A stretch of DNA of 64,000 nucleotides from Bacteroidia bacterium (GTDB lineage Bacteria > Bacteroidota > Bacteroidia > J057), in the NCBI GenBank assembly GCA_033391075.1, contig JAWPMV010000001.1:2046001-2110000 (forward strand), given 5' to 3'. Below, piece by piece: positions 1 to 64,000 of this stretch. How positions within the stretch are numbered: position 1 is the stretch's first letter; each line of letters starts with the position of its first letter. The notes below the pieces were generated by a model. That model ran no database searches and was not told the DNA's origin. It worked only from the letters and a program-made list of their open reading frames with translations. The translations under genes were made by a program, and so were the position numbers.

Positions 1-874
1 GCGAATAATTTTGTGATGCATTGCGAAAATATCTATTCCGGGTTTGCCAAAGAGATTGAATCAGAGCCATTCCTCCTTTACGAGGGCGAATAAGTCTAAG
101 CGCAGATCTCACGTTTCCAGAACCGGCGTGATAGACGTGCAGGACCATCAAGCGAAACCAAAGATCGTCTTCTTTGAAACTCAGTCGGTAGGAACGGAGA
201 ATATCTTTGGTCTCGGGTATGCACACCTTTTTGATAAATCTTGCAGCGGCGCGGGCGGATTTCTCAAAGTCCTCTCTTTCGTCCACTTCTCGATTAACTT
301 TCAAGCCCATTTGTCGACCCACTCCAGGCATCAATTGAAAATGTCCCACGGCTCCCGTAGGCGATTTTCTGAGCTGGCCCGGACTTTCTATCAAAAGAAT
401 GCTTTGGGCAAACCAGGGATCTGTGCCTTCTGCCTGAAAGTGTCGAATACCTGCATCAATACTCGGAAGAACTTCTCTCAACTTATAGAAATCACTTTTG
501 CCATAGGTAACATATAGTCGAGTGTTGGAGGGTAGCTCACAAATTTGCAGGATCGAATCCTTGAAGCTTCTTTTCAAGGGATCTTCAAGGGTATCATAAT
601 AAGCCGTTTGAAAAGTATTCAACACATTGCGGGTATCAGCGATATTCAGCACGCTATACTCGGGAGGTAGATTCATCACTTTGCGCCAAAAACGCACCTG
701 GGCCAAAGTGTCCCATCTCTCTCGATGTAAATCCTTATCAAGAATCACACGTTGTACGCTGCTATCATTGATTCTGACAATCTCAATAATCTCCTCAGAA
801 AAACTATCCTGGGAGAAAGCAGAGGCTAATGATACGACAAGAAGAAGGAGTGATCCGAAAAGGTAACGCAACAT
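1..874 (-). CDS. Lytic transglycosylase, SLT domain (partial, C-terminus beyond left edge)
   Basis: The frame opens at an ATG at 874 and stays open to base 1, giving 291 residues with the C-terminus missing. Residues 1-21 form a signal peptide (hydrophobic LLLLVVSLASAFSQ). Residues 155-265 match the SLT/MltD-type lytic transglycosylase fold. The probable catalytic Glu is E163 in ILLIESPGQ. It is followed by SPTGAVGHFQLMPGVGRQMG (171-190), an Ala-rich helix (SARAAARFIKK), and VYHAGSGNVRSAL (248-260), which corresponds to the family's AYNAGxGNV motif. Such enzymes cleave peptidoglycan in the periplasm with formation of 1,6-anhydro-muramic acid. A LysM tail may follow outside the window. It is separated from galE by about 200 bases and a terminator, so it is probably not part of the glycan operon. 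The family call is firm; the exact subfamily is not. Confidence 0.85.
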   Translation of the reverse strand, partial: MLRYLFGSLLLLVVSLASAFSQDSFSEEIIEIVRINDSSVQRVILDKDLHRERWDTLAQVRFWRKVMNLPPEYSVLNIADTRNVLNTFQTAYYDTLEDPLKRSFKDSILQICELPSNTRLYVTYGKSDFYKLREVLPSIDAGIRHFQAEGTDPWFAQSILLIESPGQLRKSPTGAVGHFQLMPGVGRQMGLKVNREVDEREDFEKSARAAARFIKKVCIPETKDILRSYRLSFKEDDLWFRLMVLHVYHAGSGNVRSALRLIRPRKGGMALIQSLWQTRNRYFRNASQNYS

Positions 875-994
875 CAATCTTTAGAGCTTTAGGTTTGTAT
901 CCGTAATTTACAATAAATTATTATTACGATACATAAAAAATATAAATTTGAAATACCCGAACGTTTGTACTTTAAAACTAGCAAATAAAAAGCA

Positions 995-1030
995 AATCCG
1001 ATGAAGCTATGTAAGTTCCTTCATCGGATT
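995..1030 (-). terminator. Intrinsic terminator downstream of galE
   Basis: A perfect 12-bp inverted repeat (AATCCGATGAAG at 995-1006, CTTCATCGGATT at 1019-1030) has a 12-base loop. Read on the minus strand it is followed by TGCTTTTTATTT, so it suits termination of the minus-strand glycan operon just after galE. The plus-strand side lacks a T-run. Confidence 0.75.
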
Positions 1031-1073
1031 GAAAAATATACAATTAAGTAATTTCCGTTTTTGTATTAGAAAA

Positions 1074-2117
1074 TCAGGATTTTGATGCCAATCTTGATTC
1101 GTTCAGATGAGTCTGCCATTTCCATGCAGTAGCCATCATTTCATCAATCCCATATTTTGGAACCCAACCGAGGCGCTCTTTGGCCAGACTACTATCAGAG
1201 TAAATCTTCTCAACATCTCCCGGTCTGCGGGGACCTACTTCAAAATTCACTTTCACCCCTGTTACATTTTGGAAAGCATGGATCGCTTCGAGAACAGAAA
1301 CCCCTTCTCCTGAACCGAGATTGTAGCGCTCATAAGCTTCTTCATTTTTATCCTTAAGAAGGTAATCCATAGCCTGTAAATGCGCAATAGCGATATCTAC
1401 TACATGAATATAATCGCGTATGCATGAACCATCGCGGGTATCATAATCTCCGCCGAATACTGTGATTTTGGGAAGTATTCCAGAAGCGGATTGAGTAATT
1501 ACAGGAACGAGATTGCTCGGGCGATTGATTGGATCTTCCCCTATCAAACCAGATTCGTGAGCTCCAACTGGATTGAAATATCTAAGCGCAATTCCTTTTA
1601 CCGAATCGGCCGCTTTTATAAAATCCTGGATGATGCGCTCTCCATAAAGTTTGGTGCAGCCATAAGGAGAGGGTGCTTCAGTGGTTGGAGTTTTTTCTGT
1701 CACCGGGATGTCAGAAATATCTCCATAAACTGTACAGGAGGAGGAAAAGATAAAATTAGAAACCTCATACTTTTCACAACAATGAAGCATATTCAGAAGG
1801 GAGTCAAAGTTGTTGCGATAATAGAGTAGGGGTTTTGCAACAGATTCTCCTACTGCCTTTAAAGCTGCAAAGTGGATCACACCTACGATATCTGTGTGCT
1901 TTTCAAATATGTTTTCAACTTCCGTGAGATTGCAAAGGTCTACTGAATAATTCAGCATTCTTTTTCCTGTGATTTCTTCTATTCTGTCCAAAGTTGTCAG
2001 AGAAGAATTCATTTGATTGTCTATCGAAATAACGTCGTATTTACCCTGATTGATGATTTCGATTGCAGTATGAGAGCCTATGTATCCGGTTCCTCCGGTA
2101 ATGAGAATAGCTGGCAT
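1074..2117 (-). CDS. galE: UDP-glucose 4-epimerase
   Basis: The product is a 347-aa extended short-chain dehydrogenase, the normal length for GalE, which interconverts UDP-Glc and UDP-Gal (and often the N-acetyl forms) using bound NAD. The N-terminus has the Rossmann motif GGTGYIGSH (residues 8-16). The active site is SSSCTVYG with the Tyr-x-x-x-Lys pair at Y152/K156. RYFNPVGAH and the C-terminal R-R-P-G-D motif are also typical. It is the last gene of the minus-strand glycan cluster and probably supplies UDP-Gal or UDP-GalNAc. A gap of 79 bases with a promoter-like element separates it from the preceding glycosyltransferase, so it may also be expressed independently. A perfect terminator follows. 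Confidence 0.96.
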   Translation of the reverse strand: MPAILITGGTGYIGSHTAIEIINQGKYDVISIDNQMNSSLTTLDRIEEITGKRMLNYSVDLCNLTEVENIFEKHTDIVGVIHFAALKAVGESVAKPLLYYRNNFDSLLNMLHCCEKYEVSNFIFSSSCTVYGDISDIPVTEKTPTTEAPSPYGCTKLYGERIIQDFIKAADSVKGIALRYFNPVGAHESGLIGEDPINRPSNLVPVITQSASGILPKITVFGGDYDTRDGSCIRDYIHVVDIAIAHLQAMDYLLKDKNEEAYERYNLGSGEGVSVLEAIHAFQNVTGVKVNFEVGPRRPGDVEKIYSDSSLAKERLGWVPKYGIDEMMATAWKWQTHLNESRLASKS

Positions 2118-2149
2118 AGAAAAATGTTGTGTTATATTATTCTGTACGA

Positions 2150-2157
2150 CAAAATTA
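2150..2157 (-). promoter_or_regulatory. Candidate Bacteroidota -7 element for galE
   Basis: The minus strand reads TAATTTTG, an exact match to the Bacteroidota TAnnTTTG consensus, ending 33 bases upstream of the galE ATG. No good TTTG is seen at the -33 position, so the call rests on the -7 box and the unusually long gap within the cluster. Confidence 0.4.
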
Positions 2158-2196
2158 GGGCAATGATCAATGAGTTTATAGCCGAAACAGTGCCAA

Positions 2197-2952
2197 TTAT
2201 AACGGCTTTTTCAGCAATTGAAACACTTTAGTAAAATACTTGCTGTAAATCTTTCCATAGTGGGTATTAATCCCATGCATTTTACAAGATCTCAGCATTT
2301 CTTTATTAATGGTTAGGGTACTTTTGATTCCCTGCGTACTACTTCCACCCGTTCTCATCTTGACCAGGGTTTCAGGAATATAGGTGTAGGGAAGTTTCTC
2401 TTTGTGAAAGAGTCTTAGCATCAGATCAAAATCTGCGCAAATCTCAAAACTGGTATCGAAATTCCCATATTGCTCATATACTTCCTTTCGTAGAAAGAAA
2501 GTAGGATGCGGAGGCATCATGCCTTTCGCCCACCAATTGTCCTTATAATTATTTGCCTGATAATACCTGACTACCTTATCCAGGTCTTCATCATGTACGT
2601 ACACCAGGTCTCCAAAACTCATTTTTATTGAAGGATCTTCAAAAGCCCTTGCGACCCGACTGAGAATATTACTTCTGGGGTAAAGATCATCTGCGTTCAG
2701 AATTCCTACGACTTCCCCTTTTGCGAGGGCAATTCCTTTATTCATGGCATCATAGAGGCCTTCATCGCTCTCAGAAATCAAATGGGCCAGACCAGACTTA
2801 TATTCTTCAAGAATAGATAAGGTCTTGTCAGTGGAAGCACCATCAATGATGATATGCTCAATATCCGGATGATCCTGTTTGGCTACGGAATCCAGACAAT
2901 CTCTCAGGTAATCCTGTGCATTGTAGCAGACGGTAATGATGCTGATCTTCAT
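2197..2952 (-). CDS. Glycosyltransferase family 2
   Basis: This is a 251-aa soluble GT-A enzyme that transfers a sugar from a nucleotide-sugar donor to the growing lipid-linked glycan at the cytoplasmic membrane. The N-terminus [14 protein letters not shown], then [11 protein letters not shown], and the metal-binding [10 protein letters not shown] are classic GT2 signatures. [14 protein letters not shown] and DFDLMLRL in the second half are seen in WcaA/WcaE-like enzymes of colanic-acid-type clusters. Donor and linkage cannot be read from sequence. It starts three bases after the stop of the secreted LamG protein and is followed by galE. Confidence 0.9.
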
Positions 2953-2955
2953 GGG

Positions 2956-5739
2956 CTAATTTCTTACCAAAATAAATTTATCGATCTCTACATTTGGGTC
3001 GGACTGGATCAGACTCAACATATGATCCTGATTATCTAAGTCCTTTATTTTTGTCGAAAGGTTATACCATTTCCAGTCCTTTGAACTTATACCTTTTAGT
3101 TCTCCCATATCCGCTCCATCGACTACCACGCCTATCCGCCCCCCAGAGGCTTTTCTATTTCTTGCTCTTACTCTCAGGCTATAATTGTTGCGTTTATTCC
3201 TGCCTTGAAAATGATATTTACTACAAGCGCCTTTTTCGGTTGCTTTGAGGTAGGTATCAAACTTGCTGAAATCAGTTGAAGATTGTGTCTCCGATTTGAT
3301 TTCCTGGCCCATACTATAATCATAGACTTCTGCTTCAAAGTGAAAATCCTGGCTCCACCAGGCCGGATGTCCTGTTTCATGCCAGCTATCCAATTGATAA
3401 ATGATGGGCCCAGATTGAGTGCTCAAATCAAGTACATAAACACTTCCTTGTCTTCGGGCAGTTAGGCTGAGTTTATTGCCTTCAAGATTGATTTCTACCT
3501 TTGCCTGATCAGGGACATTGCCTTTAATATTTGATTGGGGCTGAATCGTGAGGGCGATTACATATTTCTTCCCTTCCGCAGATTTTCTGGCAGTAGCCAG
3601 AATACGAGGGTCAGCAACTTCCAAGCTAATAATGGGACTATTTTCCCCATCTCTTAGTACTGAGCCTTTTCTTAGGATTCCTTCATAATAACTGCTGACG
3701 GCTTGCGCATAAGAAGGCATCACCGCTTGCCAGGCATAATTTCGAGGGTCGGCAAAAGGTTTTTTGACATTGAAAAAGCCCGTATAGAAAAACTCAGCTC
3801 CAATAGGACCCAGGCATTTCAAGAGGCCTAACCATTGACTAGGACGGACATTCTGCTCGGGATTTTCTGACCATCCGGCGGCAATGAATGGAGAGAATAA
3901 ATTATCCCCAGCTGCAATTTCTACTTTCCGACTATCTTCTATCCAGGACCAGCCTCTCCATGCACCTCTTACCTTATTCCAGTTAGAGGGCCAGCGAACA
4001 TAAAAATCCGGGGTGGAATAATATTGTCCATTTATTTTTGTGCCGATTTTCCTGGCAGTTTTCCATGCAAATCGATCCTGAGGTCCTCCATCAACGCCAT
4101 ACCAGGTGAATTCGGTATTTTTCAAAGCCGGAATCTTGAGAAATTCCTTACTGTAAGCCCTTCTTAATCTGTTCTTTTGAATGGCTTGATACTCATCCCA
4201 ATCTTTGACTTTCGATTTCTCTTTGTCGCGTACTATCCGAGGGTCTTTTTTCAGGGTTTCCTCAGGGTAGGGTAAAAAAGGAACTTCTCCATTTTCATTG
4301 ATCAGGTTTATCGGGCGCCTAAGTTGTGCCAGTAAATTTTTTATGTATAAAGCTTGAAGCTGTCCATCACTCCTTACGTAACTGTCAGGTGTAATAGGAG
4401 AGAGGGAATATTCTTTGCTCCCAGTTTTTCCTGCCCGATTCAATTGAACTTTGGAAGCGTTTTTTACGGCATACTGTGGATTGGTCTGATATATACGAGG
4501 AGAACTTTCATTTATAGAAAGGTCCTTCGGAATTACTTGTGCCCATAAGGTAATCAGGCTAAGTGGAATATCAGGATACTTATTAGCCAGCTTTATAAGC
4601 TCGCGGGTATAGGGACTTAAATTTCCATTTTGATCTTTTCTTGCATTCCTTGAGCCATATAATGTTAGGGAATAGTTCCAATTGACAGAAAGCTCTTCCT
4701 GGATTTTCGCACTGTATAGATAGGCTGAGTTTCTGTCTAAATATTCTGTAAAGGCTCCTCCAAAAAAATCCAATGCCATCCAATTAACCAAAGGCTTGAG
4801 TCTATGTGTCTTTTTATATCGGGGAAGGGGATAATTCTGCAATTGTTTGTAGGCCAAATCCCTTACCCTCGGATGGGAGGGGGCAAATTCTCGTTTATCA
4901 CGTACTTCCCTGCTTTCTACTTTTTCCGGAGTGGCGATATTGATATCCCTTACTGATGTAAGTCGAAAGGAGTAATGTCTATTATTCTTTATTTCCGAGT
5001 AGTGTTGCCTGATCAGGGCTCCCGGTAGGCTTCTCTTGTAAAGGGCAATTTCATCTATGCCCCCTTTATAATAGATATTATAATTGTCAAATTGAGTGAA
5101 GAGTAGGGTATTACTATTACAATTTCCACCACCACACAAGATGCCTTTGGGAGCATCTGTTACCCTCATTCCTTCCAAAAGTTCTCCGTCGACCCAGACT
5201 TCCTTGATCCCATTTTGTACCTGATATTGGAAAACGAAATGGTGCCAATTCCCATCCATATAATAATCCAGGCTCTTTTTCCCTACACCATCCAGCTTTA
5301 GGGCAAGATTATGTGCTTCTACTATGCCACTTTTGTTATTGGTTAGGGTGCTGAAATTTATATTTGGGTAACTCATAGAAATGGATACTTTTCGATTGTT
5401 AAAAAAGAAAAGAATCTGTGATCTGCTGAGATCAGATTGATCAGGTTTTAACCAAAACTCTATGCTGAATTCTTTTTTGACATCAAAGGGTATAGCATAC
5501 ATGCCTTTGCTTTCTTCGCCAAACTGAAAGTAGTTTCCTAATAAGGCTCCCTCTTTTTCTACTTCATGGTCAAGTTTATTGGTCCAGGGCCTGTTCAATT
5601 GTCGATCTTTGAAGACCTCTTTGGTGTCAAAGGTCCAATAATAGGCAGGACTAAAATCCTGGGCTTTTAATCCCCAACTAAAAAGTAAAGGAATTAAAGC
5701 AAGAGAAAGAACGCTATGTTTTTTAATATTCAATTTCAT
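2956..5739 (-). CDS. Large secreted LamG-domain protein, possible carbohydrate-active enzyme
   Basis: The product has 927 aa with an N-terminal signal peptide (VLSLALIPLLFSWGLKAQ). Residues about 30-250 look like a concanavalin/LamG jelly roll (EFSIEFWLKPDQ, NWHHFVFQYQ, GGIDEIALYKRSL). The central part, about 290-700, is rich in Trp, Tyr and acidic residues (FTWYGVDGGPQDRFAWK, IAAGWSENPEQNVRPSQW, GAEFFYTGFFN), which resembles the barrel of a glycoside-active enzyme, but I cannot assign a family. The last about 130 residues look like a carbohydrate-binding beta-sandwich (SGGRIGVVVDGADMG, NVEIDKFIL). It overlaps the asnB stop by 17 bases, so it is translated with the glycan cluster. It could trim, cleave or bind the glycan outside the cell. 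Role inferred. Confidence 0.8.
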   Translation of the reverse strand: MKLNIKKHSVLSLALIPLLFSWGLKAQDFSPAYYWTFDTKEVFKDRQLNRPWTNKLDHEVEKEGALLGNYFQFGEESKGMYAIPFDVKKEFSIEFWLKPDQSDLSRSQILFFFNNRKVSISMSYPNINFSTLTNNKSGIVEAHNLALKLDGVGKKSLDYYMDGNWHHFVFQYQVQNGIKEVWVDGELLEGMRVTDAPKGILCGGGNCNSNTLLFTQFDNYNIYYKGGIDEIALYKRSLPGALIRQHYSEIKNNRHYSFRLTSVRDINIATPEKVESREVRDKREFAPSHPRVRDLAYKQLQNYPLPRYKKTHRLKPLVNWMALDFFGGAFTEYLDRNSAYLYSAKIQEELSVNWNYSLTLYGSRNARKDQNGNLSPYTRELIKLANKYPDIPLSLITLWAQVIPKDLSINESSPRIYQTNPQYAVKNASKVQLNRAGKTGSKEYSLSPITPDSYVRSDGQLQALYIKNLLAQLRRPINLINENGEVPFLPYPEETLKKDPRIVRDKEKSKVKDWDEYQAIQKNRLRRAYSKEFLKIPALKNTEFTWYGVDGGPQDRFAWKTARKIGTKINGQYYSTPDFYVRWPSNWNKVRGAWRGWSWIEDSRKVEIAAGDNLFSPFIAAGWSENPEQNVRPSQWLGLLKCLGPIGAEFFYTGFFNVKKPFADPRNYAWQAVMPSYAQAVSSYYEGILRKGSVLRDGENSPIISLEVADPRILATARKSAEGKKYVIALTIQPQSNIKGNVPDQAKVEINLEGNKLSLTARRQGSVYVLDLSTQSGPIIYQLDSWHETGHPAWWSQDFHFEAEVYDYSMGQEIKSETQSSTDFSKFDTYLKATEKGACSKYHFQGRNKRNNYSLRVRARNRKASGGRIGVVVDGADMGELKGISSKDWKWYNLSTKIKDLDNQDHMLSLIQSDPNVEIDKFILVRN

Positions 5740-7591
5740 TTTTTTCTAACCATACATTCAACATCACGAGCATCCATATTTTCATCCAGTGTTCTCTTTT
5801 GCCTCCTGCAAGGAACCTATTCCATTTATCCAGAAGATACTCTCCTTCTATAAATTTCTTGCTTGCAAGAGACTGGATATGTTTCTCACAGAAATCCTTC
5901 ATCGATTCCCGTATCCAGAGCGCCCAGGGAAATACGAATCCCATTTTAGGACGATGAACTACTTCTCCAGGTAACAGCTTCCCAAGAGATTCGACCAAAA
6001 GCTTTTTAGGATAGTCAGGTTCTTTGAGTCTATCCGGAACTGCCAGGGCATATTCTACCAATTCATGATCAAAGAAAGGAACCCTCACTTCCAGCGAACT
6101 TGCCATACTCATTTGATCTGTATCTCTCAATAACACATTCTGGGTATAGGTCATCATTTCCCCTACAGAAACCTGGCTAAAGAGAGGCATAGATTCTACT
6201 TTTTGTAATCCTGGATCTTTCAGGAGGCTAGCCAGAGTAGATTGAGCTATGTCAGAGTTTTTCAGTATCCCATTGATTTCCTTGTCGTCATGAATTTTTC
6301 GGAAAATCGGGTATAGCTCCGAAAAGTCAGGTTTCTCTATCGCCAGGATTTCTTGTAAACGTGCACTCTTATGGCTATTGTAGAGGCTGCTGATTCCGGC
6401 ACCTATCCCAGAACGTATCATATGAGGAACTGCATACATCCCCATTTTTTTCAACTTCTGGTAACGTTTAAATACCGGATATCCTGCAAAGAGTTCATCT
6501 CCTCCTAATCCTGATAGAGCAACTGTAAAGCCTTCATTTTTGGTGGCTTTGGAAACCACATAGCTATTTAAGCCATCCCCACTCGGATGATCCATTGCGT
6601 CTAATGCCTCCGGTAATTCTGTGAGGAAATCTTCCGGTTTTAATTTGATGGGATGATGTTCTGTCTTGAATTTCTTTGCTATGAGAGTTGCATAATAGGA
6701 CTCATCATACTGCTTTTCATCAAAAACAATCGAAAAGGTATGGATGGCTTGTTCACTACTTTCCGCCAATAGGCCAACAACTGCACTCGAATCAATGCCA
6801 CCAGATAAAAAAGCGCCTAAAGGAACATCAGCAATTTTTCTTCTGGAAACAGCTTCTCTTAACCTTTGATGAAGCTCTTCTTTTACCTCTTCCCGATCGA
6901 TATTTTCTGCAAGCTTTCTGTTTTTTGCCAAATCCCAGTATTGTTCCAACCTGAGTTCCTTATGCTTCCAAATACCAAAACTGGCAGCTGGGAGCATATA
7001 CACATCTTTTAACAGGGTGTTGGGGGAATTGACAGAATAGTATTTTAGGTATTCCGGAAGGGCCTGGTGATTGAGAACTGCTGGTACCATACCAGAAGCC
7101 AATAAACTTCTGATTTCAGAGGCAAATATGAGTTGATTATCCTGAATGCTGTAGTAAATAGGTTTTATCCCCATCCGATCTCTGGCGATAAAAAGTTCCT
7201 GCTCGACCTGATCCCAAATAGCAAAGGCAAACATGCCATTCATTTTTTTCAAACAATCAGGACCCCAGGTAGCATAGGCAGCCAGGATAACATCCGTATC
7301 ACTTTGACTTTGGGTTTCCGATAAATTCAGTTCTGCACGAATCTCCTGATAGTTGTACACTTCACCATTATAGATAATGGTATAGCGTCCACTTTTGTCA
7401 TGCATGGGCTGGGTGGCAGCATCACTCAGGTCTATGATAGATAACCTTCTGTGTCCAAGTGCAATCCCTTTTTCTACAAAATGCCCTCCTGCATCCGGAC
7501 CTCGATGCTGCATACGCGCTGTCATCTGTTCCAAAACAGTGATAGAGGCAGTTTCCAGAAGATCGCAAGTATATCCGGCTATTCCGCACAT
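5723..7591 (-). CDS. asnB: Asparagine synthase-type amidotransferase (glutamine-hydrolysing)
   Basis: This 622-aa protein has the two-domain AsnB layout. The N-terminal class II glutaminase starts with the nucleophile Cys2 (MCGIAGY), followed by RGPDAGG and GHRRLSIIDLS. The C-terminal ATP-pyrophosphatase domain has the PP-loop AFLSGGIDSSAV and LSGLGGDELFAGYP. Free asparagine synthetases and sugar- or polymer-amidating paralogues share this build. Because it is embedded between a glycosyltransferase and a secreted glycan-associated protein, amidation of a uronic acid in the polysaccharide is a reasonable alternative to asparagine synthesis. It starts nine bases after the preceding glycosyltransferase stop. 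The enzyme class is sure, the acceptor is not. Confidence 0.93.
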   Translation of the reverse strand: MCGIAGYTCDLLETASITVLEQMTARMQHRGPDAGGHFVEKGIALGHRRLSIIDLSDAATQPMHDKSGRYTIIYNGEVYNYQEIRAELNLSETQSQSDTDVILAAYATWGPDCLKKMNGMFAFAIWDQVEQELFIARDRMGIKPIYYSIQDNQLIFASEIRSLLASGMVPAVLNHQALPEYLKYYSVNSPNTLLKDVYMLPAASFGIWKHKELRLEQYWDLAKNRKLAENIDREEVKEELHQRLREAVSRRKIADVPLGAFLSGGIDSSAVVGLLAESSEQAIHTFSIVFDEKQYDESYYATLIAKKFKTEHHPIKLKPEDFLTELPEALDAMDHPSGDGLNSYVVSKATKNEGFTVALSGLGGDELFAGYPVFKRYQKLKKMGMYAVPHMIRSGIGAGISSLYNSHKSARLQEILAIEKPDFSELYPIFRKIHDDKEINGILKNSDIAQSTLASLLKDPGLQKVESMPLFSQVSVGEMMTYTQNVLLRDTDQMSMASSLEVRVPFFDHELVEYALAVPDRLKEPDYPKKLLVESLGKLLPGEVVHRPKMGFVFPWALWIRESMKDFCEKHIQSLASKKFIEGEYLLDKWNRFLAGGKREHWMKIWMLVMLNVWLEKNEIEY

Positions 7592-7600
7592 AAAATTAAG

Positions 7601-8668
7601 TTAGGCTATAACACTTAAAAGGGTTTCAGACCAGGTGTCTGGACTAATCTGTTTACTTATTTCAAAACTCTTTTCGGACATTTGATTCAATTCATCATCG
7701 CTATGAAGGATGATTTTTCGGAGTGCATCTTTGATCTCTGCGCTCTTATGTTTTCCGTAGAGATATCCATTCTGTCCATCCTTCAGAAATGCCGTTACTG
7801 CCCCACTTCGAAGTGAACTTATCAAGGGAAGGCCTGCACCAGCAAATTCGTGTAGTACTACCCCCCAGGGATCATCTGTACTAGGAAAAACGAAACAACC
7901 ACTTTCTGCAGCCAGTTCGGGCAATTTTTCTGGTTGAATAAAGTCCAAAAACTTTACGGCTTCCTTTCCTTCCAATCGTTCACGCATAGGACCACTGCCA
8001 GCCAGGGTCAGGCTCCAGTCGTGTTGCATCTCTTCTTTTAGCTGGCTAAAGGCTTCGATGAGTATATCCAGGCCTTTGTGCTCAACAAAGCGACCAACGT
8101 ACAGGAAATTATGCGGGTATGTTTTTTGTTTTTTGTCTCGGTAGGTATGATAAGCTTGCTGGAAAGGTGTAAGGTCTGCAGAATAAAATCCACGAAGGAT
8201 ATTCTCATTTGCAAATCCTAATTTCTGGGCAAATTTATACTGAGGATCTCCCGGAACCCATATATGAGTAAAGAAAGGCTTTAAATAAAAAGGACTGGCC
8301 AATCGGGCCAATTGCTGTCGAGCATTGCCTTTCCACCGATTGTCCATACCGGCTATGACGATTTTTCCGTCCCTTTTGATCCGCTTTGCTAAAGCTTTGT
8401 ATTCTGGATCCATCCAGCCGATGGTGAATACTAATTCGGGCTCAAGGCTTTTATAGAGTTCGAATAAATCTTCTTCACTAAAATCATCTTTGGAATACAG
8501 GTGAACACCTTTATATTCACGAAAAGCAAAAGGTGCTACCGGATTTATGGGCCAGTGTACGATATGGACTTCATAGCCGTGCTTGAGATGTAAATGTTCA
8601 GCACATGCCAGAAAATAGGCAGCCATCTCAGAATAATAGAGCAATATATTTCCCGGTGATCTATCCAT
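7601..8668 (-). CDS. Glycosyltransferase family 4
   Basis: This is a GT-B enzyme of about 355 aa. The C-terminal donor-binding half has FLYVGRFVEHKGLDIL and the E-x7-E-like segment DDPWGVVLHEFAGAGLPLI. I place the start at 8668 (MDRSPGNILLYYSEM), whose ATGGATAG overlaps the stop of the upstream acetyltransferase by eight bases. A longer in-frame ATG at 8734 would add 22 residues lying over that gene. The protein has no membrane segment and should act at the inner face of the membrane on a polyprenyl-linked intermediate. Donor sugar unknown. Confidence 0.9.
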   Translation of the reverse strand: MDRSPGNILLYYSEMAAYFLACAEHLHLKHGYEVHIVHWPINPVAPFAFREYKGVHLYSKDDFSEEDLFELYKSLEPELVFTIGWMDPEYKALAKRIKRDGKIVIAGMDNRWKGNARQQLARLASPFYLKPFFTHIWVPGDPQYKFAQKLGFANENILRGFYSADLTPFQQAYHTYRDKKQKTYPHNFLYVGRFVEHKGLDILIEAFSQLKEEMQHDWSLTLAGSGPMRERLEGKEAVKFLDFIQPEKLPELAAESGCFVFPSTDDPWGVVLHEFAGAGLPLISSLRSGAVTAFLKDGQNGYLYGKHKSAEIKDALRKIILHSDDELNQMSEKSFEISKQISPDTWSETLLSVIA

Positions 8669-9254
8669 GTTTTTCTTCAATGCTTCTTTTACGAACGGCC
8701 TGAGCAGGATTTCCCTGATAAATGGTCCAGGCATTCAAATCTGAGTTTGCAACGGAGCCAACGCTTAGTATGCTGTGAGAATAACATTTTACTCCCGGGC
8801 AAACGGTAGCCTGGGCCCCAATCCATGCACCTTCTTCCAGTTCAATTTCTCCCAGCATCAGATCGAAACTAGCTTTTTTATAATTATGATTACCGGTTAG
8901 TAGCATAGCGCCTTGAGATAGGCAGCTATGCGCGCCAATTTTCACTTCAGCCAGATTGTCGATCCAGACTTTTTCTCCAATCCATGCATAGTCTCCAATT
9001 TCCAGTTTCCAGGGGTATTTGATGTTTACGGCAGGTTTAATAATTACGCCTCTTCCAACTTTTGCCCCAAACAAGCGGAGAAAAAAGACCTTTAGCCCAG
9101 AGATGGGATTCAGGGGATTGATGAAGAAAACGACATTTACCATGTACCAAAGGCTGCGCAGGAAGATATTCTTTCCTGTATCAAACCAGGAGTTATCATA
9201 GGTGTCCAGTCGGGTGCTATGTGATTGTTTTTTATCCAGCATTATCTCATACAT
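8661..9254 (-). CDS. WcaF-type acyltransferase (left-handed beta-helix)
   Basis: This protein of about 197 aa belongs to the colanic-acid WcaF family of acetyl-CoA-dependent O-acetyltransferases. The family signature THRLD-type start is present as STRLDTYDNSWFDTG, followed by a hydrophobic segment and hexapeptide repeats (IGDYAWIGEKVWI, IGAHSCLSQGAML, EGAWIGAQATVCPGV), with the catalytic-type His in GNHNY. Two starts fit: ATG at 9254, overlapping the upstream stop by eight bases (ATGTATGA), or ATG at 9242, four bases after it. A still longer ATG at 9314 is unlikely because it lies deep in the upstream gene. It probably acetylates a residue of the repeat unit. Confidence 0.9.
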   Translation of the reverse strand: MYEIMLDKKQSHSTRLDTYDNSWFDTGKNIFLRSLWYMVNVVFFINPLNPISGLKVFFLRLFGAKVGRGVIIKPAVNIKYPWKLEIGDYAWIGEKVWIDNLAEVKIGAHSCLSQGAMLLTGNHNYKKASFDLMLGEIELEEGAWIGAQATVCPGVKCYSHSILSVGSVANSDLNAWTIYQGNPAQAVRKRSIEEKHG

Positions 9255-10401
9255 GTTGAAATAAGTGTCTATATCGTTCTTTCGTCTTCGAATCAGCCAG
9301 GTAATTCTTCCCATATAACCAACTGGATTTTGACCAGCTATCCCAATTTTCCTGATCCATTTGGGTTAAATTTTCGATTACTTCTTTATACTTATCAGTG
9401 TCTGATAGAGGAATATCCCAGCCCACCTTTTTGGATTCCAGATTGCGCCAGGGAGTTTGATCGCTGATCAAAACCGGACAGGCAGATAATATTGCTTCAA
9501 AAATGGCATGTCCAAAGTTTTCTCCATGAGTAGGTAAAACAAAGAGGTGATAGTTTTCCAATTGCTTCATTACCTCTTCATGGGGAAAAACTCCCAGATA
9601 CTCCATGTTCAGGTTTTCTTCCAGTTCATTTGCTAGTTTCTGACAATGCTCCCAATATGCAGCATCCTCTATAGGGCCTATGATATCCAAATCGAGGCGT
9701 GCTCTTGTTCCCCTCAGAATTTCCAGGAAGAAATCCAGATTTTTTTTGGGACTGATCCGCGAAAAGAAAATAGCTTTGAGGAATCCTTTATCTTTCTTCC
9801 TTGTTACTCTTTCCTTTAGGTGGGAGTGTGGAAGATTTTCAATGATAGAGATGGGTGTTTTAGGATTAAAGTATTTGACTATATCTTTTTGCTCCTGTTC
9901 ATCCGTTGCTTGAAAATATAGTTGTTTACTTAGCCCCAAGATTTTCAAAGCAGCCAGATATAACTTTTTCTTGCTGGACTTATATTGTAAGGCTCCTGCA
10001 TGAAGCATACCTCTGGGAGCGAGAATCCATTTTGTTTGTGCCGCGCTACTTTTTCTGGCCAGGAGAGGGAAAAAGCAGAATGAAGTAGAGAATAGATTGT
10101 TCAGGTAAACAAAATCGGGATTGATCTGACTAATTTCTTTTCTCCAGAAACTCAAGCTCAGATTGTCTGGGCTCACATATTTTACTTTTATACCCGTATC
10201 AAAATCAATCCATGAATTGGTTTGAATGTTATCATAGGATTGGTAATCTCCAAAGTCCCGATCCCCGGTTATAATGTAGATATCATACTGATCTCGCATC
10301 CCGTATGAAAAATTTACACAAGAGCGGATCGGCCCACCCGCTTTATATCCCGGGGCAAACCAGTCAATGGATATCAATATGCGCTTTCGCCCTTGACTCA
10401 T
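9247..10401 (-). CDS. Glycosyltransferase family 4
   Basis: This is a GT-B enzyme of about 384 aa starting MSQGRKRILISIDWFAPGY at 10401, where ATGA joins it to the stop of the polymerase gene (4-base overlap). A longer frame with a TTG codon at 10491 is open but lies inside that gene. The N-terminal half contains GYKAGGPIRSCVNF, typical of WcaI/WcfI-like transferases. The C-terminal half has IFFSRISPKKNLDFFL and the donor-binding E-x7-E motif in HGENFGHAIFEAI. The protein is soluble. Position beside wzy suggests transfer of one residue of the repeat unit; donor unknown. Confidence 0.9.
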   Translation of the reverse strand: MSQGRKRILISIDWFAPGYKAGGPIRSCVNFSYGMRDQYDIYIITGDRDFGDYQSYDNIQTNSWIDFDTGIKVKYVSPDNLSLSFWRKEISQINPDFVYLNNLFSTSFCFFPLLARKSSAAQTKWILAPRGMLHAGALQYKSSKKKLYLAALKILGLSKQLYFQATDEQEQKDIVKYFNPKTPISIIENLPHSHLKERVTRKKDKGFLKAIFFSRISPKKNLDFFLEILRGTRARLDLDIIGPIEDAAYWEHCQKLANELEENLNMEYLGVFPHEEVMKQLENYHLFVLPTHGENFGHAIFEAILSACPVLISDQTPWRNLESKKVGWDIPLSDTDKYKEVIENLTQMDQENWDSWSKSSWLYGKNYLADSKTKERYRHLFQHV

Positions 10402-11684
10402 AGCTTTGGTTTGAGGTTTTTGTAGGATATTAAAAAGGATAAAATGACAAAGAAAAAGAAAGTGAATGCATTGAGCGATGAATTCAACCAACTTTCAAAA
10501 TTTGCAGAGATCAGGACTACGATGATAAAGGGAAAGGCGAACTTCTTTACTTTAACCTTTCGGAAAAGAGCGATCAGGAATATCACGAATGGAATAGAAC
10601 CTAAAATACCATTATTCATCAGGAAGGTTAGATAGGAATTGTGCATTCCTCCCTGGTGCTCAGTTGATACAAGGAATTCTCTCAACTGATAAAAGAAGTA
10701 TTCTTCGTAGCCGAAACCTCTTCCTATCCAAAGATTATTTTGTATCTCCGTTAAGCCCAATCCCCAGGCCAGGAATCGGCCCGTTCCGGTTTTTAAAGAC
10801 TCTACTCGAAGAAATTCTTCCAAACCTACCAAGCCTACCAGGGTTTCCAGGGGAACCGCCGTAAATATGAATACTATAATGGGCAAGCCGAAGAACCAGA
10901 AAAAATTCCGTCTCAGTTTTCCTCCTTTGTAAATGAGGTAAAGGGCAAAAAATAAGGAAGTTGTCCCTAAGGCCGTTCGTGATTCAGATAATATGATGGA
11001 AAAAAATCCTAGTCCAATTAAGACAAAAGCTGCTCTTTTCTTTTCGGGAAAACGGTTGAACATCATGACCGCAAATGGGATCATCATGGTAGAAAATGTT
11101 CCCAATCCATTGGGGTTTCCAAAAAAGCCTCTGTAGCGGCCATTTAGAAAAGCCCAGTTTGGACTCACTACCAAAAACAATAGGCCGAGGATATATACCA
11201 GTATAGCCAGGTAGAGGAAATTGTTGAGCAACTGATGGCGAGCTTTTTTAAAATAATGAGGAACAAAACTCAGACAGATAACCAAAAGGAAAAAATAGGA
11301 GATAGCTTTAGAAAAGGCGATTCCTTTTACAGGACTCAGAGCGACTCCTATCATTGCTACCAAAAAGAAGGGAATGCTAATGAGAAGGAGTCTATTAAAG
11401 GCATACCTGCCTCTGGCTATATCATAAACAGTTTTTACAAAAAGCAGAGAAATAGCCACATAACGCATCCCTTTAAAAGGCAGGAAAAAGTATAGCCTAC
11501 TATCACCCAGAATCAAGGTGAAGGCAAACATCAGAAGCATCCAGTTATTCCTTTCTCGGATTGCCCAGACAAGCATGATGCCTGCCAGTACTACACTTCC
11601 GAGTACCGGATGTATGTTTCCCAGTAGCATCAAAATGAGGCAACTGGATAACACAGGTGCGTTATGGGTTAAAAACTGTTTCAC
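10398..11684 (-). CDS. O-antigen polymerase / ligase family membrane protein (Wzy-type)
   Basis: This is a 428-aa polytopic protein with about 10-12 hydrophobic segments. It has the Wzy_C/O-antigen ligase landmarks: GFFGNPNGLGTFS before a transmembrane segment, an Arg-rich loop (SESRTALGTT) and the late periplasmic motif EHQGGMHNSYLTFLMNNGILG (split here as HNSYLTFLMNNGILG). Such proteins polymerise undecaprenyl-linked repeat units or ligate finished chains in the periplasm. With a Wzx flippase in the same cluster, the polymerase role is the likelier one. The start is a GTG at 11684 (VKQFLTHNAP), preceded by AAGG; no in-frame ATG lies near it. An 18-base palindrome sits just upstream. Confidence 0.9.
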   Translation of the reverse strand: MKQFLTHNAPVLSSCLILMLLGNIHPVLGSVVLAGIMLVWAIRERNNWMLLMFAFTLILGDSRLYFFLPFKGMRYVAISLLFVKTVYDIARGRYAFNRLLLISIPFFLVAMIGVALSPVKGIAFSKAISYFFLLVICLSFVPHYFKKARHQLLNNFLYLAILVYILGLLFLVVSPNWAFLNGRYRGFFGNPNGLGTFSTMMIPFAVMMFNRFPEKKRAAFVLIGLGFFSIILSESRTALGTTSLFFALYLIYKGGKLRRNFFWFFGLPIIVFIFTAVPLETLVGLVGLEEFLRVESLKTGTGRFLAWGLGLTEIQNNLWIGRGFGYEEYFFYQLREFLVSTEHQGGMHNSYLTFLMNNGILGSIPFVIFLIALFRKVKVKKFAFPFIIVVLISANFESWLNSSLNAFTFFFFVILSFLISYKNLKPKL

Positions 11685-11690
11685 CTTGCT

Positions 11691-11708
11691 AGGTATCCTT
11701 GGATACCT
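11691..11708 (-). promoter_or_regulatory. Palindrome in the leader of the polymerase gene
   Basis: AGGTATCC-TT-GGATACCT is a perfect 8-bp inverted repeat placed six bases upstream of the GTG start of the O-antigen polymerase, inside a 50-base gap. In RNA it would form a hairpin next to the ribosome-binding region. No T-run follows, so it is not a standard terminator. It could be an operator or a translation-control hairpin. Confidence 0.45.
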
Positions 11709-11734
11709 GTGTTTTGTTTATGTCAGGGGGAGTG

Positions 11735-12454
11735 TTAGCGTCCCCAGAATCCGTATTTAAAGATACAGTAAATGGCTCTGAATCCGTCTTTCCAGCCTAT
11801 CTTCTTCCCTTCATCATAGGTCCTTCCATAGTAGGAAATACCCACTTCATAGATCCTTATGCCAGACACTCTGGAAATCTTTGCGGTTACTTCCGGCTCA
11901 AATCCAAAGCGTTTTTCTTTGAGTTTCAGGCCCTTCAAAATTTCACTTCTGAAAAGCTTGTAACAAGTCTCCATGTCTGTCAGATTGAGATTGGTGGCAG
12001 CATTGGAAAGAAAGGTCAGAAACTTATTTCCGATTGAATGCCAGAAAAAGAGAATACGATGAGGCTTTCCTCCCATAAAGCGAGAGCCGTAAACCACATC
12101 TGCTACGTTTCTCAACATGGGTTTGAGCAAGAGGTTATATTCATGCGGGTCGTATTCAAGGTCTGCATCCTGAATGATGGAATACTCTCCACTGGCTTCT
12201 TTGATGCCGCTATGAAGGGCGGCACCCTTGCCCATGTTTTTTTCATGCTTGAAGTATCTGATATTCAGATCTGCATGCTTTTTCTGATACTCAAAGATCT
12301 TTTCTTCCGTCTTGTCACTCGAACAATCATTTACGATCAGAATTTCCTTTTGGAGACCTTCAATGAGCTCTACCTCACGAATCCTATCCAGGATATTGTG
12401 GATGGTGGCCTCTTCATTGTAGGCGGGAATAATGATCGAAAGTGTCTGAGACAT
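11735..12454 (-). CDS. Glycosyltransferase family 2, DPM1-like
   Basis: This 239-aa enzyme resembles dolichol/polyprenyl-phosphate mannosyl- or glucosyltransferases. LSIIIPAYNEEATI, IVNDCSSDKT, KHEKNMGKGAAL and the metal motif QDADLEYDP are all in the expected places. MDMETCYKLF-like text (TDMETCYKLFR) and the RFGFEPEVTAKI segment are typical of the DPM1-like subgroup. There is no C-terminal membrane domain, unlike ArnC or GtrB. It may make a polyprenyl-phosphate sugar used by an external modification enzyme, or simply add a sugar to the repeat unit. It is preceded by a GT4 gene 16 bases upstream. Confidence 0.9.
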   Translation of the reverse strand: MSQTLSIIIPAYNEEATIHNILDRIREVELIEGLQKEILIVNDCSSDKTEEKIFEYQKKHADLNIRYFKHEKNMGKGAALHSGIKEASGEYSIIQDADLEYDPHEYNLLLKPMLRNVADVVYGSRFMGGKPHRILFFWHSIGNKFLTFLSNAATNLNLTDMETCYKLFRSEILKGLKLKEKRFGFEPEVTAKISRVSGIRIYEVGISYYGRTYDEGKKIGWKDGFRAIYCIFKYGFWGR

Positions 12455-12470
12455 TGGGTAATCTTAGGAA

Positions 12471-13634
12471 TTAGCTAACAGCTAGCGAATTACTACTAAT
12501 TTTTTCAATTTTATTTAATGTTTGATTAATTATTTCCGGCCACATGAAGTCTGATTTTATCTTTTCAATCGAATTGTTCTTTTTCTGAAGGAGAGTTTGT
12601 TCATCCATTGCCAGGACTTCTTCCATGGCGTCGCGAATTCCTTTCTCATCGGCCGGTAGAATTAGCCTGCCATTTTCTTCAGAAACCATGGCTGAAACAG
12701 CTCCCACATCACTGCTTATAATATAAAGGCCAGAAGCCATAGCTTCCAGGATCACATTAGGCATACCTTCTGAATAACTGGGGCAGACCAGTACATCAGA
12801 GGACCGTAAGATTTCTTTGATCTTTTGGCTACCAAAAATCTTTCCATGAAAGATAAAAGCATCTCCTTTGGGTTGTAGATGTTCTGGTATTGGGCCAATA
12901 AAATGAAATTCGAACCTTTGGGAGTCGGGGTAATTATTTAGGACCTTAAACAATTCTTCTATTCCTTTCCTGCGTTCATACCTGCCCAGAAAAACAAAAC
13001 GCTTCGGGCTTGAGACAGATGTTCTTTCTTTGGCTATCCAACTTTCTTCTATTCCACTGGGAAATTCAAGAATTCTCTCTTTTTCAATGCCAAGTGATTC
13101 TATTATCTTACTAATACCTCCTCCATAAGAGAATACATAATCCGCATGCAGGCTGTTCCATCTTATCGGTCTTCTCAACATATAGTGTTGAAGTTTTACC
13201 TTCCAATTGGGAGCCAACTGATACATTTCATATCCGTGAAATTTAACTCCGCAAGGCGCAACCCTTAGTCCTTTGGCCTTCTCTTCCAGTAATTTCCAGC
13301 CTGCAAATCCTTTGATATATATAAAATCTGCATCCAGGGACCTCATTTTGAATTCTTTGTAAACTGCTTTGGAATAGGCATAGGAAGCCCTCACATAATG
13401 TCCGGGTAATCCGGAGCTACTCGGCCAGGGGATGACGAATGATCTGAGTTTAGTCTTTTCTTCTTCGGTAAATACTGACAATGCTTCGATGTCCTTACTC
13501 AACTCCCAATGGGTATGGTAGAGATCAACTTCAATTCCTTTTTGCAAGAAGAATTTGCAGAGATAATAGCTGTGTCTCTGCATTCCTCCCATTACATAGG
13601 GATATATTCCATCTGTCAGTAAGGCGATTTTCAT
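12471..13634 (-). CDS. Glycosyltransferase family 4
   Basis: This is a 387-aa GT-B enzyme. The N-terminus MKIALLTDGIYPYVMGGMQRH holds the Gly-Gly acceptor-side loop. The C-terminal domain has FVFLGRYERRKGIEELF and the E-x7-E donor motif in YSEGMPNVILEAMASGL. Its start overlaps the stop of the next upstream glycosyltransferase by four bases (ATGA), indicating coupled translation. No membrane segment is present. The donor sugar cannot be deduced. Confidence 0.92.
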   Translation of the reverse strand: MKIALLTDGIYPYVMGGMQRHSYYLCKFFLQKGIEVDLYHTHWELSKDIEALSVFTEEEKTKLRSFVIPWPSSSGLPGHYVRASYAYSKAVYKEFKMRSLDADFIYIKGFAGWKLLEEKAKGLRVAPCGVKFHGYEMYQLAPNWKVKLQHYMLRRPIRWNSLHADYVFSYGGGISKIIESLGIEKERILEFPSGIEESWIAKERTSVSSPKRFVFLGRYERRKGIEELFKVLNNYPDSQRFEFHFIGPIPEHLQPKGDAFIFHGKIFGSQKIKEILRSSDVLVCPSYSEGMPNVILEAMASGLYIISSDVGAVSAMVSEENGRLILPADEKGIRDAMEEVLAMDEQTLLQKKNNSIEKIKSDFMWPEIINQTLNKIEKISSNSLAVS

Positions 13635-14821
13635 AACTTATTCTCCAAAACAGGAGCTCCCGTATCCTTTTGGCCTTTTTTTGCAGGCTTTAGGTGTGTT
13701 GATATTTTCTCTGTGATATTGCCAAATATAGCTTCCCAGGTAAAGGATTGTTTAACTTTCTCATAAATAGCATCCCCATATTCCTGTATGCAGGAAGGAT
13801 TTTCAACAATGTAATCCAGCTTTTCTGCAAGGGCAGTTGAAGAGGTGTTTTCGAAAAAGAGGATTTCTGAATCTGAAAAATTATTTACCAGGTTTTCAAG
13901 TTCGGGGCAAACGACCAAATGCTTGACTGCGGCATATTCATACAACTTCATAAAGGAGAAATAATGCTCTCCGCCAGAAATAACTCCCAGATGATACTGA
14001 GCTATTTGATCTGGTAATTCATGTCGAGCAACCGGACCATGATAGGTGTAGCTGACTTCTTCGGTCAAGCTTTTAAGCGCCTCTTCAAATTCGTATCCAA
14101 TGAAATGAAAGTGTAGCGAACTAGCATGCTTCATCTGAGAAAGGGCTTCTGCCAGGATATCAAATCGGTGATGAGGCATAAGCTTGGCCACTACACAACA
14201 GTGAATTTTATCTTTTATTTCATGCTTGCGTGATTCAAATTTTAGCATTGTGTCTAGCGGAATGCCATTTTGTATCACTTCCCAGTTCTGATTTTTTAGT
14301 TTGAGAAATTGATTTTGATTCCCTACAAAGAAAGCTCGATGGGTCCTGTTGTATGCCCATTCTTCCAGCCATTTCGCAATAGGGTTGAACCAGGAGTAAT
14401 AGTATTGTTTCATCTCCCGAAAAAAGACCCAATTGACTTCATAAAAGTGAGGAATGCCTAAGATACGACTGGCTATGATTCCATTGTAATTCAGATATTC
14501 AGCACGTTCATAAACAAAGTCCGGCCGTTTTTCTTTCAGGGCTTTATAATATTGTCGGAAATGGAGATGATTTTTAATGAGCTTTTTCAGATCTCTAAGA
14601 ATCCCAACCGGGCCACTTTTCCCAAATCGAACCTGTTGAGCTTTTTGCGACTTTTGTTCGCTTGAGTCAGTTTGTTCATATACTTCTCCCGTAGCAAGGA
14701 TTTCTATATCAAAGGATTTTTTCAGGTATCTAAGACCTGTATTAATGTGTTCAGAAGGACCTGAATTGGGCCTCAGCATTTGTTGATCCGGGATGATATA
14801 ATATCCAAAGGTTTTACTCAT
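13631..14821 (-). CDS. Glycosyltransferase (GT-B, family 4-like)
   Basis: This 396-aa protein has the GT-B layout. The N-terminal half starts KTFGYYIIPDQQMLRPNSGP. The C-terminal half has a phosphate-binding stretch (CCVVAKLMPHHRFDILAEAL) and a FSFMKLYEYAAVKHLVVCPE segment. The last corresponds to the donor-binding helix but carries K-L-Y-E in place of the usual E-x7-E, as seen in a subset of family 4/1 enzymes. It begins four bases after the deacetylase stop and overlaps the next gene by four bases. Assignment to the superfamily is good, to the family moderate. Confidence 0.82.
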   Translation of the reverse strand: MSKTFGYYIIPDQQMLRPNSGPSEHINTGLRYLKKSFDIEILATGEVYEQTDSSEQKSQKAQQVRFGKSGPVGILRDLKKLIKNHLHFRQYYKALKEKRPDFVYERAEYLNYNGIIASRILGIPHFYEVNWVFFREMKQYYYSWFNPIAKWLEEWAYNRTHRAFFVGNQNQFLKLKNQNWEVIQNGIPLDTMLKFESRKHEIKDKIHCCVVAKLMPHHRFDILAEALSQMKHASSLHFHFIGYEFEEALKSLTEEVSYTYHGPVARHELPDQIAQYHLGVISGGEHYFSFMKLYEYAAVKHLVVCPELENLVNNFSDSEILFFENTSSTALAEKLDYIVENPSCIQEYGDAIYEKVKQSFTWEAIFGNITEKISTHLKPAKKGQKDTGAPVLENKL

Positions 14822-14825
14822 TTAG

Positions 14826-15899
14826 CTAGCTTGCATGTTTATATAGGTGGTCGTCCAATAATCCTTCCATCTGTTGGTCGTAACCTTTTGCCTGCCACCA
14901 ATCCAGGTATTCTTTGTGTGTGGGCATCCAGGCACCCAGAGATTGGCTGTATTCTATTATCTCTCTAAAGAACTTACCCATTTCTCCCTGCATATAATTG
15001 TTGTGCCAAAGGAAGGTACATACCCCATTTACTTCCTTAATTCGCTCTATGATCAATTTGCAGAGAGCAAGAGAATAGTGGTATTTGCTTTTCTTTTTCA
15101 GAAAAAGAGCTACATCCATAATCACGAGCGGAAAAATGAAGAGTTTGCTTCTTTCTCCTACTTTTTTACGCAGTCGAAAAGGGTAACACATCCCATTTCG
15201 AAAACCTACTTCCCGTGAAAATCCGAGACTGGCATCATAGCGAAAGTTTAAGTTCTCGAGAATTTCCCAGGTATGAGGAATTTCTAAATTGAGGAAATGG
15301 CTACGATATCCGATAAGGACTTTTTTTGTGATGCTTTCCAGTTTGTTTTTCTCTTCCTGCATTTTTTGCTCATCTGCATAAGCATCATGCCCTCCATGCA
15401 ATCCGATTTCGTGTCCAGCTGCTTGTATTTTAGCTATTTCATCTTCTACCTGCTCGATACGATAATTAAAATCCCTCTCAGGAGATTCGAGCGCAAGGAA
15501 ATAAAAACTCGAGCTTAGCTTGTATTCATTTAGGAGTTCCAGCGTATGCTCGATTCTCCAGGACTCATTGATCTTTCTATTGCTGATAGACCTAAAATGA
15601 TAGTTTGCCTTAGGTCGATTACCGGAAAGTAAGCCCACGCTTCCCCAAAATAGATTGCCTTTCAAACTATTATGGTTATAGAGCAGGTCAATGTCGTGGC
15701 TCACACACATGGCGAAAGTTTTCCCCTCCGGATATTCTGGGCGAAAACCCTGCTTGTGTAGAAATTCTGAAACTTCAGCGAAATAATAACTTTTAGAATC
15801 CTGCGAGGATATCTTTTTATTCTTCTTTGGTATAATGGGTTTTTGCTGGAATTCGTATTCCAGATTTAAAAGTTTATATAGCTGATCCGTTTTAATCAT
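14826..15899 (-). CDS. Polysaccharide deacetylase-like protein (NodB/CE4 fold)
   Basis: The product is 357 aa, without signal peptide. Motif 1 is present as AMCVSHDIDLL (Asp69/Asp71), where the NodB fold normally has TFDDG. Motif 2 appears as GHEIGLHGGHDAY, and GYRSHFLNLE matches the R-x-P motif region loosely. FLWHNNYM near the C-terminus corresponds to the late His motif. Cytoplasmic members of this family occur in Bacteroidota glycan clusters and probably remove acetyl groups from lipid-linked or nucleotide-linked sugars. It shares a 4-base overlap with the upstream Gfo/Idh gene. Fold call is good; catalytic activity on a defined sugar is inferred. Confidence 0.82.
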   Translation of the reverse strand: MIKTDQLYKLLNLEYEFQQKPIIPKKNKKISSQDSKSYYFAEVSEFLHKQGFRPEYPEGKTFAMCVSHDIDLLYNHNSLKGNLFWGSVGLLSGNRPKANYHFRSISNRKINESWRIEHTLELLNEYKLSSSFYFLALESPERDFNYRIEQVEDEIAKIQAAGHEIGLHGGHDAYADEQKMQEEKNKLESITKKVLIGYRSHFLNLEIPHTWEILENLNFRYDASLGFSREVGFRNGMCYPFRLRKKVGERSKLFIFPLVIMDVALFLKKKSKYHYSLALCKLIIERIKEVNGVCTFLWHNNYMQGEMGKFFREIIEYSQSLGAWMPTHKEYLDWWQAKGYDQQMEGLLDDHLYKHAS

Positions 15900-16945
15900 T
15901 TACTCGCTGCCAGAATAGCCTTTGCTTCATTGCGAATTTGATAAATCCGCTCTATTATTTCTACCACTTTCAAACCTTCCAATGCATTGGTACTAATGCT
16001 CGTTTCTCCTCTTAGCGTTTTGATTACATTTTCGACCACATATATATGATTAGCAGCTGAACCTTTGTAGTATCCATAGTCATTGGGGGGATTTGCTGGT
16101 GGTAATTCCGGCATATCGTAATCCTTTATATTACAAAACTCAACTTCATTCATGTATTGTCCTCCGACTTTTACCGATCCATTTTCTGCAACTATGGTAA
16201 GGCTACTTTCGAGGTTTGAGTGAAAAACTGCGGTTGAGTAATTAATGCAGCCCATTCCCCCTTTCATGAAGCGGAAATTTACCATTCCACTGTCCTCAAA
16301 ATCTGTAGAATGTAGATGGGAAAAATCACTGAATTTCCCCTCGATATCCGTAATATCTCCAAATAACCAAAAGAGAATATCTATAAAGTGAGAGAACTGG
16401 GTAAAGAGCGTACCCCCGTCCATATCTTCAGTACCTTTCCATCCTCCAGGTTTATAATATCTGTCATCCCGATTCCAGTAGCAATTGGTTTGCACCATAT
16501 AAATTTTGCCAAGAATTCCTTTTTCTATAATGTCTTTCAACCATACAGATGGGGGAGAATAGCGGTTTTGCATAACGCAGAAAACCTGTTTGGACATTTG
16601 CAGGGCTTTAAATATGATTGACTCGCAACCTGCTTTGGTCAAGGCCATGGGTTTTTCGATAACCACATGCTTTGAAGATTCCAATACCTTGAGCGCATGG
16701 ATCTCATGCAGCCCATTAGGAGTTGCAACCGTAACAACATCCAGGTCTGGTTCTGCCTTCAACATTTCATCGATATCGTGATAGTAGTTTCCATGAAACT
16801 CCTCCAGATTCGCATCTTTTTTATCTTTGATATCGCATACAGCCTTAACTTCCGCATAAGGATTGTTCCGGATCATCAAGGCATGTCGCTTGCCAATGTG
16901 GCCGTGTCCTACAATTCCGAACTTGAGTATTTTATTTTCTAACAT
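15896..16945 (-). CDS. Gfo/Idh/MocA family sugar oxidoreductase (WbpB/WlbA-like)
   Basis: This 349-aa NAD(P)-dependent enzyme has an N-terminal Rossmann motif (GIVGHGHIGKRHA) and the family's catalytic VIEKPMAL with Lys98. The C-terminal half is the alpha/beta dimerisation domain (GGTLFTQFSHFIDIL). In glycan clusters this family oxidises C3 of UDP-GlcNAc or UDP-GlcNAcA (WlbA/WbpB) before amination. It sits directly after the PseA-type amidotransferase gene (five bases), as WbpB homologues do in amidino-sugar loci. No WbpA, WbpD or WbpI partner is visible here, so its substrate is open. Confidence 0.88.
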   Translation of the reverse strand: MLENKILKFGIVGHGHIGKRHALMIRNNPYAEVKAVCDIKDKKDANLEEFHGNYYHDIDEMLKAEPDLDVVTVATPNGLHEIHALKVLESSKHVVIEKPMALTKAGCESIIFKALQMSKQVFCVMQNRYSPPSVWLKDIIEKGILGKIYMVQTNCYWNRDDRYYKPGGWKGTEDMDGGTLFTQFSHFIDILFWLFGDITDIEGKFSDFSHLHSTDFEDSGMVNFRFMKGGMGCINYSTAVFHSNLESSLTIVAENGSVKVGGQYMNEVEFCNIKDYDMPELPPANPPNDYGYYKGSAANHIYVVENVIKTLRGETSISTNALEGLKVVEIIERIYQIRNEAKAILAASK

Positions 16946-16950
16946 GGTGC

Positions 16951-18096
16951 TTAATATCTTCTGATATTTTTAATCAGGGGTCTCAGAAATTTTAAGAAAG
17001 GATATTGTTCAAAAAAGGATTTGGTATGTCCGTATGCCTTGTGTGGAATAGGAGGCATTTTCATCAATTCATCAAATTCTTTTTCGGTGAATTTCAATTT
17101 CTTCAACACAAACTCTTTGTCCTCCTCCAGAAGATCAGGATCATAAATAGGTAATTTAAGTTCTTCCAGAGCTTCTTCTTTGGTCAGTTGACCTGAGCAG
17201 ATAAGGCTGGAAAGGTGTGCCTTTCTTTTGTCTACCTTGAATTTGGTCGGGAGAATATAGCCTTGATAAAATCGGGTGAAAATGGATTCATAATGTTTGC
17301 CTCCATAATCTCTCCATTCCAATTCTTCTATGATGGTCTTCTTCGCATCATCTTTATCATAAGGCATGTAATTAAGAATCTGGATGGTTTCAACCTGCTT
17401 GATATTGAGGTAATACAAGCGCTGGAAATAGCCTAAATGAGGATAAGATTTTATGGGACGTGTGCCGAAGCGTTTTTGGATATCCTTAATATTTGTAAAG
17501 TCCTTGTATATCCAGGGAGAAGGCAAAATCGCCTCTGTAGCGATATTATTGCCACTCAACATATACTTGATCTTGTTTTTTGAAGCCAATTTGATGAGAG
17601 CAGCGTAAATGGCATGATCAGTTAGCGCTTCAATATCGATCACAGATGCTTTGAAAAAAGCAACCTGCATATCTCTGAATTCTTCCCAGTCAATGACATA
17701 GGTGTAAAGATCTATTCCCAGTTTGCTGACAACATTTTCTATGTTTTTGACAGCTAATTCAGAATTCCAGCCATTATCGAAGTGAACGGCTAAGGGGCGA
17801 AGTCCCATTTTATGGGCCTGATAAGCCAGGTATGTACTGTCAACCCCGCCACTTAGACCGATTAGACAATCATAATCTTTTCCCTTTCCTGAAGCTTTTA
17901 TTTTGCTAATAATTGCTTCTCTTTCGCTTTTTGCTGGATCCCCCTGACTGAAATCATATTTAGGGAGCGCATCATACATATTGCAGTAACTGCAAACGCC
18001 CTGCTCATCAAAGCTCATTCCTGGATCATCATGAGTGTCAAGGATACATCGGGAGCATTGACGTGCCTGTGTTACCGGCTTTTCTATGGTAGTCAT
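16951..18096 (-). CDS. pseA: N-acetyl sugar amidotransferase (PseA/WbpG/WbuX family)
   Basis: The product is 381 aa. A Cys4 zinc-type site is formed by CSRC (C14, C17) and CSYC (C35, C38), followed by the PP-loop LSGGVDST (81-88) of N-type ATP pyrophosphatases and KYMLSGNNIATEAI. This is the signature of the family that converts an acetamido group on a sugar to an acetamidino (amidine) group, using ammonia from a HisH/HisF-like pair. Known members act on ManNAc3NAcA in Pseudomonas O-antigen and on pseudaminic or legionaminic acid in other bacteria. The hisH2 and hisF2 genes lie just upstream. It has a 131-base leader, unusual within this cluster. Confidence 0.93.
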   Translation of the reverse strand: MTTIEKPVTQARQCSRCILDTHDDPGMSFDEQGVCSYCNMYDALPKYDFSQGDPAKSEREAIISKIKASGKGKDYDCLIGLSGGVDSTYLAYQAHKMGLRPLAVHFDNGWNSELAVKNIENVVSKLGIDLYTYVIDWEEFRDMQVAFFKASVIDIEALTDHAIYAALIKLASKNKIKYMLSGNNIATEAILPSPWIYKDFTNIKDIQKRFGTRPIKSYPHLGYFQRLYYLNIKQVETIQILNYMPYDKDDAKKTIIEELEWRDYGGKHYESIFTRFYQGYILPTKFKVDKRKAHLSSLICSGQLTKEEALEELKLPIYDPDLLEEDKEFVLKKLKFTEKEFDELMKMPPIPHKAYGHTKSFFEQYPFLKFLRPLIKNIRRY

Positions 18097-18227
18097 TGGG
18101 GTGGTTATGAATGTGTTATCTTAGTAAAATTACAGATAATGAAAGGGAAAAATAAGTAAAAAAGCCTGATCCATTACATAAGTTGAAAATATCGGATTAG
18201 CTCGATCTTCCCACTTTCCATCAAAAG

Positions 18228-18995
18228 CTATATTTGTTCAAATACTTCTTTTTTTAAGTCTTTTTGGGAAGGGTAATTGATCAGCACAGCTCTATGCTTT
18301 CCCTGAAACACAAATAAGCTCCCTGCTGCACAAGCCGAAGAACCCGCCTGGATCGCTTCCCGGAAATTGCTCACACCATTGGCACCCCCACAAGCAATGA
18401 GGGGAACTTCTATTTCTTTGGCTATTTTTTCAACAAGTGTAAGGTCATAGCCTTTTTGGGTACCGTCCAGATCTACAGAGTTGAGAAAAATTTCTCCTGC
18501 TCCCAATTGAACAGCCTCTTTCGCAAAATCCAGAGGGTCTCTCTTTGTGTTCTTGCCTTTGCTATGCTGATAGACTTTATAAGAACCAAAGAGGTTCTTT
18601 TTTACATCTATCGAAACCACTACTGCCTGACTCCCAAATTGTCGAGCAGCCTCTGTGATCAGACCTGGATTATTAAATGCACTTTGATTGAGTACAATTT
18701 TTTCTATCCCATTGAACAAGAGTTCTTTGATCTGTTCTATGCGAGTAATTCCTCCTCCATATGCCAAAGGGATAAAGGCTTCACTGGCAATTTCCTTAAT
18801 CTTGTCCAGATCCGGTTCTCGACCTTCTTTGCTTGCATCTATATCAAGGATTACAATTTCATCGACCTCCTTTTCATTGAAGATCTTTACTGCATTGATC
18901 GGATCTCCTACATATTTGAAGTCCTTAAATTTTACACTTTTTACCAGCCCACCATTTTTCAAAAGTAAAACCGGTATTACCCTAACTCTTCTCAT
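18228..18995 (-). CDS. hisF2: HisF-like acetamidino modification protein (HisF2/AglZ type)
   Basis: This 255-aa TIM-barrel protein is homologous to the cyclase subunit of imidazole glycerol phosphate synthase. The phosphate-binding loops are kept (AYGGGITRIEQI, ACGGANGVSNF) and Asp130 is present (VVVSIDVKK). Position 11, where true HisF has the catalytic Asp of PCLDV, is Leu (VIPVLLLKNG). This substitution, and the place between hisH2 and pseA, mark it as the paralogue that channels ammonia to the sugar amidotransferase, not as a histidine enzyme. Its ATG overlaps the hisH2 stop by one base (TGATG). Confidence 0.92.
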   Translation of the reverse strand: MRRVRVIPVLLLKNGGLVKSVKFKDFKYVGDPINAVKIFNEKEVDEIVILDIDASKEGREPDLDKIKEIASEAFIPLAYGGGITRIEQIKELLFNGIEKIVLNQSAFNNPGLITEAARQFGSQAVVVSIDVKKNLFGSYKVYQHSKGKNTKRDPLDFAKEAVQLGAGEIFLNSVDLDGTQKGYDLTLVEKIAKEIEVPLIACGGANGVSNFREAIQAGSSACAAGSLFVFQGKHRAVLINYPSQKDLKKEVFEQI

Positions 18996-19612
18996 CAGTA
19001 ATTATTTGCAAAGTTTGTCAATAGTTTCAGGCCAAATTTGTGGCTCTTTTCCGGATGAAATTGTACACCTACTACATTTTCATTTTCTACGCCTGCAATG
19101 AAGTCATATCCATATTTCGATCTCAACAATACATCTTTTTCCTCTTCGCATTTCATATGGTAAGTATGGACAAAATAAAAGCGAGGCTCCTTGAACATAT
19201 CTTCAAATAGCTTGCTTTCCTTCTGGGTCTCCACCTCATTCCATCCCATATGAGGTATTTTAAGGCCAGCATCCATCTTTTCTTCCCGGAATTTTATGGT
19301 TTTCCCCTTAATCCACCCCAATCCTGGCAATTCTCCTTCTTCACTGCCTTCAGTCAGTAATTGCGCACCCAGACAGATACCCAATACAGGAATTTTATCT
19401 TCCTGAACCCGTTTATTTAACGTTTCAAAATAAGGGGCACTGCTCAATTGGGCCATGCCATAATCAAAAGCCCCCACACCCGGAAGAATCAATTTCTCAG
19501 CCTCTTGGATTTCCTCATCGGTAGAGGAAATCCGAGATTTTACACCCGCTTTTTTGAGCATGTTTTTGATTGAGCCCAGATTTCCAACTCCGTAGTTTAT
19601 GATGGTTATCAT
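18995..19612 (-). CDS. hisH2: HisH-like glutamine amidotransferase subunit
   Basis: This 205-aa class I glutaminase releases ammonia from glutamine. It has the oxyanion strand LPGVGAFDYGM, the nucleophile Cys80 in LGICLGAQLL, and the His-x-Glu pair in VQFHPEKSHKFG. Alone it would be called HisH of histidine biosynthesis. Here it is fused by overlap to a HisF paralogue lacking Asp11 and lies in a glycan cluster next to pseA, so it most likely feeds sugar amidine formation. It starts six bases after the flippase gene stop. Confidence 0.93.
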   Translation of the reverse strand: MITIINYGVGNLGSIKNMLKKAGVKSRISSTDEEIQEAEKLILPGVGAFDYGMAQLSSAPYFETLNKRVQEDKIPVLGICLGAQLLTEGSEEGELPGLGWIKGKTIKFREEKMDAGLKIPHMGWNEVETQKESKLFEDMFKEPRFYFVHTYHMKCEEEKDVLLRSKYGYDFIAGVENENVVGVQFHPEKSHKFGLKLLTNFANNY

Positions 19613-19618
19613 GTATAT

Positions 19619-21088
19619 CTAGCTTTGATTTTTTTCTGTTTCCTCTTCGTTTAATTTTTGTCTTGGATCAAAGGATTGAATCAGTTCTTTATTTTTCAGG
19701 ATCCAAAGTACAGTAACTCCAAGAATAAAAAGGCTTATGCCTACTTTATACAGCCAATATATATCTTTGAGAATATAGACGATGACTGTGGAAATAATGA
19801 TCCCGAACAACCAATGGAAAGGGAAGTAATTGAGATCTCCCATTTGTCGATACTCTTTGATGAAAAAGCCTGCCATTCCCATAAACAAAAAACCGATAAA
19901 TGTGGTAATTGCTGCAGCTTCTATCCCATATATGGGAATGAAGATGATATTTAGCACAATGTTTAGTACACCCGCACTAAAGGAAATTAGCCAAATCCGA
20001 TGGGCTTTCTCATAGTAAAAGAGTTTCACGGCAAAGCCCGCGTAAAGGGGCCGATAATTGAAACCCATGATCATGATGATAGCAAGAGAATAGGCCTCCT
20101 GAAGGTCTGGATTGTTAATAAGGATACTGAAGATTTCCTTGAACCAAAGACAGACCAAAAAACTGAAGATCATCATTGTCCCTTGCCAGATAAAGATTAA
20201 GTCACGACTTAATCTGAAGGCATCCTTTCTCTTAAGTCCTTGTAAAAACTCAAAAATAACTGGATTGATGGCCATACCCGTTCCATCTACAAAGGCATTG
20301 AAGTAATTCCCAAAATTTCCTGCCAGGTTGAAGATTCCTATTTTTTGAATGTTTACCTGATAAAGATCCATCACAATTCTATCAGATGAGGTCAAAAGAT
20401 AAGAGCCATAATAATAGGGAATCATGGGAAAGGCTACTTTCATTTTTGCCTTAATCAATCTCCATTTAAAATTGAAAATGGGAAGCAATTTTAATTTGTA
20501 ATAGAGAAAGTAGCTAAAGAACAAAAAGGAGAGGATACTTCCGATGAACCTACTCCAGAACCAGCCCATATAACCCATTTTCTCAAAGGTGATTAACCAA
20601 AGATTTATAGCAATGGTAATGAATCCGACCACGATCATCTGAAAGGCAATGGGGCCAGGTTTTTGAGCTACCTGTTGATGTAGAATCCCATATTCTGTAG
20701 TTGCATTTAGGAAAGCACTGGGTATGGTATGCATCAAAACGATGGCCCATCTGTTTTCTACAGCTTCTTCTGGCACAACCCAATAAATGATCAAACCCAT
20801 GAGAAATGCATAGAATAAAGACCATAATGAGATAAAGCCATGCATTTGCCGCCAAAGCCATTTATACTGTTTTCTGTAATGAAAAAAAGCATTTGAGAGA
20901 ACGATCTTGGTCCCCAATAAATGGATAGCAGACAGTGCAGCCAAATAGGAATAGATTATACCCGCTACTCCATAATCCAGACGAGTCAAGTCTTGAGTTA
21001 TAATAGGAAGTATAAGGATGTTGGCCACCTGTGGAATTTGAGGAGCCAATCCATAAACTGCGCTATTTGAGAGAATCTTTTTTATCAA
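19619..21088 (-). CDS. wzx: Wzx-type oligosaccharide flippase
   Basis: This 489-aa polytopic membrane protein has about 12-14 hydrophobic segments and belongs to the MOP/Wzx exporter superfamily that flips undecaprenyl-linked repeat units across the inner membrane. The amphipathic N-terminus IKKILSNSAVYGLAPQIPQV is typical of the family, with polar MDLYQVNIQKIGIFNLAGN after helix 7. The start is a TTG at 21088 (TTGATAAAAAAG); no suitable ATG lies upstream in the 26-base gap, and starting later would remove the conserved N-terminus. It pairs with the Wzy-type polymerase encoded at 10398-11684. Confidence 0.9.
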   Translation of the reverse strand: MIKKILSNSAVYGLAPQIPQVANILILPIITQDLTRLDYGVAGIIYSYLAALSAIHLLGTKIVLSNAFFHYRKQYKWLWRQMHGFISLWSLFYAFLMGLIIYWVVPEEAVENRWAIVLMHTIPSAFLNATTEYGILHQQVAQKPGPIAFQMIVVGFITIAINLWLITFEKMGYMGWFWSRFIGSILSFLFFSYFLYYKLKLLPIFNFKWRLIKAKMKVAFPMIPYYYGSYLLTSSDRIVMDLYQVNIQKIGIFNLAGNFGNYFNAFVDGTGMAINPVIFEFLQGLKRKDAFRLSRDLIFIWQGTMMIFSFLVCLWFKEIFSILINNPDLQEAYSLAIIMIMGFNYRPLYAGFAVKLFYYEKAHRIWLISFSAGVLNIVLNIIFIPIYGIEAAAITTFIGFLFMGMAGFFIKEYRQMGDLNYFPFHWLFGIIISTVIVYILKDIYWLYKVGISLFILGVTVLWILKNKELIQSFDPRQKLNEEETEKNQS

Positions 21089-21114
21089 GCTTTTCTATCC
21101 TAAACTCATTCGCC

Positions 21115-22269
21115 TCACTTGATGCATGATTTTATGAGTTGTGCAACATATCGAACTTCTTCTTCCTTCAAAGAACTGGAGCTGGGTAAGCTCAAACATT
21201 CTGAATGAACCTTTGCAGAAATATCTTCTGATTGGATATAAGGCAAATGTCCAAACATTGGGAGTTGGTTCATCGGCACCCAAAGCGGCCTGGTTTGAAC
21301 CTTGTTATCGAGGAGTTTTTTGATCAGGTTTTCCTGATGACTACTTCTAATGGTGAATAACCAATTATTGACTTCGACTTCTGGATGGATGTTTTGAAAA
21401 GAAATCTCTTCCAACCCAGAAAGTTCCTGCCGATAGATATCGGCATTCCTTGTCCGAACTGCTTTAAATTCATCCAATTGCTCCATCTGTGCAAGGCCCA
21501 TAGCTGCCAGGATATTGACCAGTCTATAATTGTAGCCTATCTCATCATGTACATAGGCAAATGGGTCTGCTTTTGCCTGGGTGGTGAGATGTTTGGCACG
21601 TTGGGCCTTTTCTTCATCTGAAGTAACAATCATACCTCCCCCTCCGGTCGTAATGATCTTATTTCCATTAAAACTAAAACAGCCCAGTTCTCCGAAAGTA
21701 CCTGCATGTTGGCCTTTATAGCGGCTGCCTAAAGCTTCGGTAGAATCTTCAATCATGACAAGTCCATAGCGTCTGGAAATTTCTAGCAGTTTGTCCATCT
21801 CAGCCATATTTCCCAGGACATGGACAGGCATGATTGCCTTTATTCTCTTTCCATCTTTTTTGTAGATCCTTCCGCTTGCTCCTTCTTCCGTTTGCTCGCT
21901 CAGAAATTCTTCCAATAAGTTCAAATCCAGCTGCCAACTTCCTTCCTCAATGTCTATGAAGAGAGGATTGGCTCCCGCATAGGCCACAGAGTTTGCACTG
22001 GCTATAAAGGTGATATTGGGTACGATGACATAATCATCCCTTTCGACCCCTGCCAGAAGCAAGCAAATATGGAGAGCGGCTGTACCATTTACTGTCGCAA
22101 TGGCATAGGGAGCTCCACTATAGCTAGCTATGGATTCCTCGAAAGCAGTTACATAAGAACCTACAGAGGAAACCCAATTTGTGTCCAGGCATTCCTTGAT
22201 ATAGGTCCATTCATTTCCGCCCAGGGTAGGAATGGATAAAGGAATGGGCTCAGATATTATAGATTTCAT
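21115..22269 (-). CDS. legC: LegC-family PLP aminotransferase
   Basis: This 384-aa DegT/DnrJ/EryC1/StrS-fold aminotransferase makes a 4-amino-4,6-dideoxy sugar from the 4-keto product of LegB. PLP-site residues are visible: VNGTAALH, the Asp in MIEDSTEALGS, and the Schiff-base Lys204 in FSFNGNKIITTGGGG. The N-terminus IPLSIPTLGGNEWTYIKECLDTNWVSS is typical of the LegC/NHT subgroup (given here as PTLGGNEWTYIKECLDTNW). Its start overlaps the legB stop by 20 bases, and LegB-LegC pairs are the hallmark of legionaminic-acid and related pathways. Confidence 0.92.
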   Translation of the reverse strand: MKSIISEPIPLSIPTLGGNEWTYIKECLDTNWVSSVGSYVTAFEESIASYSGAPYAIATVNGTAALHICLLLAGVERDDYVIVPNITFIASANSVAYAGANPLFIDIEEGSWQLDLNLLEEFLSEQTEEGASGRIYKKDGKRIKAIMPVHVLGNMAEMDKLLEISRRYGLVMIEDSTEALGSRYKGQHAGTFGELGCFSFNGNKIITTGGGGMIVTSDEEKAQRAKHLTTQAKADPFAYVHDEIGYNYRLVNILAAMGLAQMEQLDEFKAVRTRNADIYRQELSGLEEISFQNIHPEVEVNNWLFTIRSSHQENLIKKLLDNKVQTRPLWVPMNQLPMFGHLPYIQSEDISAKVHSECLSLPSSSSLKEEEVRYVAQLIKSCIK

Positions 22270-23236
22270 GTTTATAGGTGCTTAGGTTATCTTTTTCTGC
22301 AAACCATTTGATGGTTTCTTTAATACCGGCTGTCAGGTCAAACATAGGTTCCCAGTCGGTGAGTGCTTTGATTTTTGCATTTGCTCCCAAAAGTCGCCGA
22401 ACCTCACTTTTTCCCGGCCTCATTCTCGCTGGATCCTGGATGATTTTTGCGGAAGGATTGATCTGATTGATCATATTCATGGCCAGTTCCCCTATACTGA
22501 TTTCATCCTGTGTAGCGATATTGATTTCTTCTCCTATGCAGTTTTCTGACCGGGCAATGGCTTCAAATCCTCTTACGGTATCTTTTACAAATACCAGGTC
22601 TCGCGTAGGGCTAAGATCACCCAACTTAATTTCCTCCATTCCATTTAGTAATTGGGTAATAATCGTTGGGATTACCGCTCGAGCCGATTGGCGAGGACCA
22701 TAGGTATTGAAAGGTCTTACAATGCTTACAGGTAATTCAAATGAGCGATAAAAAGATTCTGCTATTCGATCGGCGCCTATTTTTGTGGCACTATACGGAG
22801 ATTGCCCCTGGAAAGGGTGTTTTTCATCTATAGGGACGTATTGAGCAGTTCCATAAACTTCTGAGGTGGAGGTAACCAGAACTCTTTCCGTTCCCAGCAT
22901 TTTGGCTGCCTGTAGGATATTGAGTGTGCCTTTTATATTTACATCTACATAACTGTCTGGAGAATGATAGCTATAAGGAATGGCGATCAAAGCTGCGAGA
23001 TGAAATACAATATCAACATCTTCCATGGCTACTCTCACCCCATTTGGGTCTCTTACATCTCCTGCAAAAAACTCTATCTGATCTCTTTTCTCCTTAGGCA
23101 GACTATCCAGCCAGCCATTGCTGCCAAATGAATTGTAAAGAACAAATGCCTTTACCTGATAGCCTGATTCGATTAGATGTTCGACCAGGTGGCTACCGAT
23201 GAATCCGTCTGCTCCAGTTACCAGTACTTTTTTCAT
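22250..23236 (-). CDS. legB: NDP-sugar 4,6-dehydratase, LegB family
   Basis: This 328-aa extended SDR enzyme is the length expected for LegB. It has the Rossmann motif TGADGFIGSH, the active-site STSEVYG (Thr/Ser-Glu typical of 4,6-dehydratases) and Y148-x3-K152 in SPYSATKIGAD, followed by RPFNTYGPRQSARAVI. It should dehydrate an NDP-GlcNAc to the 4-keto-6-deoxy form, the first dedicated step towards legionaminic acid. In Campylobacter the equivalent enzyme uses the GDP-linked sugar, consistent with the PtmE-type gene next door. A 56-base gap separates it from that gene. Confidence 0.92.
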   Translation of the reverse strand: MKKVLVTGADGFIGSHLVEHLIESGYQVKAFVLYNSFGSNGWLDSLPKEKRDQIEFFAGDVRDPNGVRVAMEDVDIVFHLAALIAIPYSYHSPDSYVDVNIKGTLNILQAAKMLGTERVLVTSTSEVYGTAQYVPIDEKHPFQGQSPYSATKIGADRIAESFYRSFELPVSIVRPFNTYGPRQSARAVIPTIITQLLNGMEEIKLGDLSPTRDLVFVKDTVRGFEAIARSENCIGEEINIATQDEISIGELAMNMINQINPSAKIIQDPARMRPGKSEVRRLLGANAKIKALTDWEPMFDLTAGIKETIKWFAEKDNLSTYKHEIYNI

Positions 23237-23292
23237 TGTCTTTTTGTTGAGTAAGATTTAATAATGGGTGCTATTTGTGGTGGAAAGCCGAA

Positions 23293-24342
23293 TTAAAATT
23301 TGATTTTAGTAACGTCCTCCTGGGCTTTTTTGAAATCTTCAGGCTTACCTATGTCAAGCCAATACCCCAGAATCGGATAATGGGTCACTTTTTTGCCTGA
23401 CTGTATCAGGGATTCAATCAAATCTGTGGCATTGTAGAAAGTCTCCTTGGGAATAGACTCTGTAAATGAGCGTTTCATCAGGTAAATACCTGCATTTGAA
23501 TAATAGGTATAAGTGGGCTTCTCTTTGAATGAAACAATGCGATCATTTTGAGATTCGAGCACAGCATATGGAACATTCACTTCATAGGGAGTAGTTGCGA
23601 TTGTAAGGTCTGCATCAGACTCCATGAATGATCTGAAAAAATCTTCATAGTCTATATTGGTCAGGAGATCGGAATTCATCACCAGAACATAGGGATTCTC
23701 AAATGCATCGATCTTACTGATTGCCCCTAGAGTTCCCAGAGGTTGGGTCTCTTTGACATATTGAAAATTTATCCCTCTCTCAGATCCATCTCCAAAATAT
23801 CGGAGGATTTGGTCTCCCAGATATTTGACGGTGATGTAAATATTGTCAATCCCATATCGGGATAACTGATCTGTATTGTATTCAATAATGGGTTTATCAT
23901 TTACTTTAAGAAGAGGCTTTGGAGTCTCATCCGTCAGAGGCTGAAGTCTGGAACCTCTTCCGCCGGCCATAATGACTGCGTCTATAGGTAGAACACTTCT
24001 CTTTACCGAAAAGTCAATAATTCTTGAGATACGCTTTTCTTTATCCAGCATAGGAAGCAGACTTACCTTCCCATTTTTTGCACTCTCTACATCATTCAGG
24101 TCAAATTCACACTTTTTGAGGTACCTGAAATTCTTGTTCATAAATTGCTCTACCGGCGCATTTAGGTCAAATCCTTTTAAAAGTGCTCTTCGGATATCAC
24201 CATCCGTCAGCGTACCTTCCATTTTTCCGTCTTCACTTGTAATAAAGAGCGTCAGAGATCCATTGGGAATTTCATTGATCCGTTCCAGAGCATCTCTCAT
24301 ACTCTGGGTGGTGATAATGGTGTTTTCTTTATAAGAATTCAT
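23293..24342 (-). CDS. ptmE: CBS-domain nucleotidyltransferase (PtmE-like)
   Basis: This 349-aa protein starts at an ATG at 24342 (MNSYKENTI), where ATGA overlaps the legH stop by four bases; codons further upstream are open but lie inside legH. Residues 1-115 form a CBS-domain pair (GSLTLFITSEDGKMEGTLTDGDIRR and VSLLPMLDKEKRISRIID parts). Residues about 122-349 are a sugar-1-phosphate nucleotidyltransferase (GGRGSRLQPLTDETPKPLL, VLVMNSDLLTNID). This domain order is that of Campylobacter PtmE, a GlcN-1-phosphate guanylyltransferase that commits GlcN to GDP-linked legionaminic-acid synthesis. Base specificity here is inferred. Confidence 0.88.
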   Translation of the reverse strand: MNSYKENTIITTQSMRDALERINEIPNGSLTLFITSEDGKMEGTLTDGDIRRALLKGFDLNAPVEQFMNKNFRYLKKCEFDLNDVESAKNGKVSLLPMLDKEKRISRIIDFSVKRSVLPIDAVIMAGGRGSRLQPLTDETPKPLLKVNDKPIIEYNTDQLSRYGIDNIYITVKYLGDQILRYFGDGSERGINFQYVKETQPLGTLGAISKIDAFENPYVLVMNSDLLTNIDYEDFFRSFMESDADLTIATTPYEVNVPYAVLESQNDRIVSFKEKPTYTYYSNAGIYLMKRSFTESIPKETFYNATDLIESLIQSGKKVTHYPILGYWLDIGKPEDFKKAQEDVTKIKF

Positions 24343-24959
24343 AGGGCATGTTGTGGGTTTCCGATAACGATAGAATTGTCTTTGATGGGCTTGACGACAA
24401 CGGTGCCAGCCCCGATGATCACGTTTTTTCCTATGGTAATTCCTGGTTTTACAACAGCATTTGCTCCCACAAGAGTTCCTGAACCAATTGTGACATTGCC
24501 GCAGAGAGTTGCACCGGGAGCGATATGTGCAAATTCTCCAATTTGGCATTCATGTTCAATGGTGGAGGAAGTATTACATATTACTCCATCCCTAATTTTT
24601 ACTAAAGAACTGATATTTGAATTTGGGGCGATCATTACTCCATTTCCCAGCTCTGCAGTTCTTGCTACCCAGGCTGTAGGATGGATGATGTTGACCGGAT
24701 CTCCCCAGATATCCTTCATTTTTTCACTTAGCTTTTTGCGGACTGCATTTTCTCCAATCGATACAAAGAAATCTGTAAAAGCCGGAAGGCTTCTTTTATC
24801 AATAGAATCATCTGTACCCAGGTAAGGCAGTTTAAAAGGGTTAAGGTCCTTTCTGTTTAATTCATAATAGCCAAGGATACTTCTTTGCATATCGTAAAGA
24901 ATCTCACACGCCACAAATGCATGTCCTGAATATCCAAAAAGGGCTACTTGTTTAGGCAT
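24339..24959 (-). CDS. legH: Amino-sugar N-acetyltransferase (PglD/LegH family)
   Basis: This 206-aa protein has the PglD architecture: an N-terminal Rossmann-like substrate domain (QVALFGYSGHAFVACEIL) and a C-terminal left-handed beta-helix with hexapeptide repeats (NGVMIAPNSNISSL, IGSGTLVGANAVVKPG). The catalytic-type His is in SSTIEHECQIGEFAHIAPGA. It should acetylate the C4 amino group created by LegC, giving the NDP-2,4-diacetamido-2,4,6-trideoxyhexose. It lies between neuB (23 bases upstream) and the PtmE-like gene. Confidence 0.9.
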   Translation of the reverse strand: MPKQVALFGYSGHAFVACEILYDMQRSILGYYELNRKDLNPFKLPYLGTDDSIDKRSLPAFTDFFVSIGENAVRKKLSEKMKDIWGDPVNIIHPTAWVARTAELGNGVMIAPNSNISSLVKIRDGVICNTSSTIEHECQIGEFAHIAPGATLCGNVTIGSGTLVGANAVVKPGITIGKNVIIGAGTVVVKPIKDNSIVIGNPQHAL

Positions 24960-24982
24960 ATTTATTAGACAGTTTTGCTTGT

Positions 24983-25999
24983 TTATGAAAAATCCTGAAT
25001 GGCAAGTTTATGTCCACTTTTCAAAGGATGCCTCAATTCTTTTCCTAATAAATCCTCGAGCTTCATAGGAGAAATTCCATCACCCGGTCTGAGCATGATA
25101 AGATCTTCAGCGGTCAATGACGTGCCTGCTGGAAGGTCGTGTTTCAGATGTATACTTTTCCTGACTATAGTGATATTCTTCTTTTCTGAAGGAGAAGGTT
25201 TCTTCTCTTTTTCTCCCAATGCCAATTCAATATTGCGGATCATGCTAATCATCTGATTTAACTCATCGGGCTCCAGGGAGGCCTTGTGATCTGGGCCCTG
25301 CATATTCCTATCAAGGGTAAAATGTTTTTCTATACAAGTGGCACCCATTGCTACCGCTGCTACCGGTACCTCTATCCCCAGGGTGTGATCAGAATAGCCT
25401 ACTTTGATTCCGAAGGTTTCCTGAATCTGATACATTGCTCTTAAATGAACATCCTTCATGGGAGTTGGATACTCCGTATTGCAGTGTAAAACCCAAAGTT
25501 TTTCTCTTGATGCTCCATGAGCCAAAAGGATCTCTATTGCTGCACCTACTTCTTCAAGGGTTGACATACCCGTCGAAATGACAGTTGGTTCTTGCTGAAA
25601 TGCAATTTTTCGTAGATACGGGAGATTGGTAATCTCCCCGGAGGGTATTTTCCATAATCCCAAATCCAGTTCAGCCAATAAGTCAATGCTGTCGAGGTCA
25701 AAAGCAGTTGAAAGAAACTTAATTCCCAGTCTATCGGCCTCCTCCATGAGGATATGATGAGCATCTACATCCAGCTCAAGCTTTTTGAGCATCTCAAATT
25801 GACCGGATGATTCTCCTATATTCTTGACCTGGTATTCAGCTTGTTTGGCTTTCTTGCTTACTATTTTCTCAGCCTTAAATGTCTGAAACTTCACATAATC
25901 CGCCCCTGCCATAGCAGCAGCTGCTATCAACTCTTTAGCAAGATTCAGGTCGCCATTATGGTTTACACCAGCTTCAGCGATAATTAAGGTGGGTTGCAT
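24983..25999 (-). CDS. neuB: Nonulosonic acid synthase (NeuB/LegI family)
   Basis: This 338-aa enzyme condenses a 6-carbon amino sugar with phosphoenolpyruvate to a 9-carbon sialic-acid-like sugar. The NeuB barrel has EAGVNHNGDLNLAKELI, YVKFQTFKAEKIV, STGMSTLEEV, GYSDHTLGIEVP and EKHFTLDRNMQGPDH. The last about 60 residues form the SAF domain (KDEIKKGTxL-like LKHDLPAGTSLTAEDL, then RPGDGISPM). NeuB, LegI and PseI cannot be told apart with certainty by eye. LegB/LegC/PtmE neighbours favour LegI (legionaminic acid). It is the first biosynthetic gene of the cluster. Confidence 0.93.
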   Translation of the reverse strand: MQPTLIIAEAGVNHNGDLNLAKELIAAAAMAGADYVKFQTFKAEKIVSKKAKQAEYQVKNIGESSGQFEMLKKLELDVDAHHILMEEADRLGIKFLSTAFDLDSIDLLAELDLGLWKIPSGEITNLPYLRKIAFQQEPTVISTGMSTLEEVGAAIEILLAHGASREKLWVLHCNTEYPTPMKDVHLRAMYQIQETFGIKVGYSDHTLGIEVPVAAVAMGATCIEKHFTLDRNMQGPDHKASLEPDELNQMISMIRNIELALGEKEKKPSPSEKKNITIVRKSIHLKHDLPAGTSLTAEDLIMLRPGDGISPMKLEDLLGKELRHPLKSGHKLAIQDFS

Positions 26000-26031
26000 G
26001 TTTGTCCGGTTAATGAGCCTTAAACTGATAA

Positions 26032-29000
26032 CTATTGAATTGAGATCTTTTTAAATAGACTTCCCTCACTACTTTCTACTTGAAGTATGTAAATTCCGGG
26101 AGGGTAAGGGGAAATATCAAATTGAATTTTTGGATTCTGGAGGCCTGGATTCCAACTCCGCTTATGGATCAATCTCCCATTTAAATCTCGCAGATGGACC
26201 TGGAGTTCCTTCTGAATTGGATGCTTCACTTCAACAGAAAATAGATCGAAAGCTGGATTGGGATAAATGGATAATTGTGTTCCCAAAATATCTTCTTCAA
26301 TGCCTACGGGATACTGAAGAACGACAATACATTTCTCTGCCGTATCTGATCCACAGTTGTTCTGGAGATCTGTGGTTATCAAACGTACACAATAGGTCCC
26401 GGTATCTGCATAGGTATGCGAGGGACTAATGGCTGTACTGCTATTGCCATCACCAAATTCCCACAAATAGGAACCAAAGCTAGATTGATTCACAAAGGTT
26501 GCCCTTCTGCTTACTCCTCCTATTACAGTATCAGGAATGGAGAATTCTGATTCGGGTAAAGGAGTGATCAATACGCCTATGGTATCTTTTGCAGTACAAT
26601 TATTAGAATTACTTACTTCAACGCTATATAGCCCACTAGAGGTGATGGTTATTTGCTGACTGCTTTCTCCGGTACTCCATAGATAGGATAAACCAGGATT
26701 CCCTGCATCAAGCAATAGGGATTCACAGACAGATTGATCACTTCCGAGATTTACTGTGGGGAACGTATCAAAACCAGTAATATTAATGGTATCTGTCAGG
26801 ACACATCCTCTGGGTTCCTGGACAGAAACAGAATATATACCTGGAGTCGAGATGGTAATTGTTGGGCTAGTGGCACCTGTATTCCAATTAAATAAGGAAG
26901 CTGCACCATAATTGGTAGTCAATATATCTCCACATAATACCCCATCTGCTGGTAATCCTGCATCCTGGGGGGTTTCCACAAAGGTCGAATCCGTTACAAT
27001 ACAATTTGCCCCATCATCGGCAGTCAACACATACATGCCTGTTTGGTTAATCGGTATGGAAGAAGCCTGAGAGTTTGTATTCCATAAATAGTTAGTAGCA
27101 AATACCCCAGGATCTAAAATGAAATCGGTACAAGAGTAAATAGAATCCTGCATGTTTAAGGGAACATTCACATTCACGGTAACATTCCTAATGGGACTCC
27201 TGCAACTTGTGGTGTATGGTACCACCTCAAGATCATATAAATAATTGTATTGATTGGTTGCTGTATTTGTGAGGGAAGAAGAAGCGGGTATCCTTGCAAT
27301 GCCTTCTAACACAAAGGGGAACTTTGGTTCAGGAAGATCGTTTCTGAAAATATTACCCCCTACACGGTTTTGAACTTCAAGTGTATATCCGTTCCCTTTC
27401 GGAAGGAAAATATTGACAGTCAATACTTCTTTTGAATAGGGGGGGACCAGGAATTGCGGATACCTTCCAATTTCGACTCTGTTAGAATCTAATACTACGA
27501 TCTCAAAGGAAAAATTTTGGGTAGAAATGGGGAATACTGCCAGGCTACGAATTAGAACATCTTGTAGGGCATCAAACTTTATCCCTCGGGTATCAAATCC
27601 ATCATTTCTAACCGCAGTGGAGATTGAAAGATCTTCTGGGCCTAATTGGAAGGATTTACTATTGACATTTTCAATACTTAAGCGAAAAGTATCTTCAATG
27701 AAACGGCTATAATCAGGGGCTACTTCCAAGAGCCCACCACTTTCACCTCTCCAAAAAACATAAGAAGGAGTAGGAACGATATCGCCAGATAAAACCACTT
27801 CCTGCGGGCCACATACAGTTGTATCCATGAGCAGGGACGGATCAGGTACATCCAGGACGAATACAGCGATTTCATCTGTATCTATACAGTTCCCAATATT
27901 GGCAATTACGGTGAATGTATCTGTTTCAACGACTGTTACCGTGGGATTTGTACTTCCATCCTGCCAGAGATAACTGGCTCCTGCGTTTGTTGCATCCAAT
28001 ACAAGTGGACCTCCAACTCCTTGGCATAAAATGGTATCATTCCCCAGATTTATTTCAGGGGTTGGCAAGACACTAACTTCAGCTTGCCCCCTTGCACCGG
28101 GACAACTTGGGATTTCTACTTCCCAATCAAAGAAATAATAAAGCCTATTATTGGGAAAAGGAGTAAATGAAGATTTAACCTCAAATGCTCCGGGGATGGT
28201 ATAGGGAAAAGCAGGAACTGTAGAAAAACTGATAGCCAGTGAGCCTGCACCACTAAAATTATGGGCAGTAATGGTATAATCTTCTCCTTTGGGAAACTCC
28301 ATACCAATTGGAATCCGCGTTTTCACGAAAGCTGTGGGTATAGTAACAGACTTACTCATCAAAAGATCTCCATCACTATCGTGCACCCTGAGCTCAAAAG
28401 TAACCGGGCCATCTGCATAAGTATGGATTGCATTAACTTTTGCGGCAGTTTCTACTTTAAATCTTTGTCCATTTCCAATAGACCTCAAGTATCTTATAGT
28501 CCCAAAAGTTGTATCTACCAAACCAACCCTATCCGATACATAATGAAAATACTCTGGATAAATATTGGTGGTAACATCAGGGCTAAGTGTAAAGGTACTC
28601 CCAGACCCTATCGGATTTCCTCCTGTGCTGCTGTCATACCAAACAGTCCCATCTCCTAAATCCGGTATACTCACAGTTAATTCTTCTCCTAAACAAATAC
28701 TCGTATCATTAAGCACAGGGGTAGGTAAATTACTCAGGATACTTACTCCGATACTATCTCTGCTAGTTCCGCTTCCATCCGTTACATCTACCCAATAAAT
28801 TCCGCTTGTGCTGACTGTGATACTTTGGCTGCTTTCGCCAGTGCTCCAATTGAAGCTAGCTCCGGCATTCCCAGCATCTAATACAATCGAGTTGCCACAA
28901 CTTATGGTATCTGCCCCAAGATCTACAATAGGAGCAAATCCGTAAGAATGAAGAGGAAATAATAATGATAGAGCTAAACAGCCTAGTATATGCAAGGCTT

Positions 29001-29040
29001 TTTCGGTGAGTTTCTTGGAATATGGAAGCAGTAGATGCAT
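26032..29040 (-). CDS. Secreted T9SS cargo with Ig-like/PKD repeats and type A sorting domain
   Basis: The product is 1002 aa with an N-terminal signal (ALHILGCLALSLLFPLHSYG). At least five modules carry a shared pattern of a Cys, V/L-L-D-A-G/T-N-A/P-G and WSTGESSQ-x-ITV followed by GIYWVDV or GLYSVEV. One PKD-type module (FGDGNSSTAISPSHTYADTGTYCVRL) precedes the end. The last about 75 residues are a T9SS type A sorting domain (LSIYPNPAFDLFSVEV, GIYILQVESSEG). It should be exported by the type IX system and fixed to the cell surface or released. It ends 32 bases before neuB, so it may head the glycan transcript. Confidence 0.9.
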   Translation of the reverse strand: MHLLLPYSKKLTEKALHILGCLALSLLFPLHSYGFAPIVDLGADTISCGNSIVLDAGNAGASFNWSTGESSQSITVSTSGIYWVDVTDGSGTSRDSIGVSILSNLPTPVLNDTSICLGEELTVSIPDLGDGTVWYDSSTGGNPIGSGSTFTLSPDVTTNIYPEYFHYVSDRVGLVDTTFGTIRYLRSIGNGQRFKVETAAKVNAIHTYADGPVTFELRVHDSDGDLLMSKSVTIPTAFVKTRIPIGMEFPKGEDYTITAHNFSGAGSLAISFSTVPAFPYTIPGAFEVKSSFTPFPNNRLYYFFDWEVEIPSCPGARGQAEVSVLPTPEINLGNDTILCQGVGGPLVLDATNAGASYLWQDGSTNPTVTVVETDTFTVIANIGNCIDTDEIAVFVLDVPDPSLLMDTTVCGPQEVVLSGDIVPTPSYVFWRGESGGLLEVAPDYSRFIEDTFRLSIENVNSKSFQLGPEDLSISTAVRNDGFDTRGIKFDALQDVLIRSLAVFPISTQNFSFEIVVLDSNRVEIGRYPQFLVPPYSKEVLTVNIFLPKGNGYTLEVQNRVGGNIFRNDLPEPKFPFVLEGIARIPASSSLTNTATNQYNYLYDLEVVPYTTSCRSPIRNVTVNVNVPLNMQDSIYSCTDFILDPGVFATNYLWNTNSQASSIPINQTGMYVLTADDGANCIVTDSTFVETPQDAGLPADGVLCGDILTTNYGAASLFNWNTGATSPTITISTPGIYSVSVQEPRGCVLTDTINITGFDTFPTVNLGSDQSVCESLLLDAGNPGLSYLWSTGESSQQITITSSGLYSVEVSNSNNCTAKDTIGVLITPLPESEFSIPDTVIGGVSRRATFVNQSSFGSYLWEFGDGNSSTAISPSHTYADTGTYCVRLITTDLQNNCGSDTAEKCIVVLQYPVGIEEDILGTQLSIYPNPAFDLFSVEVKHPIQKELQVHLRDLNGRLIHKRSWNPGLQNPKIQFDISPYPPGIYILQVESSEGSLFKKISIQ

Positions 29041-29134
29041 GAGAATTTTCTTGATAAAATAAGGTTCCTACTTGTGCTTTTCTATGTAGTATAAATGGGA
29101 TTATTAGATGTGTTAGATTTTACCAAAGATGGGA

Positions 29135-29674
29135 CTAGTCCTTTCCTCTTTCCCATAGCAATAGAGGTGCGGGTTGATAGAGTTCTAATTTGTCTGGTCC
29201 AAACTCATCGCTATCATAACATACATATCGTATCTTTCTCTGAATCAAAGGTTCCGCTTTCTCTATCAAATCGATGAGGTAATTCTTCTCTATTTCGCCT
29301 ACAAAAACCAGGTCTATAATTTCGCTATTCAATCCTTGAGAAAATTTGCCTACCAGGTAAACCTGTTGGAGATTTCCTAATTGCTTGACTATGTGTTCGA
29401 CAATATGATCTATGCCCACATACTTGCGGATAATGTTGTGAACTTCCTTGAATAAAGGATGCTTGATATTGGCACTGAAAAATTTCTTGTTGCCTTCCAG
29501 CTCAGAATAAAGCATTCCGGCTTCCTCAAATCGATTCAATTCAAGCCTTATGGCATTGGTAGATTCATTGAATTCCTGAGCAAGACTCCGTAAATACGTT
29601 CGATTATTGCTGTTCAAAAAGAATTTGAGCAATAACTTGATTCGGGTCTTGGATGATATAAGGGTCTCAATCAT
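29135..29674 (-). CDS. Winged-helix regulator with degenerate nucleotidyltransferase-like domain
   Basis: This is a 179-aa protein. Residues 1-70 form an ArsR/MarR-like winged helix (TRIKLLLKFFLNSNNRTYLRSLAQEFN, recognition helix STNAIRLELNRFEEAG; first part 8-27). Residues about 95-170 look like a minimal nucleotidyltransferase fold with degraded catalytic residues (VYLVGKFSQGLNSEIIDLVFVG). Proteins of this build occur next to polysaccharide loci in Bacteroidota, but no function is established that I can cite. A palindrome overlaps its promoter, suggesting self-repression. It lies between the decarboxylase gene and the T9SS/glycan genes, all on the same strand. Confidence 0.82.
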   Translation of the reverse strand: MIETLISSKTRIKLLLKFFLNSNNRTYLRSLAQEFNESTNAIRLELNRFEEAGMLYSELEGNKKFFSANIKHPLFKEVHNIIRKYVGIDHIVEHIVKQLGNLQQVYLVGKFSQGLNSEIIDLVFVGEIEKNYLIDLIEKAEPLIQRKIRYVCYDSDEFGPDKLELYQPAPLLLWERGKD

Positions 29675-29680
29675 TACTAT

Positions 29681-29705
29681 AAATGAGTAACAAATTTACT
29701 CATTT
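29681..29705 (-). promoter_or_regulatory. Promoter with operator-like palindrome for the winged-helix regulator
   Basis: A perfect 10-bp inverted repeat (AAATGAGTAA at 29681-29690, TTACTCATTT at 29696-29705) has a 5-base spacer. On the minus strand the centre reads TAAATTTG (29698-29691), an exact TAnnTTTG -7 element, with a TTTT 19 bases further upstream in the -33 position. The regulator's ATG lies only 16 bases downstream. A protein bound to the palindrome would cover the promoter. Confidence 0.6.
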
Positions 29706-29745
29706 TTGATTGATCTGAAAATGCATGTAAGGATTTGGGATAAAA

Positions 29746-31215
29746 TTAATCTGCTTTATCCTGTGCCAATAAGCTTTGTCTTTGAGTCTCAAGGATATCA
29801 AAGAATAGTTTCACTTCTTCCAGATGGGTTCTGAAATGTAAGATCGTAAGGCGGAGGTAAATTTTTCCGTCAATTTTAGTAGAAGAAATGAAAATTCTGC
29901 CATCTTCCAGTATGGCCTTGATGAGATTTTGGTTAAAAGCATTTGTATCCTCAACAGGAGCCAGACTTCTAAACAGGATGACTGTTAGTTGAGGGTGCAA
30001 AGGAAGTTCTATGCCCTCCATTTGCTGAAATCTATGAAAGGCATATTGGGTGAGCAGGAGTTTTTCTCTTAAGGCTGCCTTGAAACTATCTACACCAAAG
30101 AGTTGAAGGGGAAGCCAGACGCGGAGACCTCGGAAATGTCGTGTCAGTTCCGGGGAAAGGTCAGAAGGAGAATATTCGATGTCATCTTCTATCAGGTCCT
30201 GCAAATAGGCTGCATCAGAGGCAAAAGTGTTCAAGAGTTTCTTACCTTCTCGAACAACGACCATTCCTGTTCCCCAGGGCATAAAGAGTCCTTTGTGAGG
30301 ATCTATGACCATAGAATCTGTTCTGGATAGGCCAGGATATTTCTGTTTGAACTCTTCCAAAAGCATAAAAAAACCACCATAAGCAGCATCTGCATGAAAC
30401 CAGAGCCCATATTTCTCCGATATGTCTGCAAGTTTATCCAAGGGGTCAACTGCTCCAACATCAGTAGTTCCCATAGATCCAATCAGGATGGCAGGTTTTA
30501 AGCCCTTGGCCAAATCTTCCTGAATCAAAGCTTCTAATTCTCCGGGAATCATCCGGAAATCTTCATCCATAGGAACCTTGCGATAGATCGCCTCTTTCAT
30601 CCCGATTACCTTCAATGCTTTCTCCAGGGCATGATGGGTTTGTTGGCTAAGGTAAATAACCGTCTGAGGGATATCCCGAGAAGAGATCTTCAGATGTTCC
30701 CGAGCGGTATGCATGGCTATGAGGCCCGCATATGATCCTCCTGAACTCAGATTTCCCTGGCAGATTTTTGGATCATAGCCAATCATTTCACCTACCCATC
30801 TGATGAGGATGTTTTCTATTCGCACAGCACCAGGTGCCACATAAAATGCTCCTGAATAATAGTTGCAAATAGCGGCAATTAAGTCAGCTAATCCGGATGG
30901 GAATAACCCGCCTCCGGGTATATATGCCATATGACCTCCGGAGGAAGCTTTCAATCCTTTTTCATCCAGTTCTTCATGGATGAGCTGCAGGACTTCTTCC
31001 AGTTCTATACCTTTATCAGGGGGGGTATAATCGAGTACTTTTTTTGCTTGATCTGGACCCAGCCAAAACATTTTACGGCCTTTGATATTTTGTAAAAACA
31101 TCAGAACATGCTCAAGACCTGCCTGTCCCCAGGCTGATCGTTGTTCATGATCCGGGTCCAGTTGCCGGGATATTTTTTCATAATGGGCGATCTGTCGCAG
31201 GAGATCTACACTCAT
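29746..31215 (-). CDS. PLP-dependent group II amino acid decarboxylase
   Basis: This protein has about 489 aa from the ATG at 31215 (MSVDLLRQIAHYEKIS), 25 bases after the upstream stop; a longer open frame to 31314 would overlap that gene. Group II decarboxylase features are clear: SSGGSYAGLIAMHTAREH, the His-containing THHALEKAL, the PLP-ring Asp in WFHADAAYGGF, and the Schiff-base Lys in MVIDPHKGLF. The family covers aromatic-amino-acid, glutamate, and cysteate-type decarboxylases and is related to sphingosine-phosphate lyase. The substrate is not readable. It is probably co-transcribed with the hydroxylase gene ahead of it. Confidence 0.9.
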   Translation of the reverse strand: MSVDLLRQIAHYEKISRQLDPDHEQRSAWGQAGLEHVLMFLQNIKGRKMFWLGPDQAKKVLDYTPPDKGIELEEVLQLIHEELDEKGLKASSGGHMAYIPGGGLFPSGLADLIAAICNYYSGAFYVAPGAVRIENILIRWVGEMIGYDPKICQGNLSSGGSYAGLIAMHTAREHLKISSRDIPQTVIYLSQQTHHALEKALKVIGMKEAIYRKVPMDEDFRMIPGELEALIQEDLAKGLKPAILIGSMGTTDVGAVDPLDKLADISEKYGLWFHADAAYGGFFMLLEEFKQKYPGLSRTDSMVIDPHKGLFMPWGTGMVVVREGKKLLNTFASDAAYLQDLIEDDIEYSPSDLSPELTRHFRGLRVWLPLQLFGVDSFKAALREKLLLTQYAFHRFQQMEGIELPLHPQLTVILFRSLAPVEDTNAFNQNLIKAILEDGRIFISSTKIDGKIYLRLTILHFRTHLEEVKLFFDILETQRQSLLAQDKAD

Positions 31216-31240
31216 ATCAGAAAGTAGGATCAGATTTAGG

Positions 31241-32524
31241 CTAGTGATTAGAAACAAGTACCTGACCCAATTCTTCTTTTTGGGCGATTTCTTTTCGATG
31301 AAAATATAGAGCACCTAATGCAGAGGCTGCAAAATAGCATGCGACAGCCACTGTAGCCGGAAAGAAAATATCATTTAATCCAAACCAATCCCCTCTAAAG
31401 AGAATCCATCCAAATCCAAAGAAGCCTCTGATACTTTCCACCCAAACAGCATATTTATCTCTATCCATCAGAGCAGTATATCCATATATACTCACAAAAA
31501 TCAACGTACCATATACAGGAATATTGATCTCAACTCCCTGTGAAACCTGATACAGCATAAAATAGAGGAGGAGATTGGCTACAACTAAATGCATCCAGGA
31601 CCAATTGACCAAAGCTTTGGAAGCTTTTGAATCATACTTTTCATAATTGTACACATCCTCAATCTTAAAGACCGGGTATTTTTCTTTGACATCTTCGGGT
31701 CTCCATCCTAAAGGCATGAACCAAATCCTCAGTTTATCCCACCAGCTACTGGCTCGCCAGGCATCTTTCATGAGTAGCCAGACATGCATAAAATTGATCT
31801 TGAAAGGATTCCAGGTTGCCATAGGCCGAGTTATTCCATACACTGGCGGTACATCATCCAGTTCTTCCTGAAAGGTGCCAAACACCCGATCCCAAATACA
31901 AAAAATAGCACTTAGATTTTTATCCAGGTAAATAGGATTGATCGCATGATGCACCCTGTGTTGGGAAGGAGTAACAATGATATATTCCAGAATGCCCAAT
32001 TTGCCAATGTGGCGGGTATGGTACCAGAACTGTAGGAACAAATGCAAAGGAGCGATAATACCTATAACTTTAGAGGGAATGCCCAAAATGGCTGCAGGTA
32101 TCAGGAAAATGGCTCCGAAAGTTACCAGATTGGAAATGGTTTGCCTTAACGCACAGGGCAAATTGAACTCTTCGCTGCTATGGTGAATAGCATGTTGGTT
32201 CCAGAAAATATTTACGGAATGATTGAGTCTATGCGACCAGTAACTGGCGAAATCCATGGCTACAAAAGCGATAGCATACAATTGCCAGCTTTCCCCTATT
32301 TGTATTACAGCCATTCTTTCCAGGAAAAAAGGATAGCTGATAAGGGCAACGGCCAATCCCAAAGAATCCTTGATGGTATTGGTCATACCCGAACTCAAGC
32401 TGGAAATGGTATCCATAGCTTTGACAGTCTTCTTATCCTTCCATTTATCATAAATGGCTTCAATCAGGATAAGTAAGACAAAGCCAGGGATGGCAAATAA
32501 TAAAGCGGTAGCGTAAGCCTGCAT
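31241..32524 (-). CDS. Sterol desaturase / fatty acid hydroxylase family membrane protein
   Basis: This is a 427-aa membrane protein with about 8 hydrophobic segments. The diiron-binding His clusters of the superfamily are present: SHRLNH, QHAIHHSS and QHRVHHAINP, with a WYHTRH between the second and third. Such enzymes hydroxylate or desaturate lipids (fatty acids, sphingoid bases, sterol-like molecules) in the membrane. The C-terminal 150 residues add extra hydrophobic helices beyond the core domain. Lipid substrate unknown. It lies between a Gfo/Idh oxidoreductase and a PLP decarboxylase on the same strand, with short gaps of 35 and 25 bases. Confidence 0.9.
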   Translation of the reverse strand: MQAYATALLFAIPGFVLLILIEAIYDKWKDKKTVKAMDTISSLSSGMTNTIKDSLGLAVALISYPFFLERMAVIQIGESWQLYAIAFVAMDFASYWSHRLNHSVNIFWNQHAIHHSSEEFNLPCALRQTISNLVTFGAIFLIPAAILGIPSKVIGIIAPLHLFLQFWYHTRHIGKLGILEYIIVTPSQHRVHHAINPIYLDKNLSAIFCIWDRVFGTFQEELDDVPPVYGITRPMATWNPFKINFMHVWLLMKDAWRASSWWDKLRIWFMPLGWRPEDVKEKYPVFKIEDVYNYEKYDSKASKALVNWSWMHLVVANLLLYFMLYQVSQGVEINIPVYGTLIFVSIYGYTALMDRDKYAVWVESIRGFFGFGWILFRGDWFGLNDIFFPATVAVACYFAASALGALYFHRKEIAQKEELGQVLVSNH

Positions 32525-32559
32525 AGCAATAAAATGGGTATTAGATGCAAAGGATGAAT

Positions 32560-33630
32560 TTACAAATATACAGTTTTGCCAGTTTTAAAGGATTCATCAG
32601 CTGCCAAAACTATTCGCAAACTATTGATCGCATCATCCAGGTGTTGTGTCAAATCAATATCTTCTCTAATAGCTTTTAGGAAATAAGCTTGTTCTAAATC
32701 GCATAAACCCTGATGATCCGGCTCATCCTTCGTACTTACAACTTCATCCTTTTTTGCGAAATTTCCGTTTTCATCGGTTGCAGAATGATGGACAAGCAGG
32801 GCATTTGTTTTGGAATGAGAGTCTACATCATCCGAACCTTCATCTCCGATGCCTTTATCCATAATGCTTACGCTTCCTTTTGGACCAACAACATCTTTCA
32901 CAAAAAAGGCTGTTTCACTCATCATCGGACCCCAGCCTGCTTCATACCAGCCCACAGAGCCATCTTCAAATTTAACCTGCAAATGACCATAGTTATACAT
33001 TCCGGGAACTAGCTCATCTGAAAGCCTGGCACCTATACCATTAACCATGACTGGTTTTGATTTGGTCATCAGACACATGACATCTACATAGTGCACACCA
33101 CAGTCAACTATGGGAGACATGGTCTGCATGAGGCTTTTGTGTGTTTCCCAGGTACTTCCGTGGCTCTGTTGATTGAGATTCATACGCATAACCAGGGGTT
33201 TCCCCAGCTCTTGTGCAAGTTCGATGAATTTCTCCCAGGCCGGATGTACCCGCAGGATATATCCAATGACCATTTTTTTGCCATGTTTGAGAACCATGCG
33301 CTTGATTTCTTCGCATTCTTCAACGGTATTGGCCAAAGGTTTTTCTACGAAAATATGGCAATCAGCTTCCAGAGCCTTCTTCACATAGGCTGCATGGGTA
33401 TCCGGATAAGTATTTATAGAAACGGCATCCGGTTTTGTTGTTGCTAAGGCTTCCTCATATGAAGAAAAGGTAGGATAGCCTCCCAATTCCTTAGAAAGTC
33501 TTTCTTTACTTTCTCCACGGCTTACCAAACCGACGATTTCAAATTCAGGCATTTTGTGGTAGGCTCTCGCATGTGAGGCTCCCATATTGCCACATCCAAC
33601 TACGAGGATTTTTACAGGGGCTGTTGACAT
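32560..33630 (-). CDS. Gfo/Idh/MocA family oxidoreductase
   Basis: This 356-aa NAD(P)-dependent oxidoreductase has KILVVGCGNMGASHARAYH (Rossmann) and the catalytic-Lys motif FVEKPLANTVEE. The C-terminal domain contains MSPIVDCGVHYVDVMCLM, with the Asp-x3-His pair typical of sugar dehydrogenases. It is distinct from the Gfo/Idh enzyme encoded at 15896. Its promoter region of 75 bases is shared with a divergent DUF1080 lipoprotein gene, a family known to hydrolyse 3-keto-glycosides. The two may therefore work on the same oxidised sugar. Substrate unknown. Confidence 0.92.
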   Translation of the reverse strand: MSTAPVKILVVGCGNMGASHARAYHKMPEFEIVGLVSRGESKERLSKELGGYPTFSSYEEALATTKPDAVSINTYPDTHAAYVKKALEADCHIFVEKPLANTVEECEEIKRMVLKHGKKMVIGYILRVHPAWEKFIELAQELGKPLVMRMNLNQQSHGSTWETHKSLMQTMSPIVDCGVHYVDVMCLMTKSKPVMVNGIGARLSDELVPGMYNYGHLQVKFEDGSVGWYEAGWGPMMSETAFFVKDVVGPKGSVSIMDKGIGDEGSDDVDSHSKTNALLVHHSATDENGNFAKKDEVVSTKDEPDHQGLCDLEQAYFLKAIREDIDLTQHLDDAINSLRIVLAADESFKTGKTVYL

Positions 33631-33705
33631 TGGTTTTATTTCTGTTTTCTGAAAAAAATACGATATTGAGGTTTAAGGACTAAAGCTACGAAAATACCTC
33701 TCGCG

Positions 33706-34437
33706 ATGAAACTACACTACTCAATCGGCGTAATGCTGATCTTTTCCCTATATAGTTGCGAATCAAAAGTAGAGCAGGAAAATCAGGATAAGCCTGCAGA
33801 AAATCAGGCCTATAGCCTTACCGAAGCTGAAAAGGCTGCGGGTTGGGAATTGATGTTTGATGGAAAAACAACAGAGGGATGGCATAGCTATTTGGAAGAA
33901 GGAGTTCAGGGATGGAAAGTGGTGGATGGTGCTTTGAGAACGGAAGGAGGAAATAGCGATTTGGTAAGTGATGCTTTATACGAAAATTTTGAACTGGAGC
34001 TGGAATGGAAGATAGATGAAAAAGGAAATAGTGGGATCATTTATCTGGTGGATGAAAAGCAGGAAAATAAGGCGACCTCTGTAAGCGGCCCTGAATATCA
34101 GATTATAGACAATGAAAATTATCCCAGTCCTTTAAACGAAACCCAGCTAAGCGGGGCCAATTATGCCCTGCATCCTCCCCTGATTTCGGCTAGTAATCCG
34201 GCAGGTGATTATAATCATGCTCGCCTGAGTGTGCTCAATGGAGAAGTTGAACACTGGCTAAATGGGAAAAAAGTAGTAGCCTATACTTTGTGGACCCCAG
34301 AATGGGAAGCCATTGTGGATACAACCAAGTTTGGAAAAGTACCTACCTATGGTCGAACAAAAAAAGGAAGAATTGCCTTTCAGGATCATGGAGATGGAGT
34401 GAGCTTTCGAAATATTAGAATTCGGAATAGAGATTAG
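33706..34437 (+). CDS. DUF1080 lipoprotein (3-keto-disaccharide hydrolase family)
   Basis: The product has 243 aa with a lipoprotein signal (LIFSLYSCES, Cys18). The rest is one DUF1080 jelly-roll domain: GWELMFDGKTTEGWHSY, GWKVVDGALRTEGG, FELELEWKI, GNSGIIYLV, GPEYQIIDNENY and the C-terminal GRIAFQDHGDGVSFRNIRIR. Members of this family hydrolyse glycosides whose sugar has been oxidised at C3, and several are envelope-bound in Bacteroidota. It is divergent from a Gfo/Idh oxidoreductase, the type of enzyme that makes or uses 3-keto sugars. An imperfect hairpin lies at 34476-34502. Confidence 0.9.
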   Translation: MKLHYSIGVMLIFSLYSCESKVEQENQDKPAENQAYSLTEAEKAAGWELMFDGKTTEGWHSYLEEGVQGWKVVDGALRTEGGNSDLVSDALYENFELELEWKIDEKGNSGIIYLVDEKQENKATSVSGPEYQIIDNENYPSPLNETQLSGANYALHPPLISASNPAGDYNHARLSVLNGEVEHWLNGKKVVAYTLWTPEWEAIVDTTKFGKVPTYGRTKKGRIAFQDHGDGVSFRNIRIRNRD

Positions 34438-34475
34438 AGTTTTATTTCAGAAATATAGAATTCCTATTTACCTAC

Positions 34476-34502
34476 ATTCACAGGATGATTTCCTAAGTGA
34501 AT
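34476..34502 (+). terminator. Imperfect hairpin after the DUF1080 gene
   Basis: ATTCAC (34476-34481) pairs with GTGAAT (34497-34502), and inside it AGGA pairs with TCCT, with a 2-base bulge. No T-run follows. It may be a weak terminator or a regulatory site ahead of the S9 peptidase gene. Confidence 0.3.
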
Positions 34503-34531
34503 GCATAGCTTTTACCTAAGCAAGATTAAAC

Positions 34532-36553
34532 ATGAACAAACTATTCACACTAAGCATCCTGATTCTATCTTTTGCCTGCATGTCGAGCATGTATGGACAG
34601 GGAGTGAATTCAGATGACGTATTTAATCTGGAATATGCCAGTGATCCTCAAATTAGTCCTGATGGCAAACAAGTGGTTTACAGTCGGAGATCCCTGGATA
34701 TTATGAAGGACAATACGCGTTCTTCTTTATGGATTATCAATGCTGATGGATCTGCTCATCGTCCTCTCGCAGAAGCTCCTTCCCGTTTGGCGCGCTGGTC
34801 CCCGGATGGAAAGAAACTCATCTATATTTCTGCTGAAGGAGATGGCGCACAAATCTATCTTCGTTGGATGGACTCGGGGATAACCACGCCCATCAGTTAT
34901 GTACAGAATTCTCCTTTCAATATACGTTGGTCTCCGGATGGCAATTGGATTGCATTCAATATGTTTGTTCCCGGTCAGGCGGAAATGCCTATTCCTTTAC
35001 CTAAAAAGCCGGAAGGAGCCGAATGGGCAAAACCTCCGGTCTATATAGATGACGTTACCTACCGGAGTGATGGGGGAGGATTCAATCCTGCAGGTTTCGC
35101 ACATGTCTTTATCCTTCCTGCAGATGGAGGAACGGCCCGACAGCTTACGGAAGGGGATAATAATTTTTTCGGTGCGGTAAGTTGGACGAAAGATGGGAAA
35201 TCCCTCATCCTTTCTGCCAATATCCACGAAGATAAAGACTATGAACCTGCCAATTCAGAGCTCTACAAACTGGATATCGCCAGCGGAAAAATGTCTGCCC
35301 TAACAGATCGACTGGGCCCCGATTCCAATCCCAAAGTTTCTCCAGATGGTAAAATGATAGCCTATACGGGGAATGATGAGAAATACCTGGGATATCAGCT
35401 CAACCAATTATATGTCATGGACAGTGATGGAAGAAATAAAAAGCTGATTTCCGGAGATTTTGACCGGGATGTAATGAATCCTCAATGGGATAGTGAAAGC
35501 AAGGGCTTTTATTTTCAGTATGATGACGAAGGAATTACCTATGTCGCTCATATGAAAATGAATGGAAAAGTGAGAAAAATGGCTTCGAAAGTTGGGGGAA
35601 CTACTTTGGGCCGTCCCTATGCAAGCGGATCATACAGCATTTCCTCAGAAGGAACTTTCGCCTATACTATCAACAGCCCGACGCGTCCGGCAGATGTAGC
35701 CATAGGGATGGATGGAGTAGAAGAAGTAACTCAAATCACTAACTTAAATGAAGATCTCTTCGGGCACAAAGAGGTTCCGGGTGCAGAGAGCATTTGGTGG
35801 AAGTCTTCTTATGATGACAGAAAAATACAAGGTTGGGTAGTTCGTCCTCCGGATTTTGACCCCAATAAGAAGTACCCGCTATTATTAGAGATACACGGCG
35901 GACCATTTACCAATTACGGTGAGCGCTTTTCAGCGGAAGTACAACTCTATGCCTCTGCTGGCTATGTGGTGCTTTACACAAATCCCAGAGGAAGTACCAG
36001 TTACGGACAAGAATTCGGAAACCTCATTCATCACAACTATCCGAGCAATGACTATGATGACCTTATGTCAGGAGTTGATGCAGTGATAGAAAAAGGATTT
36101 ATCGATGAAGATCACCTCTATGTAACCGGAGGTAGTGGAGGGGGAGTCCTTACTGCATGGATCGTGGGACATACCGATCGTTTTAGAGCGGCTGTTGTGG
36201 CCAAGCCCGTGATCAACTGGACGAGCTTTGCTCTGGTGGCAGATAATCCTGCCTTTTTCTCTAAATATTGGTTTGGTGGATTTCCCTGGGAAAAGCAGGA
36301 GAATTTCTGGCAGCGCTCACCCCTGGCTCATGTAGGCAATGTTTCCACTCCTACTATGGTTCTTTGTGGGGAATCCGACCTCCGTACGCCTATATCCGAA
36401 TCAGAACAGTTCTACACTGCTCTCAAACTCAGGAAGATTGAAACAGCTCTGGTACGCATACCGGGAGCCTATCACGGCATAGCAGCTCGACCGAGCAATC
36501 TGATCACGAAAGTGAATGCTATTTTATACTGGTTTGATAAATACAAAGATTAA
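34532..36553 (+). CDS. S9 family peptidase (acylaminoacyl-peptidase / DPP-IV type)
   Basis: This 673-aa secreted or periplasmic serine peptidase starts with a signal peptide (LSILILSFACMSSMYGQ). A beta-propeller follows, with repeated SPDGK/WSPDG motifs (DPQISPDGKQVVYS, ARWSPDGKKLIY, KVSPDGKMIAYTG), then the alpha/beta hydrolase domain from about residue 430 (YPLLLEIHGGPFTNYG). The catalytic triad is Ser535 in TGGSGGGVLTAW, Asp616 in GESDLRTP and His648 in AYHGIAARPS. Family S9 enzymes remove dipeptides or acylated residues from peptide N-termini. A strong terminator follows the stop by four bases. Confidence 0.94.
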   Translation: MNKLFTLSILILSFACMSSMYGQGVNSDDVFNLEYASDPQISPDGKQVVYSRRSLDIMKDNTRSSLWIINADGSAHRPLAEAPSRLARWSPDGKKLIYISAEGDGAQIYLRWMDSGITTPISYVQNSPFNIRWSPDGNWIAFNMFVPGQAEMPIPLPKKPEGAEWAKPPVYIDDVTYRSDGGGFNPAGFAHVFILPADGGTARQLTEGDNNFFGAVSWTKDGKSLILSANIHEDKDYEPANSELYKLDIASGKMSALTDRLGPDSNPKVSPDGKMIAYTGNDEKYLGYQLNQLYVMDSDGRNKKLISGDFDRDVMNPQWDSESKGFYFQYDDEGITYVAHMKMNGKVRKMASKVGGTTLGRPYASGSYSISSEGTFAYTINSPTRPADVAIGMDGVEEVTQITNLNEDLFGHKEVPGAESIWWKSSYDDRKIQGWVVRPPDFDPNKKYPLLLEIHGGPFTNYGERFSAEVQLYASAGYVVLYTNPRGSTSYGQEFGNLIHHNYPSNDYDDLMSGVDAVIEKGFIDEDHLYVTGGSGGGVLTAWIVGHTDRFRAAVVAKPVINWTSFALVADNPAFFSKYWFGGFPWEKQENFWQRSPLAHVGNVSTPTMVLCGESDLRTPISESEQFYTALKLRKIETALVRIPGAYHGIAARPSNLITKVNAILYWFDKYKD

Positions 36554-36556
36554 TCG

Positions 36557-36589
36557 AAAAAGCCCCGAAGATTCTTCGGGGCTTTTTTT
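36557..36589. terminator. Bidirectional intrinsic terminator
   Basis: AAAAAGCCCCGAAG (36557-36570) and CTTCGGGGCTTTTT (36574-36587) form a 14-bp stem with an ATT loop, ending in TTTTTTT on the plus strand and an equal T-run on the minus strand. It separates the convergent S9 peptidase and M20 peptidase genes and reaches the stop codon of the latter. Confidence 0.92.
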
Positions 36590-38087
36590 AAAATCGATTG
36601 ACCAGTATTGACAAGAAGGTTCGAATCCCATACGGAATTTGCGCCAATTTCAAGTTCTCATTGGGACTGTGCTGATTATTATCTGCATTTACCATGGGTA
36701 AAATGATAGCAGGAATCTGCAATTCATTGATGAAGGGGGAAATGGGAACTGTTCCTCCCATGATTCTCACTTTTACCGGGGGACGATTGTGAGTCGCAGT
36801 CATCAGCTTGTCTAGCCAGTTTGCAAAGTCTTCGCTCATATCTGTTCGGAAGGGCAGGCTAGCTCCTCCGGAATTGAGTTGGCAGATTTTGGGATAAATG
36901 CTTCTTTCCTCTGCAGTCGGGGGAGCAGTTGTTAAGTAATAACCTTGCTCTCTGATATGATCTTTTAGTGCCTGAATCAGCTTTTTGGGATCACTTTCCG
37001 GTACCAAACGAATGTCGATAGCTGCTGTGGCCTGATCTGGAACGATAGTTCTTGCTTTATCTCCTACCCAGGCTGCTTCTATGCCTCTGACATTTAAGCT
37101 GGGATATTGTAAAGACTCCTGGTAATTCATGCCTACCTTTTCTGCTTCTGCTATCCCCAGTTTTTTGAAAATTGCTTCCTCATCGTCAGGAACTGCAGCC
37201 AGGATCTTTTTGGTTTCTTCATCCAGCTCAATACCATCGTAATATCCTTTTACAACTACTCTTCCAAACTCATCTTTCATACTTGAGAGAAGCTTGGAAA
37301 TTCTGAAAACGGGATTAGGAGCATAGTTTCCATAGTGGCCACTATGTTGAGGCTTTGAGGGACCAAATACAGTGAGATCCACACGGGTGATTCCTCTACA
37401 TCCAAAAATCATTGTAGGTTGTCCTGAGAGATGCATAGGGCCATCATGTATCATGAGGAAATCAGCTTTTAGCTTGTCTTTGTATTGCTTAACAGCTGCT
37501 GCCAAAGGGCGACTTCCTTTTTCTTCTTCTGAATCTAGCAGGACTTTGATGTTCCAACGGATAACTGCATCACTATTCATCAACATATCCATGGCATGCA
37601 AGAACATTACAATCGGCCCTTTGTCATCAGCGGCAGATCGTCCAAACATTCGCCAATCCGGATTGAAGCCTTCAATATTTGACCAATCCATGGCTTCCCA
37701 TTCCCCCGCATCATTTTCCGCTTTTAAAACCACTTCATAAGGACTGTCCTGATTCCATTTGGAGGGATCAACCGCCTGGCCGTCCAAATGCATATAGAAT
37801 AGCAGGGTTTTCGCATTGGCCATTTTGGGGAGCTCAGCGAAGAAAAGAGGCTCATTGCTGGTTTCCAACAATTCCGTTTTGAATCCTCGTTTAGAAAACT
37901 CCCTATCCAACCATTCAATATTTTTCATGATATCCTCGTGATTGAGGGCATCATTAGGGATTGCTACAAAATTTTTGAGGTCCTTCGCAGCCTTTATACT
38001 TTGATTCAGGATTGCTTTTTCTATCACCTGAGCAGAAAGACTTTGGAAAAGGAATAAAAACAATAGGACAGAAAGGTAGTTTTTCAT
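36588..38087 (-). CDS. M20 family metallopeptidase, secreted
   Basis: The product is 499 aa with a signal peptide (LSVLLFLFLFQSLSAQ). Zinc ligands and catalytic residues of the M20 dipeptidase/carboxypeptidase family are visible: FYMHLDGQ, GRSAADDKGP, LLDSEEEKGS and the late NADNNQHSPNE. The lid domain lies between about residues 230 and 380 (RGITRVDLTVFGPSKPQHSGHYG). It should hydrolyse short peptides in the periplasm or outside. It is convergent with the S9 peptidase and divergent from the penicillin-acylase-type hydrolase, forming a block of exported hydrolases. Confidence 0.92.
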   Translation of the reverse strand: MKNYLSVLLFLFLFQSLSAQVIEKAILNQSIKAAKDLKNFVAIPNDALNHEDIMKNIEWLDREFSKRGFKTELLETSNEPLFFAELPKMANAKTLLFYMHLDGQAVDPSKWNQDSPYEVVLKAENDAGEWEAMDWSNIEGFNPDWRMFGRSAADDKGPIVMFLHAMDMLMNSDAVIRWNIKVLLDSEEEKGSRPLAAAVKQYKDKLKADFLMIHDGPMHLSGQPTMIFGCRGITRVDLTVFGPSKPQHSGHYGNYAPNPVFRISKLLSSMKDEFGRVVVKGYYDGIELDEETKKILAAVPDDEEAIFKKLGIAEAEKVGMNYQESLQYPSLNVRGIEAAWVGDKARTIVPDQATAAIDIRLVPESDPKKLIQALKDHIREQGYYLTTAPPTAEERSIYPKICQLNSGGASLPFRTDMSEDFANWLDKLMTATHNRPPVKVRIMGGTVPISPFINELQIPAIILPMVNADNNQHSPNENLKLAQIPYGIRTFLSILVNRF

Positions 38088-38123
38088 TTTTTTGGATATT
38101 GTAATCCTTCAAAAATAGGATAA

Positions 38124-38144
38124 GTTCCTGTGAATCATAGGAAC
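38124..38144. promoter_or_regulatory. Operator-like palindrome in a divergent promoter region
   Basis: Arms GTTCCTGTGA (38124-38133) and TCATAGGAAC (38135-38144) are inverted repeats with one mismatch around a single central base. They lie in the 96-base region between the start codons of the M20 peptidase (minus) and the Ntn hydrolase (plus), a natural place for a shared operator. Confidence 0.45.
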
Positions 38145-38183
38145 GATCTGAATTTTCATTTATTCAATTGACTTACGGCTACT

Positions 38184-40253
38184 ATGCAAAAAATTATTTC
38201 AGGCCTGCTACTACTTTGTTTTAGTGCATCAGCAGCCTTTACCCAGATCAATCCAGAGAACATTGAAATCATCCGTGATAAGTGGGGAGTGCCTCACATT
38301 TATGCGCCTACTGATGTGGAGGTAGCATATGGTTTGGCCTGGGCAACTGCGGAAGATGATTTCAAAACCGTGCAGGAACAATTGTTGCCGATAAAGGGCC
38401 TCATGGGATCAGTGCAAGGGAAAGATGGCGCAATAGCAGATATTCTGGTTCAAATGCTGGAGATCGATAGCCTGGTGGAAGCTCGCTATGATTCAGATCT
38501 CAGCCCTCAGTTTAAAAAAGTCGCGGAAGCTTATGTCGCGGGAGCTAATGCTTATGCAAGAGCATATCCTGAAGAAGTTCTGCATAAAGATTTATTCCCG
38601 GTTACGGCAAAAGATTTAGTTGCCGGTCATGTCTTGGGAGCCGGATTATTGACCAGTATCCAAAGCCCTTTTACCAAGGTTCTTAGTGGAAGCATAACAA
38701 ATGATGAGATCCCCAGAGGATCAAATGCCTTTGCCATCAGTCGAAGAAAGTCAAAGGAAGACCAGACCTATTTGGCAATCAATAGCCACCAACCCTTAGA
38801 AGGCCCCGCTTCCTGGTATGAAATTCATTTGGTCAGTGAGGAAGGGACTAATATACTGGGAGCAACTTTTGCAGGTGGAGTAGCTGTATTTCATGGGGCG
38901 AATGAACACCTGGGTTGGGCACATACGGTAAATCATCCGGATTTTAATGATGTCTTTAAACTGACTATGCATCCGGATAAAAAGGACACCTATAAATTTG
39001 ATGGAGAATGGTTGAAGCTTGAGAAAAAGAAAGCAAAGACGAAGGTTAAATTAGGTCCGATAAAAATCAGCGTAAGCAGAGCCTATTACATCAGTAAATA
39101 TGGATTGACCCTGGAAAATGACAATGGTTTTTATGCCATAGCTGTTGCTGCAAATCGAAACATCAAACAGGCAGAACAATGGTATTGGATGAATAAAGCT
39201 ACTAATCTGGAAGAATTCCGTAAAGCCCTGGATTTGCAAGGCATACCGGGAACCAATATCGTTTATGCCGATAAAGAGGACAATATCTTTTATGTGAGTA
39301 ATTCTCGTTTGCCTAAAAGAAATCCCAATTACGACTGGACCAAGGTGCTTCCTGGCGATACTTCAGCTACCCTGTGGTCGGATGAATATTATCCATTAGA
39401 TAGCTTGCCTCTATATTTGAATCCGGAATCAGGATACGTTTATAATACCAATCATTCCCCTTTTTATGCGACCGGAGATAAAGACAATCTGAAACCAACT
39501 GATGTAAATAAAACCCTGGGACATCCTCATGTGAATAATAATCGTAGTCTTCGATTCAAAGAGTTGATCGATCAATATGATAAACTTGATTATGAGGATT
39601 TCAAACGGATCAAGTATGATCAATTTTATGGAGATAAATTGTACGACAATCGTATCGTCAATTTGCATGGATTGATGGAAGTAGATGCTAGTAAATATCC
39701 AGATCTGACTGAGACCCTAAAGGTCTTTCATAATTGGGATCATAAAACAGATACTACCTCAGAAGGAGCAAGTATTTTCATCCTGGCCATCCGCAAATTA
39801 ACTTCCCTCATGCGGGCTCGAAATGCCTACAAGAATTGGGGGAAAGGAAATGAGGAGGAATTTGTGGCAGCCCTGCGTTTTGCGAGAGATCATCTGCTGG
39901 AGCATTTTGGTACGGTAAAAGTTCCTTTCGGCAAATTGCAACGACATGTACGGGGAAATGTAAGCCTGGCCATAGGGGGCGGCCCGGAAATCCTGGCAGC
40001 TATGTATTCGGGCCCCTGGGAAAACGGACGATATAGAAGCCGAGCTGGCGATTCATATATCTCTTTGGTTCGATTTACTGAGGAGGGGGTATTACTGGAA
40101 ACGGTAAATGCCTATGGTGCTTCGGCTAAGGAATCCAGCCCACATTACACAGATCAGATGCAGATGTTTGTCAGACATGAGAGAAAAACGATGACATTAG
40201 ACATAGACAAAGTCCGTAAAGAGGCAGAACGCATTTATCATCCCCGGAAATAG
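38184..40253 (+). CDS. Penicillin acylase family Ntn-hydrolase
   Basis: This 689-aa protein has an N-terminal signal (SGLLLLCFSASAAFTQ). The alpha-subunit part starts IEIIRDKWGVPHIYAPT. The self-cleavage and nucleophile site is at Gly179-Ser180 in PRGSNAFAIS, with HQPLEGPASWYEIHL and FHGANEHLGWAHTVN following. The family includes penicillin acylases, cephalosporin acylases and acyl-homoserine-lactone acylases such as PvdQ. The mature enzyme should be a periplasmic heterodimer. There is no sequence feature by which I can choose among these amide substrates. Confidence 0.93.
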   Translation: MQKIISGLLLLCFSASAAFTQINPENIEIIRDKWGVPHIYAPTDVEVAYGLAWATAEDDFKTVQEQLLPIKGLMGSVQGKDGAIADILVQMLEIDSLVEARYDSDLSPQFKKVAEAYVAGANAYARAYPEEVLHKDLFPVTAKDLVAGHVLGAGLLTSIQSPFTKVLSGSITNDEIPRGSNAFAISRRKSKEDQTYLAINSHQPLEGPASWYEIHLVSEEGTNILGATFAGGVAVFHGANEHLGWAHTVNHPDFNDVFKLTMHPDKKDTYKFDGEWLKLEKKKAKTKVKLGPIKISVSRAYYISKYGLTLENDNGFYAIAVAANRNIKQAEQWYWMNKATNLEEFRKALDLQGIPGTNIVYADKEDNIFYVSNSRLPKRNPNYDWTKVLPGDTSATLWSDEYYPLDSLPLYLNPESGYVYNTNHSPFYATGDKDNLKPTDVNKTLGHPHVNNNRSLRFKELIDQYDKLDYEDFKRIKYDQFYGDKLYDNRIVNLHGLMEVDASKYPDLTETLKVFHNWDHKTDTTSEGASIFILAIRKLTSLMRARNAYKNWGKGNEEEFVAALRFARDHLLEHFGTVKVPFGKLQRHVRGNVSLAIGGGPEILAAMYSGPWENGRYRSRAGDSYISLVRFTEEGVLLETVNAYGASAKESSPHYTDQMQMFVRHERKTMTLDIDKVRKEAERIYHPRK

Positions 40254-40336
40254 GGCGTTGGATTTTTGGAAAAAAGAGAGCGGGATTTATGTTTGAGGAC
40301 TTGTATATAACGTTTTTTCGTAATAAGTGTTTTGCC

Positions 40337-40344
40337 TAGTTTTG
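40337..40344 (+). promoter_or_regulatory. Candidate -7 element for the small lipoprotein gene
   Basis: TAGTTTTG matches the TAnnTTTG consensus exactly and lies 31 bases before the ATG at 40376. A T-run (TTTTTT, 40313-40318) occupies the -33 region but lacks the G. Confidence 0.45.
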
Positions 40345-40375
40345 TTTCATATTCTTTACAAAACCAAATTGCAAA

Positions 40376-40849
40376 ATGATAATGAAACGTTTTAAGTTCT
40401 CCCTTTTTCTTCTCGCATTAGTTGCTTGTTTAAGTTGTGAAAGCGATTTAAAGGTGAATCCTGCTGATGCTTTGGAAAGTATAGATGAATCTATGCTAGA
40501 GCCAGTGGATATCTCATTTGATGAAATAGAAGGTACGGGTTTGGAGCGTTTTCTGACGGAAGGAGAATCCTGTGATAAACTGGCGCGCATCAGGAAACTA
40601 AGAAGAGAGGGAGAATGTCGATTTATGATCGAGCTGCGCTCAGGAAAATTTGTAAATCCGATCAATCCTCATGATTTGGTAGATCTTATGAAAAATGGGC
40701 GATTTTTGAGAGTGAGCCTGGAAAGAGCTGAAGAAGGTCCTTGCGATAGGGGAATCCCTGCCTATGTATATTGTGCAAGTAGCCTGAATATTAGCAGAGA
40801 TTTACCATCCTATGAAGATATTAAGATAGAAAGGGGAGATGGAAACTAG
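40376..40849 (+). CDS. Small lipoprotein of unknown function
   Basis: The product has 157 aa, or 155 if translation starts at the second ATG (40382). The N-terminus is a lipoprotein signal (FSLFLLALVACLSCES). The mature part is acidic at first, then carries four Cys residues (GESCDKL, GECRFM, GPCDRG, YVYCASS) that could form two disulfides, and an amphipathic NPHDLVDLMKNGRFLRVSL. I do not recognise a family. A terminator-like hairpin follows and reaches the next start codon. Confidence 0.75.
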   Translation: MIMKRFKFSLFLLALVACLSCESDLKVNPADALESIDESMLEPVDISFDEIEGTGLERFLTEGESCDKLARIRKLRREGECRFMIELRSGKFVNPINPHDLVDLMKNGRFLRVSLERAEEGPCDRGIPAYVYCASSLNISRDLPSYEDIKIERGDGN

Positions 40850-40890
40850 GATTTCATTTCCTATTTTGAAATAAAACATAATTGTAATTT

Positions 40891-40915
40891 AGGGGCTTAA
40901 TGCCCCTATTTTTTT
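40891..40915 (+). terminator. Terminator hairpin touching the nitrilase start codon
   Basis: AGGGGC (40891-40896) and GCCCCT (40902-40907) with loop TTAAT are followed by ATTTTTTT (40908-40915). The next base begins the ATG of the nitrilase gene. It suits termination of the small lipoprotein transcript, but it would also sit in the leader of any transcript reading into the nitrilase. Confidence 0.75.
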
Positions 40916-41821
40916 ATGAAAAATTTAAGAGTCGCATTGGTACAAGATGCTCCCATTTTATTTGAGCTGGATAAAAGTCTGGATAAAGTAGAATCTCTTA
41001 GTAAAGCCGCAGCAGCTAAAGGAGCAAAGCTTATACTATTCCCTGAGGCTTTTATTGGCGGTTATCCCAGAGGCTTATCCTTTGGTACGCGTATCGGAAG
41101 CAGGAGCCCTGAAGGTCGGGATGAATGGATGGAGTACTGGCAAGCCTGTCCCCGTATGGATGATCGTCTGCTTTCCTTTTTGGGAGGGATAGCCAAAAGC
41201 CATAATGCCTACCTTGGGATGGGACTAGTAGAAAAAGGAGAAGCCGGGAGCAGCTTATATTGTAGTTTTCTCGTCTTTAGTCCTGAAGGAGTTCTACTCA
41301 AGCATCATAGAAAGATCAAGCCTACAGGAACGGAGCGTTTGATTTGGGGAGAAGGAGATGGGAGCAGCATTAAGAGTTTTCCAACTTCTTATGGCAATAT
41401 GGGCGCTTTGATTTGTTGGGAGAATTATATGCCGCTGGCAAGAGCTGCTTTGTACGAAGGGGCTATGGACATTCATTTGGCACCAACTGCTGATAGCAGA
41501 GATAGCTGGAAGTCAAGTATGATTCATATAGCCCTGGAAGGACGTTGTTTTGTCTTGAGTTGCAATCAATTTGTGAAGAAAGAAATGTATCCTGAACGAT
41601 TTATGGAAGAATTGGAAGATGAATCCGAGATTATGTGCAGAGGAGGCTCAATGGTCATTTCTCCTTTGGGGGAAATCTTAGCCGGTCCCTTGTACGATGA
41701 AGCCGGGATACTTGTGGCTGATTTGGATTTGGATCTCATTCCCAAATCGCGCCTGGATTTTGAAGCAAACGGTCATTATTCGCGTCCGGATATCTTTTAT
41801 TTTAAAAATACCCGCAGCTAA
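40916..41821 (+). CDS. Nitrilase family carbon-nitrogen hydrolase
   Basis: This 301-aa cytoplasmic enzyme has the Glu-Lys-Cys triad of the nitrilase superfamily: Glu44 in LFPEAFIGGYPRG, Lys133 in HHRKIKPTGTERLIWGEGDGS and Cys167 in GALICWENYMPLARAALY. PEAFIGGYPRG and the GTERLIWGEGDGS stretch are those of true nitrilases and cyanide-type hydrolases more than of amidases, so conversion of a nitrile to an acid and ammonia is the best guess. It is a stand-alone gene whose start directly abuts the T-run of a terminator. Confidence 0.92.
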   Translation: MKNLRVALVQDAPILFELDKSLDKVESLSKAAAAKGAKLILFPEAFIGGYPRGLSFGTRIGSRSPEGRDEWMEYWQACPRMDDRLLSFLGGIAKSHNAYLGMGLVEKGEAGSSLYCSFLVFSPEGVLLKHHRKIKPTGTERLIWGEGDGSSIKSFPTSYGNMGALICWENYMPLARAALYEGAMDIHLAPTADSRDSWKSSMIHIALEGRCFVLSCNQFVKKEMYPERFMEELEDESEIMCRGGSMVISPLGEILAGPLYDEAGILVADLDLDLIPKSRLDFEANGHYSRPDIFYFKNTRS

Positions 41822-41914
41822 GTCGGGAAAGAAAACCTAAGCTTGTTACATCTATGATTGAAGTATTAGATTTCTTTAATTTGTAGCCGAAAATTCTAAA
41901 CCTAAAAGCCTTAT

Positions 41915-42862
41915 ATGCTTAAAATAAATAGCTTTATGGGAATCCTTCTAAGGATTCTATTCTCCCTTTTACTCCTGAGTTTTATTGCATGTGAAGAGGA
42001 GCCCGATCCGGGACCAACGATGTATGACTCAATAGCTGCTTTGCCAAATACCACGAGTTTTATTGCAGCTATCGATCGCCTGGAATTTGACGATGATTTT
42101 CGTTCCGGTCAGGCGATAACAGTATTTGTGCCTACGGATGCTGCTTTTGATAGTTACCTTAGCCAGAACAACTTTGCCAGTCTAAATGATGTACCCCTGG
42201 ATGATCTCCGGAATCTTCTACGGTATCATATCTTGCCGGTTGCGATTGAATTGCCAGCTTTGGGAAATGGATATTATCTCACAGCTTCTAGTGTCGGTGG
42301 TACAACTAATTTGCTGGCTATACTGGTTGAAAATCCCGGTACCAAAGCTCGACTAAATAAAAATATACAGGTGGTTAATCAAGACCTTGCCGCTCGTGGA
42401 GGCTTTTACAATATCATCGATGAAGTCCTCAATTTACCAACCATTCTCAGCATTTTGAGGCAGAATGATGCATTCGAAGAATTTGCCAACGGTATATTCC
42501 GTGCTGAGGGTTTGGCAGATTCTTTGGAAAATAATGGACTATATACCTTGTTGGTTACAGCAAATACCAATGTGGAAAATGCCCTAGACGATCGCTACGG
42601 TCTTACCAATATTCTCGATCTTCCTGATATGACCCTGGACAGCCTTATGAGATATCATATAATTAAGGGAAATCAACGTACGGAAGACTTGTTAAATGCG
42701 AGTGATTTTATATATGAAACTTTATTAGAAGATGTGAAAGTGGAAATATCAGGTGTAGATGTCATCAGGGTTGATGGAGAAGCAGATTTGATTCTGGCAG
42801 ATATTCAAACGACCAATGGGGTTGTACATATCAGCAATGCCCTGCTGGATTTCCGTAGATGA
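41915..42862 (+). CDS. Lipoprotein with two fasciclin (FAS1) domains
   Basis: The product has 315 aa with a lipoprotein signal (LLLLSFIACEEE). The two FAS1 domains cover about residues 40-175 and 185-312. Each shows the family's H1 and H2 regions: ITVFVPTDAAFDSYL and LRYHILPVAIEL in the first, LYTLLVTANTNVENAL and LMRYHIIKGN in the second, which ends TTNGVVHISNALL. FAS1 proteins mediate adhesion or matrix contacts at the cell surface. A paralogue follows 13 bases after the stop, and the two are surely co-transcribed. Confidence 0.92.
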   Translation: MLKINSFMGILLRILFSLLLLSFIACEEEPDPGPTMYDSIAALPNTTSFIAAIDRLEFDDDFRSGQAITVFVPTDAAFDSYLSQNNFASLNDVPLDDLRNLLRYHILPVAIELPALGNGYYLTASSVGGTTNLLAILVENPGTKARLNKNIQVVNQDLAARGGFYNIIDEVLNLPTILSILRQNDAFEEFANGIFRAEGLADSLENNGLYTLLVTANTNVENALDDRYGLTNILDLPDMTLDSLMRYHIIKGNQRTEDLLNASDFIYETLLEDVKVEISGVDVIRVDGEADLILADIQTTNGVVHISNALLDFRR

Positions 42863-42875
42863 TTATATACGACCT

Positions 42876-43799
42876 ATGAGATTGTTGAAATATAAATGGA
42901 TCCTGATAGCTTCTTTTTTATTGGGATTAAATGGATGTCTTGAGACAGAAATTCAAGAAACACTCTTTGACTCCATGCAGGAAGATGAGCGGCTATCGAC
43001 TTTTCTGGAGGCTATGCAGCTTGCCGGATATGACAATGCCTTGAAGAATGGGAACCCCATTACTGTTTTTGCTCCAACAAATGAAGCCTTTCAGGCTTAT
43101 TTTAGGGCAAGTAATATCAGTGGGCTAGGGGATATTCCTGTAGAAGAACTCCGAGACTTGATGTTATATCATGTTTTAGGAGCATCAACGACTATGGCAA
43201 GCCTTGGGACAAAATATTACCTGACTCCTTCACCTGCTGGACCTGAAAACAGAGTGGTGGCTATTTATGTAAAGAATGAAGATGGCACGCATACAATCAA
43301 TTCAACTACCAGGGTATTGGAGAAGGATATGGGTTCTTTCGGTGGCTTTTACAATGTTATAGATGAGGTTTTGAGAATCCCCAATGTTTACAATATTCTG
43401 GAAGATAATGAGGATTTTTCTGCTCTTCTTTCCGGAGTAAATGCTGTGCCTGAACTGGCAGCTAAATTTAGGGATGAGGATTTGTATACCTTTTTTGCCA
43501 TAAGTAATGAGGATCTGGAGGCATCCTTAATGACTACCTACAATGTCAGTGAGCTAAGTTCTTTGGAGGAAAGCCTGAGAAACGACCTTCTTAGATCCCA
43601 TGTTGTAGATAGTTTCTATACAGGTCAGGAATTGTTGGATCCTTTCCTGGGAGAACTGAATACCTTGCGGGAGGGATACACCATAAGTCCTCAAAACTCT
43701 TCTATAATTGTATTGAATGACAGTTCTGAGATTGTCATAGGAAATATTCAGACCACCAATGGGGTCATCCATGTCGTGAATAGATTATTGCCTCAATAA
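42876..43799 (+). CDS. Second FAS1-domain lipoprotein (paralogue)
   Basis: This protein of about 307 aa starts at the ATG at 42876 (MRLLKYKWILIASF); a longer open frame from 42816 would begin within the preceding gene and hide the signal peptide. The lipoprotein signal is FLLGLNGCLET. Two FAS1 domains repeat the layout of the neighbour: ITVFAPTNEAFQAYF, LMLYHVLGAS, GGFYNVIDEVLRIPN, then LLRSHVVDSFY and TTNGVIHVVNRLL. The GGFYN-IDEVL stretch is shared with the upstream protein, which supports a local duplication. A perfect hairpin lies 47 bases downstream. Confidence 0.92.
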   Translation: MRLLKYKWILIASFLLGLNGCLETEIQETLFDSMQEDERLSTFLEAMQLAGYDNALKNGNPITVFAPTNEAFQAYFRASNISGLGDIPVEELRDLMLYHVLGASTTMASLGTKYYLTPSPAGPENRVVAIYVKNEDGTHTINSTTRVLEKDMGSFGGFYNVIDEVLRIPNVYNILEDNEDFSALLSGVNAVPELAAKFRDEDLYTFFAISNEDLEASLMTTYNVSELSSLEESLRNDLLRSHVVDSFYTGQELLDPFLGELNTLREGYTISPQNSSIIVLNDSSEIVIGNIQTTNGVIHVVNRLLPQ

Positions 43800-44114
43800 A
43801 TCCGATCCGACTCGGAGCAATAAATTGCACATATCAACGTAATATAAATAGCTCTATCCCAGGATAGAGCTATTTACTTACTACTACCAGCCTACTCTTC
43901 TTTTTTGCTAAGCTTCCTTGCATGTAATTTACGTTCTACCATTTGGCTTAAAATCCTACAGGTGAATAAATTGGCTAAATGAGGTTAGAAATATGACAGC
44001 TCATACACAAAAGAGCTATTAGCTCTAGCTAAGCTCGTATTTTGCAGACTATTGGATTACCGTTTTTAATGATAGGGATAGAAAGAACGAGGAGAATTGC
44101 TCCAAGTACGTTGT
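43800..44114 (+). other. 315-base gap without a gene
   Basis: Apart from the hairpin at 43846-43875, it contains a short palindrome AGAGCTA-T-TAGCTCT (44012-44026). I see no convincing open frame, no tRNA, and no exact TAnnTTTG box ahead of the T9SS cargo gene at 44115. It probably holds the promoter of that gene. Confidence 0.5.
43846..43875 (+). terminator. Perfect 14-bp hairpin after the FAS1 pair
   Basis: AAATAGCTCTATCC (43846-43859) and GGATAGAGCTATTT (43862-43875) are perfectly complementary with a CA between them. Only a short T-run follows (TATTT), so it is terminator-like or an RNA-stabilising 3' end. Confidence 0.65.
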
Positions 44115-46511
44115 ATGAAACATCTACTTCCCGGCTTTCTACAGAAAACCTTGCGTCTGGGACTGTTTATAGTTCTTAATTCCGCTTTTCTGTACGTTAA
44201 AGCCCAAACAACAGTCTTCACAGAAGACTTTTCCCAATGGACTGCTCAAAGTCCCAGTTTACCCCAAGGTTGGGTACTGGGTGCTGCATCCTGTAATTTG
44301 GGTCCTTCCTGCTTCTGGTCACAACCTTCAAATTTCCCCCCTTCAACACATCCGGATGCTTTTGGATGCGATGGAAGTGGTATTTATGCCCTAGGACATA
44401 GTTCCGGATTGGGTATGGGAGATAGAGCGAGTATGATTTCGCCCTCCATAGACCTTGGGGGTAATACAAATGCCTCTCAAGTAAAGTTAAATCTCTGTGT
44501 CATAAATCCCTCTTCCAATGGATTAGGAACAGATCAATTAGAGATTCTCTTCTCAACAGATGGCGGTCAAAACTGGCAAAGTCAATTGTTAGATGGGAAT
44601 GTTTACCCTAATTGGACACAGCTTAGTTTGGATATACCCCTCAATATGTGGGTGAATAATTTTCGAATTAGGATTGATGCTATTGGAGGAAGCGATCTGG
44701 TGGATATGGGAGTAGATGAGTTGGAAGTTGTCCAATATTTGCCCACTTGCAATTCCGGCCCTTCTACTGTAAACTCAAGCATTACAGGACAGGTATGTAA
44801 GAACCATGAGGTAGATATTACTCTTTTGACTACAAATGATAGCAGTGGAGGAGAATATTCCTACATTCTTACAGATGCATTGGACATAATTTTAGGGGTA
44901 CTTCCTGCTACACAGGTTGACCTCAATTTCCTGCCGCCAAATGATTATCGAATTTATGGTATTTCTTATACAGGTAACCTAACGGCTACTACCGGATTAC
45001 CGGTTCAAACGGCTACCGCCAGTGTTTGTCATAACTTATCTTCAAATTTCGAGCGCTTTTTTGTTACAGAATTAAGCCTCAACTGGCAGCTTAGTGATTA
45101 TCAAGGCTTTGAGGTAAGTATAGCTGGTGGGCAGGATGGTAGAATTGAAATATTGCCTCCCACTGGCAGCAACTATAGTTACAGCTGGGCACATGATCCT
45201 AATCTGAGTGGACCAGTAGCTGACCAACTTAGTACTGGAACCTATCTAGTGCTGGTAAGTGATCAAAACTCGGGCTGTACCGATGAGCTTAATATCATTC
45301 TAAATTCTCCTTCTCCTCTGATAGGGACATTGGAGATTACGACTGATTATAATGGTTGGCCAGTAAGTTGTTTTGATTCGAATGATGGTTCCTTAAAAGC
45401 AAGTATACGTGGAGGAGTCAGGCCGTATAGATATGCCTGGCAAGGGACTCCTGGCTTTGGAGATAGTGTTCTCAATAATATCCCTGCAGGTTCTTATGCA
45501 TTGAATGTCATTGATGATAATGGTGCCTTGATTCGCCTTCAAAGGGATTTGATTGGGCCAGAAGAAATTGAACTTCAAAATGGCAGACAAGTATTTGTCT
45601 GCGAAGGAGGCACTTCTCAGGAAGTAAGCCTGAATATTAGCGGAGGAACAGGACTTTATACCTATCTCTGGTCTAATGGTTCTACAGATTCGACCATTAA
45701 TAATCTTTCGCCCGGACAAATATCTATTCTGATAACAGATGAAAATACTTGTTCCAATTCCTTCGAACTCGAAGTGATAGAAGCATCAGACTTGATCATA
45801 GATCCTATAGTTATGGGGCCTCAATGTCCCAAACAAAATACAGGATCTATTCTCCTTTTCCCTTCAGGCGGAATAGCTCCCTATAGTTTTAACTGGTCTA
45901 ATGGATCTATGGATGAAGACCAGCTCAATTTGGCAGCTGGAAGCTATACAGTAACTATCCAGGATTCTTTAGGCTGTATTCTGGATGAAGGTTTTGAATT
46001 GAATGATCCTGCTCCTTTAGATTATAGACTGGACCTGATTCCCGATAATGGCAGAGGAAGTGGTGCCGCTAAAATAGTAGTAGAAGGAGGAATGGGACCT
46101 TACCTATACGAATGGAGTACAGGAGATACCGGAGAGGAAGTATTCAACCTCAGAGGCGGAGCCTATTCGGTTACTATAACAGATGCTTCGGGTTGTTCGC
46201 AATTGATAGCTTTTGAAATAGAATTGCCTCAGCGTCCGGATTGTCTCGACATTCATATGGGATTTTCTCCTAATGGAGATGGTTACAATGATCAATTTGT
46301 TATTCCTTGTCTGGATTTTTTCCCCGACAACGAAATTCAAATTCTCAACCGCTGGGGCCAGGAACTATTTTATCAGGTAGGCTATGATAACAGTTGGGAA
46401 GGGACTTCCAATGGGAAAGCCCTGGCTGAAGGAACCTATTTTTACATCGTACACATCAACTCTGCCGAAGGAAGAAGCACCTATAAGGGCAGTGTTTCCA
46501 TCATAAAATAA
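44115..46511 (+). CDS. SprB-repeat T9SS cargo with gliding-motility-type C-terminal domain
   Basis: This protein of about 798 aa starts at the ATG at 44115 (MKHLLPGFLQK); a TTG at 44097 in frame is less likely. The signal peptide ends near YVKAQ. Residues about 35-220 form a MAM/jelly-roll-like domain (FTEDFSQWTAQSPSLPQGW). Then come about five SprB-like repeats (GGVRPYRYAWQG, GGTGLYTYLWSNGST, GGIAPYSFNWSNGS, GGMGPYLYEWSTGDTG, each ending YxVTITDxxGC). The last about 90 residues are the type B sorting domain (MGFSPNGDGYNDQFVI, NRWGQELFY, GTYFYIVHI). Such domains need a PorP/SprF partner, which is the next gene. Confidence 0.93.
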   Translation: MKHLLPGFLQKTLRLGLFIVLNSAFLYVKAQTTVFTEDFSQWTAQSPSLPQGWVLGAASCNLGPSCFWSQPSNFPPSTHPDAFGCDGSGIYALGHSSGLGMGDRASMISPSIDLGGNTNASQVKLNLCVINPSSNGLGTDQLEILFSTDGGQNWQSQLLDGNVYPNWTQLSLDIPLNMWVNNFRIRIDAIGGSDLVDMGVDELEVVQYLPTCNSGPSTVNSSITGQVCKNHEVDITLLTTNDSSGGEYSYILTDALDIILGVLPATQVDLNFLPPNDYRIYGISYTGNLTATTGLPVQTATASVCHNLSSNFERFFVTELSLNWQLSDYQGFEVSIAGGQDGRIEILPPTGSNYSYSWAHDPNLSGPVADQLSTGTYLVLVSDQNSGCTDELNIILNSPSPLIGTLEITTDYNGWPVSCFDSNDGSLKASIRGGVRPYRYAWQGTPGFGDSVLNNIPAGSYALNVIDDNGALIRLQRDLIGPEEIELQNGRQVFVCEGGTSQEVSLNISGGTGLYTYLWSNGSTDSTINNLSPGQISILITDENTCSNSFELEVIEASDLIIDPIVMGPQCPKQNTGSILLFPSGGIAPYSFNWSNGSMDEDQLNLAAGSYTVTIQDSLGCILDEGFELNDPAPLDYRLDLIPDNGRGSGAAKIVVEGGMGPYLYEWSTGDTGEEVFNLRGGAYSVTITDASGCSQLIAFEIELPQRPDCLDIHMGFSPNGDGYNDQFVIPCLDFFPDNEIQILNRWGQELFYQVGYDNSWEGTSNGKALAEGTYFYIVHINSAEGRSTYKGSVSIIK

Positions 46512-46532
46512 TAGCAGGCAAGACAAATACTT

Positions 46533-47462
46533 ATGAAAAAACTTTTATGCTTCATTTTTAGCTTGCTTCTGATTCTTCCCGCATTTAGCCAGGAAGAACC
46601 TCTTTACTCCCAATACAAAAGCAATGCTTTCGTATTAAACCCGGCGGTTGCAGGCACACGTATGCAACAGGAAGTCAGAATCAATTATCGCCTTCAGTGG
46701 AGAAATTTTCCTGGAGCTCCCAGAACGGCTACGGTCAGCTATACCGGTCGTTTTGACAATAAAAACTCCATAGGAGTTATGGCCTTCTCGGATGCCCTGG
46801 GACCCAGCCTGAGAAATGGCGCCCAACTCGCATATGCCTACCGCCTGCCTCTGGGGTATGGAGGATCAATGGGACAAAATATGCTCTCATTTGGTATGGG
46901 GCTCAAATACATTCAACAAAGTTTCCGTGTGGAAAGGGTTACTTTTCAAGATCAGGCAGATCCTGCAATTGCTGCCGCTATGGGGAACCTGAATTTGGCG
47001 GATCTTTCCTTTGGAGCCCTATATTATAATGACAATCTCTGGTTAGGCTTTTCAGCGCCTAATTTAATTCAGGGAAATCTCAGTGCTGTTGGAAACGACC
47101 CAAGCACCCGAGCCAATATCTCTCGTTTATATACCTACTATTTCCTTTTTGGAGGTTATCGATTTAAGTATGATAACTTGACAGTCGAGCCTTCAGTTCT
47201 GGTGAAAAGAGCAGATGCCACTCCCTATCAAATAGAGGGAACAATCCGTTTTTATCTCATGGATGAGAAATTGATAGTGGGCGGTTCTTACAGAACCGAT
47301 TGGCTGGCAAGTCTCATGTTTGGTATGCGCGTGAAGAATATGGAATTCCTGTATAGCTCAGATTTCATGACACGTGCCCAGCCCGGCAATGTATTTGGAG
47401 CTTCCCATGAATTTACCCTGGGACTCGATTTACAAGGTTGGAAAGACTACTACGGAGAATAG
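46533..47462 (+). CDS. PorP/SprF family T9SS outer-membrane protein
   Basis: This 309-aa beta-barrel protein has a signal peptide (LLCFIFSLLLILPAFSQ). The hallmark N-terminal motif EEPLYSQYKSNAFVLNPAVAG is present (key part LYSQYKSNAFVLNPAVAG), followed by RLQWRNFPGAPRTATVSY, and regularly spaced barrel strands such as LSFGMGLKYIQQSF. In T9SS systems SprF-like proteins are needed for secretion or anchoring of cargo bearing type B C-terminal domains. It begins 21 bases after such a cargo gene, forming a typical cargo-partner pair. It is convergent with cysM, with two bases between stops. Confidence 0.95.
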   Translation: MKKLLCFIFSLLLILPAFSQEEPLYSQYKSNAFVLNPAVAGTRMQQEVRINYRLQWRNFPGAPRTATVSYTGRFDNKNSIGVMAFSDALGPSLRNGAQLAYAYRLPLGYGGSMGQNMLSFGMGLKYIQQSFRVERVTFQDQADPAIAAAMGNLNLADLSFGALYYNDNLWLGFSAPNLIQGNLSAVGNDPSTRANISRLYTYYFLFGGYRFKYDNLTVEPSVLVKRADATPYQIEGTIRFYLMDEKLIVGGSYRTDWLASLMFGMRVKNMEFLYSSDFMTRAQPGNVFGASHEFTLGLDLQGWKDYYGE

Positions 47463-47464
47463 AC

Positions 47465-48346
47465 TTATTCCTCAAATAATTCTGAACTCAAATAACGGTC
47501 GCCTCTATCACAGGTGATGCAAACCACTACGCCTTTTTCGAGGCCTTTGGCTACTTCGACAGCAGCATGTAAAGCCCCTCCGCTACTCATGCCTCCCATG
47601 ATACTTTCCTCTTTGGCCATCCTTCTTGTCATGGAAATGGCCTGATCTCGACTGACATCAACGATCCTGTCGACACGTTTGGGCTCATATATTTTTGGCA
47701 AAAACTCAGGCGACCATCTTCTAATACCGGGAATACGAGAACCTTCCGTAGGCTGAGTTCCTACAATCTGGATCTGGCTGTTTTGCTCCTTGAGGAAACG
47801 AGACACCCCCATAATTGTCCCGGTAGTACCCATGGCAGATACAAAATGAGTAATACTTCCTTCGGTATCCCTCCATATTTCCGGACCGGTCGTTCGGTAA
47901 TGCATTTTATAATTGTCAGGATTGGCAAATTGGTTGAGCATGAAATACTTACCACTGTCAGCCATTTCCTGAGCCAATTCTCTTGAGTATTCTATCGTTC
48001 GTTCGGAAGGGGTCAACAGAACTTCAGCGCCATAGGCTCTCATGGTTTTTACGCGTTCCGGAGTAGCGCCATCGGGCATGATCAGCGTCATATTTACGCC
48101 CAATCTTTGGGCGATCATGGCTAAGGCGATACCGGTATTTCCACTGGTTGCTTCAACCAGTTTTGAACCCGGCTCAATCTCCTTTCTATCCATGGCTCCC
48201 TTGATCATGCCATAGGCGGCTCTATCCTTTACACTTCCTCCGGGATTTTGGCCTTCCAGCTTACAAAAGATCTTCACATTGGGATTAGGGTTGATCTTTT
48301 CCACTTGGACCAAAGGAGTATTTCCAATCAATCTTTCCAGGTTCAT
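47465..48346 (-). CDS. cysM: Cysteine synthase (CysM/CysK family)
   Basis: This 293-aa PLP enzyme forms cysteine from O-acetylserine and sulfide or thiosulfate. The Schiff-base Lys40 is in GGSVKDRAAYG, the substrate loop is VEATSGNTGIALA, and the phosphate-binding loop is AMGTTGTIMG. GRRWSPEFLP-like text (IRRWSPEFLPKIY) and the short length fit CysM rather than CysK. It follows cysE by one base on the same strand, so acetylation of serine and its sulfhydrylation are expressed together. Confidence 0.94.
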   Translation of the reverse strand: MNLERLIGNTPLVQVEKINPNPNVKIFCKLEGQNPGGSVKDRAAYGMIKGAMDRKEIEPGSKLVEATSGNTGIALAMIAQRLGVNMTLIMPDGATPERVKTMRAYGAEVLLTPSERTIEYSRELAQEMADSGKYFMLNQFANPDNYKMHYRTTGPEIWRDTEGSITHFVSAMGTTGTIMGVSRFLKEQNSQIQIVGTQPTEGSRIPGIRRWSPEFLPKIYEPKRVDRIVDVSRDQAISMTRRMAKEESIMGGMSSGGALHAAVEVAKGLEKGVVVCITCDRGDRYLSSELFEE

Positions 48347-48347
48347 T

Positions 48348-49169
48348 TTATTCTTTATTAAACATTAGGGTTTCGTTTTCCTTTTGTAAAGTTGCTTTAT
48401 AGTAAATCTTGCTATGCGGAGCTACACTTCGGGTAATCCAGGTATTTCCTCCAATAATGCTATGATGTCCAATATGAGTTTCTCCCCCCAGTACAGTTGC
48501 ACCAGCATAAAGAACTACATGGTCTTCAATCGTAGGATGACGTTTACTGCTCGCATCTTCTTTCGCAACACTTAAGGCACCTAAGGTTACACCCTGGTAA
48601 ATTTTCACATCATTACCGATCTGAGTTGTCTCTCCGATGACAACTCCGGTTCCATGATCTATGCAGAATCTTCGACCAATCTTGGCTCCGGGATGTATGT
48701 CAATACCTGTTTTGGAATGAGCATGTTCGGTGATCATCCGGGGTATGAGTTTTATGCCCATTTCATGCAATTCATGCGCGATTCGATAAGCCGCAATCGC
48801 ATAAAATCCGGGATAAGATTTAACAACCTCACTCTCACTTTTTGCTGCTGGATCTCCTTCAAACATTGCTTTCTTATCCTCCAACAGACTTTCATAAATA
48901 GCAGGAAGTTTATGGAAGAATGCTTCTGCCTTATTTTCTGTATGGATGTTTTCCCGATTCGGATACATAAAAAGAATCTCATACAACTCCTCTTTCAAAT
49001 TGATCAGGAAAAATTCCAATTCTTCCTGACTTTCAAAAATACGAGAGGAGGTATTGGGAAAAAGAGCCCCAAGTACATTGTCAAAAAAGTCAGCGAGCTT
49101 TTGTGGGCTGGGACATTGAGGACATTGCTGGTGAGATTTGTATAGGCGGGAAATAAAAGAAGATTCCAT
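48348..49169 (-). CDS. cysE: Serine O-acetyltransferase
   Basis: This 273-aa enzyme transfers acetyl from acetyl-CoA to serine. The N-terminal helical region holds FYAIAAYRIAHELHEMG, and the left-handed beta-helix has hexapeptides with the catalytic pair in DIHPGAKIGRRFCIDHGTGVVIGETTQIG (key parts HPGAKIG and IDHGTGVVIGET). GVTLGALS and KRHPTIEDHV are also conserved in the family. The C-terminus lacks the long tail that binds cysteine synthase in enterobacteria. It is the first gene of a cysE-cysM operon with a good promoter upstream. Confidence 0.95.
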   Translation of the reverse strand: MESSFISRLYKSHQQCPQCPSPQKLADFFDNVLGALFPNTSSRIFESQEELEFFLINLKEELYEILFMYPNRENIHTENKAEAFFHKLPAIYESLLEDKKAMFEGDPAAKSESEVVKSYPGFYAIAAYRIAHELHEMGIKLIPRMITEHAHSKTGIDIHPGAKIGRRFCIDHGTGVVIGETTQIGNDVKIYQGVTLGALSVAKEDASSKRHPTIEDHVVLYAGATVLGGETHIGHHSIIGGNTWITRSVAPHSKIYYKATLQKENETLMFNKE

Positions 49170-49192
49170 GCAAAAGGAGTATGTTATAAGGA

Positions 49193-49223
49193 CAACTATA
49201 GGGATACGCCATTGTTAGCCAAA
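49193..49223 (-). promoter_or_regulatory. Candidate Bacteroidota promoter for cysE-cysM
   Basis: On the minus strand TTTG (49223-49220) is followed after exactly 19 bases by TATAGTTG (49200-49193), one mismatch from TAnnTTTG. The cysE ATG lies 24 bases downstream of the -7 element. Confidence 0.55.
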
Positions 49224-49261
49224 CAGTTTGCCTTAATCGAAAATTTCCACCATAGAGGGCC

Positions 49262-50875
49262 TTAGCTACTTTTTAATTTTTCAATAAGCCAATAGGGGTT
49301 TTTCTGGAAACGTTCCCAATCTTCCTTCATGTTTAGTTCCAGTTTTTCGAGCTCAATTTTCTCTTCTTCAGGAAGCTCTTTCCAAACCTTATATTTGAGA
49401 TTTTTTTTCAGATTTTCAATATAAGTGAAGAGGTTAAAACACATACTAAGTTGCCCACATGCGATGAGTTTATCCAGCACTCTATTTTCCTTTTCTTTTT
49501 GGGAGAACCACAAGGAAGTTGGCATTTGATTGGCTTCGTGGACGATTTCATTTATTTGCAAGGAAAGTGCGATATCTTTTTTCTCAAAAAGGGTATAAAT
49601 GTAGTTGGGGCAAACTCTGTAAAACCAGTCCGAGTCTCTATCGAACAAACTGCTCAATTGTAATTGTCTGATGCGTCTCATAAACACATCTGTGACCATT
49701 TTTAAGGAACTTGTAGCCCTCAATTCTAATAAATAAATGAGTACATAAATGGGCGTTTTCATGAGGACTTTTAAGTCTTTACGCATTCCCATTGCATCTG
49801 CGTCCCCAAAACTTCGTGCCATCAATCCCCTGAATTTCGTTCGTAAGAAAAAGAATAAGGCAAACCAACCCAGACTAAGAGGGAGCAAACTGGATAGCAA
49901 TATTGTTAACCAGCGAGGAGGACTAAAAAAGATGAAAGAGAAGGTGATAGAAATAAGTAAGAAGGCAAATAAAAAGTTGACATTTCGAAGGTTTATGAGA
50001 TCCTTAAATTTATTGAGATGGAGTTCAGGAACTTTGTAGGGTTTCATCTTTTTCTCCGAAACATCCGAGACGATGAATGTTCCTATAAATGCCTTTCCTT
50101 TATTTTTTCTACTGTATCTGTCTTCCGCCAATTTCACTCCTTCGATCCCTTGATTGTCAATAATACCTCCATCCATAATGGCTGTAGTAGGATACTCCAG
50201 TTCATCATGAATTTTTGAACTCCAAGACTTACTCAACTCACTATCAGGTCCGGATGAAAAATCCCGGGGCATAATCATCGGCTCAAAACCACCGGGAAAG
50301 CAGCTGGAAGCCGCTACAGCATCAGCCAATCGAATGTTCTTGGCGACCTCCATAGGAAGAGATAAAAAGGCATTGCCAAATCTCCCTTCACCTAGCTCTT
50401 CCTGTAAGCGAAATTGATTGCCCGTTGTGAACTCTGATGATCCAAAGATGCAATCCTGCAGATGACTATTTTTATTATTGTTTAATTGTTCGAAAGTAGC
50501 TTCTTCGAAAAAGTGCTCATGGTAAACTTCGGCAAATGCATTGATTAAGTCTCTTGTTTTTTGTCCGTTTTGCCAGGATTTTGATCTATTTAATTTCTTC
50601 AGTGCCAATTCGGCTAATTCATCTTTCTCCAATAAACCATGTAGTTTTCCAAAGAAGCTTTCAAAACTTTCTCCTTTTGCTGCCGAAAGGGCGTACATAG
50701 CTCCCGTTATGGTGCCTCCGGATATAGTAGATAAGATGCTTACTTTTTGCAATAGGTTGGAGTTTTTATACTCTCTTTCTTTGAGATAGGAAAGACTTCC
50801 AAGGTGGAAGCAACTTGCTCGATAACCTCCCCCTGATAAAGAGATAGCTATATTTTCAAAAGGTGTGGGAATCAT
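49262..50875 (-). CDS. Patatin-like phospholipase with central membrane segments
   Basis: The product has 537 aa. Patatin features: oxyanion loop SLSGGGYRASCFHLG (13-27), nucleophile Ser52 in LSTISGGTITGA, and the dyad Asp235 in IMDGGIIDNQG. The elbow reads T-I-S-G-G, without the first Gly of G-x-S-x-G, like some cPLA2-related bacterial proteins. Residues about 300-350 contain two hydrophobic helices (NFLFAFLLISITFSFIFF, LTILLSSLLPLSLGWFALF), and a charged helical C-terminal half follows. It probably hydrolyses phospholipids at a membrane. Three small membrane or unknown proteins follow upstream on the same strand. Confidence 0.85.
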   Translation of the reverse strand: MIPTPFENIAISLSGGGYRASCFHLGSLSYLKEREYKNSNLLQKVSILSTISGGTITGAMYALSAAKGESFESFFGKLHGLLEKDELAELALKKLNRSKSWQNGQKTRDLINAFAEVYHEHFFEEATFEQLNNNKNSHLQDCIFGSSEFTTGNQFRLQEELGEGRFGNAFLSLPMEVAKNIRLADAVAASSCFPGGFEPMIMPRDFSSGPDSELSKSWSSKIHDELEYPTTAIMDGGIIDNQGIEGVKLAEDRYSRKNKGKAFIGTFIVSDVSEKKMKPYKVPELHLNKFKDLINLRNVNFLFAFLLISITFSFIFFSPPRWLTILLSSLLPLSLGWFALFFFLRTKFRGLMARSFGDADAMGMRKDLKVLMKTPIYVLIYLLELRATSSLKMVTDVFMRRIRQLQLSSLFDRDSDWFYRVCPNYIYTLFEKKDIALSLQINEIVHEANQMPTSLWFSQKEKENRVLDKLIACGQLSMCFNLFTYIENLKKNLKYKVWKELPEEEKIELEKLELNMKEDWERFQKNPYWLIEKLKSS

Positions 50876-50918
50876 GTTTAGGCTTGTTTTCAGTAGCTTG
50901 AGTTATTTTTTATTTCTG

Positions 50919-51380
50919 TCATTCTCTTTGAGAAGAATGAGATTTTAATCGTGTTAATATTTCAATACCATCTTTCCCTATCTTATCTAAAGGTACACTT
51001 TGAACTTGCTCCTGGGGATCTCTGTATGAAATTCTCGCAAAATTGGTCTTGATTTCAATTAATTCAATTCGTTCTAGCGGAATCCACATGCTGATTCCCA
51101 TATCTTTCTTGAGGTAATTATAGACGAAATAAAAAACTAGCAGGAAACAAGCCATAACAGTAATGCTTTGGCCTGTTAATCCCATATCGAACAAGAAGAA
51201 ACAAAAGGGGAAAACCATAGATCCCAAAAAAAGGAAAGGATGTTTTTTCTTGCCTACTTTTTTGCCGAATGGCATTTCTTTGAGGGTTCTCAACTCACTA
51301 CCGTTTCCCGTATTAGTGAAATACATATTCTCCGCGTCGACGTTCAGGTATCCATATTCGTATTCAAACCAGCTTTTCAT
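50919..51380 (-). CDS. Small membrane protein of unknown function
   Basis: This is a 153-aa protein with two adjacent hydrophobic helices (HPFLFLGSMVFPFCFFLFDM, ITVMACFLLVFYFVYNYL) after a soluble N-terminal segment. It ends in a region that resembles a small PH-like beta-domain (MWIPLERIELIEIKTNFARISYRD). I do not recognise a family. The gene sits six bases after the DUF6090-type gene and 43 bases before the patatin gene on the same strand. Confidence 0.75.
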   Translation of the reverse strand: MKSWFEYEYGYLNVDAENMYFTNTGNGSELRTLKEMPFGKKVGKKKHPFLFLGSMVFPFCFFLFDMGLTGQSITVMACFLLVFYFVYNYLKKDMGISMWIPLERIELIEIKTNFARISYRDPQEQVQSVPLDKIGKDGIEILTRLKSHSSQRE

Positions 51381-51386
51381 GATGTG

Positions 51387-52118
51387 CTATTTATCTTTAA
51401 GTCTCGTGTTGATTTCCTTGCCTAACTCCTTGGCATTTTTGATGAAAAACTCCAGAAGAGGAACATAGTTCTGATAGTTCAAAATAGATTGGTAGGTCAT
51501 CTTATTCTTAAGGATTTTATCTTCCATAAGGTAGGCAAAATATGCTTCATTATGCCAGTCATTCTTGCCAAAAACCTCATGAAACCAGGGATAATTGTCT
51601 TGCCAATCAATGAGATTTCTTTCCAGATTATTACTCAATAAGTCAAAAGCAATTTTCTGAGATTCAATATTTCCTGCATAGAAGTCCATGATTTTATTCA
51701 ATAAAGTATCTTCCTGAACCACGCTGCTTTCGCTGTATTTTCTGAGTAAATTATAGCCTCGGGTGTCCATGGCAAAGGGTTGGATGGAACTCAAAACTGT
51801 GAGGCATCTATCACAGCCCGCCAACTCCTCTTTGCTGACTGTACCATCGATTATCTTTTGTAGCGTATCCTTTATGGCCAGGTGATAGTTAATGATTTTG
51901 CGGGCCTCAAGGGTATCTGATTCCAGTTCTGTTAAAATAAGACTAAGGTCGCTTTCCAGAGTGTTCTCCTGTTTCCGCTCTTCATTGCATTTGTTTAGAG
52001 AAAGCCCCAAAAGTATACCGATGATCACAAGTGTTATCTCACCTGAGGCATACAGAAAATAGCCTCCTATATTTTTCTTCCTAAATGTATCTTTTCTCAC
52101 TTTTCTAAAAAGTTTCAT
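51387..52118 (-). CDS. DUF6090-like membrane protein
   Basis: This 243-aa protein starts with a basic segment (MKLFRKVRKDTFRKKN) and a single hydrophobic helix (YASGEITLVIIGILLGLSL) followed by N-x-C-N-E. This N-terminus is characteristic of the Bacteroidota DUF6090 family (YxxGEIxLVxIGILxAL). The remaining 190 residues are mostly helical and should lie in the periplasm. Function unknown. It lies in a minus-strand run with a DUF4291 gene upstream and a small membrane protein gene downstream. Confidence 0.82.
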   Translation of the reverse strand: MKLFRKVRKDTFRKKNIGGYFLYASGEITLVIIGILLGLSLNKCNEERKQENTLESDLSLILTELESDTLEARKIINYHLAIKDTLQKIIDGTVSKEELAGCDRCLTVLSSIQPFAMDTRGYNLLRKYSESSVVQEDTLLNKIMDFYAGNIESQKIAFDLLSNNLERNLIDWQDNYPWFHEVFGKNDWHNEAYFAYLMEDKILKNKMTYQSILNYQNYVPLLEFFIKNAKELGKEINTRLKDK

Positions 52119-52139
52119 ACCAGAATAAATGAATGTGGC

Positions 52140-52778
52140 TTAGGAAAGTCCCAGTTTTTGATTGATAATAGGATTTTTTGACAAAAATGTCCCTTCATCG
52201 GGGATTTGCAATTCATCTAGCTTTTTATGCTTTATTATTTCCTTTTGCTCTTTCACAAAAGGCGTCATATCCACTATTTTTTCTATCATCTCCGTACCAA
52301 AGGCTTTTAGTATTTTTCCTTTTAAGCCCAATTGTATGGCTCTTCTTTCAACTTTATTTCCATAAATATCATGATCCGGATCCCATTGAAGGCGTACTTC
52401 ATGCAGGGCCAGAGCTGTTTTCCATTTGTCTACTGAACCATAGATATCTGATTGAAAAGAACTGTAAACAGCCTCCTGTAGGATGTGTTCGAAATCATGC
52501 TTTTTTATCCATATCCCAAGGACGCATTCCTGATTTTCTTTGTGCGCCCACCCACACCTAAACATCATCCATAAAAAATTGGGTTTAATCCAGGACATCC
52601 GATTGTAACTAAAAGCATTGCCACCTAATTCTTGATGTTCCAGGGCCCAATCGGCTATCTTGTGATTATAAGCCTGGTAAAATAAAAGTTGATCCTGATT
52701 CTCCTGAATGAGTATGTGTTTTCCCGTTTTGGGTACATTTTCGAGATAATCATGATACTTGATTTTTCTAAATTCCAT
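52140..52778 (-). CDS. DUF4291 family protein
   Basis: This 212-aa soluble protein has the family's signature: LLFYQAYNHKIADWALEHQ, then RMSWIKPNFLWMMFRCGWA and KENQECVLGIWI. The later VRLQWDPDHDIYG stretch also matches DUF4291. No catalytic function is established to my knowledge. It is divergent from the CotH-kinase lipoprotein gene, with 85 bases between the starts. Confidence 0.88.
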   Translation of the reverse strand: MEFRKIKYHDYLENVPKTGKHILIQENQDQLLFYQAYNHKIADWALEHQELGGNAFSYNRMSWIKPNFLWMMFRCGWAHKENQECVLGIWIKKHDFEHILQEAVYSSFQSDIYGSVDKWKTALALHEVRLQWDPDHDIYGNKVERRAIQLGLKGKILKAFGTEMIEKIVDMTPFVKEQKEIIKHKKLDELQIPDEGTFLSKNPIINQKLGLS

Positions 52779-52863
52779 GGTTTTTATAGTGCTAAATACT
52801 TTCTCTTTTATCTAACTGCTTGAGGCCGTAATTTGAGAAGAGGAAATATCGTAAAATTGTCCC

Positions 52864-54246
52864 ATGTTGTCTCGTTATACTCTCATATTTTTTAGCCTTT
52901 GCATGATTAGCAGTTTTTTTGCCTGTGAAGAAGCGCTAGATCCTGTCAATCCTCCTCCTCCGGTAGAAGAATATCAAGTACCTCAACTTAGCCCAACAGG
53001 TGATGAAAAGTTTATGAATGCTGATTCCGATATCATATTTGATCAGAATCAGCTACATACCTTTGAATTGACCCTTCCGGCCTCTTCTTTGTCAAAAATT
53101 GATGCGAATCCCACTGCGGAAGAATATGTGGAAGGGAGTCTTACATTCGATGGGGAAGTTATTAGTCCAGTTGGAATTCGGTATAAAGGTTCTGTGGGCG
53201 CATTTGTTGGCTGTGTTTCGGGAACTGATTGGGCGAATCCTTCCGGTTATAAAACCTGCACCAAACTTTCGATGAAGGTGAAGATCAATTGGCAAGGGGC
53301 AGACTATAAATTTTACGGATTAAAGAAGTTGCAATTTCACTCTCAAAACCTGGATGATTCCAAAATGCGAGAGCGACTTGCATATAGCCTTTTTCAGGAG
53401 ATGGGGGTTTCGGCGCCAAGATCCGTACATGCTCGCTTGATCATAAATGGTACTTATGTGGGACTCTTTGCCTTGACTGAGCAAATCGATGGGCGCTTTA
53501 CCCGCTATAACTATGAGGAAGGAAAAGGGAATCTATATAAAGAAATCTGGCCGCTGAGAGCCAATGGGCTTCCCTATAATGAATCCGATTACCTGGCCAG
53601 TCTGAAAACAAATGAAGATGAAAATCCTTCTGCAGCAATTATTCGAAGCTTTGCAGAAGAAATTGCAGCTGCGGATTCTTCCACTCGTCAGGCAGTCATA
53701 CGAAAATGGATGTTTGTACCCGAAATCATTGCCTATGCCGTGGTAGATCGAACCATCAGAGTTGATGATGGGGCCTTTCACTGGTATTGCGGTGGCGGCT
53801 GTAGCAATCACAATTATTTTTGGTATGAGGAGCCCGATAAGCAAAAACTCCATCTCGTTCCCTGGGATATGGACAATACCTTTGAGAATATTGTTACAAA
53901 TCGCAATCCAGTAACTCCGATTGCAGATGCTTGGGGAGAAACGCGAAACGACTGTCAACCTTTTCCCTTTGGTAACTTTAATATTACCCAAAGATCAGCT
54001 GCCTGCGATAAAGTAACGGCAGCCTGGGCGAGCTTTGAACAAGAATATGAGGATTTATTGGTTCAGTTTAAAAATGGGCCTCTTTCCGAAGCCAATACAG
54101 ATGCCAAATTGGATGCCTGGGCAGCCCAAATTCGAGCCGCTACAGAAGAAGCTGCTTCTTTGCATATGGATGCCGTTAGTGTAAGTGCCTGGGAAAGAGC
54201 GATTGAGGATCTGAAATTCGGATTGAGAGTTGCGCGCAGTCGTTGA
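52864..54246 (+). CDS. CotH kinase family lipoprotein
   Basis: This 460-aa protein has a lipoprotein signal (LCMISSFFACEEA) and a Pro-rich linker (PVNPPPPVEEY). The CotH fold then covers most of the protein: VGIRYKGSVGAF, YGLKKLQFHSQNLDDSKMRERLAYSLF (key part LDDSKMRERLAY), GVSAPRSVHARLIINGTYVGLF, LTEQIDGRF, and the later HLVPWDMDNTFEN with metal-binding Asp residues. CotH kinases phosphorylate surface proteins at Ser. Here the enzyme is predicted to be tethered to the envelope. Its stop directly abuts the stop of the convergent LRR gene. Confidence 0.92.
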   Translation: MLSRYTLIFFSLCMISSFFACEEALDPVNPPPPVEEYQVPQLSPTGDEKFMNADSDIIFDQNQLHTFELTLPASSLSKIDANPTAEEYVEGSLTFDGEVISPVGIRYKGSVGAFVGCVSGTDWANPSGYKTCTKLSMKVKINWQGADYKFYGLKKLQFHSQNLDDSKMRERLAYSLFQEMGVSAPRSVHARLIINGTYVGLFALTEQIDGRFTRYNYEEGKGNLYKEIWPLRANGLPYNESDYLASLKTNEDENPSAAIIRSFAEEIAAADSSTRQAVIRKWMFVPEIIAYAVVDRTIRVDDGAFHWYCGGGCSNHNYFWYEEPDKQKLHLVPWDMDNTFENIVTNRNPVTPIADAWGETRNDCQPFPFGNFNITQRSAACDKVTAAWASFEQEYEDLLVQFKNGPLSEANTDAKLDAWAAQIRAATEEAASLHMDAVSVSAWERAIEDLKFGLRVARSR

Positions 54247-55146
54247 TTAATCTAAATCTATATCTAAATCAAAATCCGTATGTAATCTGCAATGAGGCAG
54301 AAATACCCGTAAAGCGTTTACATCCGTTTCATCAATCTTCGTCCCTCCTAAATAGAAATCCTGTAGATTCTTAAGTTTTTGAATCTCTGGAGGGAAGGCA
54401 TGTAGTTCACCCATACATATTTCCAGCATTTCCAGGCTTTCCAAACCGCCAATTCCTGCCGGAAGATCTTCCAGAATCAAGCCATCCAGACGCAGCCTTT
54501 TGAGCTTTTTCAGGCTAGAAATTCCTTCGGGCAGGTGCCGAAAATTGTTTCTACTCAGTTTTAAATAGCTGAGCTGATCAAGTTGAGCAATCTCTTCGGG
54601 TATTTCTTGAATCGCATTCATGCTCAAATCCAGGTAGGTCAGATTTGTCAGTTCCAGGATTTCTTTGGGGAAAATTTGGAAGCGATTTCCATCCAGTTTC
54701 AGAGATTCCAGGCCTTTCAATTGAGCGAAACTTTTCGGCAGTTCTGTCAAGCCGGCAATGCTGTCAAATTTGCTCGGATGTGTAGAACCTTCAAATATTT
54801 TGGAAAAATATTCTTCCATGTCAGGCTCAGAAAGATTAGAGGCTTGTAAACTCTTCAAGGCCTGTAAATCCCCAATATTTTCAGCTAAAGACTCCAGAGG
54901 CATATTCGAAAGATCCAGGTAAAGCAATTTTACCAGCCTTCCAAATGAGGAAGGAAGTTTTCGAATATCATGGTTTTTGAGGGTAATTGATCGAAGTTTA
55001 CTAAGGTCGCCCAATTGCTCTACCGGAAATTCTTTAAATAATTGATTGGGGTTCTCCCCAAAACCATATTGAAGATTTATATGAAGCGGATCGTTTGTCG
55101 TTATCCCCTGAATTACTTCACGAAGGTAGTCTGGGCTTTTATTCAT
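54247..55146 (-). CDS. Leucine-rich-repeat protein
   Basis: This 299-aa protein without signal peptide has about nine or ten LRR units of the bacterial/plant-like 23-residue type (LTYLDLSMNAIQEIPEEIAQ, LSYLKLSRNNFRHLPEGISS, LKRLRLDGLILEDLPAGIGG). A short N-terminal cap and an acidic tail (DFDLDIDLD) flank them. It is probably a cytoplasmic protein-binding solenoid; no enzymatic domain is present. It ends the compact minus-strand run that starts with the aldo/keto reductase gene. Confidence 0.9.
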   Translation of the reverse strand: MNKSPDYLREVIQGITTNDPLHINLQYGFGENPNQLFKEFPVEQLGDLSKLRSITLKNHDIRKLPSSFGRLVKLLYLDLSNMPLESLAENIGDLQALKSLQASNLSEPDMEEYFSKIFEGSTHPSKFDSIAGLTELPKSFAQLKGLESLKLDGNRFQIFPKEILELTNLTYLDLSMNAIQEIPEEIAQLDQLSYLKLSRNNFRHLPEGISSLKKLKRLRLDGLILEDLPAGIGGLESLEMLEICMGELHAFPPEIQKLKNLQDFYLGGTKIDETDVNALRVFLPHCRLHTDFDLDIDLD

Positions 55147-55166
55147 AAATCTCTATAGGATTAATA

Positions 55167-55853
55167 TCAATAATGAATTATCAATGGGAGACTCTTAAAG
55201 ACCATTTGTTTCTTTTGTCTGTTTTGATCAAAAACCAAACGCAAGTCGATTTTTTGGGAAGAGTAAAAGGAGAGCTGATCCTCGTACTCAAAGGCTGAAA
55301 CAAAAGGAGTATTCAATCCAACTTCAGGAATTCCAAAGCTGGCTTCCGTTAAGCTTACGATTCCGTTTGTATGATTCCGCGGTTCATCGACCTTTTTCAG
55401 TTTTCCTTTGAAGGGTAAACGAAAAGTCCAGGGCAAATATTCGCTTCCAATATGAGGGAGAAAATCTATGGGCATGCCCCCCGGAAAATAAATAGGCTGA
55501 TAGGGGAGAGCTTGGCTAAAAAGTGAATCACTTTTGCGAGTATTTAACAGACAGACCCCCAAAGGAGAATGCGCATTTTTTTCAAATTGTGATCGCTCCC
55601 AAAGCCGGGTGTTTCGGGTTCGGGCATCTTGTATTTCCCATTCATTTACCACCCATAAAATCTCCAGGAAAAAGTTCTCAAAATAAAATTTGCGATTGCG
55701 TGTGCCTTGACCCGGATGGGTGCGACTACTCCCTTCTACAAAGCCCATTTCCACTAACTCATTGGCTTCTTCTCCTTTATTTCTGGAGAATATAAAAATG
55801 TGGTCTATTTCCACGAATAGGTTCTTTATTCTTTGTCCTGTATTTCTTCCCAT
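55167..55853 (-). CDS. Glyoxalase-like (VOC) domain protein
   Basis: The product has 228 aa if started at the ATG at 55853, which overlaps the upstream stop by 28 bases; a GTG at 55814 (VEIDHIFIF) would start just at the domain. The Glyoxalase-like signature is IDHIFIFSRNKGEEANEL followed by GFVEGSSRTHPGQGTRNRKF and FFLEILWVVNEWE. HPGQGTRNR is typical of a Bacteroidota and proteobacterial subgroup of unknown substrate. No role can be assigned beyond the fold. Confidence 0.82.
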   Translation of the reverse strand: MGRNTGQRIKNLFVEIDHIFIFSRNKGEEANELVEMGFVEGSSRTHPGQGTRNRKFYFENFFLEILWVVNEWEIQDARTRNTRLWERSQFEKNAHSPLGVCLLNTRKSDSLFSQALPYQPIYFPGGMPIDFLPHIGSEYLPWTFRLPFKGKLKKVDEPRNHTNGIVSLTEASFGIPEVGLNTPFVSAFEYEDQLSFYSSQKIDLRLVFDQNRQKKQMVFKSLPLIIHY

Positions 55854-56182
55854 TTAATTGGGCTCACTTCATCATGATCCCACACCCGACTATCTGCTCT
55901 GTCTATCCTCATGATCAGTTTGCAGGCTGGATCAGGGCAAATGATTCGTGCATCTGTTTCCATCCAATCTGCCGGATGATTTTTCCGCTGTTTGGCAGGT
56001 AATAGGGGAATGCTTGCCTGAAGGGCATAAAGACAAAAATCTTTGTTATTGGGGAGAGATATTTTCCCTCCTTTCATATAAAAACAATCTCCCACAGACA
56101 TCTTACAGGTACAATTTCCGGAAATACTTTCTACAGATACTTTGAGATCGTATAATTCAAACTGATCGGGCCTTAGCTCCAT
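55826..56182 (-). CDS. TIGR04076 family protein
   Basis: This 118-aa protein matches the TIGR04076 pattern: YDLKVSVESISGNCTCKMSVGD with a Cys pair and V-G-D, FCLYALQASIPLLPAKQR, and a late ICPDPACKLIMRIDR with another Cys pair. The Cys residues could bind a metal. Function unknown. Its gene lies six bases before NhaC in the operon order and overlaps the glyoxalase-like gene. Confidence 0.85.
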   Translation of the reverse strand: MELRPDQFELYDLKVSVESISGNCTCKMSVGDCFYMKGGKISLPNNKDFCLYALQASIPLLPAKQRKNHPADWMETDARIICPDPACKLIMRIDRADSRVWDHDEVSPIKWEEIQDKE

Positions 56183-56188
56183 GTTTTT

Positions 56189-57592
56189 TTATTTGGAAAG
56201 AAGTTCATCTTTTTTTCTCCCCCAGCCAAATAGGACCAGGATCAGGACCAAAAATAGTAAAGCCCATGCGAGAAAATTATGCAAACCTGTTTCTAGTGCA
56301 TTGACCGCTGGGATACCAAAATCCTGTCCACTATTGCTGGTATTTGCCATAAGGATAACCGGGATAAAATAGGGGAGGAGGAAAGGAAAAACACAAACAA
56401 CCATGCTGAGGATATTTGACCTTCTGACAGCACTTATTCCCAATTTCTCTCCACTTTCCTTGCTAAACTCTGCCAGCATCAGAATGGCAACTATGCTATG
56501 GGTGGTCAGGAGCACGGCAGCTGTAGAGGTGGCAGCAATCCATCTTTCACCTGCAGCTGCACTATTACTTTTTGAGGAGGCAAAACGGACCAGATTATCC
56601 AGGAGTCCACTGGCTTTAAGACTCCCCACCAAACCCATCAACAAAATCGTAAAGAAACTGATTCCTACGGCCCGATTGATTCCGTCGATAACAAAACTTT
56701 TGGCTCCAAAGTTTTCCAAGTCCAGGCTAAATACCTGATCCGGCTTGAGCAAGCCCAACAGGAGGGCCAATACGACGGCAAACAAGAGTCCCATTAATAA
56801 TCCTTCAAGCAAATGCTTTCCTTTTAGGAAGAGGTAAATGATCAAGGCGGGGACCAATAACATCGGAAGTGCTTCAGGGCTACCGCTAAGCTCTGTGTTT
56901 AGACCATTATTGGGACTAGCGCCTAAATTTGCTGAAATATAGAACGCAATTAAGGCAAGTATAAATACAGGAATCATATATTTGATTCGGCTTTTAACCA
57001 CCTTTCCAATTTCCGCCTCCTGACTCAAACTACTGGCAATGGTAGTATCTGAAATGGGAGCGATGAAGTCTCCGAATGTAGCTCCAGCTAAGATGGCCCC
57101 GGCGAGGCTGGGTAAGTGAGCGCCCAATAGACCTCCGGAAGGATATAAAAGAGGTCCACAAATGAGGATAGTTGCAAAGCTTGATCCGGTAGAAAGAGAC
57201 ACAATGCAGCAGATGATAAAACTGGCCACTACAAAACCTATTCCTCCTAATTGAAATCCTTTAGCCATCCATATCAGGGCCTCAACAAAGCCCGTGAGAG
57301 ACATGAGTACTCCTATAATAGAAGCCAGCATCCAGGCAGTGATCATAATCATCACCATTTTATCTGACATCCCCTCAAGAACTTTTTGCGAGAATAGGGA
57401 TTTATCTTTAGCCAATAATAAACCGATCCCCAGAGCCAGGATAAGTATGGGCCAAAATCCCTTTTCATCTGGTGCTCCTGATAGGGCAATCGCGATTACC
57501 CCACTTACAAAAACTATAAAAGGAATCAAGGCAGCAATGGCTCCACCATAAAATTCCAGTTTAGCTGTTTGCCTAGTAGTAGTGTCCTGCAT
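56189..57592 (-). CDS. nhaC: Na+/H+ antiporter, NhaC family
   Basis: This is a 467-aa membrane protein with about 11-12 hydrophobic helices. It has the NhaC-type polar motifs within helices: SLSTGSSFATILICGPLLYP, LAGAILAGATFGDFIAPISDTT and LTTHSIVAILMLAEF. The ISDTTIASSL stretch is typical of the NhaC/arginine-ornithine-type antiporter group. It likely exchanges Na+ for H+ across the inner membrane. It starts one base after the aldo/keto reductase stop, so the two are surely co-transcribed. Confidence 0.88.
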   Translation of the reverse strand: MQDTTTRQTAKLEFYGGAIAALIPFIVFVSGVIAIALSGAPDEKGFWPILILALGIGLLLAKDKSLFSQKVLEGMSDKMVMIMITAWMLASIIGVLMSLTGFVEALIWMAKGFQLGGIGFVVASFIICCIVSLSTGSSFATILICGPLLYPSGGLLGAHLPSLAGAILAGATFGDFIAPISDTTIASSLSQEAEIGKVVKSRIKYMIPVFILALIAFYISANLGASPNNGLNTELSGSPEALPMLLVPALIIYLFLKGKHLLEGLLMGLLFAVVLALLLGLLKPDQVFSLDLENFGAKSFVIDGINRAVGISFFTILLMGLVGSLKASGLLDNLVRFASSKSNSAAAGERWIAATSTAAVLLTTHSIVAILMLAEFSKESGEKLGISAVRRSNILSMVVCVFPFLLPYFIPVILMANTSNSGQDFGIPAVNALETGLHNFLAWALLFLVLILVLFGWGRKKDELLSK

Positions 57593-57593
57593 C

Positions 57594-58637
57594 TTATTCC
57601 TCGTTTAGGTTGTATTTCATGATCCTGCCATGTTTTCCCTCTTTATCTCTTTCCAATTCATATACAGGACCTTTGGGACCCTGAGAAGCCTGGACCATTT
57701 TTTCAATTTTGGCCAAATCAGTCCTATCAAGCTCGAAACCAGAGAATTGTTCGTATTTGTGTAAATGGTTACGATTGCGTGCGCCTACTATCAGGGCTGC
57801 GACTCCTTCTTTTTGCAATATGTATTTTCCTGCAACAGCTGCGATATCCACCTCATACTTATCGGCAATTTCTCTTAAACACTTGAGGGTTTGCTGGAAA
57901 TACTCATAACTGCCAAATTCCTCTATGATGAGGCGATATTTTGTCAGGGATCTGTTTTCCATAGGACCTTTAGGATCAGGGGCTCCCAGATAGCGATCAC
58001 TCAAAAAACCTCCTGCAAGTGAACCATAACATAAATAGGGAATGTTATGGGATTTTCTAATAGCTTCCATATCCCATTCCGGGCGATGATCAAAAACCGA
58101 ATATTGCAATTGATTGCTCAGGACAGAAACACCTGCATCCAGAATTTCCTGTACGCGCTTTCCATCAAAATTTGTCAAACCTATGTAGCGAATTTTTCCG
58201 GCCTTCTGAAGAGCTTTGAGATGTAAGGCTGTTTCTACATAGCCAGGTGCCTCATAGGTCCACCAGGCGAATTGTACCAGGTCCAGGCGTTCTACTCCCA
58301 GCCGCAGCAGGGAGCGATCTATAATAGCTTCGGTATCCTCCTTTTTGAGTTTCCAGAGTTTATCGTAATCCGGAACGTATTTGGTATGGATTTGTATAGA
58401 AGGAAGTTCTTTGGACTGAAAAGCAGCTTTGTGTTTTTTTTTGAATGCTCCAATAAGCTCTTCAACTCCTGTATAGATGTCCGCACAATCAAAGGTGGTG
58501 ATCCCTGCTTGAACAAAGGCATGCATATCTTCTATTGCCTTTTCAGGATCAATATTCCCGTGACCGCCAGCCAGGTGCCAACCGCCCTTGATAATGCGTG
58601 AAATGCTATACTCAGAATTGAAGCTATATCTTTCCAT
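57594..58637 (-). CDS. Aldo/keto reductase family protein with missing catalytic His
   Basis: This 347-aa (beta/alpha)8-barrel protein belongs to the AKR superfamily. Asp50 and Tyr55 in TTFDCADIYTG and Lys86 in QIHTKYVPD fit the catalytic tetrad. The fourth residue, His in the fourth strand (DLVQFHWW in relatives), is Ala124 here (DLVQFAWWTYE). NADP-binding features are seen near the end (ALIVGARNRNHLHKYEQF). The loss of His may change it from a reductase to a related reaction, as in some AKR-fold isomerases, or leave a slow enzyme. It is the first gene of a five-gene run. Confidence 0.9.
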   Translation of the reverse strand: MERYSFNSEYSISRIIKGGWHLAGGHGNIDPEKAIEDMHAFVQAGITTFDCADIYTGVEELIGAFKKKHKAAFQSKELPSIQIHTKYVPDYDKLWKLKKEDTEAIIDRSLLRLGVERLDLVQFAWWTYEAPGYVETALHLKALQKAGKIRYIGLTNFDGKRVQEILDAGVSVLSNQLQYSVFDHRPEWDMEAIRKSHNIPYLCYGSLAGGFLSDRYLGAPDPKGPMENRSLTKYRLIIEEFGSYEYFQQTLKCLREIADKYEVDIAAVAGKYILQKEGVAALIVGARNRNHLHKYEQFSGFELDRTDLAKIEKMVQASQGPKGPVYELERDKEGKHGRIMKYNLNEE

Positions 58638-58704
58638 CTTTCAGTTTAAATGAAACGGAAAGATAAGTGAAAATCAGCATCAAATGGGGTTCCGTGCTGG
58701 GAAA

Positions 58705-59355
58705 TTACTCTTCTGAAGCTTTTTTTCTTGGACCTACCGGAACAGCAAATTCTGAGTCTTCAATTTTCATCGGCATGATCTCCTTGAAAATAAGTTCAGT
58801 AAATTCTTCTTCTGTATCTACAACACTTTTTAAGGGCAGACATCCGGTTTTCTCTACAAAAAAACTCCAAAAACCACTTTCATGGACTTTGTAGTCTTCC
58901 GAATCCAGGCGATAGTCAGGATGGTAGTAATAATCAATGCTACCATTTCTAGTTTTGAGTTGAAGTAAATGACAGCTAATGCCATTTATCTCCTCGGCAT
59001 TTTCTATGATTTCATAAGAAAGCAGGCTATCCTCCTGTTCAGAAGATAAAGTCCATAAGACAAATTTATTACCCAGATACTGAGTATACATGGTATCATT
59101 TCCCAGGTAGGCCTGGCGAAATTTGAACTTGCCGTTCATGTCATTTTTGTACTTCTCCCTTTTTACGGTGTAAAGTTGTTCATCCCCAATAAAAAGCTTT
59201 ACCATAGCTTCATTGAGTTCTCCGGTTTTGTCTACAAATTTTAGAGAATAGTTAATTTTTCCTTCAAAGGGCTCTTTTGCATCCTGGGCGCTAAGAGGAA
59301 AATACACTTGGAAGAATAGGATAAGGGAAATCGAAATTCGAATAATTGTGTTCAT
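58705..59355 (-). CDS. Exported protein of unknown function
   Basis: This protein of about 216 aa starts at MNTIIRISISLILFF (59355); an ATG three codons earlier (59364) is also possible. It has a signal peptide ending near LSAQ and a beta-rich body (EGKINYSLKFVDKTGELNEAMV, GKFKFRQAYLGNDTMYTQYL; key parts KINYSLKF and MYTQYLGNKFVLWTL). The pattern resembles outer-membrane-lipoprotein-carrier or DUF4412-type proteins, but I cannot confirm a family. It is alone, upstream of the AKR gene. Confidence 0.78.
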   Translation of the reverse strand: MNTIIRISISLILFFQVYFPLSAQDAKEPFEGKINYSLKFVDKTGELNEAMVKLFIGDEQLYTVKREKYKNDMNGKFKFRQAYLGNDTMYTQYLGNKFVLWTLSSEQEDSLLSYEIIENAEEINGISCHLLQLKTRNGSIDYYYHPDYRLDSEDYKVHESGFWSFFVEKTGCLPLKSVVDTEEEFTELIFKEIMPMKIEDSEFAVPVGPRKKASEE

Positions 59356-59425
59356 GGTTAACATTTTGTGTGAAAGATGGCTGCAAAGATAAATGCTCTC
59401 TTGAAAAAATCAAGGAGAATTCGAT

Positions 59426-59887
59426 TTATTCAGGCCTGGGATAAGTTGCTTCTCGAACCAGGACCAGGGGGGCATCAAGGTCAATAATGCTGTCAAACAT
59501 GATTTTATTTGCATTGATTCTGCCACTACCGACATTGGATTGGAAAGCCCCTGAATTTTTATCAGTTGAAAGGAATTCGATAAGGTGTTTTTCCTGAATA
59601 TCTGCTTCAGCATCCGGTCCATCCAAAAACTCTGCGGGTGGAAGCATTCCCTGATACTGCGTCAAAGATCCTTTCAATCCTTTTTCTCCTTCTTCCATAA
59701 ATAGAAGCCAGGCACCATCATGTGCCGTTTTTACATAATAACCAAGGAGCTCATCCTCTAGCTTAAAGGCTGGAGGCTGATTACTTTTAGCTAAAGCCGA
59801 GGAGGTCTGTGCCTGAGATTCTGTCGGAGAATTTTGACAAGAAATAAGGAAGAATAGAGCAAGAAGAAGCAAGGTTAAATACTTCAT
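59426..59887 (-). CDS. Small lipoprotein of unknown function
   Basis: This 153-aa protein has a clear lipoprotein signal (LLLLALFFLISCQNS) and a Ser/Gln/Thr-rich linker. A compact domain follows, with LLGYYVKTAHDGAWLLFME and FLSTDKNSGAFQSNVG. I do not recognise a family. It lies in a minus-strand group with the exported protein at 58705 and the HAD hydrolase at 60028. Confidence 0.75.
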   Translation of the reverse strand: MKYLTLLLLALFFLISCQNSPTESQAQTSSALAKSNQPPAFKLEDELLGYYVKTAHDGAWLLFMEEGEKGLKGSLTQYQGMLPPAEFLDGPDAEADIQEKHLIEFLSTDKNSGAFQSNVGSGRINANKIMFDSIIDLDAPLVLVREATYPRPE

Positions 59888-59981
59888 CTTTATATCATGT
59901 AATCGCTGATATACAAGATATTACAGTCGAAGCAAATTCGCAAGCGAAGTAGGCTTTATTCAGTTATTTTTGCGGGAAATG

Positions 59982-60005
59982 AAAAATTCCGAATACTGAA
60001 TTTTC
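59982..60005 (-). terminator. Terminator-like hairpin after the HAD hydrolase gene
   Basis: On the minus strand GAAAATTC (60005-59998) pairs with GAATTTTT (59989-59982), giving a T-rich 3' arm shortly after the HAD gene stop. Pairing is A/T-rich, so strength is uncertain. Confidence 0.4.
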
Positions 60006-60027
60006 CCAAAAATCCTCCCTTTCAGTT

Positions 60028-60720
60028 TTATTGGGGGATGTGCTGAAGGACCTCTTGAATATTTTCCATTTGACGGAAATGAGGGTGATCGATTTTTACC
60101 TCTACTTTTTCATGTTCCCAGGTGGTGTGGTAAGGTACATGGAAACCATGTCCGCCGATGTTCAGGATAGGAATGATATCGGATTTCAAGGAATTGCCAA
60201 TCATGAGGAAATTTTCGGGATTGATGTCAAGGTGTTTAATGATGCGGCTGTATTCTGCTTCATGTTTTTCCGAAACAATTTCTGTGTGGTGGAAAAAATG
60301 AGCCAGGCCTGACTTTTCCAACTTCCGTTCCTGGTCCAGCAGATCTCCTTTGGTTGCCATGATGATGCGATATTTCCCCCTCAATTTCTCCAATACTTCC
60401 GGAACCCCATCAATGACCTCAACGGGAGCATCCAGCAACTCTTTGCCAATATCAAGAATTCGGGAGATCACTTCCATTCCTATCTTTCCCTGAGAAATAT
60501 CAATGGCTGTTTCAACCATGGAAAGCATAAAAGATTTTACACCATAGCCATATCTGGGAAGGTTGGCAATTTCAATTTTGAGCAGTTCACGGGAAACTGT
60601 GTGTTGAGGCAGAAAATCTTCCAGCAATTCAGCGAATTTCTTTTCAGTTGCCTGGAATAAAGGCTCATTGATCCAAAGGGTATCATCTGCATCAAAAGCA
60701 ATTACTTTGAGTTTTTCCAT
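60028..60720 (-). CDS. HAD family hydrolase
   Basis: This 230-aa phosphatase-type enzyme has motif I VIAFDADDTLW (nucleophile Asp10, Asp12), motif II IIMATKGDL, motif III with a Lys in SEKHEAEYSRII, and motif IV MIGNSLKSDIIP. The cap is helical, inserted after motif I. It probably removes phosphate from a small metabolite. The substrate is not predictable from sequence. Confidence 0.9.
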   Translation of the reverse strand: MEKLKVIAFDADDTLWINEPLFQATEKKFAELLEDFLPQHTVSRELLKIEIANLPRYGYGVKSFMLSMVETAIDISQGKIGMEVISRILDIGKELLDAPVEVIDGVPEVLEKLRGKYRIIMATKGDLLDQERKLEKSGLAHFFHHTEIVSEKHEAEYSRIIKHLDINPENFLMIGNSLKSDIIPILNIGGHGFHVPYHTTWEHEKVEVKIDHPHFRQMENIQEVLQHIPQ

Positions 60721-60877
60721 AATCTTCAGGAATCGAATGTTGGGCCTTGAAGTTAAGGAAGATCGAACTGGAAATACCAGATGAAAGGGGCTTATTCTTT
60801 CATTTTTTCAATTACAGCCTTGATTCCTGCGGACATTTTTTGAAGTTCTTCAAGAAGCTACCCTTGCAGGGAAAGGG

Positions 60878-60897
60878 AAATTGCCATAGGGCAATTT
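60878..60897 (-). terminator. Hairpin at the stop codon of the propeller lipoprotein gene
   Basis: AAATTGCC (60878-60885) and GGCAATTT (60890-60897) are perfectly complementary around an ATAG loop and overlap the TAA stop. There is no long T-run after it, so termination is possible but not certain. Confidence 0.4.
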
Positions 60898-62263
60898 ACT
60901 CTACTATATCTATCTCCCAAATAATTCCGGGGGTAGTGTATTGGGTGTGAGAGGGAGTAACATCCGTGCACCCGCTAATGTAGAGTTTCTTGCTATCCGC
61001 GCTAAATGCAAGTCCGAGAGGTCTATTCAGATTGGCTGTACGTACACCACCTCTGGGAATCCCCCGATTTCCAGAACCCGCAAAGACTTCTACCTCTCCA
61101 GTTAAACTGACTTTGTATATACGATCACTGCTCATGCCAGCCACGTAGAGAAAACCTTCATGAAAGATGATATAGCCCATCCACATTTTATAAGGAAGGA
61201 CATATCCTTCCGGTCTGGATACAGGAATAGTCGCTAATATAGACACTGTACCATCTGCGCTAACTTTGGATATTTCTCCATTTTCATGGTTGTGACTGAC
61301 ATAGAGATTCCCTTCTGTATCGGCCGTGATTCCTCTTGGGCTTTTCCCCACGAAGGCGAATTGACTGCTAACTCCATCCGAATCAATCTTAACCACATTT
61401 CCAGCTTCCTGGTCTGCGACGAATATGTTTTTATTAGGATCTACATAAATACCGTCGGGTTGAAAAAGGGGATAATCATTGGCTATGAGGGTATCGAAAA
61501 CACCTGCTGGACTTCTTCTTAGGATACGGGCATTGAGGATGTCGGACTGGTAGAGATTGTATTCTGAGTCGAAGGCATTTCCAGCTAATACCTGATATTC
61601 TGTGCTTTCTTCTATAAAACTGCCATCGTCTGTGATACGATACAAACGATAAGTAGTGTCCGAATTTTCGGATACATGACGTTGTATATTATAATCTCCC
61701 ATCCATAACTGTCCACTCGGCCCCATGAGTAAACTTCCAGCACCTATTTCCTGCTCACGGGTATGATCGATCAATAGATTATTGACAGTCAATTGAAAAT
61801 CCTGTTCACTTATAGCCAGGGTGTTCTCAGAGATACGGCTATCCTCCGCAACCGTCAGGATAGCAAATCGGTAACTTTCGTTTGCATTGATGATATCCCC
61901 ATCAACATCTTTGCTTTGGGCAGTAAGTTCTTTGCCTTTTACGGGATAGGTTTCATCCGTTTGAATGAGTGTATATCTTTCAGATGCCATAGCACCGGCG
62001 ATTTCCAGGCCAAAATTTGCTACTCTATTTGATTTGAGTGCGAAGAGTCTGTATTCAGCTATATTTTGTAGATCCAGCTGTTTATTGAAATTGACTTCTA
62101 TATCGGAGGCGTCACCTACATTTCCATTGTCCATGACAATAATTTCGCTTACCGGACCAAAGTCAATTGGTTCGGGAACTTCACCTTCACAGGAAATGAA
62201 AATTAGGGGAGAAATGAATAGTAGAAGTAGGAGTAATTGGGGAGCGTGTTTGACAGACGACAT
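60896..62263 (-). CDS. Lipoprotein with NHL/SMP-30-like beta-propeller
   Basis: This 455-aa protein has a lipoprotein signal (LLLLLLFISPLIFISCEGE). Residues about 35-165 look like an Ig-like sheet (SDIEVNFNKQLDLQNIAEYRL). The rest is a beta-propeller with NHL-like blades (PDGIYVDPNKNIFVADQEAG, PRGITADTEGNLYVSHNH, RPLGLAFSADSKKLYISG). Such proteins are envelope-bound scaffolds or lactonase-like enzymes; the metal-binding residues of SMP-30 cannot be verified here. Its stop lies within a hairpin at 60878-60897. Confidence 0.88.
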   Translation of the reverse strand: MSSVKHAPQLLLLLLFISPLIFISCEGEVPEPIDFGPVSEIIVMDNGNVGDASDIEVNFNKQLDLQNIAEYRLFALKSNRVANFGLEIAGAMASERYTLIQTDETYPVKGKELTAQSKDVDGDIINANESYRFAILTVAEDSRISENTLAISEQDFQLTVNNLLIDHTREQEIGAGSLLMGPSGQLWMGDYNIQRHVSENSDTTYRLYRITDDGSFIEESTEYQVLAGNAFDSEYNLYQSDILNARILRRSPAGVFDTLIANDYPLFQPDGIYVDPNKNIFVADQEAGNVVKIDSDGVSSQFAFVGKSPRGITADTEGNLYVSHNHENGEISKVSADGTVSILATIPVSRPEGYVLPYKMWMGYIIFHEGFLYVAGMSSDRIYKVSLTGEVEVFAGSGNRGIPRGGVRTANLNRPLGLAFSADSKKLYISGCTDVTPSHTQYTTPGIIWEIDIVE

Positions 62264-62288
62264 GTGTTAAGGTTAGATGGCTTTCGAG

Positions 62289-62308
62289 GAAAGATAGGAT
62301 GATCTTTC
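62289..62308 (-). promoter_or_regulatory. Inverted repeat ahead of the propeller lipoprotein gene
   Basis: GAAAGAT (62289-62295) and ATCTTTC (62302-62308) are perfect 7-bp arms with a 6-base spacer, 26 bases upstream of the ATG. On the minus strand the downstream arm includes TATCTTTC, one base from TAnnTTTG, so a regulator could cover a promoter here. Confidence 0.35.
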
Positions 62309-62460
62309 GCCAAAAGTAACGCGGGAAAATCTTGTGAGGTTGTCGGAGTCGTTCAAAAAAAAGAAATATGCCCTGTTTTTAGAAATATTGAAATAGTTCT
62401 TCCGAAACAGATTAGCGATGAGTTTTGCTCGTTATAGTTTAAAACAGAAGATAGGTAGAC

Positions 62461-62742
62461 ATGCGATTTAAGAAAAGCGAACACAAAGTCCTGGTACAGC
62501 TCATCGAAGAAAAAGGCCTGGAAACTAAGAGCTTTTTTTTTAGCAAGAAAAGAGGAGTATTGCATGTCCAGCATCCAGATAAAAAAGAAGCGTTTACTTT
62601 CCACCGAAAAAATAGTAGCAGACTAAATGCTAATAAACAATGGGAAGATCATGAGGCTTACTTTTTCAATTTGCCTCATAAAGGAGCGAAGGAAATTAGC
62701 TGGGAAGAAGTCTGCGAGGCTTTTTCTCTTTGGCTTCCTTGA
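62461..62742 (+). CDS. Small protein of unknown function (93 aa)
   Basis: This plus-strand gene encodes a soluble, basic 93-aa protein (SEHKVLVQLIEEKGLETKSF at the start, WEDHEAYFFNLP and ISWEEVCEAFSLWLP at the end). The composition and the amphipathic C-terminal helix look real, and the overlapping minus-strand frame has the low-quality look of an antisense shadow. No family recognised. It is divergent from the propeller lipoprotein gene, with about 197 bases between. Confidence 0.6.
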   Translation: MRFKKSEHKVLVQLIEEKGLETKSFFFSKKRGVLHVQHPDKKEAFTFHRKNSSRLNANKQWEDHEAYFFNLPHKGAKEISWEEVCEAFSLWLP

Positions 62743-62749
62743 TTAAGAT

Positions 62750-62780
62750 TTGAGATGGTTTGAGATGGTTTGGGATGTTT
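62750..62780 (+). repeat. Short tandem repeat of about 10 bases
   Basis: TGAGATGGTT occurs twice in tandem (62751-62760, 62761-62770) and is followed by a diverged copy TGGGATGTTT (62771-62780). It lies just after the stop of the 93-aa gene. Confidence 0.6.
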
Positions 62781-62955
62781 TCCTACCTTCTTTAGAAAAA
62801 GCTGAAGCCAAAAATCGCAGAACCCAAAGCTATTCACACAAGCTGCACCTTTTCCCAATGGGCTCGGCAGGACCTACCCACTTGAGTACATTAATGACAA
62901 ACTCATTTCCCCAATAAGTCAACACCTTTTTCTCAGCGCATCTGAAAGACCTGAA

Positions 62956-64000
62956 TTAAGAAGAGTGTTTTTGCTCGTGATCCAGCAGCCATTGTTTCCG
63001 GGCCAATCCTCCTCCATATCCCCTGAGTTTACCATCCTTGCCAATGATTCTGTGACAAGGTATAACGATGGCTATTCGGTTGTTTCCATTTGCGGAAGCT
63101 ACTGCCCGGGTCGAATTAGGGCGACCCATTCTTGCGGCCAATTCCTGATAAGAAGAGGTCTGGCCATAGGGCAATTTGATGAGGTTCTTCCAAACCGATT
63201 GCTGGAAATCTGTACCCGGACTATCGAGGGGAAAGTTGAAGCTTGTTCTCTGGCCAGCGAAATATTGCTCGATTTGTTTTCGAGCCTCTTTGATGTGTTC
63301 ATTTTCCCCATGAATAATCCGTGCCTGCAGCAGCCTTTGTAAATCCTTGAATTCTGTTTCCAGCATTTTGCGGTCTACAAATTCGAGTAGGCAGACTCCC
63401 TTTTCGGTCGCACAGACAAACATAGGGCCTAGAGGACTTTCTATTCTGCTAATCAGAATTCTTTGCCCGCTAGCAGTTTTGCTCGGAGCTTTACCCATCA
63501 ATTTCTTATAGGTATAACTAAATCCACTTAGGGATTCATAACCTGAATCGAAAGCTGTGTGAGTGGCATTCTTTCCACTCTTTAGTTCCAGAAATGCCTC
63601 ATTGATGCGGTACATGCGCTGGTAATTCTGGAAAGTAATTCCATAATTCCCCTTGAACCATCTTCTCAATTTCTCTGGACTTATGCCTGCATCTCTGAGT
63701 TGCTGATCAGAAATCTTCTCTTTGGGATTGTCTTTTACCATACGGATGGCTGTCTGTATATCCGTTGGCATAGGAAGGGCATTTTCCGTCGGATGACAGA
63801 TTTTGCAGGGACGAAATCCATTGTCGAGGGCATCTTTTACTTCTGAGTAGAAAATGACATTCTCTTTTTTTGGTTTTCTTGCCCGACAGGTAGCAATACA
63901 AAAAACGGAAGTGGTTTTTACCCCGACATAGAAAATGCCTACAAAGGTACTGTCCCGGTTCACCAAGGCTTCGTAATAGCTATCAATTTGCTTCTGTTCC
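62956..64000 (-). CDS. ada: Ada-type DNA alkylation-repair protein (partial, N-terminus beyond right edge)
   Basis: The frame is open to base 64000 and its first residues (QIDSYYEALVNRDSTFVG) match the typical Ada N-terminus, so the start lies outside the window and the TTG or GTG codons near 63966 are internal. Ada zinc-domain Cys residues are present in TSVFCIATCRARKP and FRPCKICHP; the Cys that accepts methyl from phosphotriesters is among them. An AraC-type helix-turn-helix follows (ISDQQLRDAGISPEKLRRWF). The C-terminal methyltransferase has the active Cys in IVIPCHRIIG and GGGLARKQWLL. It repairs O6-methylguanine and activates its own regulon. Confidence 0.93.
   Translation of the reverse strand, partial: EQKQIDSYYEALVNRDSTFVGIFYVGVKTTSVFCIATCRARKPKKENVIFYSEVKDALDNGFRPCKICHPTENALPMPTDIQTAIRMVKDNPKEKISDQQLRDAGISPEKLRRWFKGNYGITFQNYQRMYRINEAFLELKSGKNATHTAFDSGYESLSGFSYTYKKLMGKAPSKTASGQRILISRIESPLGPMFVCATEKGVCLLEFVDRKMLETEFKDLQRLLQARIIHGENEHIKEARKQIEQYFAGQRTSFNFPLDSPGTDFQQSVWKNLIKLPYGQTSSYQELAARMGRPNSTRAVASANGNNRIAIVIPCHRIIGKDGKLRGYGGGLARKQWLLDHEQKHSS

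Follow-up and report, generated by a model that had tools for sequence, protein, structure and literature searches.

The pathway to legionaminic acid (Leg) that is described for Campylobacter jejuni and Tannerella forsythia UB4 employs LegB, LegC, LegH, LegG, LegI and LegF, together with PtmE, and in the gene cluster considered here LegB, LegC, a LegH-type protein, a Leg-type NeuB and a PtmE-like protein are likewise encoded together; it differs in that the genes for LegG and the candidate LegF are at other places in the genome, that for LegG being beside a formyltransferase on another contig. Its amidination genes resemble the WbpG/HisH2/HisF2 system of P. aeruginosa, which concerns 2,3-diacetamido-mannuronate, and MMP1081/AglXYZ of M. 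maripaludis, and the HisF2 of the window (by which we mean the whole 64,000-nucleotide stretch of DNA analysed) scores over the AglZ/HisF2 cut-off. As in the WbpG system, the window's trio adjoins a gene for a WlbA-like 3-dehydrogenase, and the order is Wzx, HisH, HisF, WbpG-like, which we take to correspond to the P. aeruginosa order Wzx, HisH, HisF, WbpG; unlike that system, the genome has neither a WbpI-type epimerase nor a clear WbpD, and its Wbp-like genes are scattered. PtmG/PseA, which bring about the amidination of Leg or Pse in Campylobacter and Legionella, have their family (TIGR03573) and chemistry in common with the window's WbuX, but the window's protein is in clade A of the two clades described below, and the gene neighbours of clade B suggest that PtmG/PseA would belong there.

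An acetamidino group is also carried by the surface O-glycan of T. forsythia, another T9SS-bearing member of the Bacteroidota. The sugar there is Pse (Pse5Am7Gra: PMC6120980, PMC6388019, whose cited sections leave the amidination gene unsettled), as against the Leg predicted here, and Leg5Am7Ac is recorded from Legionella (PMC3766260). Thus, an amidino nonulosonate in a T9SS-bearing Bacteroidota, which the preliminary description did not know to have been described, is on the evidence of these papers already published and not new. A literature search for amidino-Leg in connection with Cytophagales found no paper. Finally, the Wbp/Vim pathway for the linking sugar of Porphyromonas gingivalis has WlbA/WbpB-type, VimE-like and AsnB-type genes in common with the window, but here the VimE match is far below its cut-off, and Leg genes and the trio are additional.

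Organization of the cluster

Families were assigned by comparing NCBIfam bit scores with curated cut-offs. The tightly packed genes at 16951-25999, all on the minus strand (as are all those discussed in this section), include every Leg and amidination gene named in the preliminary description, at the positions originally assigned. They begin with a NeuB/LegI nonulosonate synthase of apparent Leg type (24983-25999; TIGR03569, 471.9 bits, cut-off 399.65) and a NeuD/LegH-type N-acyltransferase with a PglD_N domain (24339-24959; TIGR03570, 204.8 bits, cut-off 160.8). The gene that follows, initially called a CBS-nucleotidyltransferase, encodes a PtmE-like sugar-1-phosphate nucleotidyltransferase (23293-24342) with a clear NTP_transferase domain (139.7 bits), but the CBS part of the name is weak (PF00571, 19.7 bits, below the cut-off of 24, with a KpsF-type match at residues 8-108). 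Its open reading frame extends over 23293-24549, the probable start at 24342 being an internal ATG picked by eye, and homologues are found in Leg loci. LegB 4,6-dehydratase (22250-23236; TIGR04180, 493.3 bits, cut-off 475) and LegC aminotransferase (21115-22269; TIGR04181, 465.6 bits, cut-off 420) come next. Between LegC and HisH2 lies a Wzx-type flippase (19619-21088), a correction to the gene set first proposed; it has no match of its own among NCBIfam and Pfam profiles, and is recognized through homologues at loci L120 (43% identity) and L156 (39%), which match Polysacc_synt. The amidination trio comprises the HisH2 glutaminase (18995-19612; TIGR01855, 242.1 bits, cut-off 105.4), HisF2/AglZ (18228-18995; NF038364, 365.8 bits, cut-off 310) and a WbuX/WbpG-type N-acetyl sugar amidotransferase (16951-18096; TIGR03573, 289 bits, cut-off 203.2), assigned to clade A by its position in a tree; against the PDB, WbuX gave only weak matches (best 31.3 bits).

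Directly after WbuX come two further genes. One, left unnamed in the preliminary description, encodes a WlbA-like 3-dehydrogenase of the Gfo/Idh/MocA type (15896-16945), for which PDB entries 3q2i (192 bits) and 3q2k (178 bits) were followed by a next match of 79 bits. The other encodes a putative, distantly VimE-like CE4-type deacetylase (14826-15899; NF053580, 79.8-79.9 bits, far below the cut-off of 440; Polysacc_deac_1, 22.1 bits, below 23.1), whose SHD-x-D and GLH residues are identical in all three proteins aligned; it had no PDB match up to E = 1. Pfam and NCBIfam further identify glycosyltransferases (13631-14821, 12471-13634, 11735-12454, 9247-10491 and 7601-8734), a Wzy/ligase-type protein (10398-11684) and a WcaF-like acetyltransferase (8661-9314). 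An AsnB-like amidotransferase with Asn_synthase and GATase domains (5723-7591), a candidate for a WbpS-type function, scored 460.4 bits with TIGR01536 (cut-off 267.1) and 460.1 with TIGR03108 (cut-off 816.9). On the other side, the cluster is adjoined by a gene for a T9SS cargo protein whose sorting tail is of type A (26032-29040; TIGR04183, 55.1 bits, cut-off 23), and this one protein is the T9SS element observed.

A predicted legionaminic acid route

Among NeuB matches at least 45% identical to the window's protein, 10 of 12 had a Leg context and none a Pse context, and among those below 45% the corresponding figures were 0/26 and 9/26 (some genomes are listed twice, L037 and L139, for instance, being one contig). 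The window's NeuB has the residues KIPSGE/HCNTEY, and all ten Leg-context proteins have K[IS]PSGE/HC[NT]TEY. Sites that discriminate between NeuB types are placed by the cited part of PMC7371886 near nmNeuB 132 (Gly in Neu and Leg, Phe in Pse) and 184. In alignment, the window's NeuB has Gly near position 132, as in the Neu/Leg types and not Phe as in Pse, and Thr at position 184, which lies outside all three types as given there but is also present in 10/10 of our Leg-context proteins. By its sequence, then, the window's NeuB is of Leg type.

A profile search of the genome found neither LegG nor LegF inside the cluster. There is one LegG in the genome (C4:294592; TIGR03568, 494 bits, cut-off 235.9), beside a formyltransferase, and a similar pair (59% and 53% identical, respectively) sits within the Leg locus L230. 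The genome has two CTP_transf_3 genes, one being KdsB and the other, C1:5086603, a LegF candidate (TIGR03584, 175.5 bits, below the cut-off of 205.7). We therefore reject the idea that the pathway is broken, and a complete CMP-Leg route seems plausible, since LegG and a LegF candidate are available elsewhere in the genome; the view that the glycan cluster contains a Leg pathway, with its LegB, LegC and LegH-type, Leg-type NeuB and PtmE-type proteins, is to that extent borne out. A PseC-family aminotransferase (C1:6025429, 436.7 bits) was considered as part of a second nonulosonate route, which we reject because the genome has a single NeuB, of Leg type.

Two clades of WbuX proteins

A tree was made of 156 WbuX relatives from 143 sources, restricted to proteins of 320 to 480 amino acids with at least 300 matched residues, and counting those with an identical C-terminal part once. 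Neighbouring genes were called by tblastn at identity thresholds of our own choosing; this genome and two relatives supplied the queries. As the loci were picked by similarity to the WbuX of the window or of L046, the counts that follow are not those of a random sample; moreover, many of the contigs stop near the WbuX gene, and Fisher tests on the clade counts were made without correction for relatedness. The relatives fell into clade A (n = 123, including the window) and clade B (n = 33), the split having a support of 100. A NeuB or LegF match lay within 9 kb in 31/33 of clade B, the remaining two being L176, beside LegB/LegC, and L242, beside PseC, and in 14/123 of clade A (again including the window); the clade A locus L156 has a NeuB match (35%) slightly beyond the limit. 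WlbA-like neighbours were found for 31/123 of clade A and none of the 33 in clade B, and WlbA-like or WbpE-like neighbours for 39/123 and 1/33, respectively. If a loose WbpI marker is admitted (matches from 29% being counted), uronate markers were near 63 of the 123 clade A proteins, and 53/123 had neither kind of marker close by, so that this clade may serve several sugars.

The window's neighbourhood has both kinds of marker. Its WlbA-like gene is within 100 bases of WbuX, as in 11 other clade A loci, and its HisF2, like all five clade A companions tested, passed the NF038364 cut-off, which all six clade B companions tested failed. Both clades occur together in six loci, from five genomes, and in these the clade B copy adjoins LegF or other Leg genes. 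L176 shares the order of the window (nucleotidyltransferase, LegB, LegC, Wzx, HisH2, HisF2, WbuX); there the clade A trio is next to WbpE, and a separate WbuX, of clade B, stands on the Leg side. The window's genome has no clade B WbuX; its one NeuB and one WbuX are both in this cluster. By path, the protein closest to the WbuX of the window is L149, whose genomic surroundings are of nonulosonate type, but the fork that joins the two has a support of 30. A plasmid search for WbuX gave no named reference with known substrate.

What does the amidination trio act on?

We think it probable that this cluster, for a surface glycan of Wzx/Wzy type, provides two unusual sugars, Leg and a 2,3-diacetamido-2,3-dideoxy-uronic acid, the trio acting on the uronate. 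The gene families and genomic positions are as observed; from them we infer each chemical step and what the trio acts on. The nucleotidyltransferase would provide a starting sugar, probably GDP-GlcN, for LegB, LegC and LegH-type acylation, after which the product would pass to LegG (C4, beside the formyltransferase), NeuB/LegI and the LegF candidate (C1:5086603). For the uronate, a UDP-HexNAc 6-dehydrogenase (C1:632 kb), the WlbA-like 3-dehydrogenase and a WbpE-like aminotransferase (C1:6966 kb, far from the cluster) would act. The dehydrogenase candidate is over TIGR03026 and is nearest to UDP-ManNAc dehydrogenase models, though below their cut-offs. The genome's sole Epimerase_2 match is NeuC-type, and without a WbpI-type epimerase in the genome a gluco product would be expected, if the uronate route applies. 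The WbuX/HisH2/HisF2 trio would then convert an N-acetyl group of the uronate to N-acetimidoyl, HisH2 presumably releasing ammonia from glutamine and WbuX presumably activating the acetamido oxygen with ATP.

The uronate, as for WbpG-type genes, seems the likelier target because the window's WbuX is in clade A and is directly followed by the WlbA-like and VimE-like genes. The preliminary description had the trio acting on Leg, which is not the reading best supported, as both WbuX and HisF2 group with WlbA/WbpE-associated relatives. Observations that run against a uronate are the Leg locus L042, with its clade A trio, and the context of L149; the lack of a clear WbpD in the genome (best match to the hexapeptide protein of L040, 35%, 38.6 bits); the remoteness and ambiguous specificity of the 6-dehydrogenase and WbpE-like genes; the many clade A proteins without markers; the lack of a clade B copy in this genome; and the occurrence of nonulosonate as well as uronate markers around the window's own trio.

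That the trio acts on legionaminic acid (free, CMP-linked or as a precursor), to give a Leg5Am-type residue, we regard as unlikely. The co-location of Leg genes and trio is in its favour, as is L042, which has NeuB (57-58%), LegC (40%), LegG and LegF (LegB-like only at 29%) and no WlbA-like or WbpE-like match within about 60 kb, and amidino-Leg occurs in Legionella, as cited above, and, according to the relevant part of PMC7371886, in Aliivibrio; but it is clade B that serves nonulosonate loci, and in L176 it is a clade B copy that stands on the Leg side. It is more doubtful that a clade A trio was recruited to Leg in this lineage, with LegG, formyltransferase and LegF coming from other loci, so that N-acetimidoyl, and perhaps also N-formyl, Leg would reach the surface. 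More doubtful again is action on another UDP-HexNAc-derived sugar, for example of FucNAc/QuiNAc type, with the WlbA-like protein serving a different step: this would suit the clade A proteins near neither marker, and the several trios with a 28-31% match to the LegB query (SDR, about 220 residues) close to HisF2, but no such match is beside the window's trio, and the repeated adjacency of WlbA speaks against it. A pathway like Wbp/Vim of P. gingivalis (PMC7468200, in the part cited), making a sugar that anchors T9SS cargo, would account for WlbA-like, VimE-like and AsnB-like genes together beside a cargo gene; we consider it highly improbable, as the VimE score, the genome's only match, and the AsnB-like score under TIGR03108 are both below cut-off, and Wzx/Wzy and Leg genes indicate a polymer.

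Implications

WbuX/HisH2/HisF2 genes adjoining Leg genes are not by themselves proof of amidino-Leg. In the family as sampled, a nonulosonate-associated clade stands apart from one that is often found with uronate genes, and a single locus can hold both. The split offers a simple, provisional rule by which the place of a positive charge in bacterial glycans might be predicted, and the present cluster, with its predicted two-sugar glycan and a Leg pathway split across three places in the genome, is a case that can be tested.

The glycan cluster and its legionaminic acid genes

The source genome (9.49 Mb in five contigs) carries in this window (contig C1, 2046001-2110000) a minus-strand glycan cluster, the first gene of which, in the direction of reading, encodes a T9SS cargo protein (26032-29040). 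It is followed on the same strand by genes for NeuB (24983-25999), a NeuD/LegH-type protein (24339-24959), a nucleotidyltransferase with a weak CBS domain (23293-24342), LegB (22250-23236), LegC (21115-22269), a Wzx-type protein (19619-21088), the trio HisH2 (18995-19612), HisF2 (18228-18995) and WbuX/PseA (16951-18096), a WlbA-like protein (15896-16945) and, next after it, a distant VimE-like deacetylase (14826-15899), and then by glycosyltransferases, a Wzy/ligase-type protein, a WcaF-like acetyltransferase and an AsnB-like gene. The co-occurrence of legionaminic acid (Leg) and amidine genes noted in the preliminary description is real and not a matter of chance, seven families (NeuB, NeuD, LegB, LegC, HisH, HisF2 and WbuX) scoring over their curated cut-offs. 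The cluster also includes a 927-aa protein whose one assigned feature is a Laminin_G_3 domain (2956-5739), and upstream of the cargo gene an RhbB-like PLP decarboxylase adjoins a fatty-acid-hydroxylase-family protein (29746-32524).

By the company that its relatives keep, and by its residues, the window's NeuB is of the Leg kind, as the preliminary description had supposed. The fetched loci gave 38 NeuB matches of 150 residues or more, two of which are on the same contig. Of the 12 with at least 45% identity to the window's protein, 10 had a Leg context (LegC at 38% or more, or LegB at 50% or more, within 8 kb) and none was near PseC, the marker used for a Pse context; below 45%, the figures were 0/26 and 9/26. 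Its residues KIPSGE/HCNTEY match the pattern K[IS]PSGE/HC[NT]TEY of all ten NeuBs with a Leg context. Among the nine rows with a Pse context, KIASFE occurs in five and K[IV]AS[FL]E in another two, and the remaining two show neither form. When the site residues given in PMC7371886 are applied, the window's Gly indicates Neu/Leg and not Pse, and its Thr at the equivalent of nmNeuB 184, common to the window and the ten Leg-context NeuBs, falls outside all three types given there. A same-family relative has, near a clade A trio (see below), WlbA and a WecB-type epimerase, a 319-aa NeuB-like protein (L037:7547-8506, 34%) whose residues KIASYD/HCVTIY depart from the Leg pattern and from the usual Pse one.

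LegG and LegF are absent from the window's cluster. The genome's only Epimerase_2 gene, on contig C4, is of the hydrolysing NeuC/LegG type (TIGR03568, 494 bits). One of its two CTP_transf_3 genes is KdsB (TIGR00466, 231.9 bits over 155.2); the other, on C1, is a LegF candidate (PseF model 175.5 bits, below the cut-off of 205.7). Since these complement the cluster genes, a complete CMP-Leg route spread over three genomic places is plausible. A sugar formyltransferase-like gene (L004:561-1442, at about 293.6 kb of C4) directly adjoins the LegG, and a Leg locus, L230, has the same pair side by side (59% and 53%), which hints at N-formyl Leg; N-formylation of Leg is therefore possible. A PseC-family aminotransferase (L080:1471-2613, C1:6025429; 436.7 bits, cut-off 423.5) is also present in the genome, alongside a single NeuB, the Leg-type one.

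The relatives and substrate of the amidine-forming trio

The source genome has one WbuX. Relatives, with their neighbourhoods, were collected from 22 genomes of its own order, from 395 Bacteroidota genomes (two queries) and from named genomes (the best 80 of 561 loci). The tree of these 156 proteins has two clades (support 100), characterised here by gene neighbours. In this sample, with its best 80 of 561 named-genome loci, a NeuB or LegF match lay within 9 kb in 31 of the 33 members of clade B, the other two being beside LegB/LegC (L176) and PseC (L242), and one was found in 14 of the 123 of clade A, which includes the window's. With the same best-80 limit, the markers taken for a 2,3-diacetamido-uronate were distributed the other way: a WlbA-like gene (at least 40% identity) in 31/123 of clade A against 0/33 of clade B, a WbpE-like gene in 28/123 of clade A, either or both in 39/123 against 1/33, and, with a loose WbpI marker added, 63/123 against 3/33; 53/123 of clade A had neither kind of marker. 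The label 'nonulosonate only' needed 12 changes on the tree (shuffled mean 31.7; as low in 0 of 500). The row nearest by path to the window's WbuX, L149, has a nonulosonate context, but the joining fork has a support of 30, which makes the place of the window's protein within clade A tentative.

HisF2 gave a parallel division. The AglZ/HisF2 model NF038364 (cut-off 310) was passed by the window's protein (365.8) and by five of five clade A companions tested (345.7-381.2), and failed by six of six from clade B (162.2-213.5). Both clades occur together in six loci of five genomes; in L046, L224 (of which L051 is the other end), L145, L176 and L178 the clade B copy has LegF or Leg genes next to it. 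L178, from an uncultured Roseivirga, has four WbuX matches, the divergent clade B one near a LegF match. In L176 (Anaerolineales), the window's order of nucleotidyltransferase, LegB, LegC, Wzx, HisH2, HisF2 and WbuX recurs; there the clade A trio is followed by a WbpE-like gene, and a separate clade B WbuX lies on the opposite side of the Leg genes. Homologues of the window's Wzx precede HisH2 and HisF2 in L120 (44%), a locus that has no NeuB/LegF match, and accompany a 35% NeuB match in L156 (41%).

The gene directly after WbuX best matches PDB 3q2i (192 bits) and 3q2k (178 bits; next 79, WbpB 3oa2 37.6), labelled just 'dehydrogenase' and 'oxidoreductase', which we take to be the Chromobacterium violaceum and Bordetella pertussis WlbA enzymes. 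WlbA lies less than 100 bases from WbuX (between match ends) in the window and 11 other clade A loci. Elsewhere the source genome has a WbpE-like aminotransferase, whose top PDB match is 7b0d at 329 bits (labelled glutamine--scyllo-inositol transaminase), ahead of WbpE at 310 bits. In two of the nine loci with a WlbA match of at least 55%, those of Pontibacter and Flavobacterium (62-63%), a homologue of this aminotransferase (54-57%) is also present. The genome's UDP-HexNAc 6-dehydrogenase candidate comes nearest, among specific models and PDB entries, to UDP-ManNAc dehydrogenases, at scores under cut-off; we call it WbpA-like from its motif, presumably of that kind, and because no non-hydrolysing epimerase was found in the genome. 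Searches of the genome found neither WbpD nor WbpI.

What, then, might the trio modify? That it acts on Leg itself, as the preliminary description proposed, seems unlikely to us. In the Leg locus L042, whose HisF2 is among the five passing NF038364, the trio is of clade A, and some 60 kb of sequence yields neither a WlbA-like nor a WbpE-like match; this, the large share of clade A with neither marker, the missing WbpD and WbpI and the lack of PtmG, PseA and WbpG references for the clades all weaken the alternative that we prefer. An acetamidino nonulosonate in a T9SS-bearing member of the Bacteroidota, not known to the preliminary description as described, is already in print: Tannerella forsythia ATCC 43037 carries Pse5Am7Gra (the gene for its amidine being left unsettled; PMC6120980, PMC6388019), and T. 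forsythia has a T9SS (PMC7468200). Amidino-Leg has been published for Legionella (PMC3766260) and Aliivibrio (PMC7371886), and among the titles and abstract beginnings listed from the open-licence literature we saw none for Bacteroidota. The best-supported account is that two sugars probably occur in one glycan, Leg and a 2,3-diacetamido-uronate, the latter of which the trio would amidinate as WbpG-type genes do; comparable cases are MMP1081 of M. maripaludis and a five-enzyme route to ManNAc3NAcA (PMC10622841).
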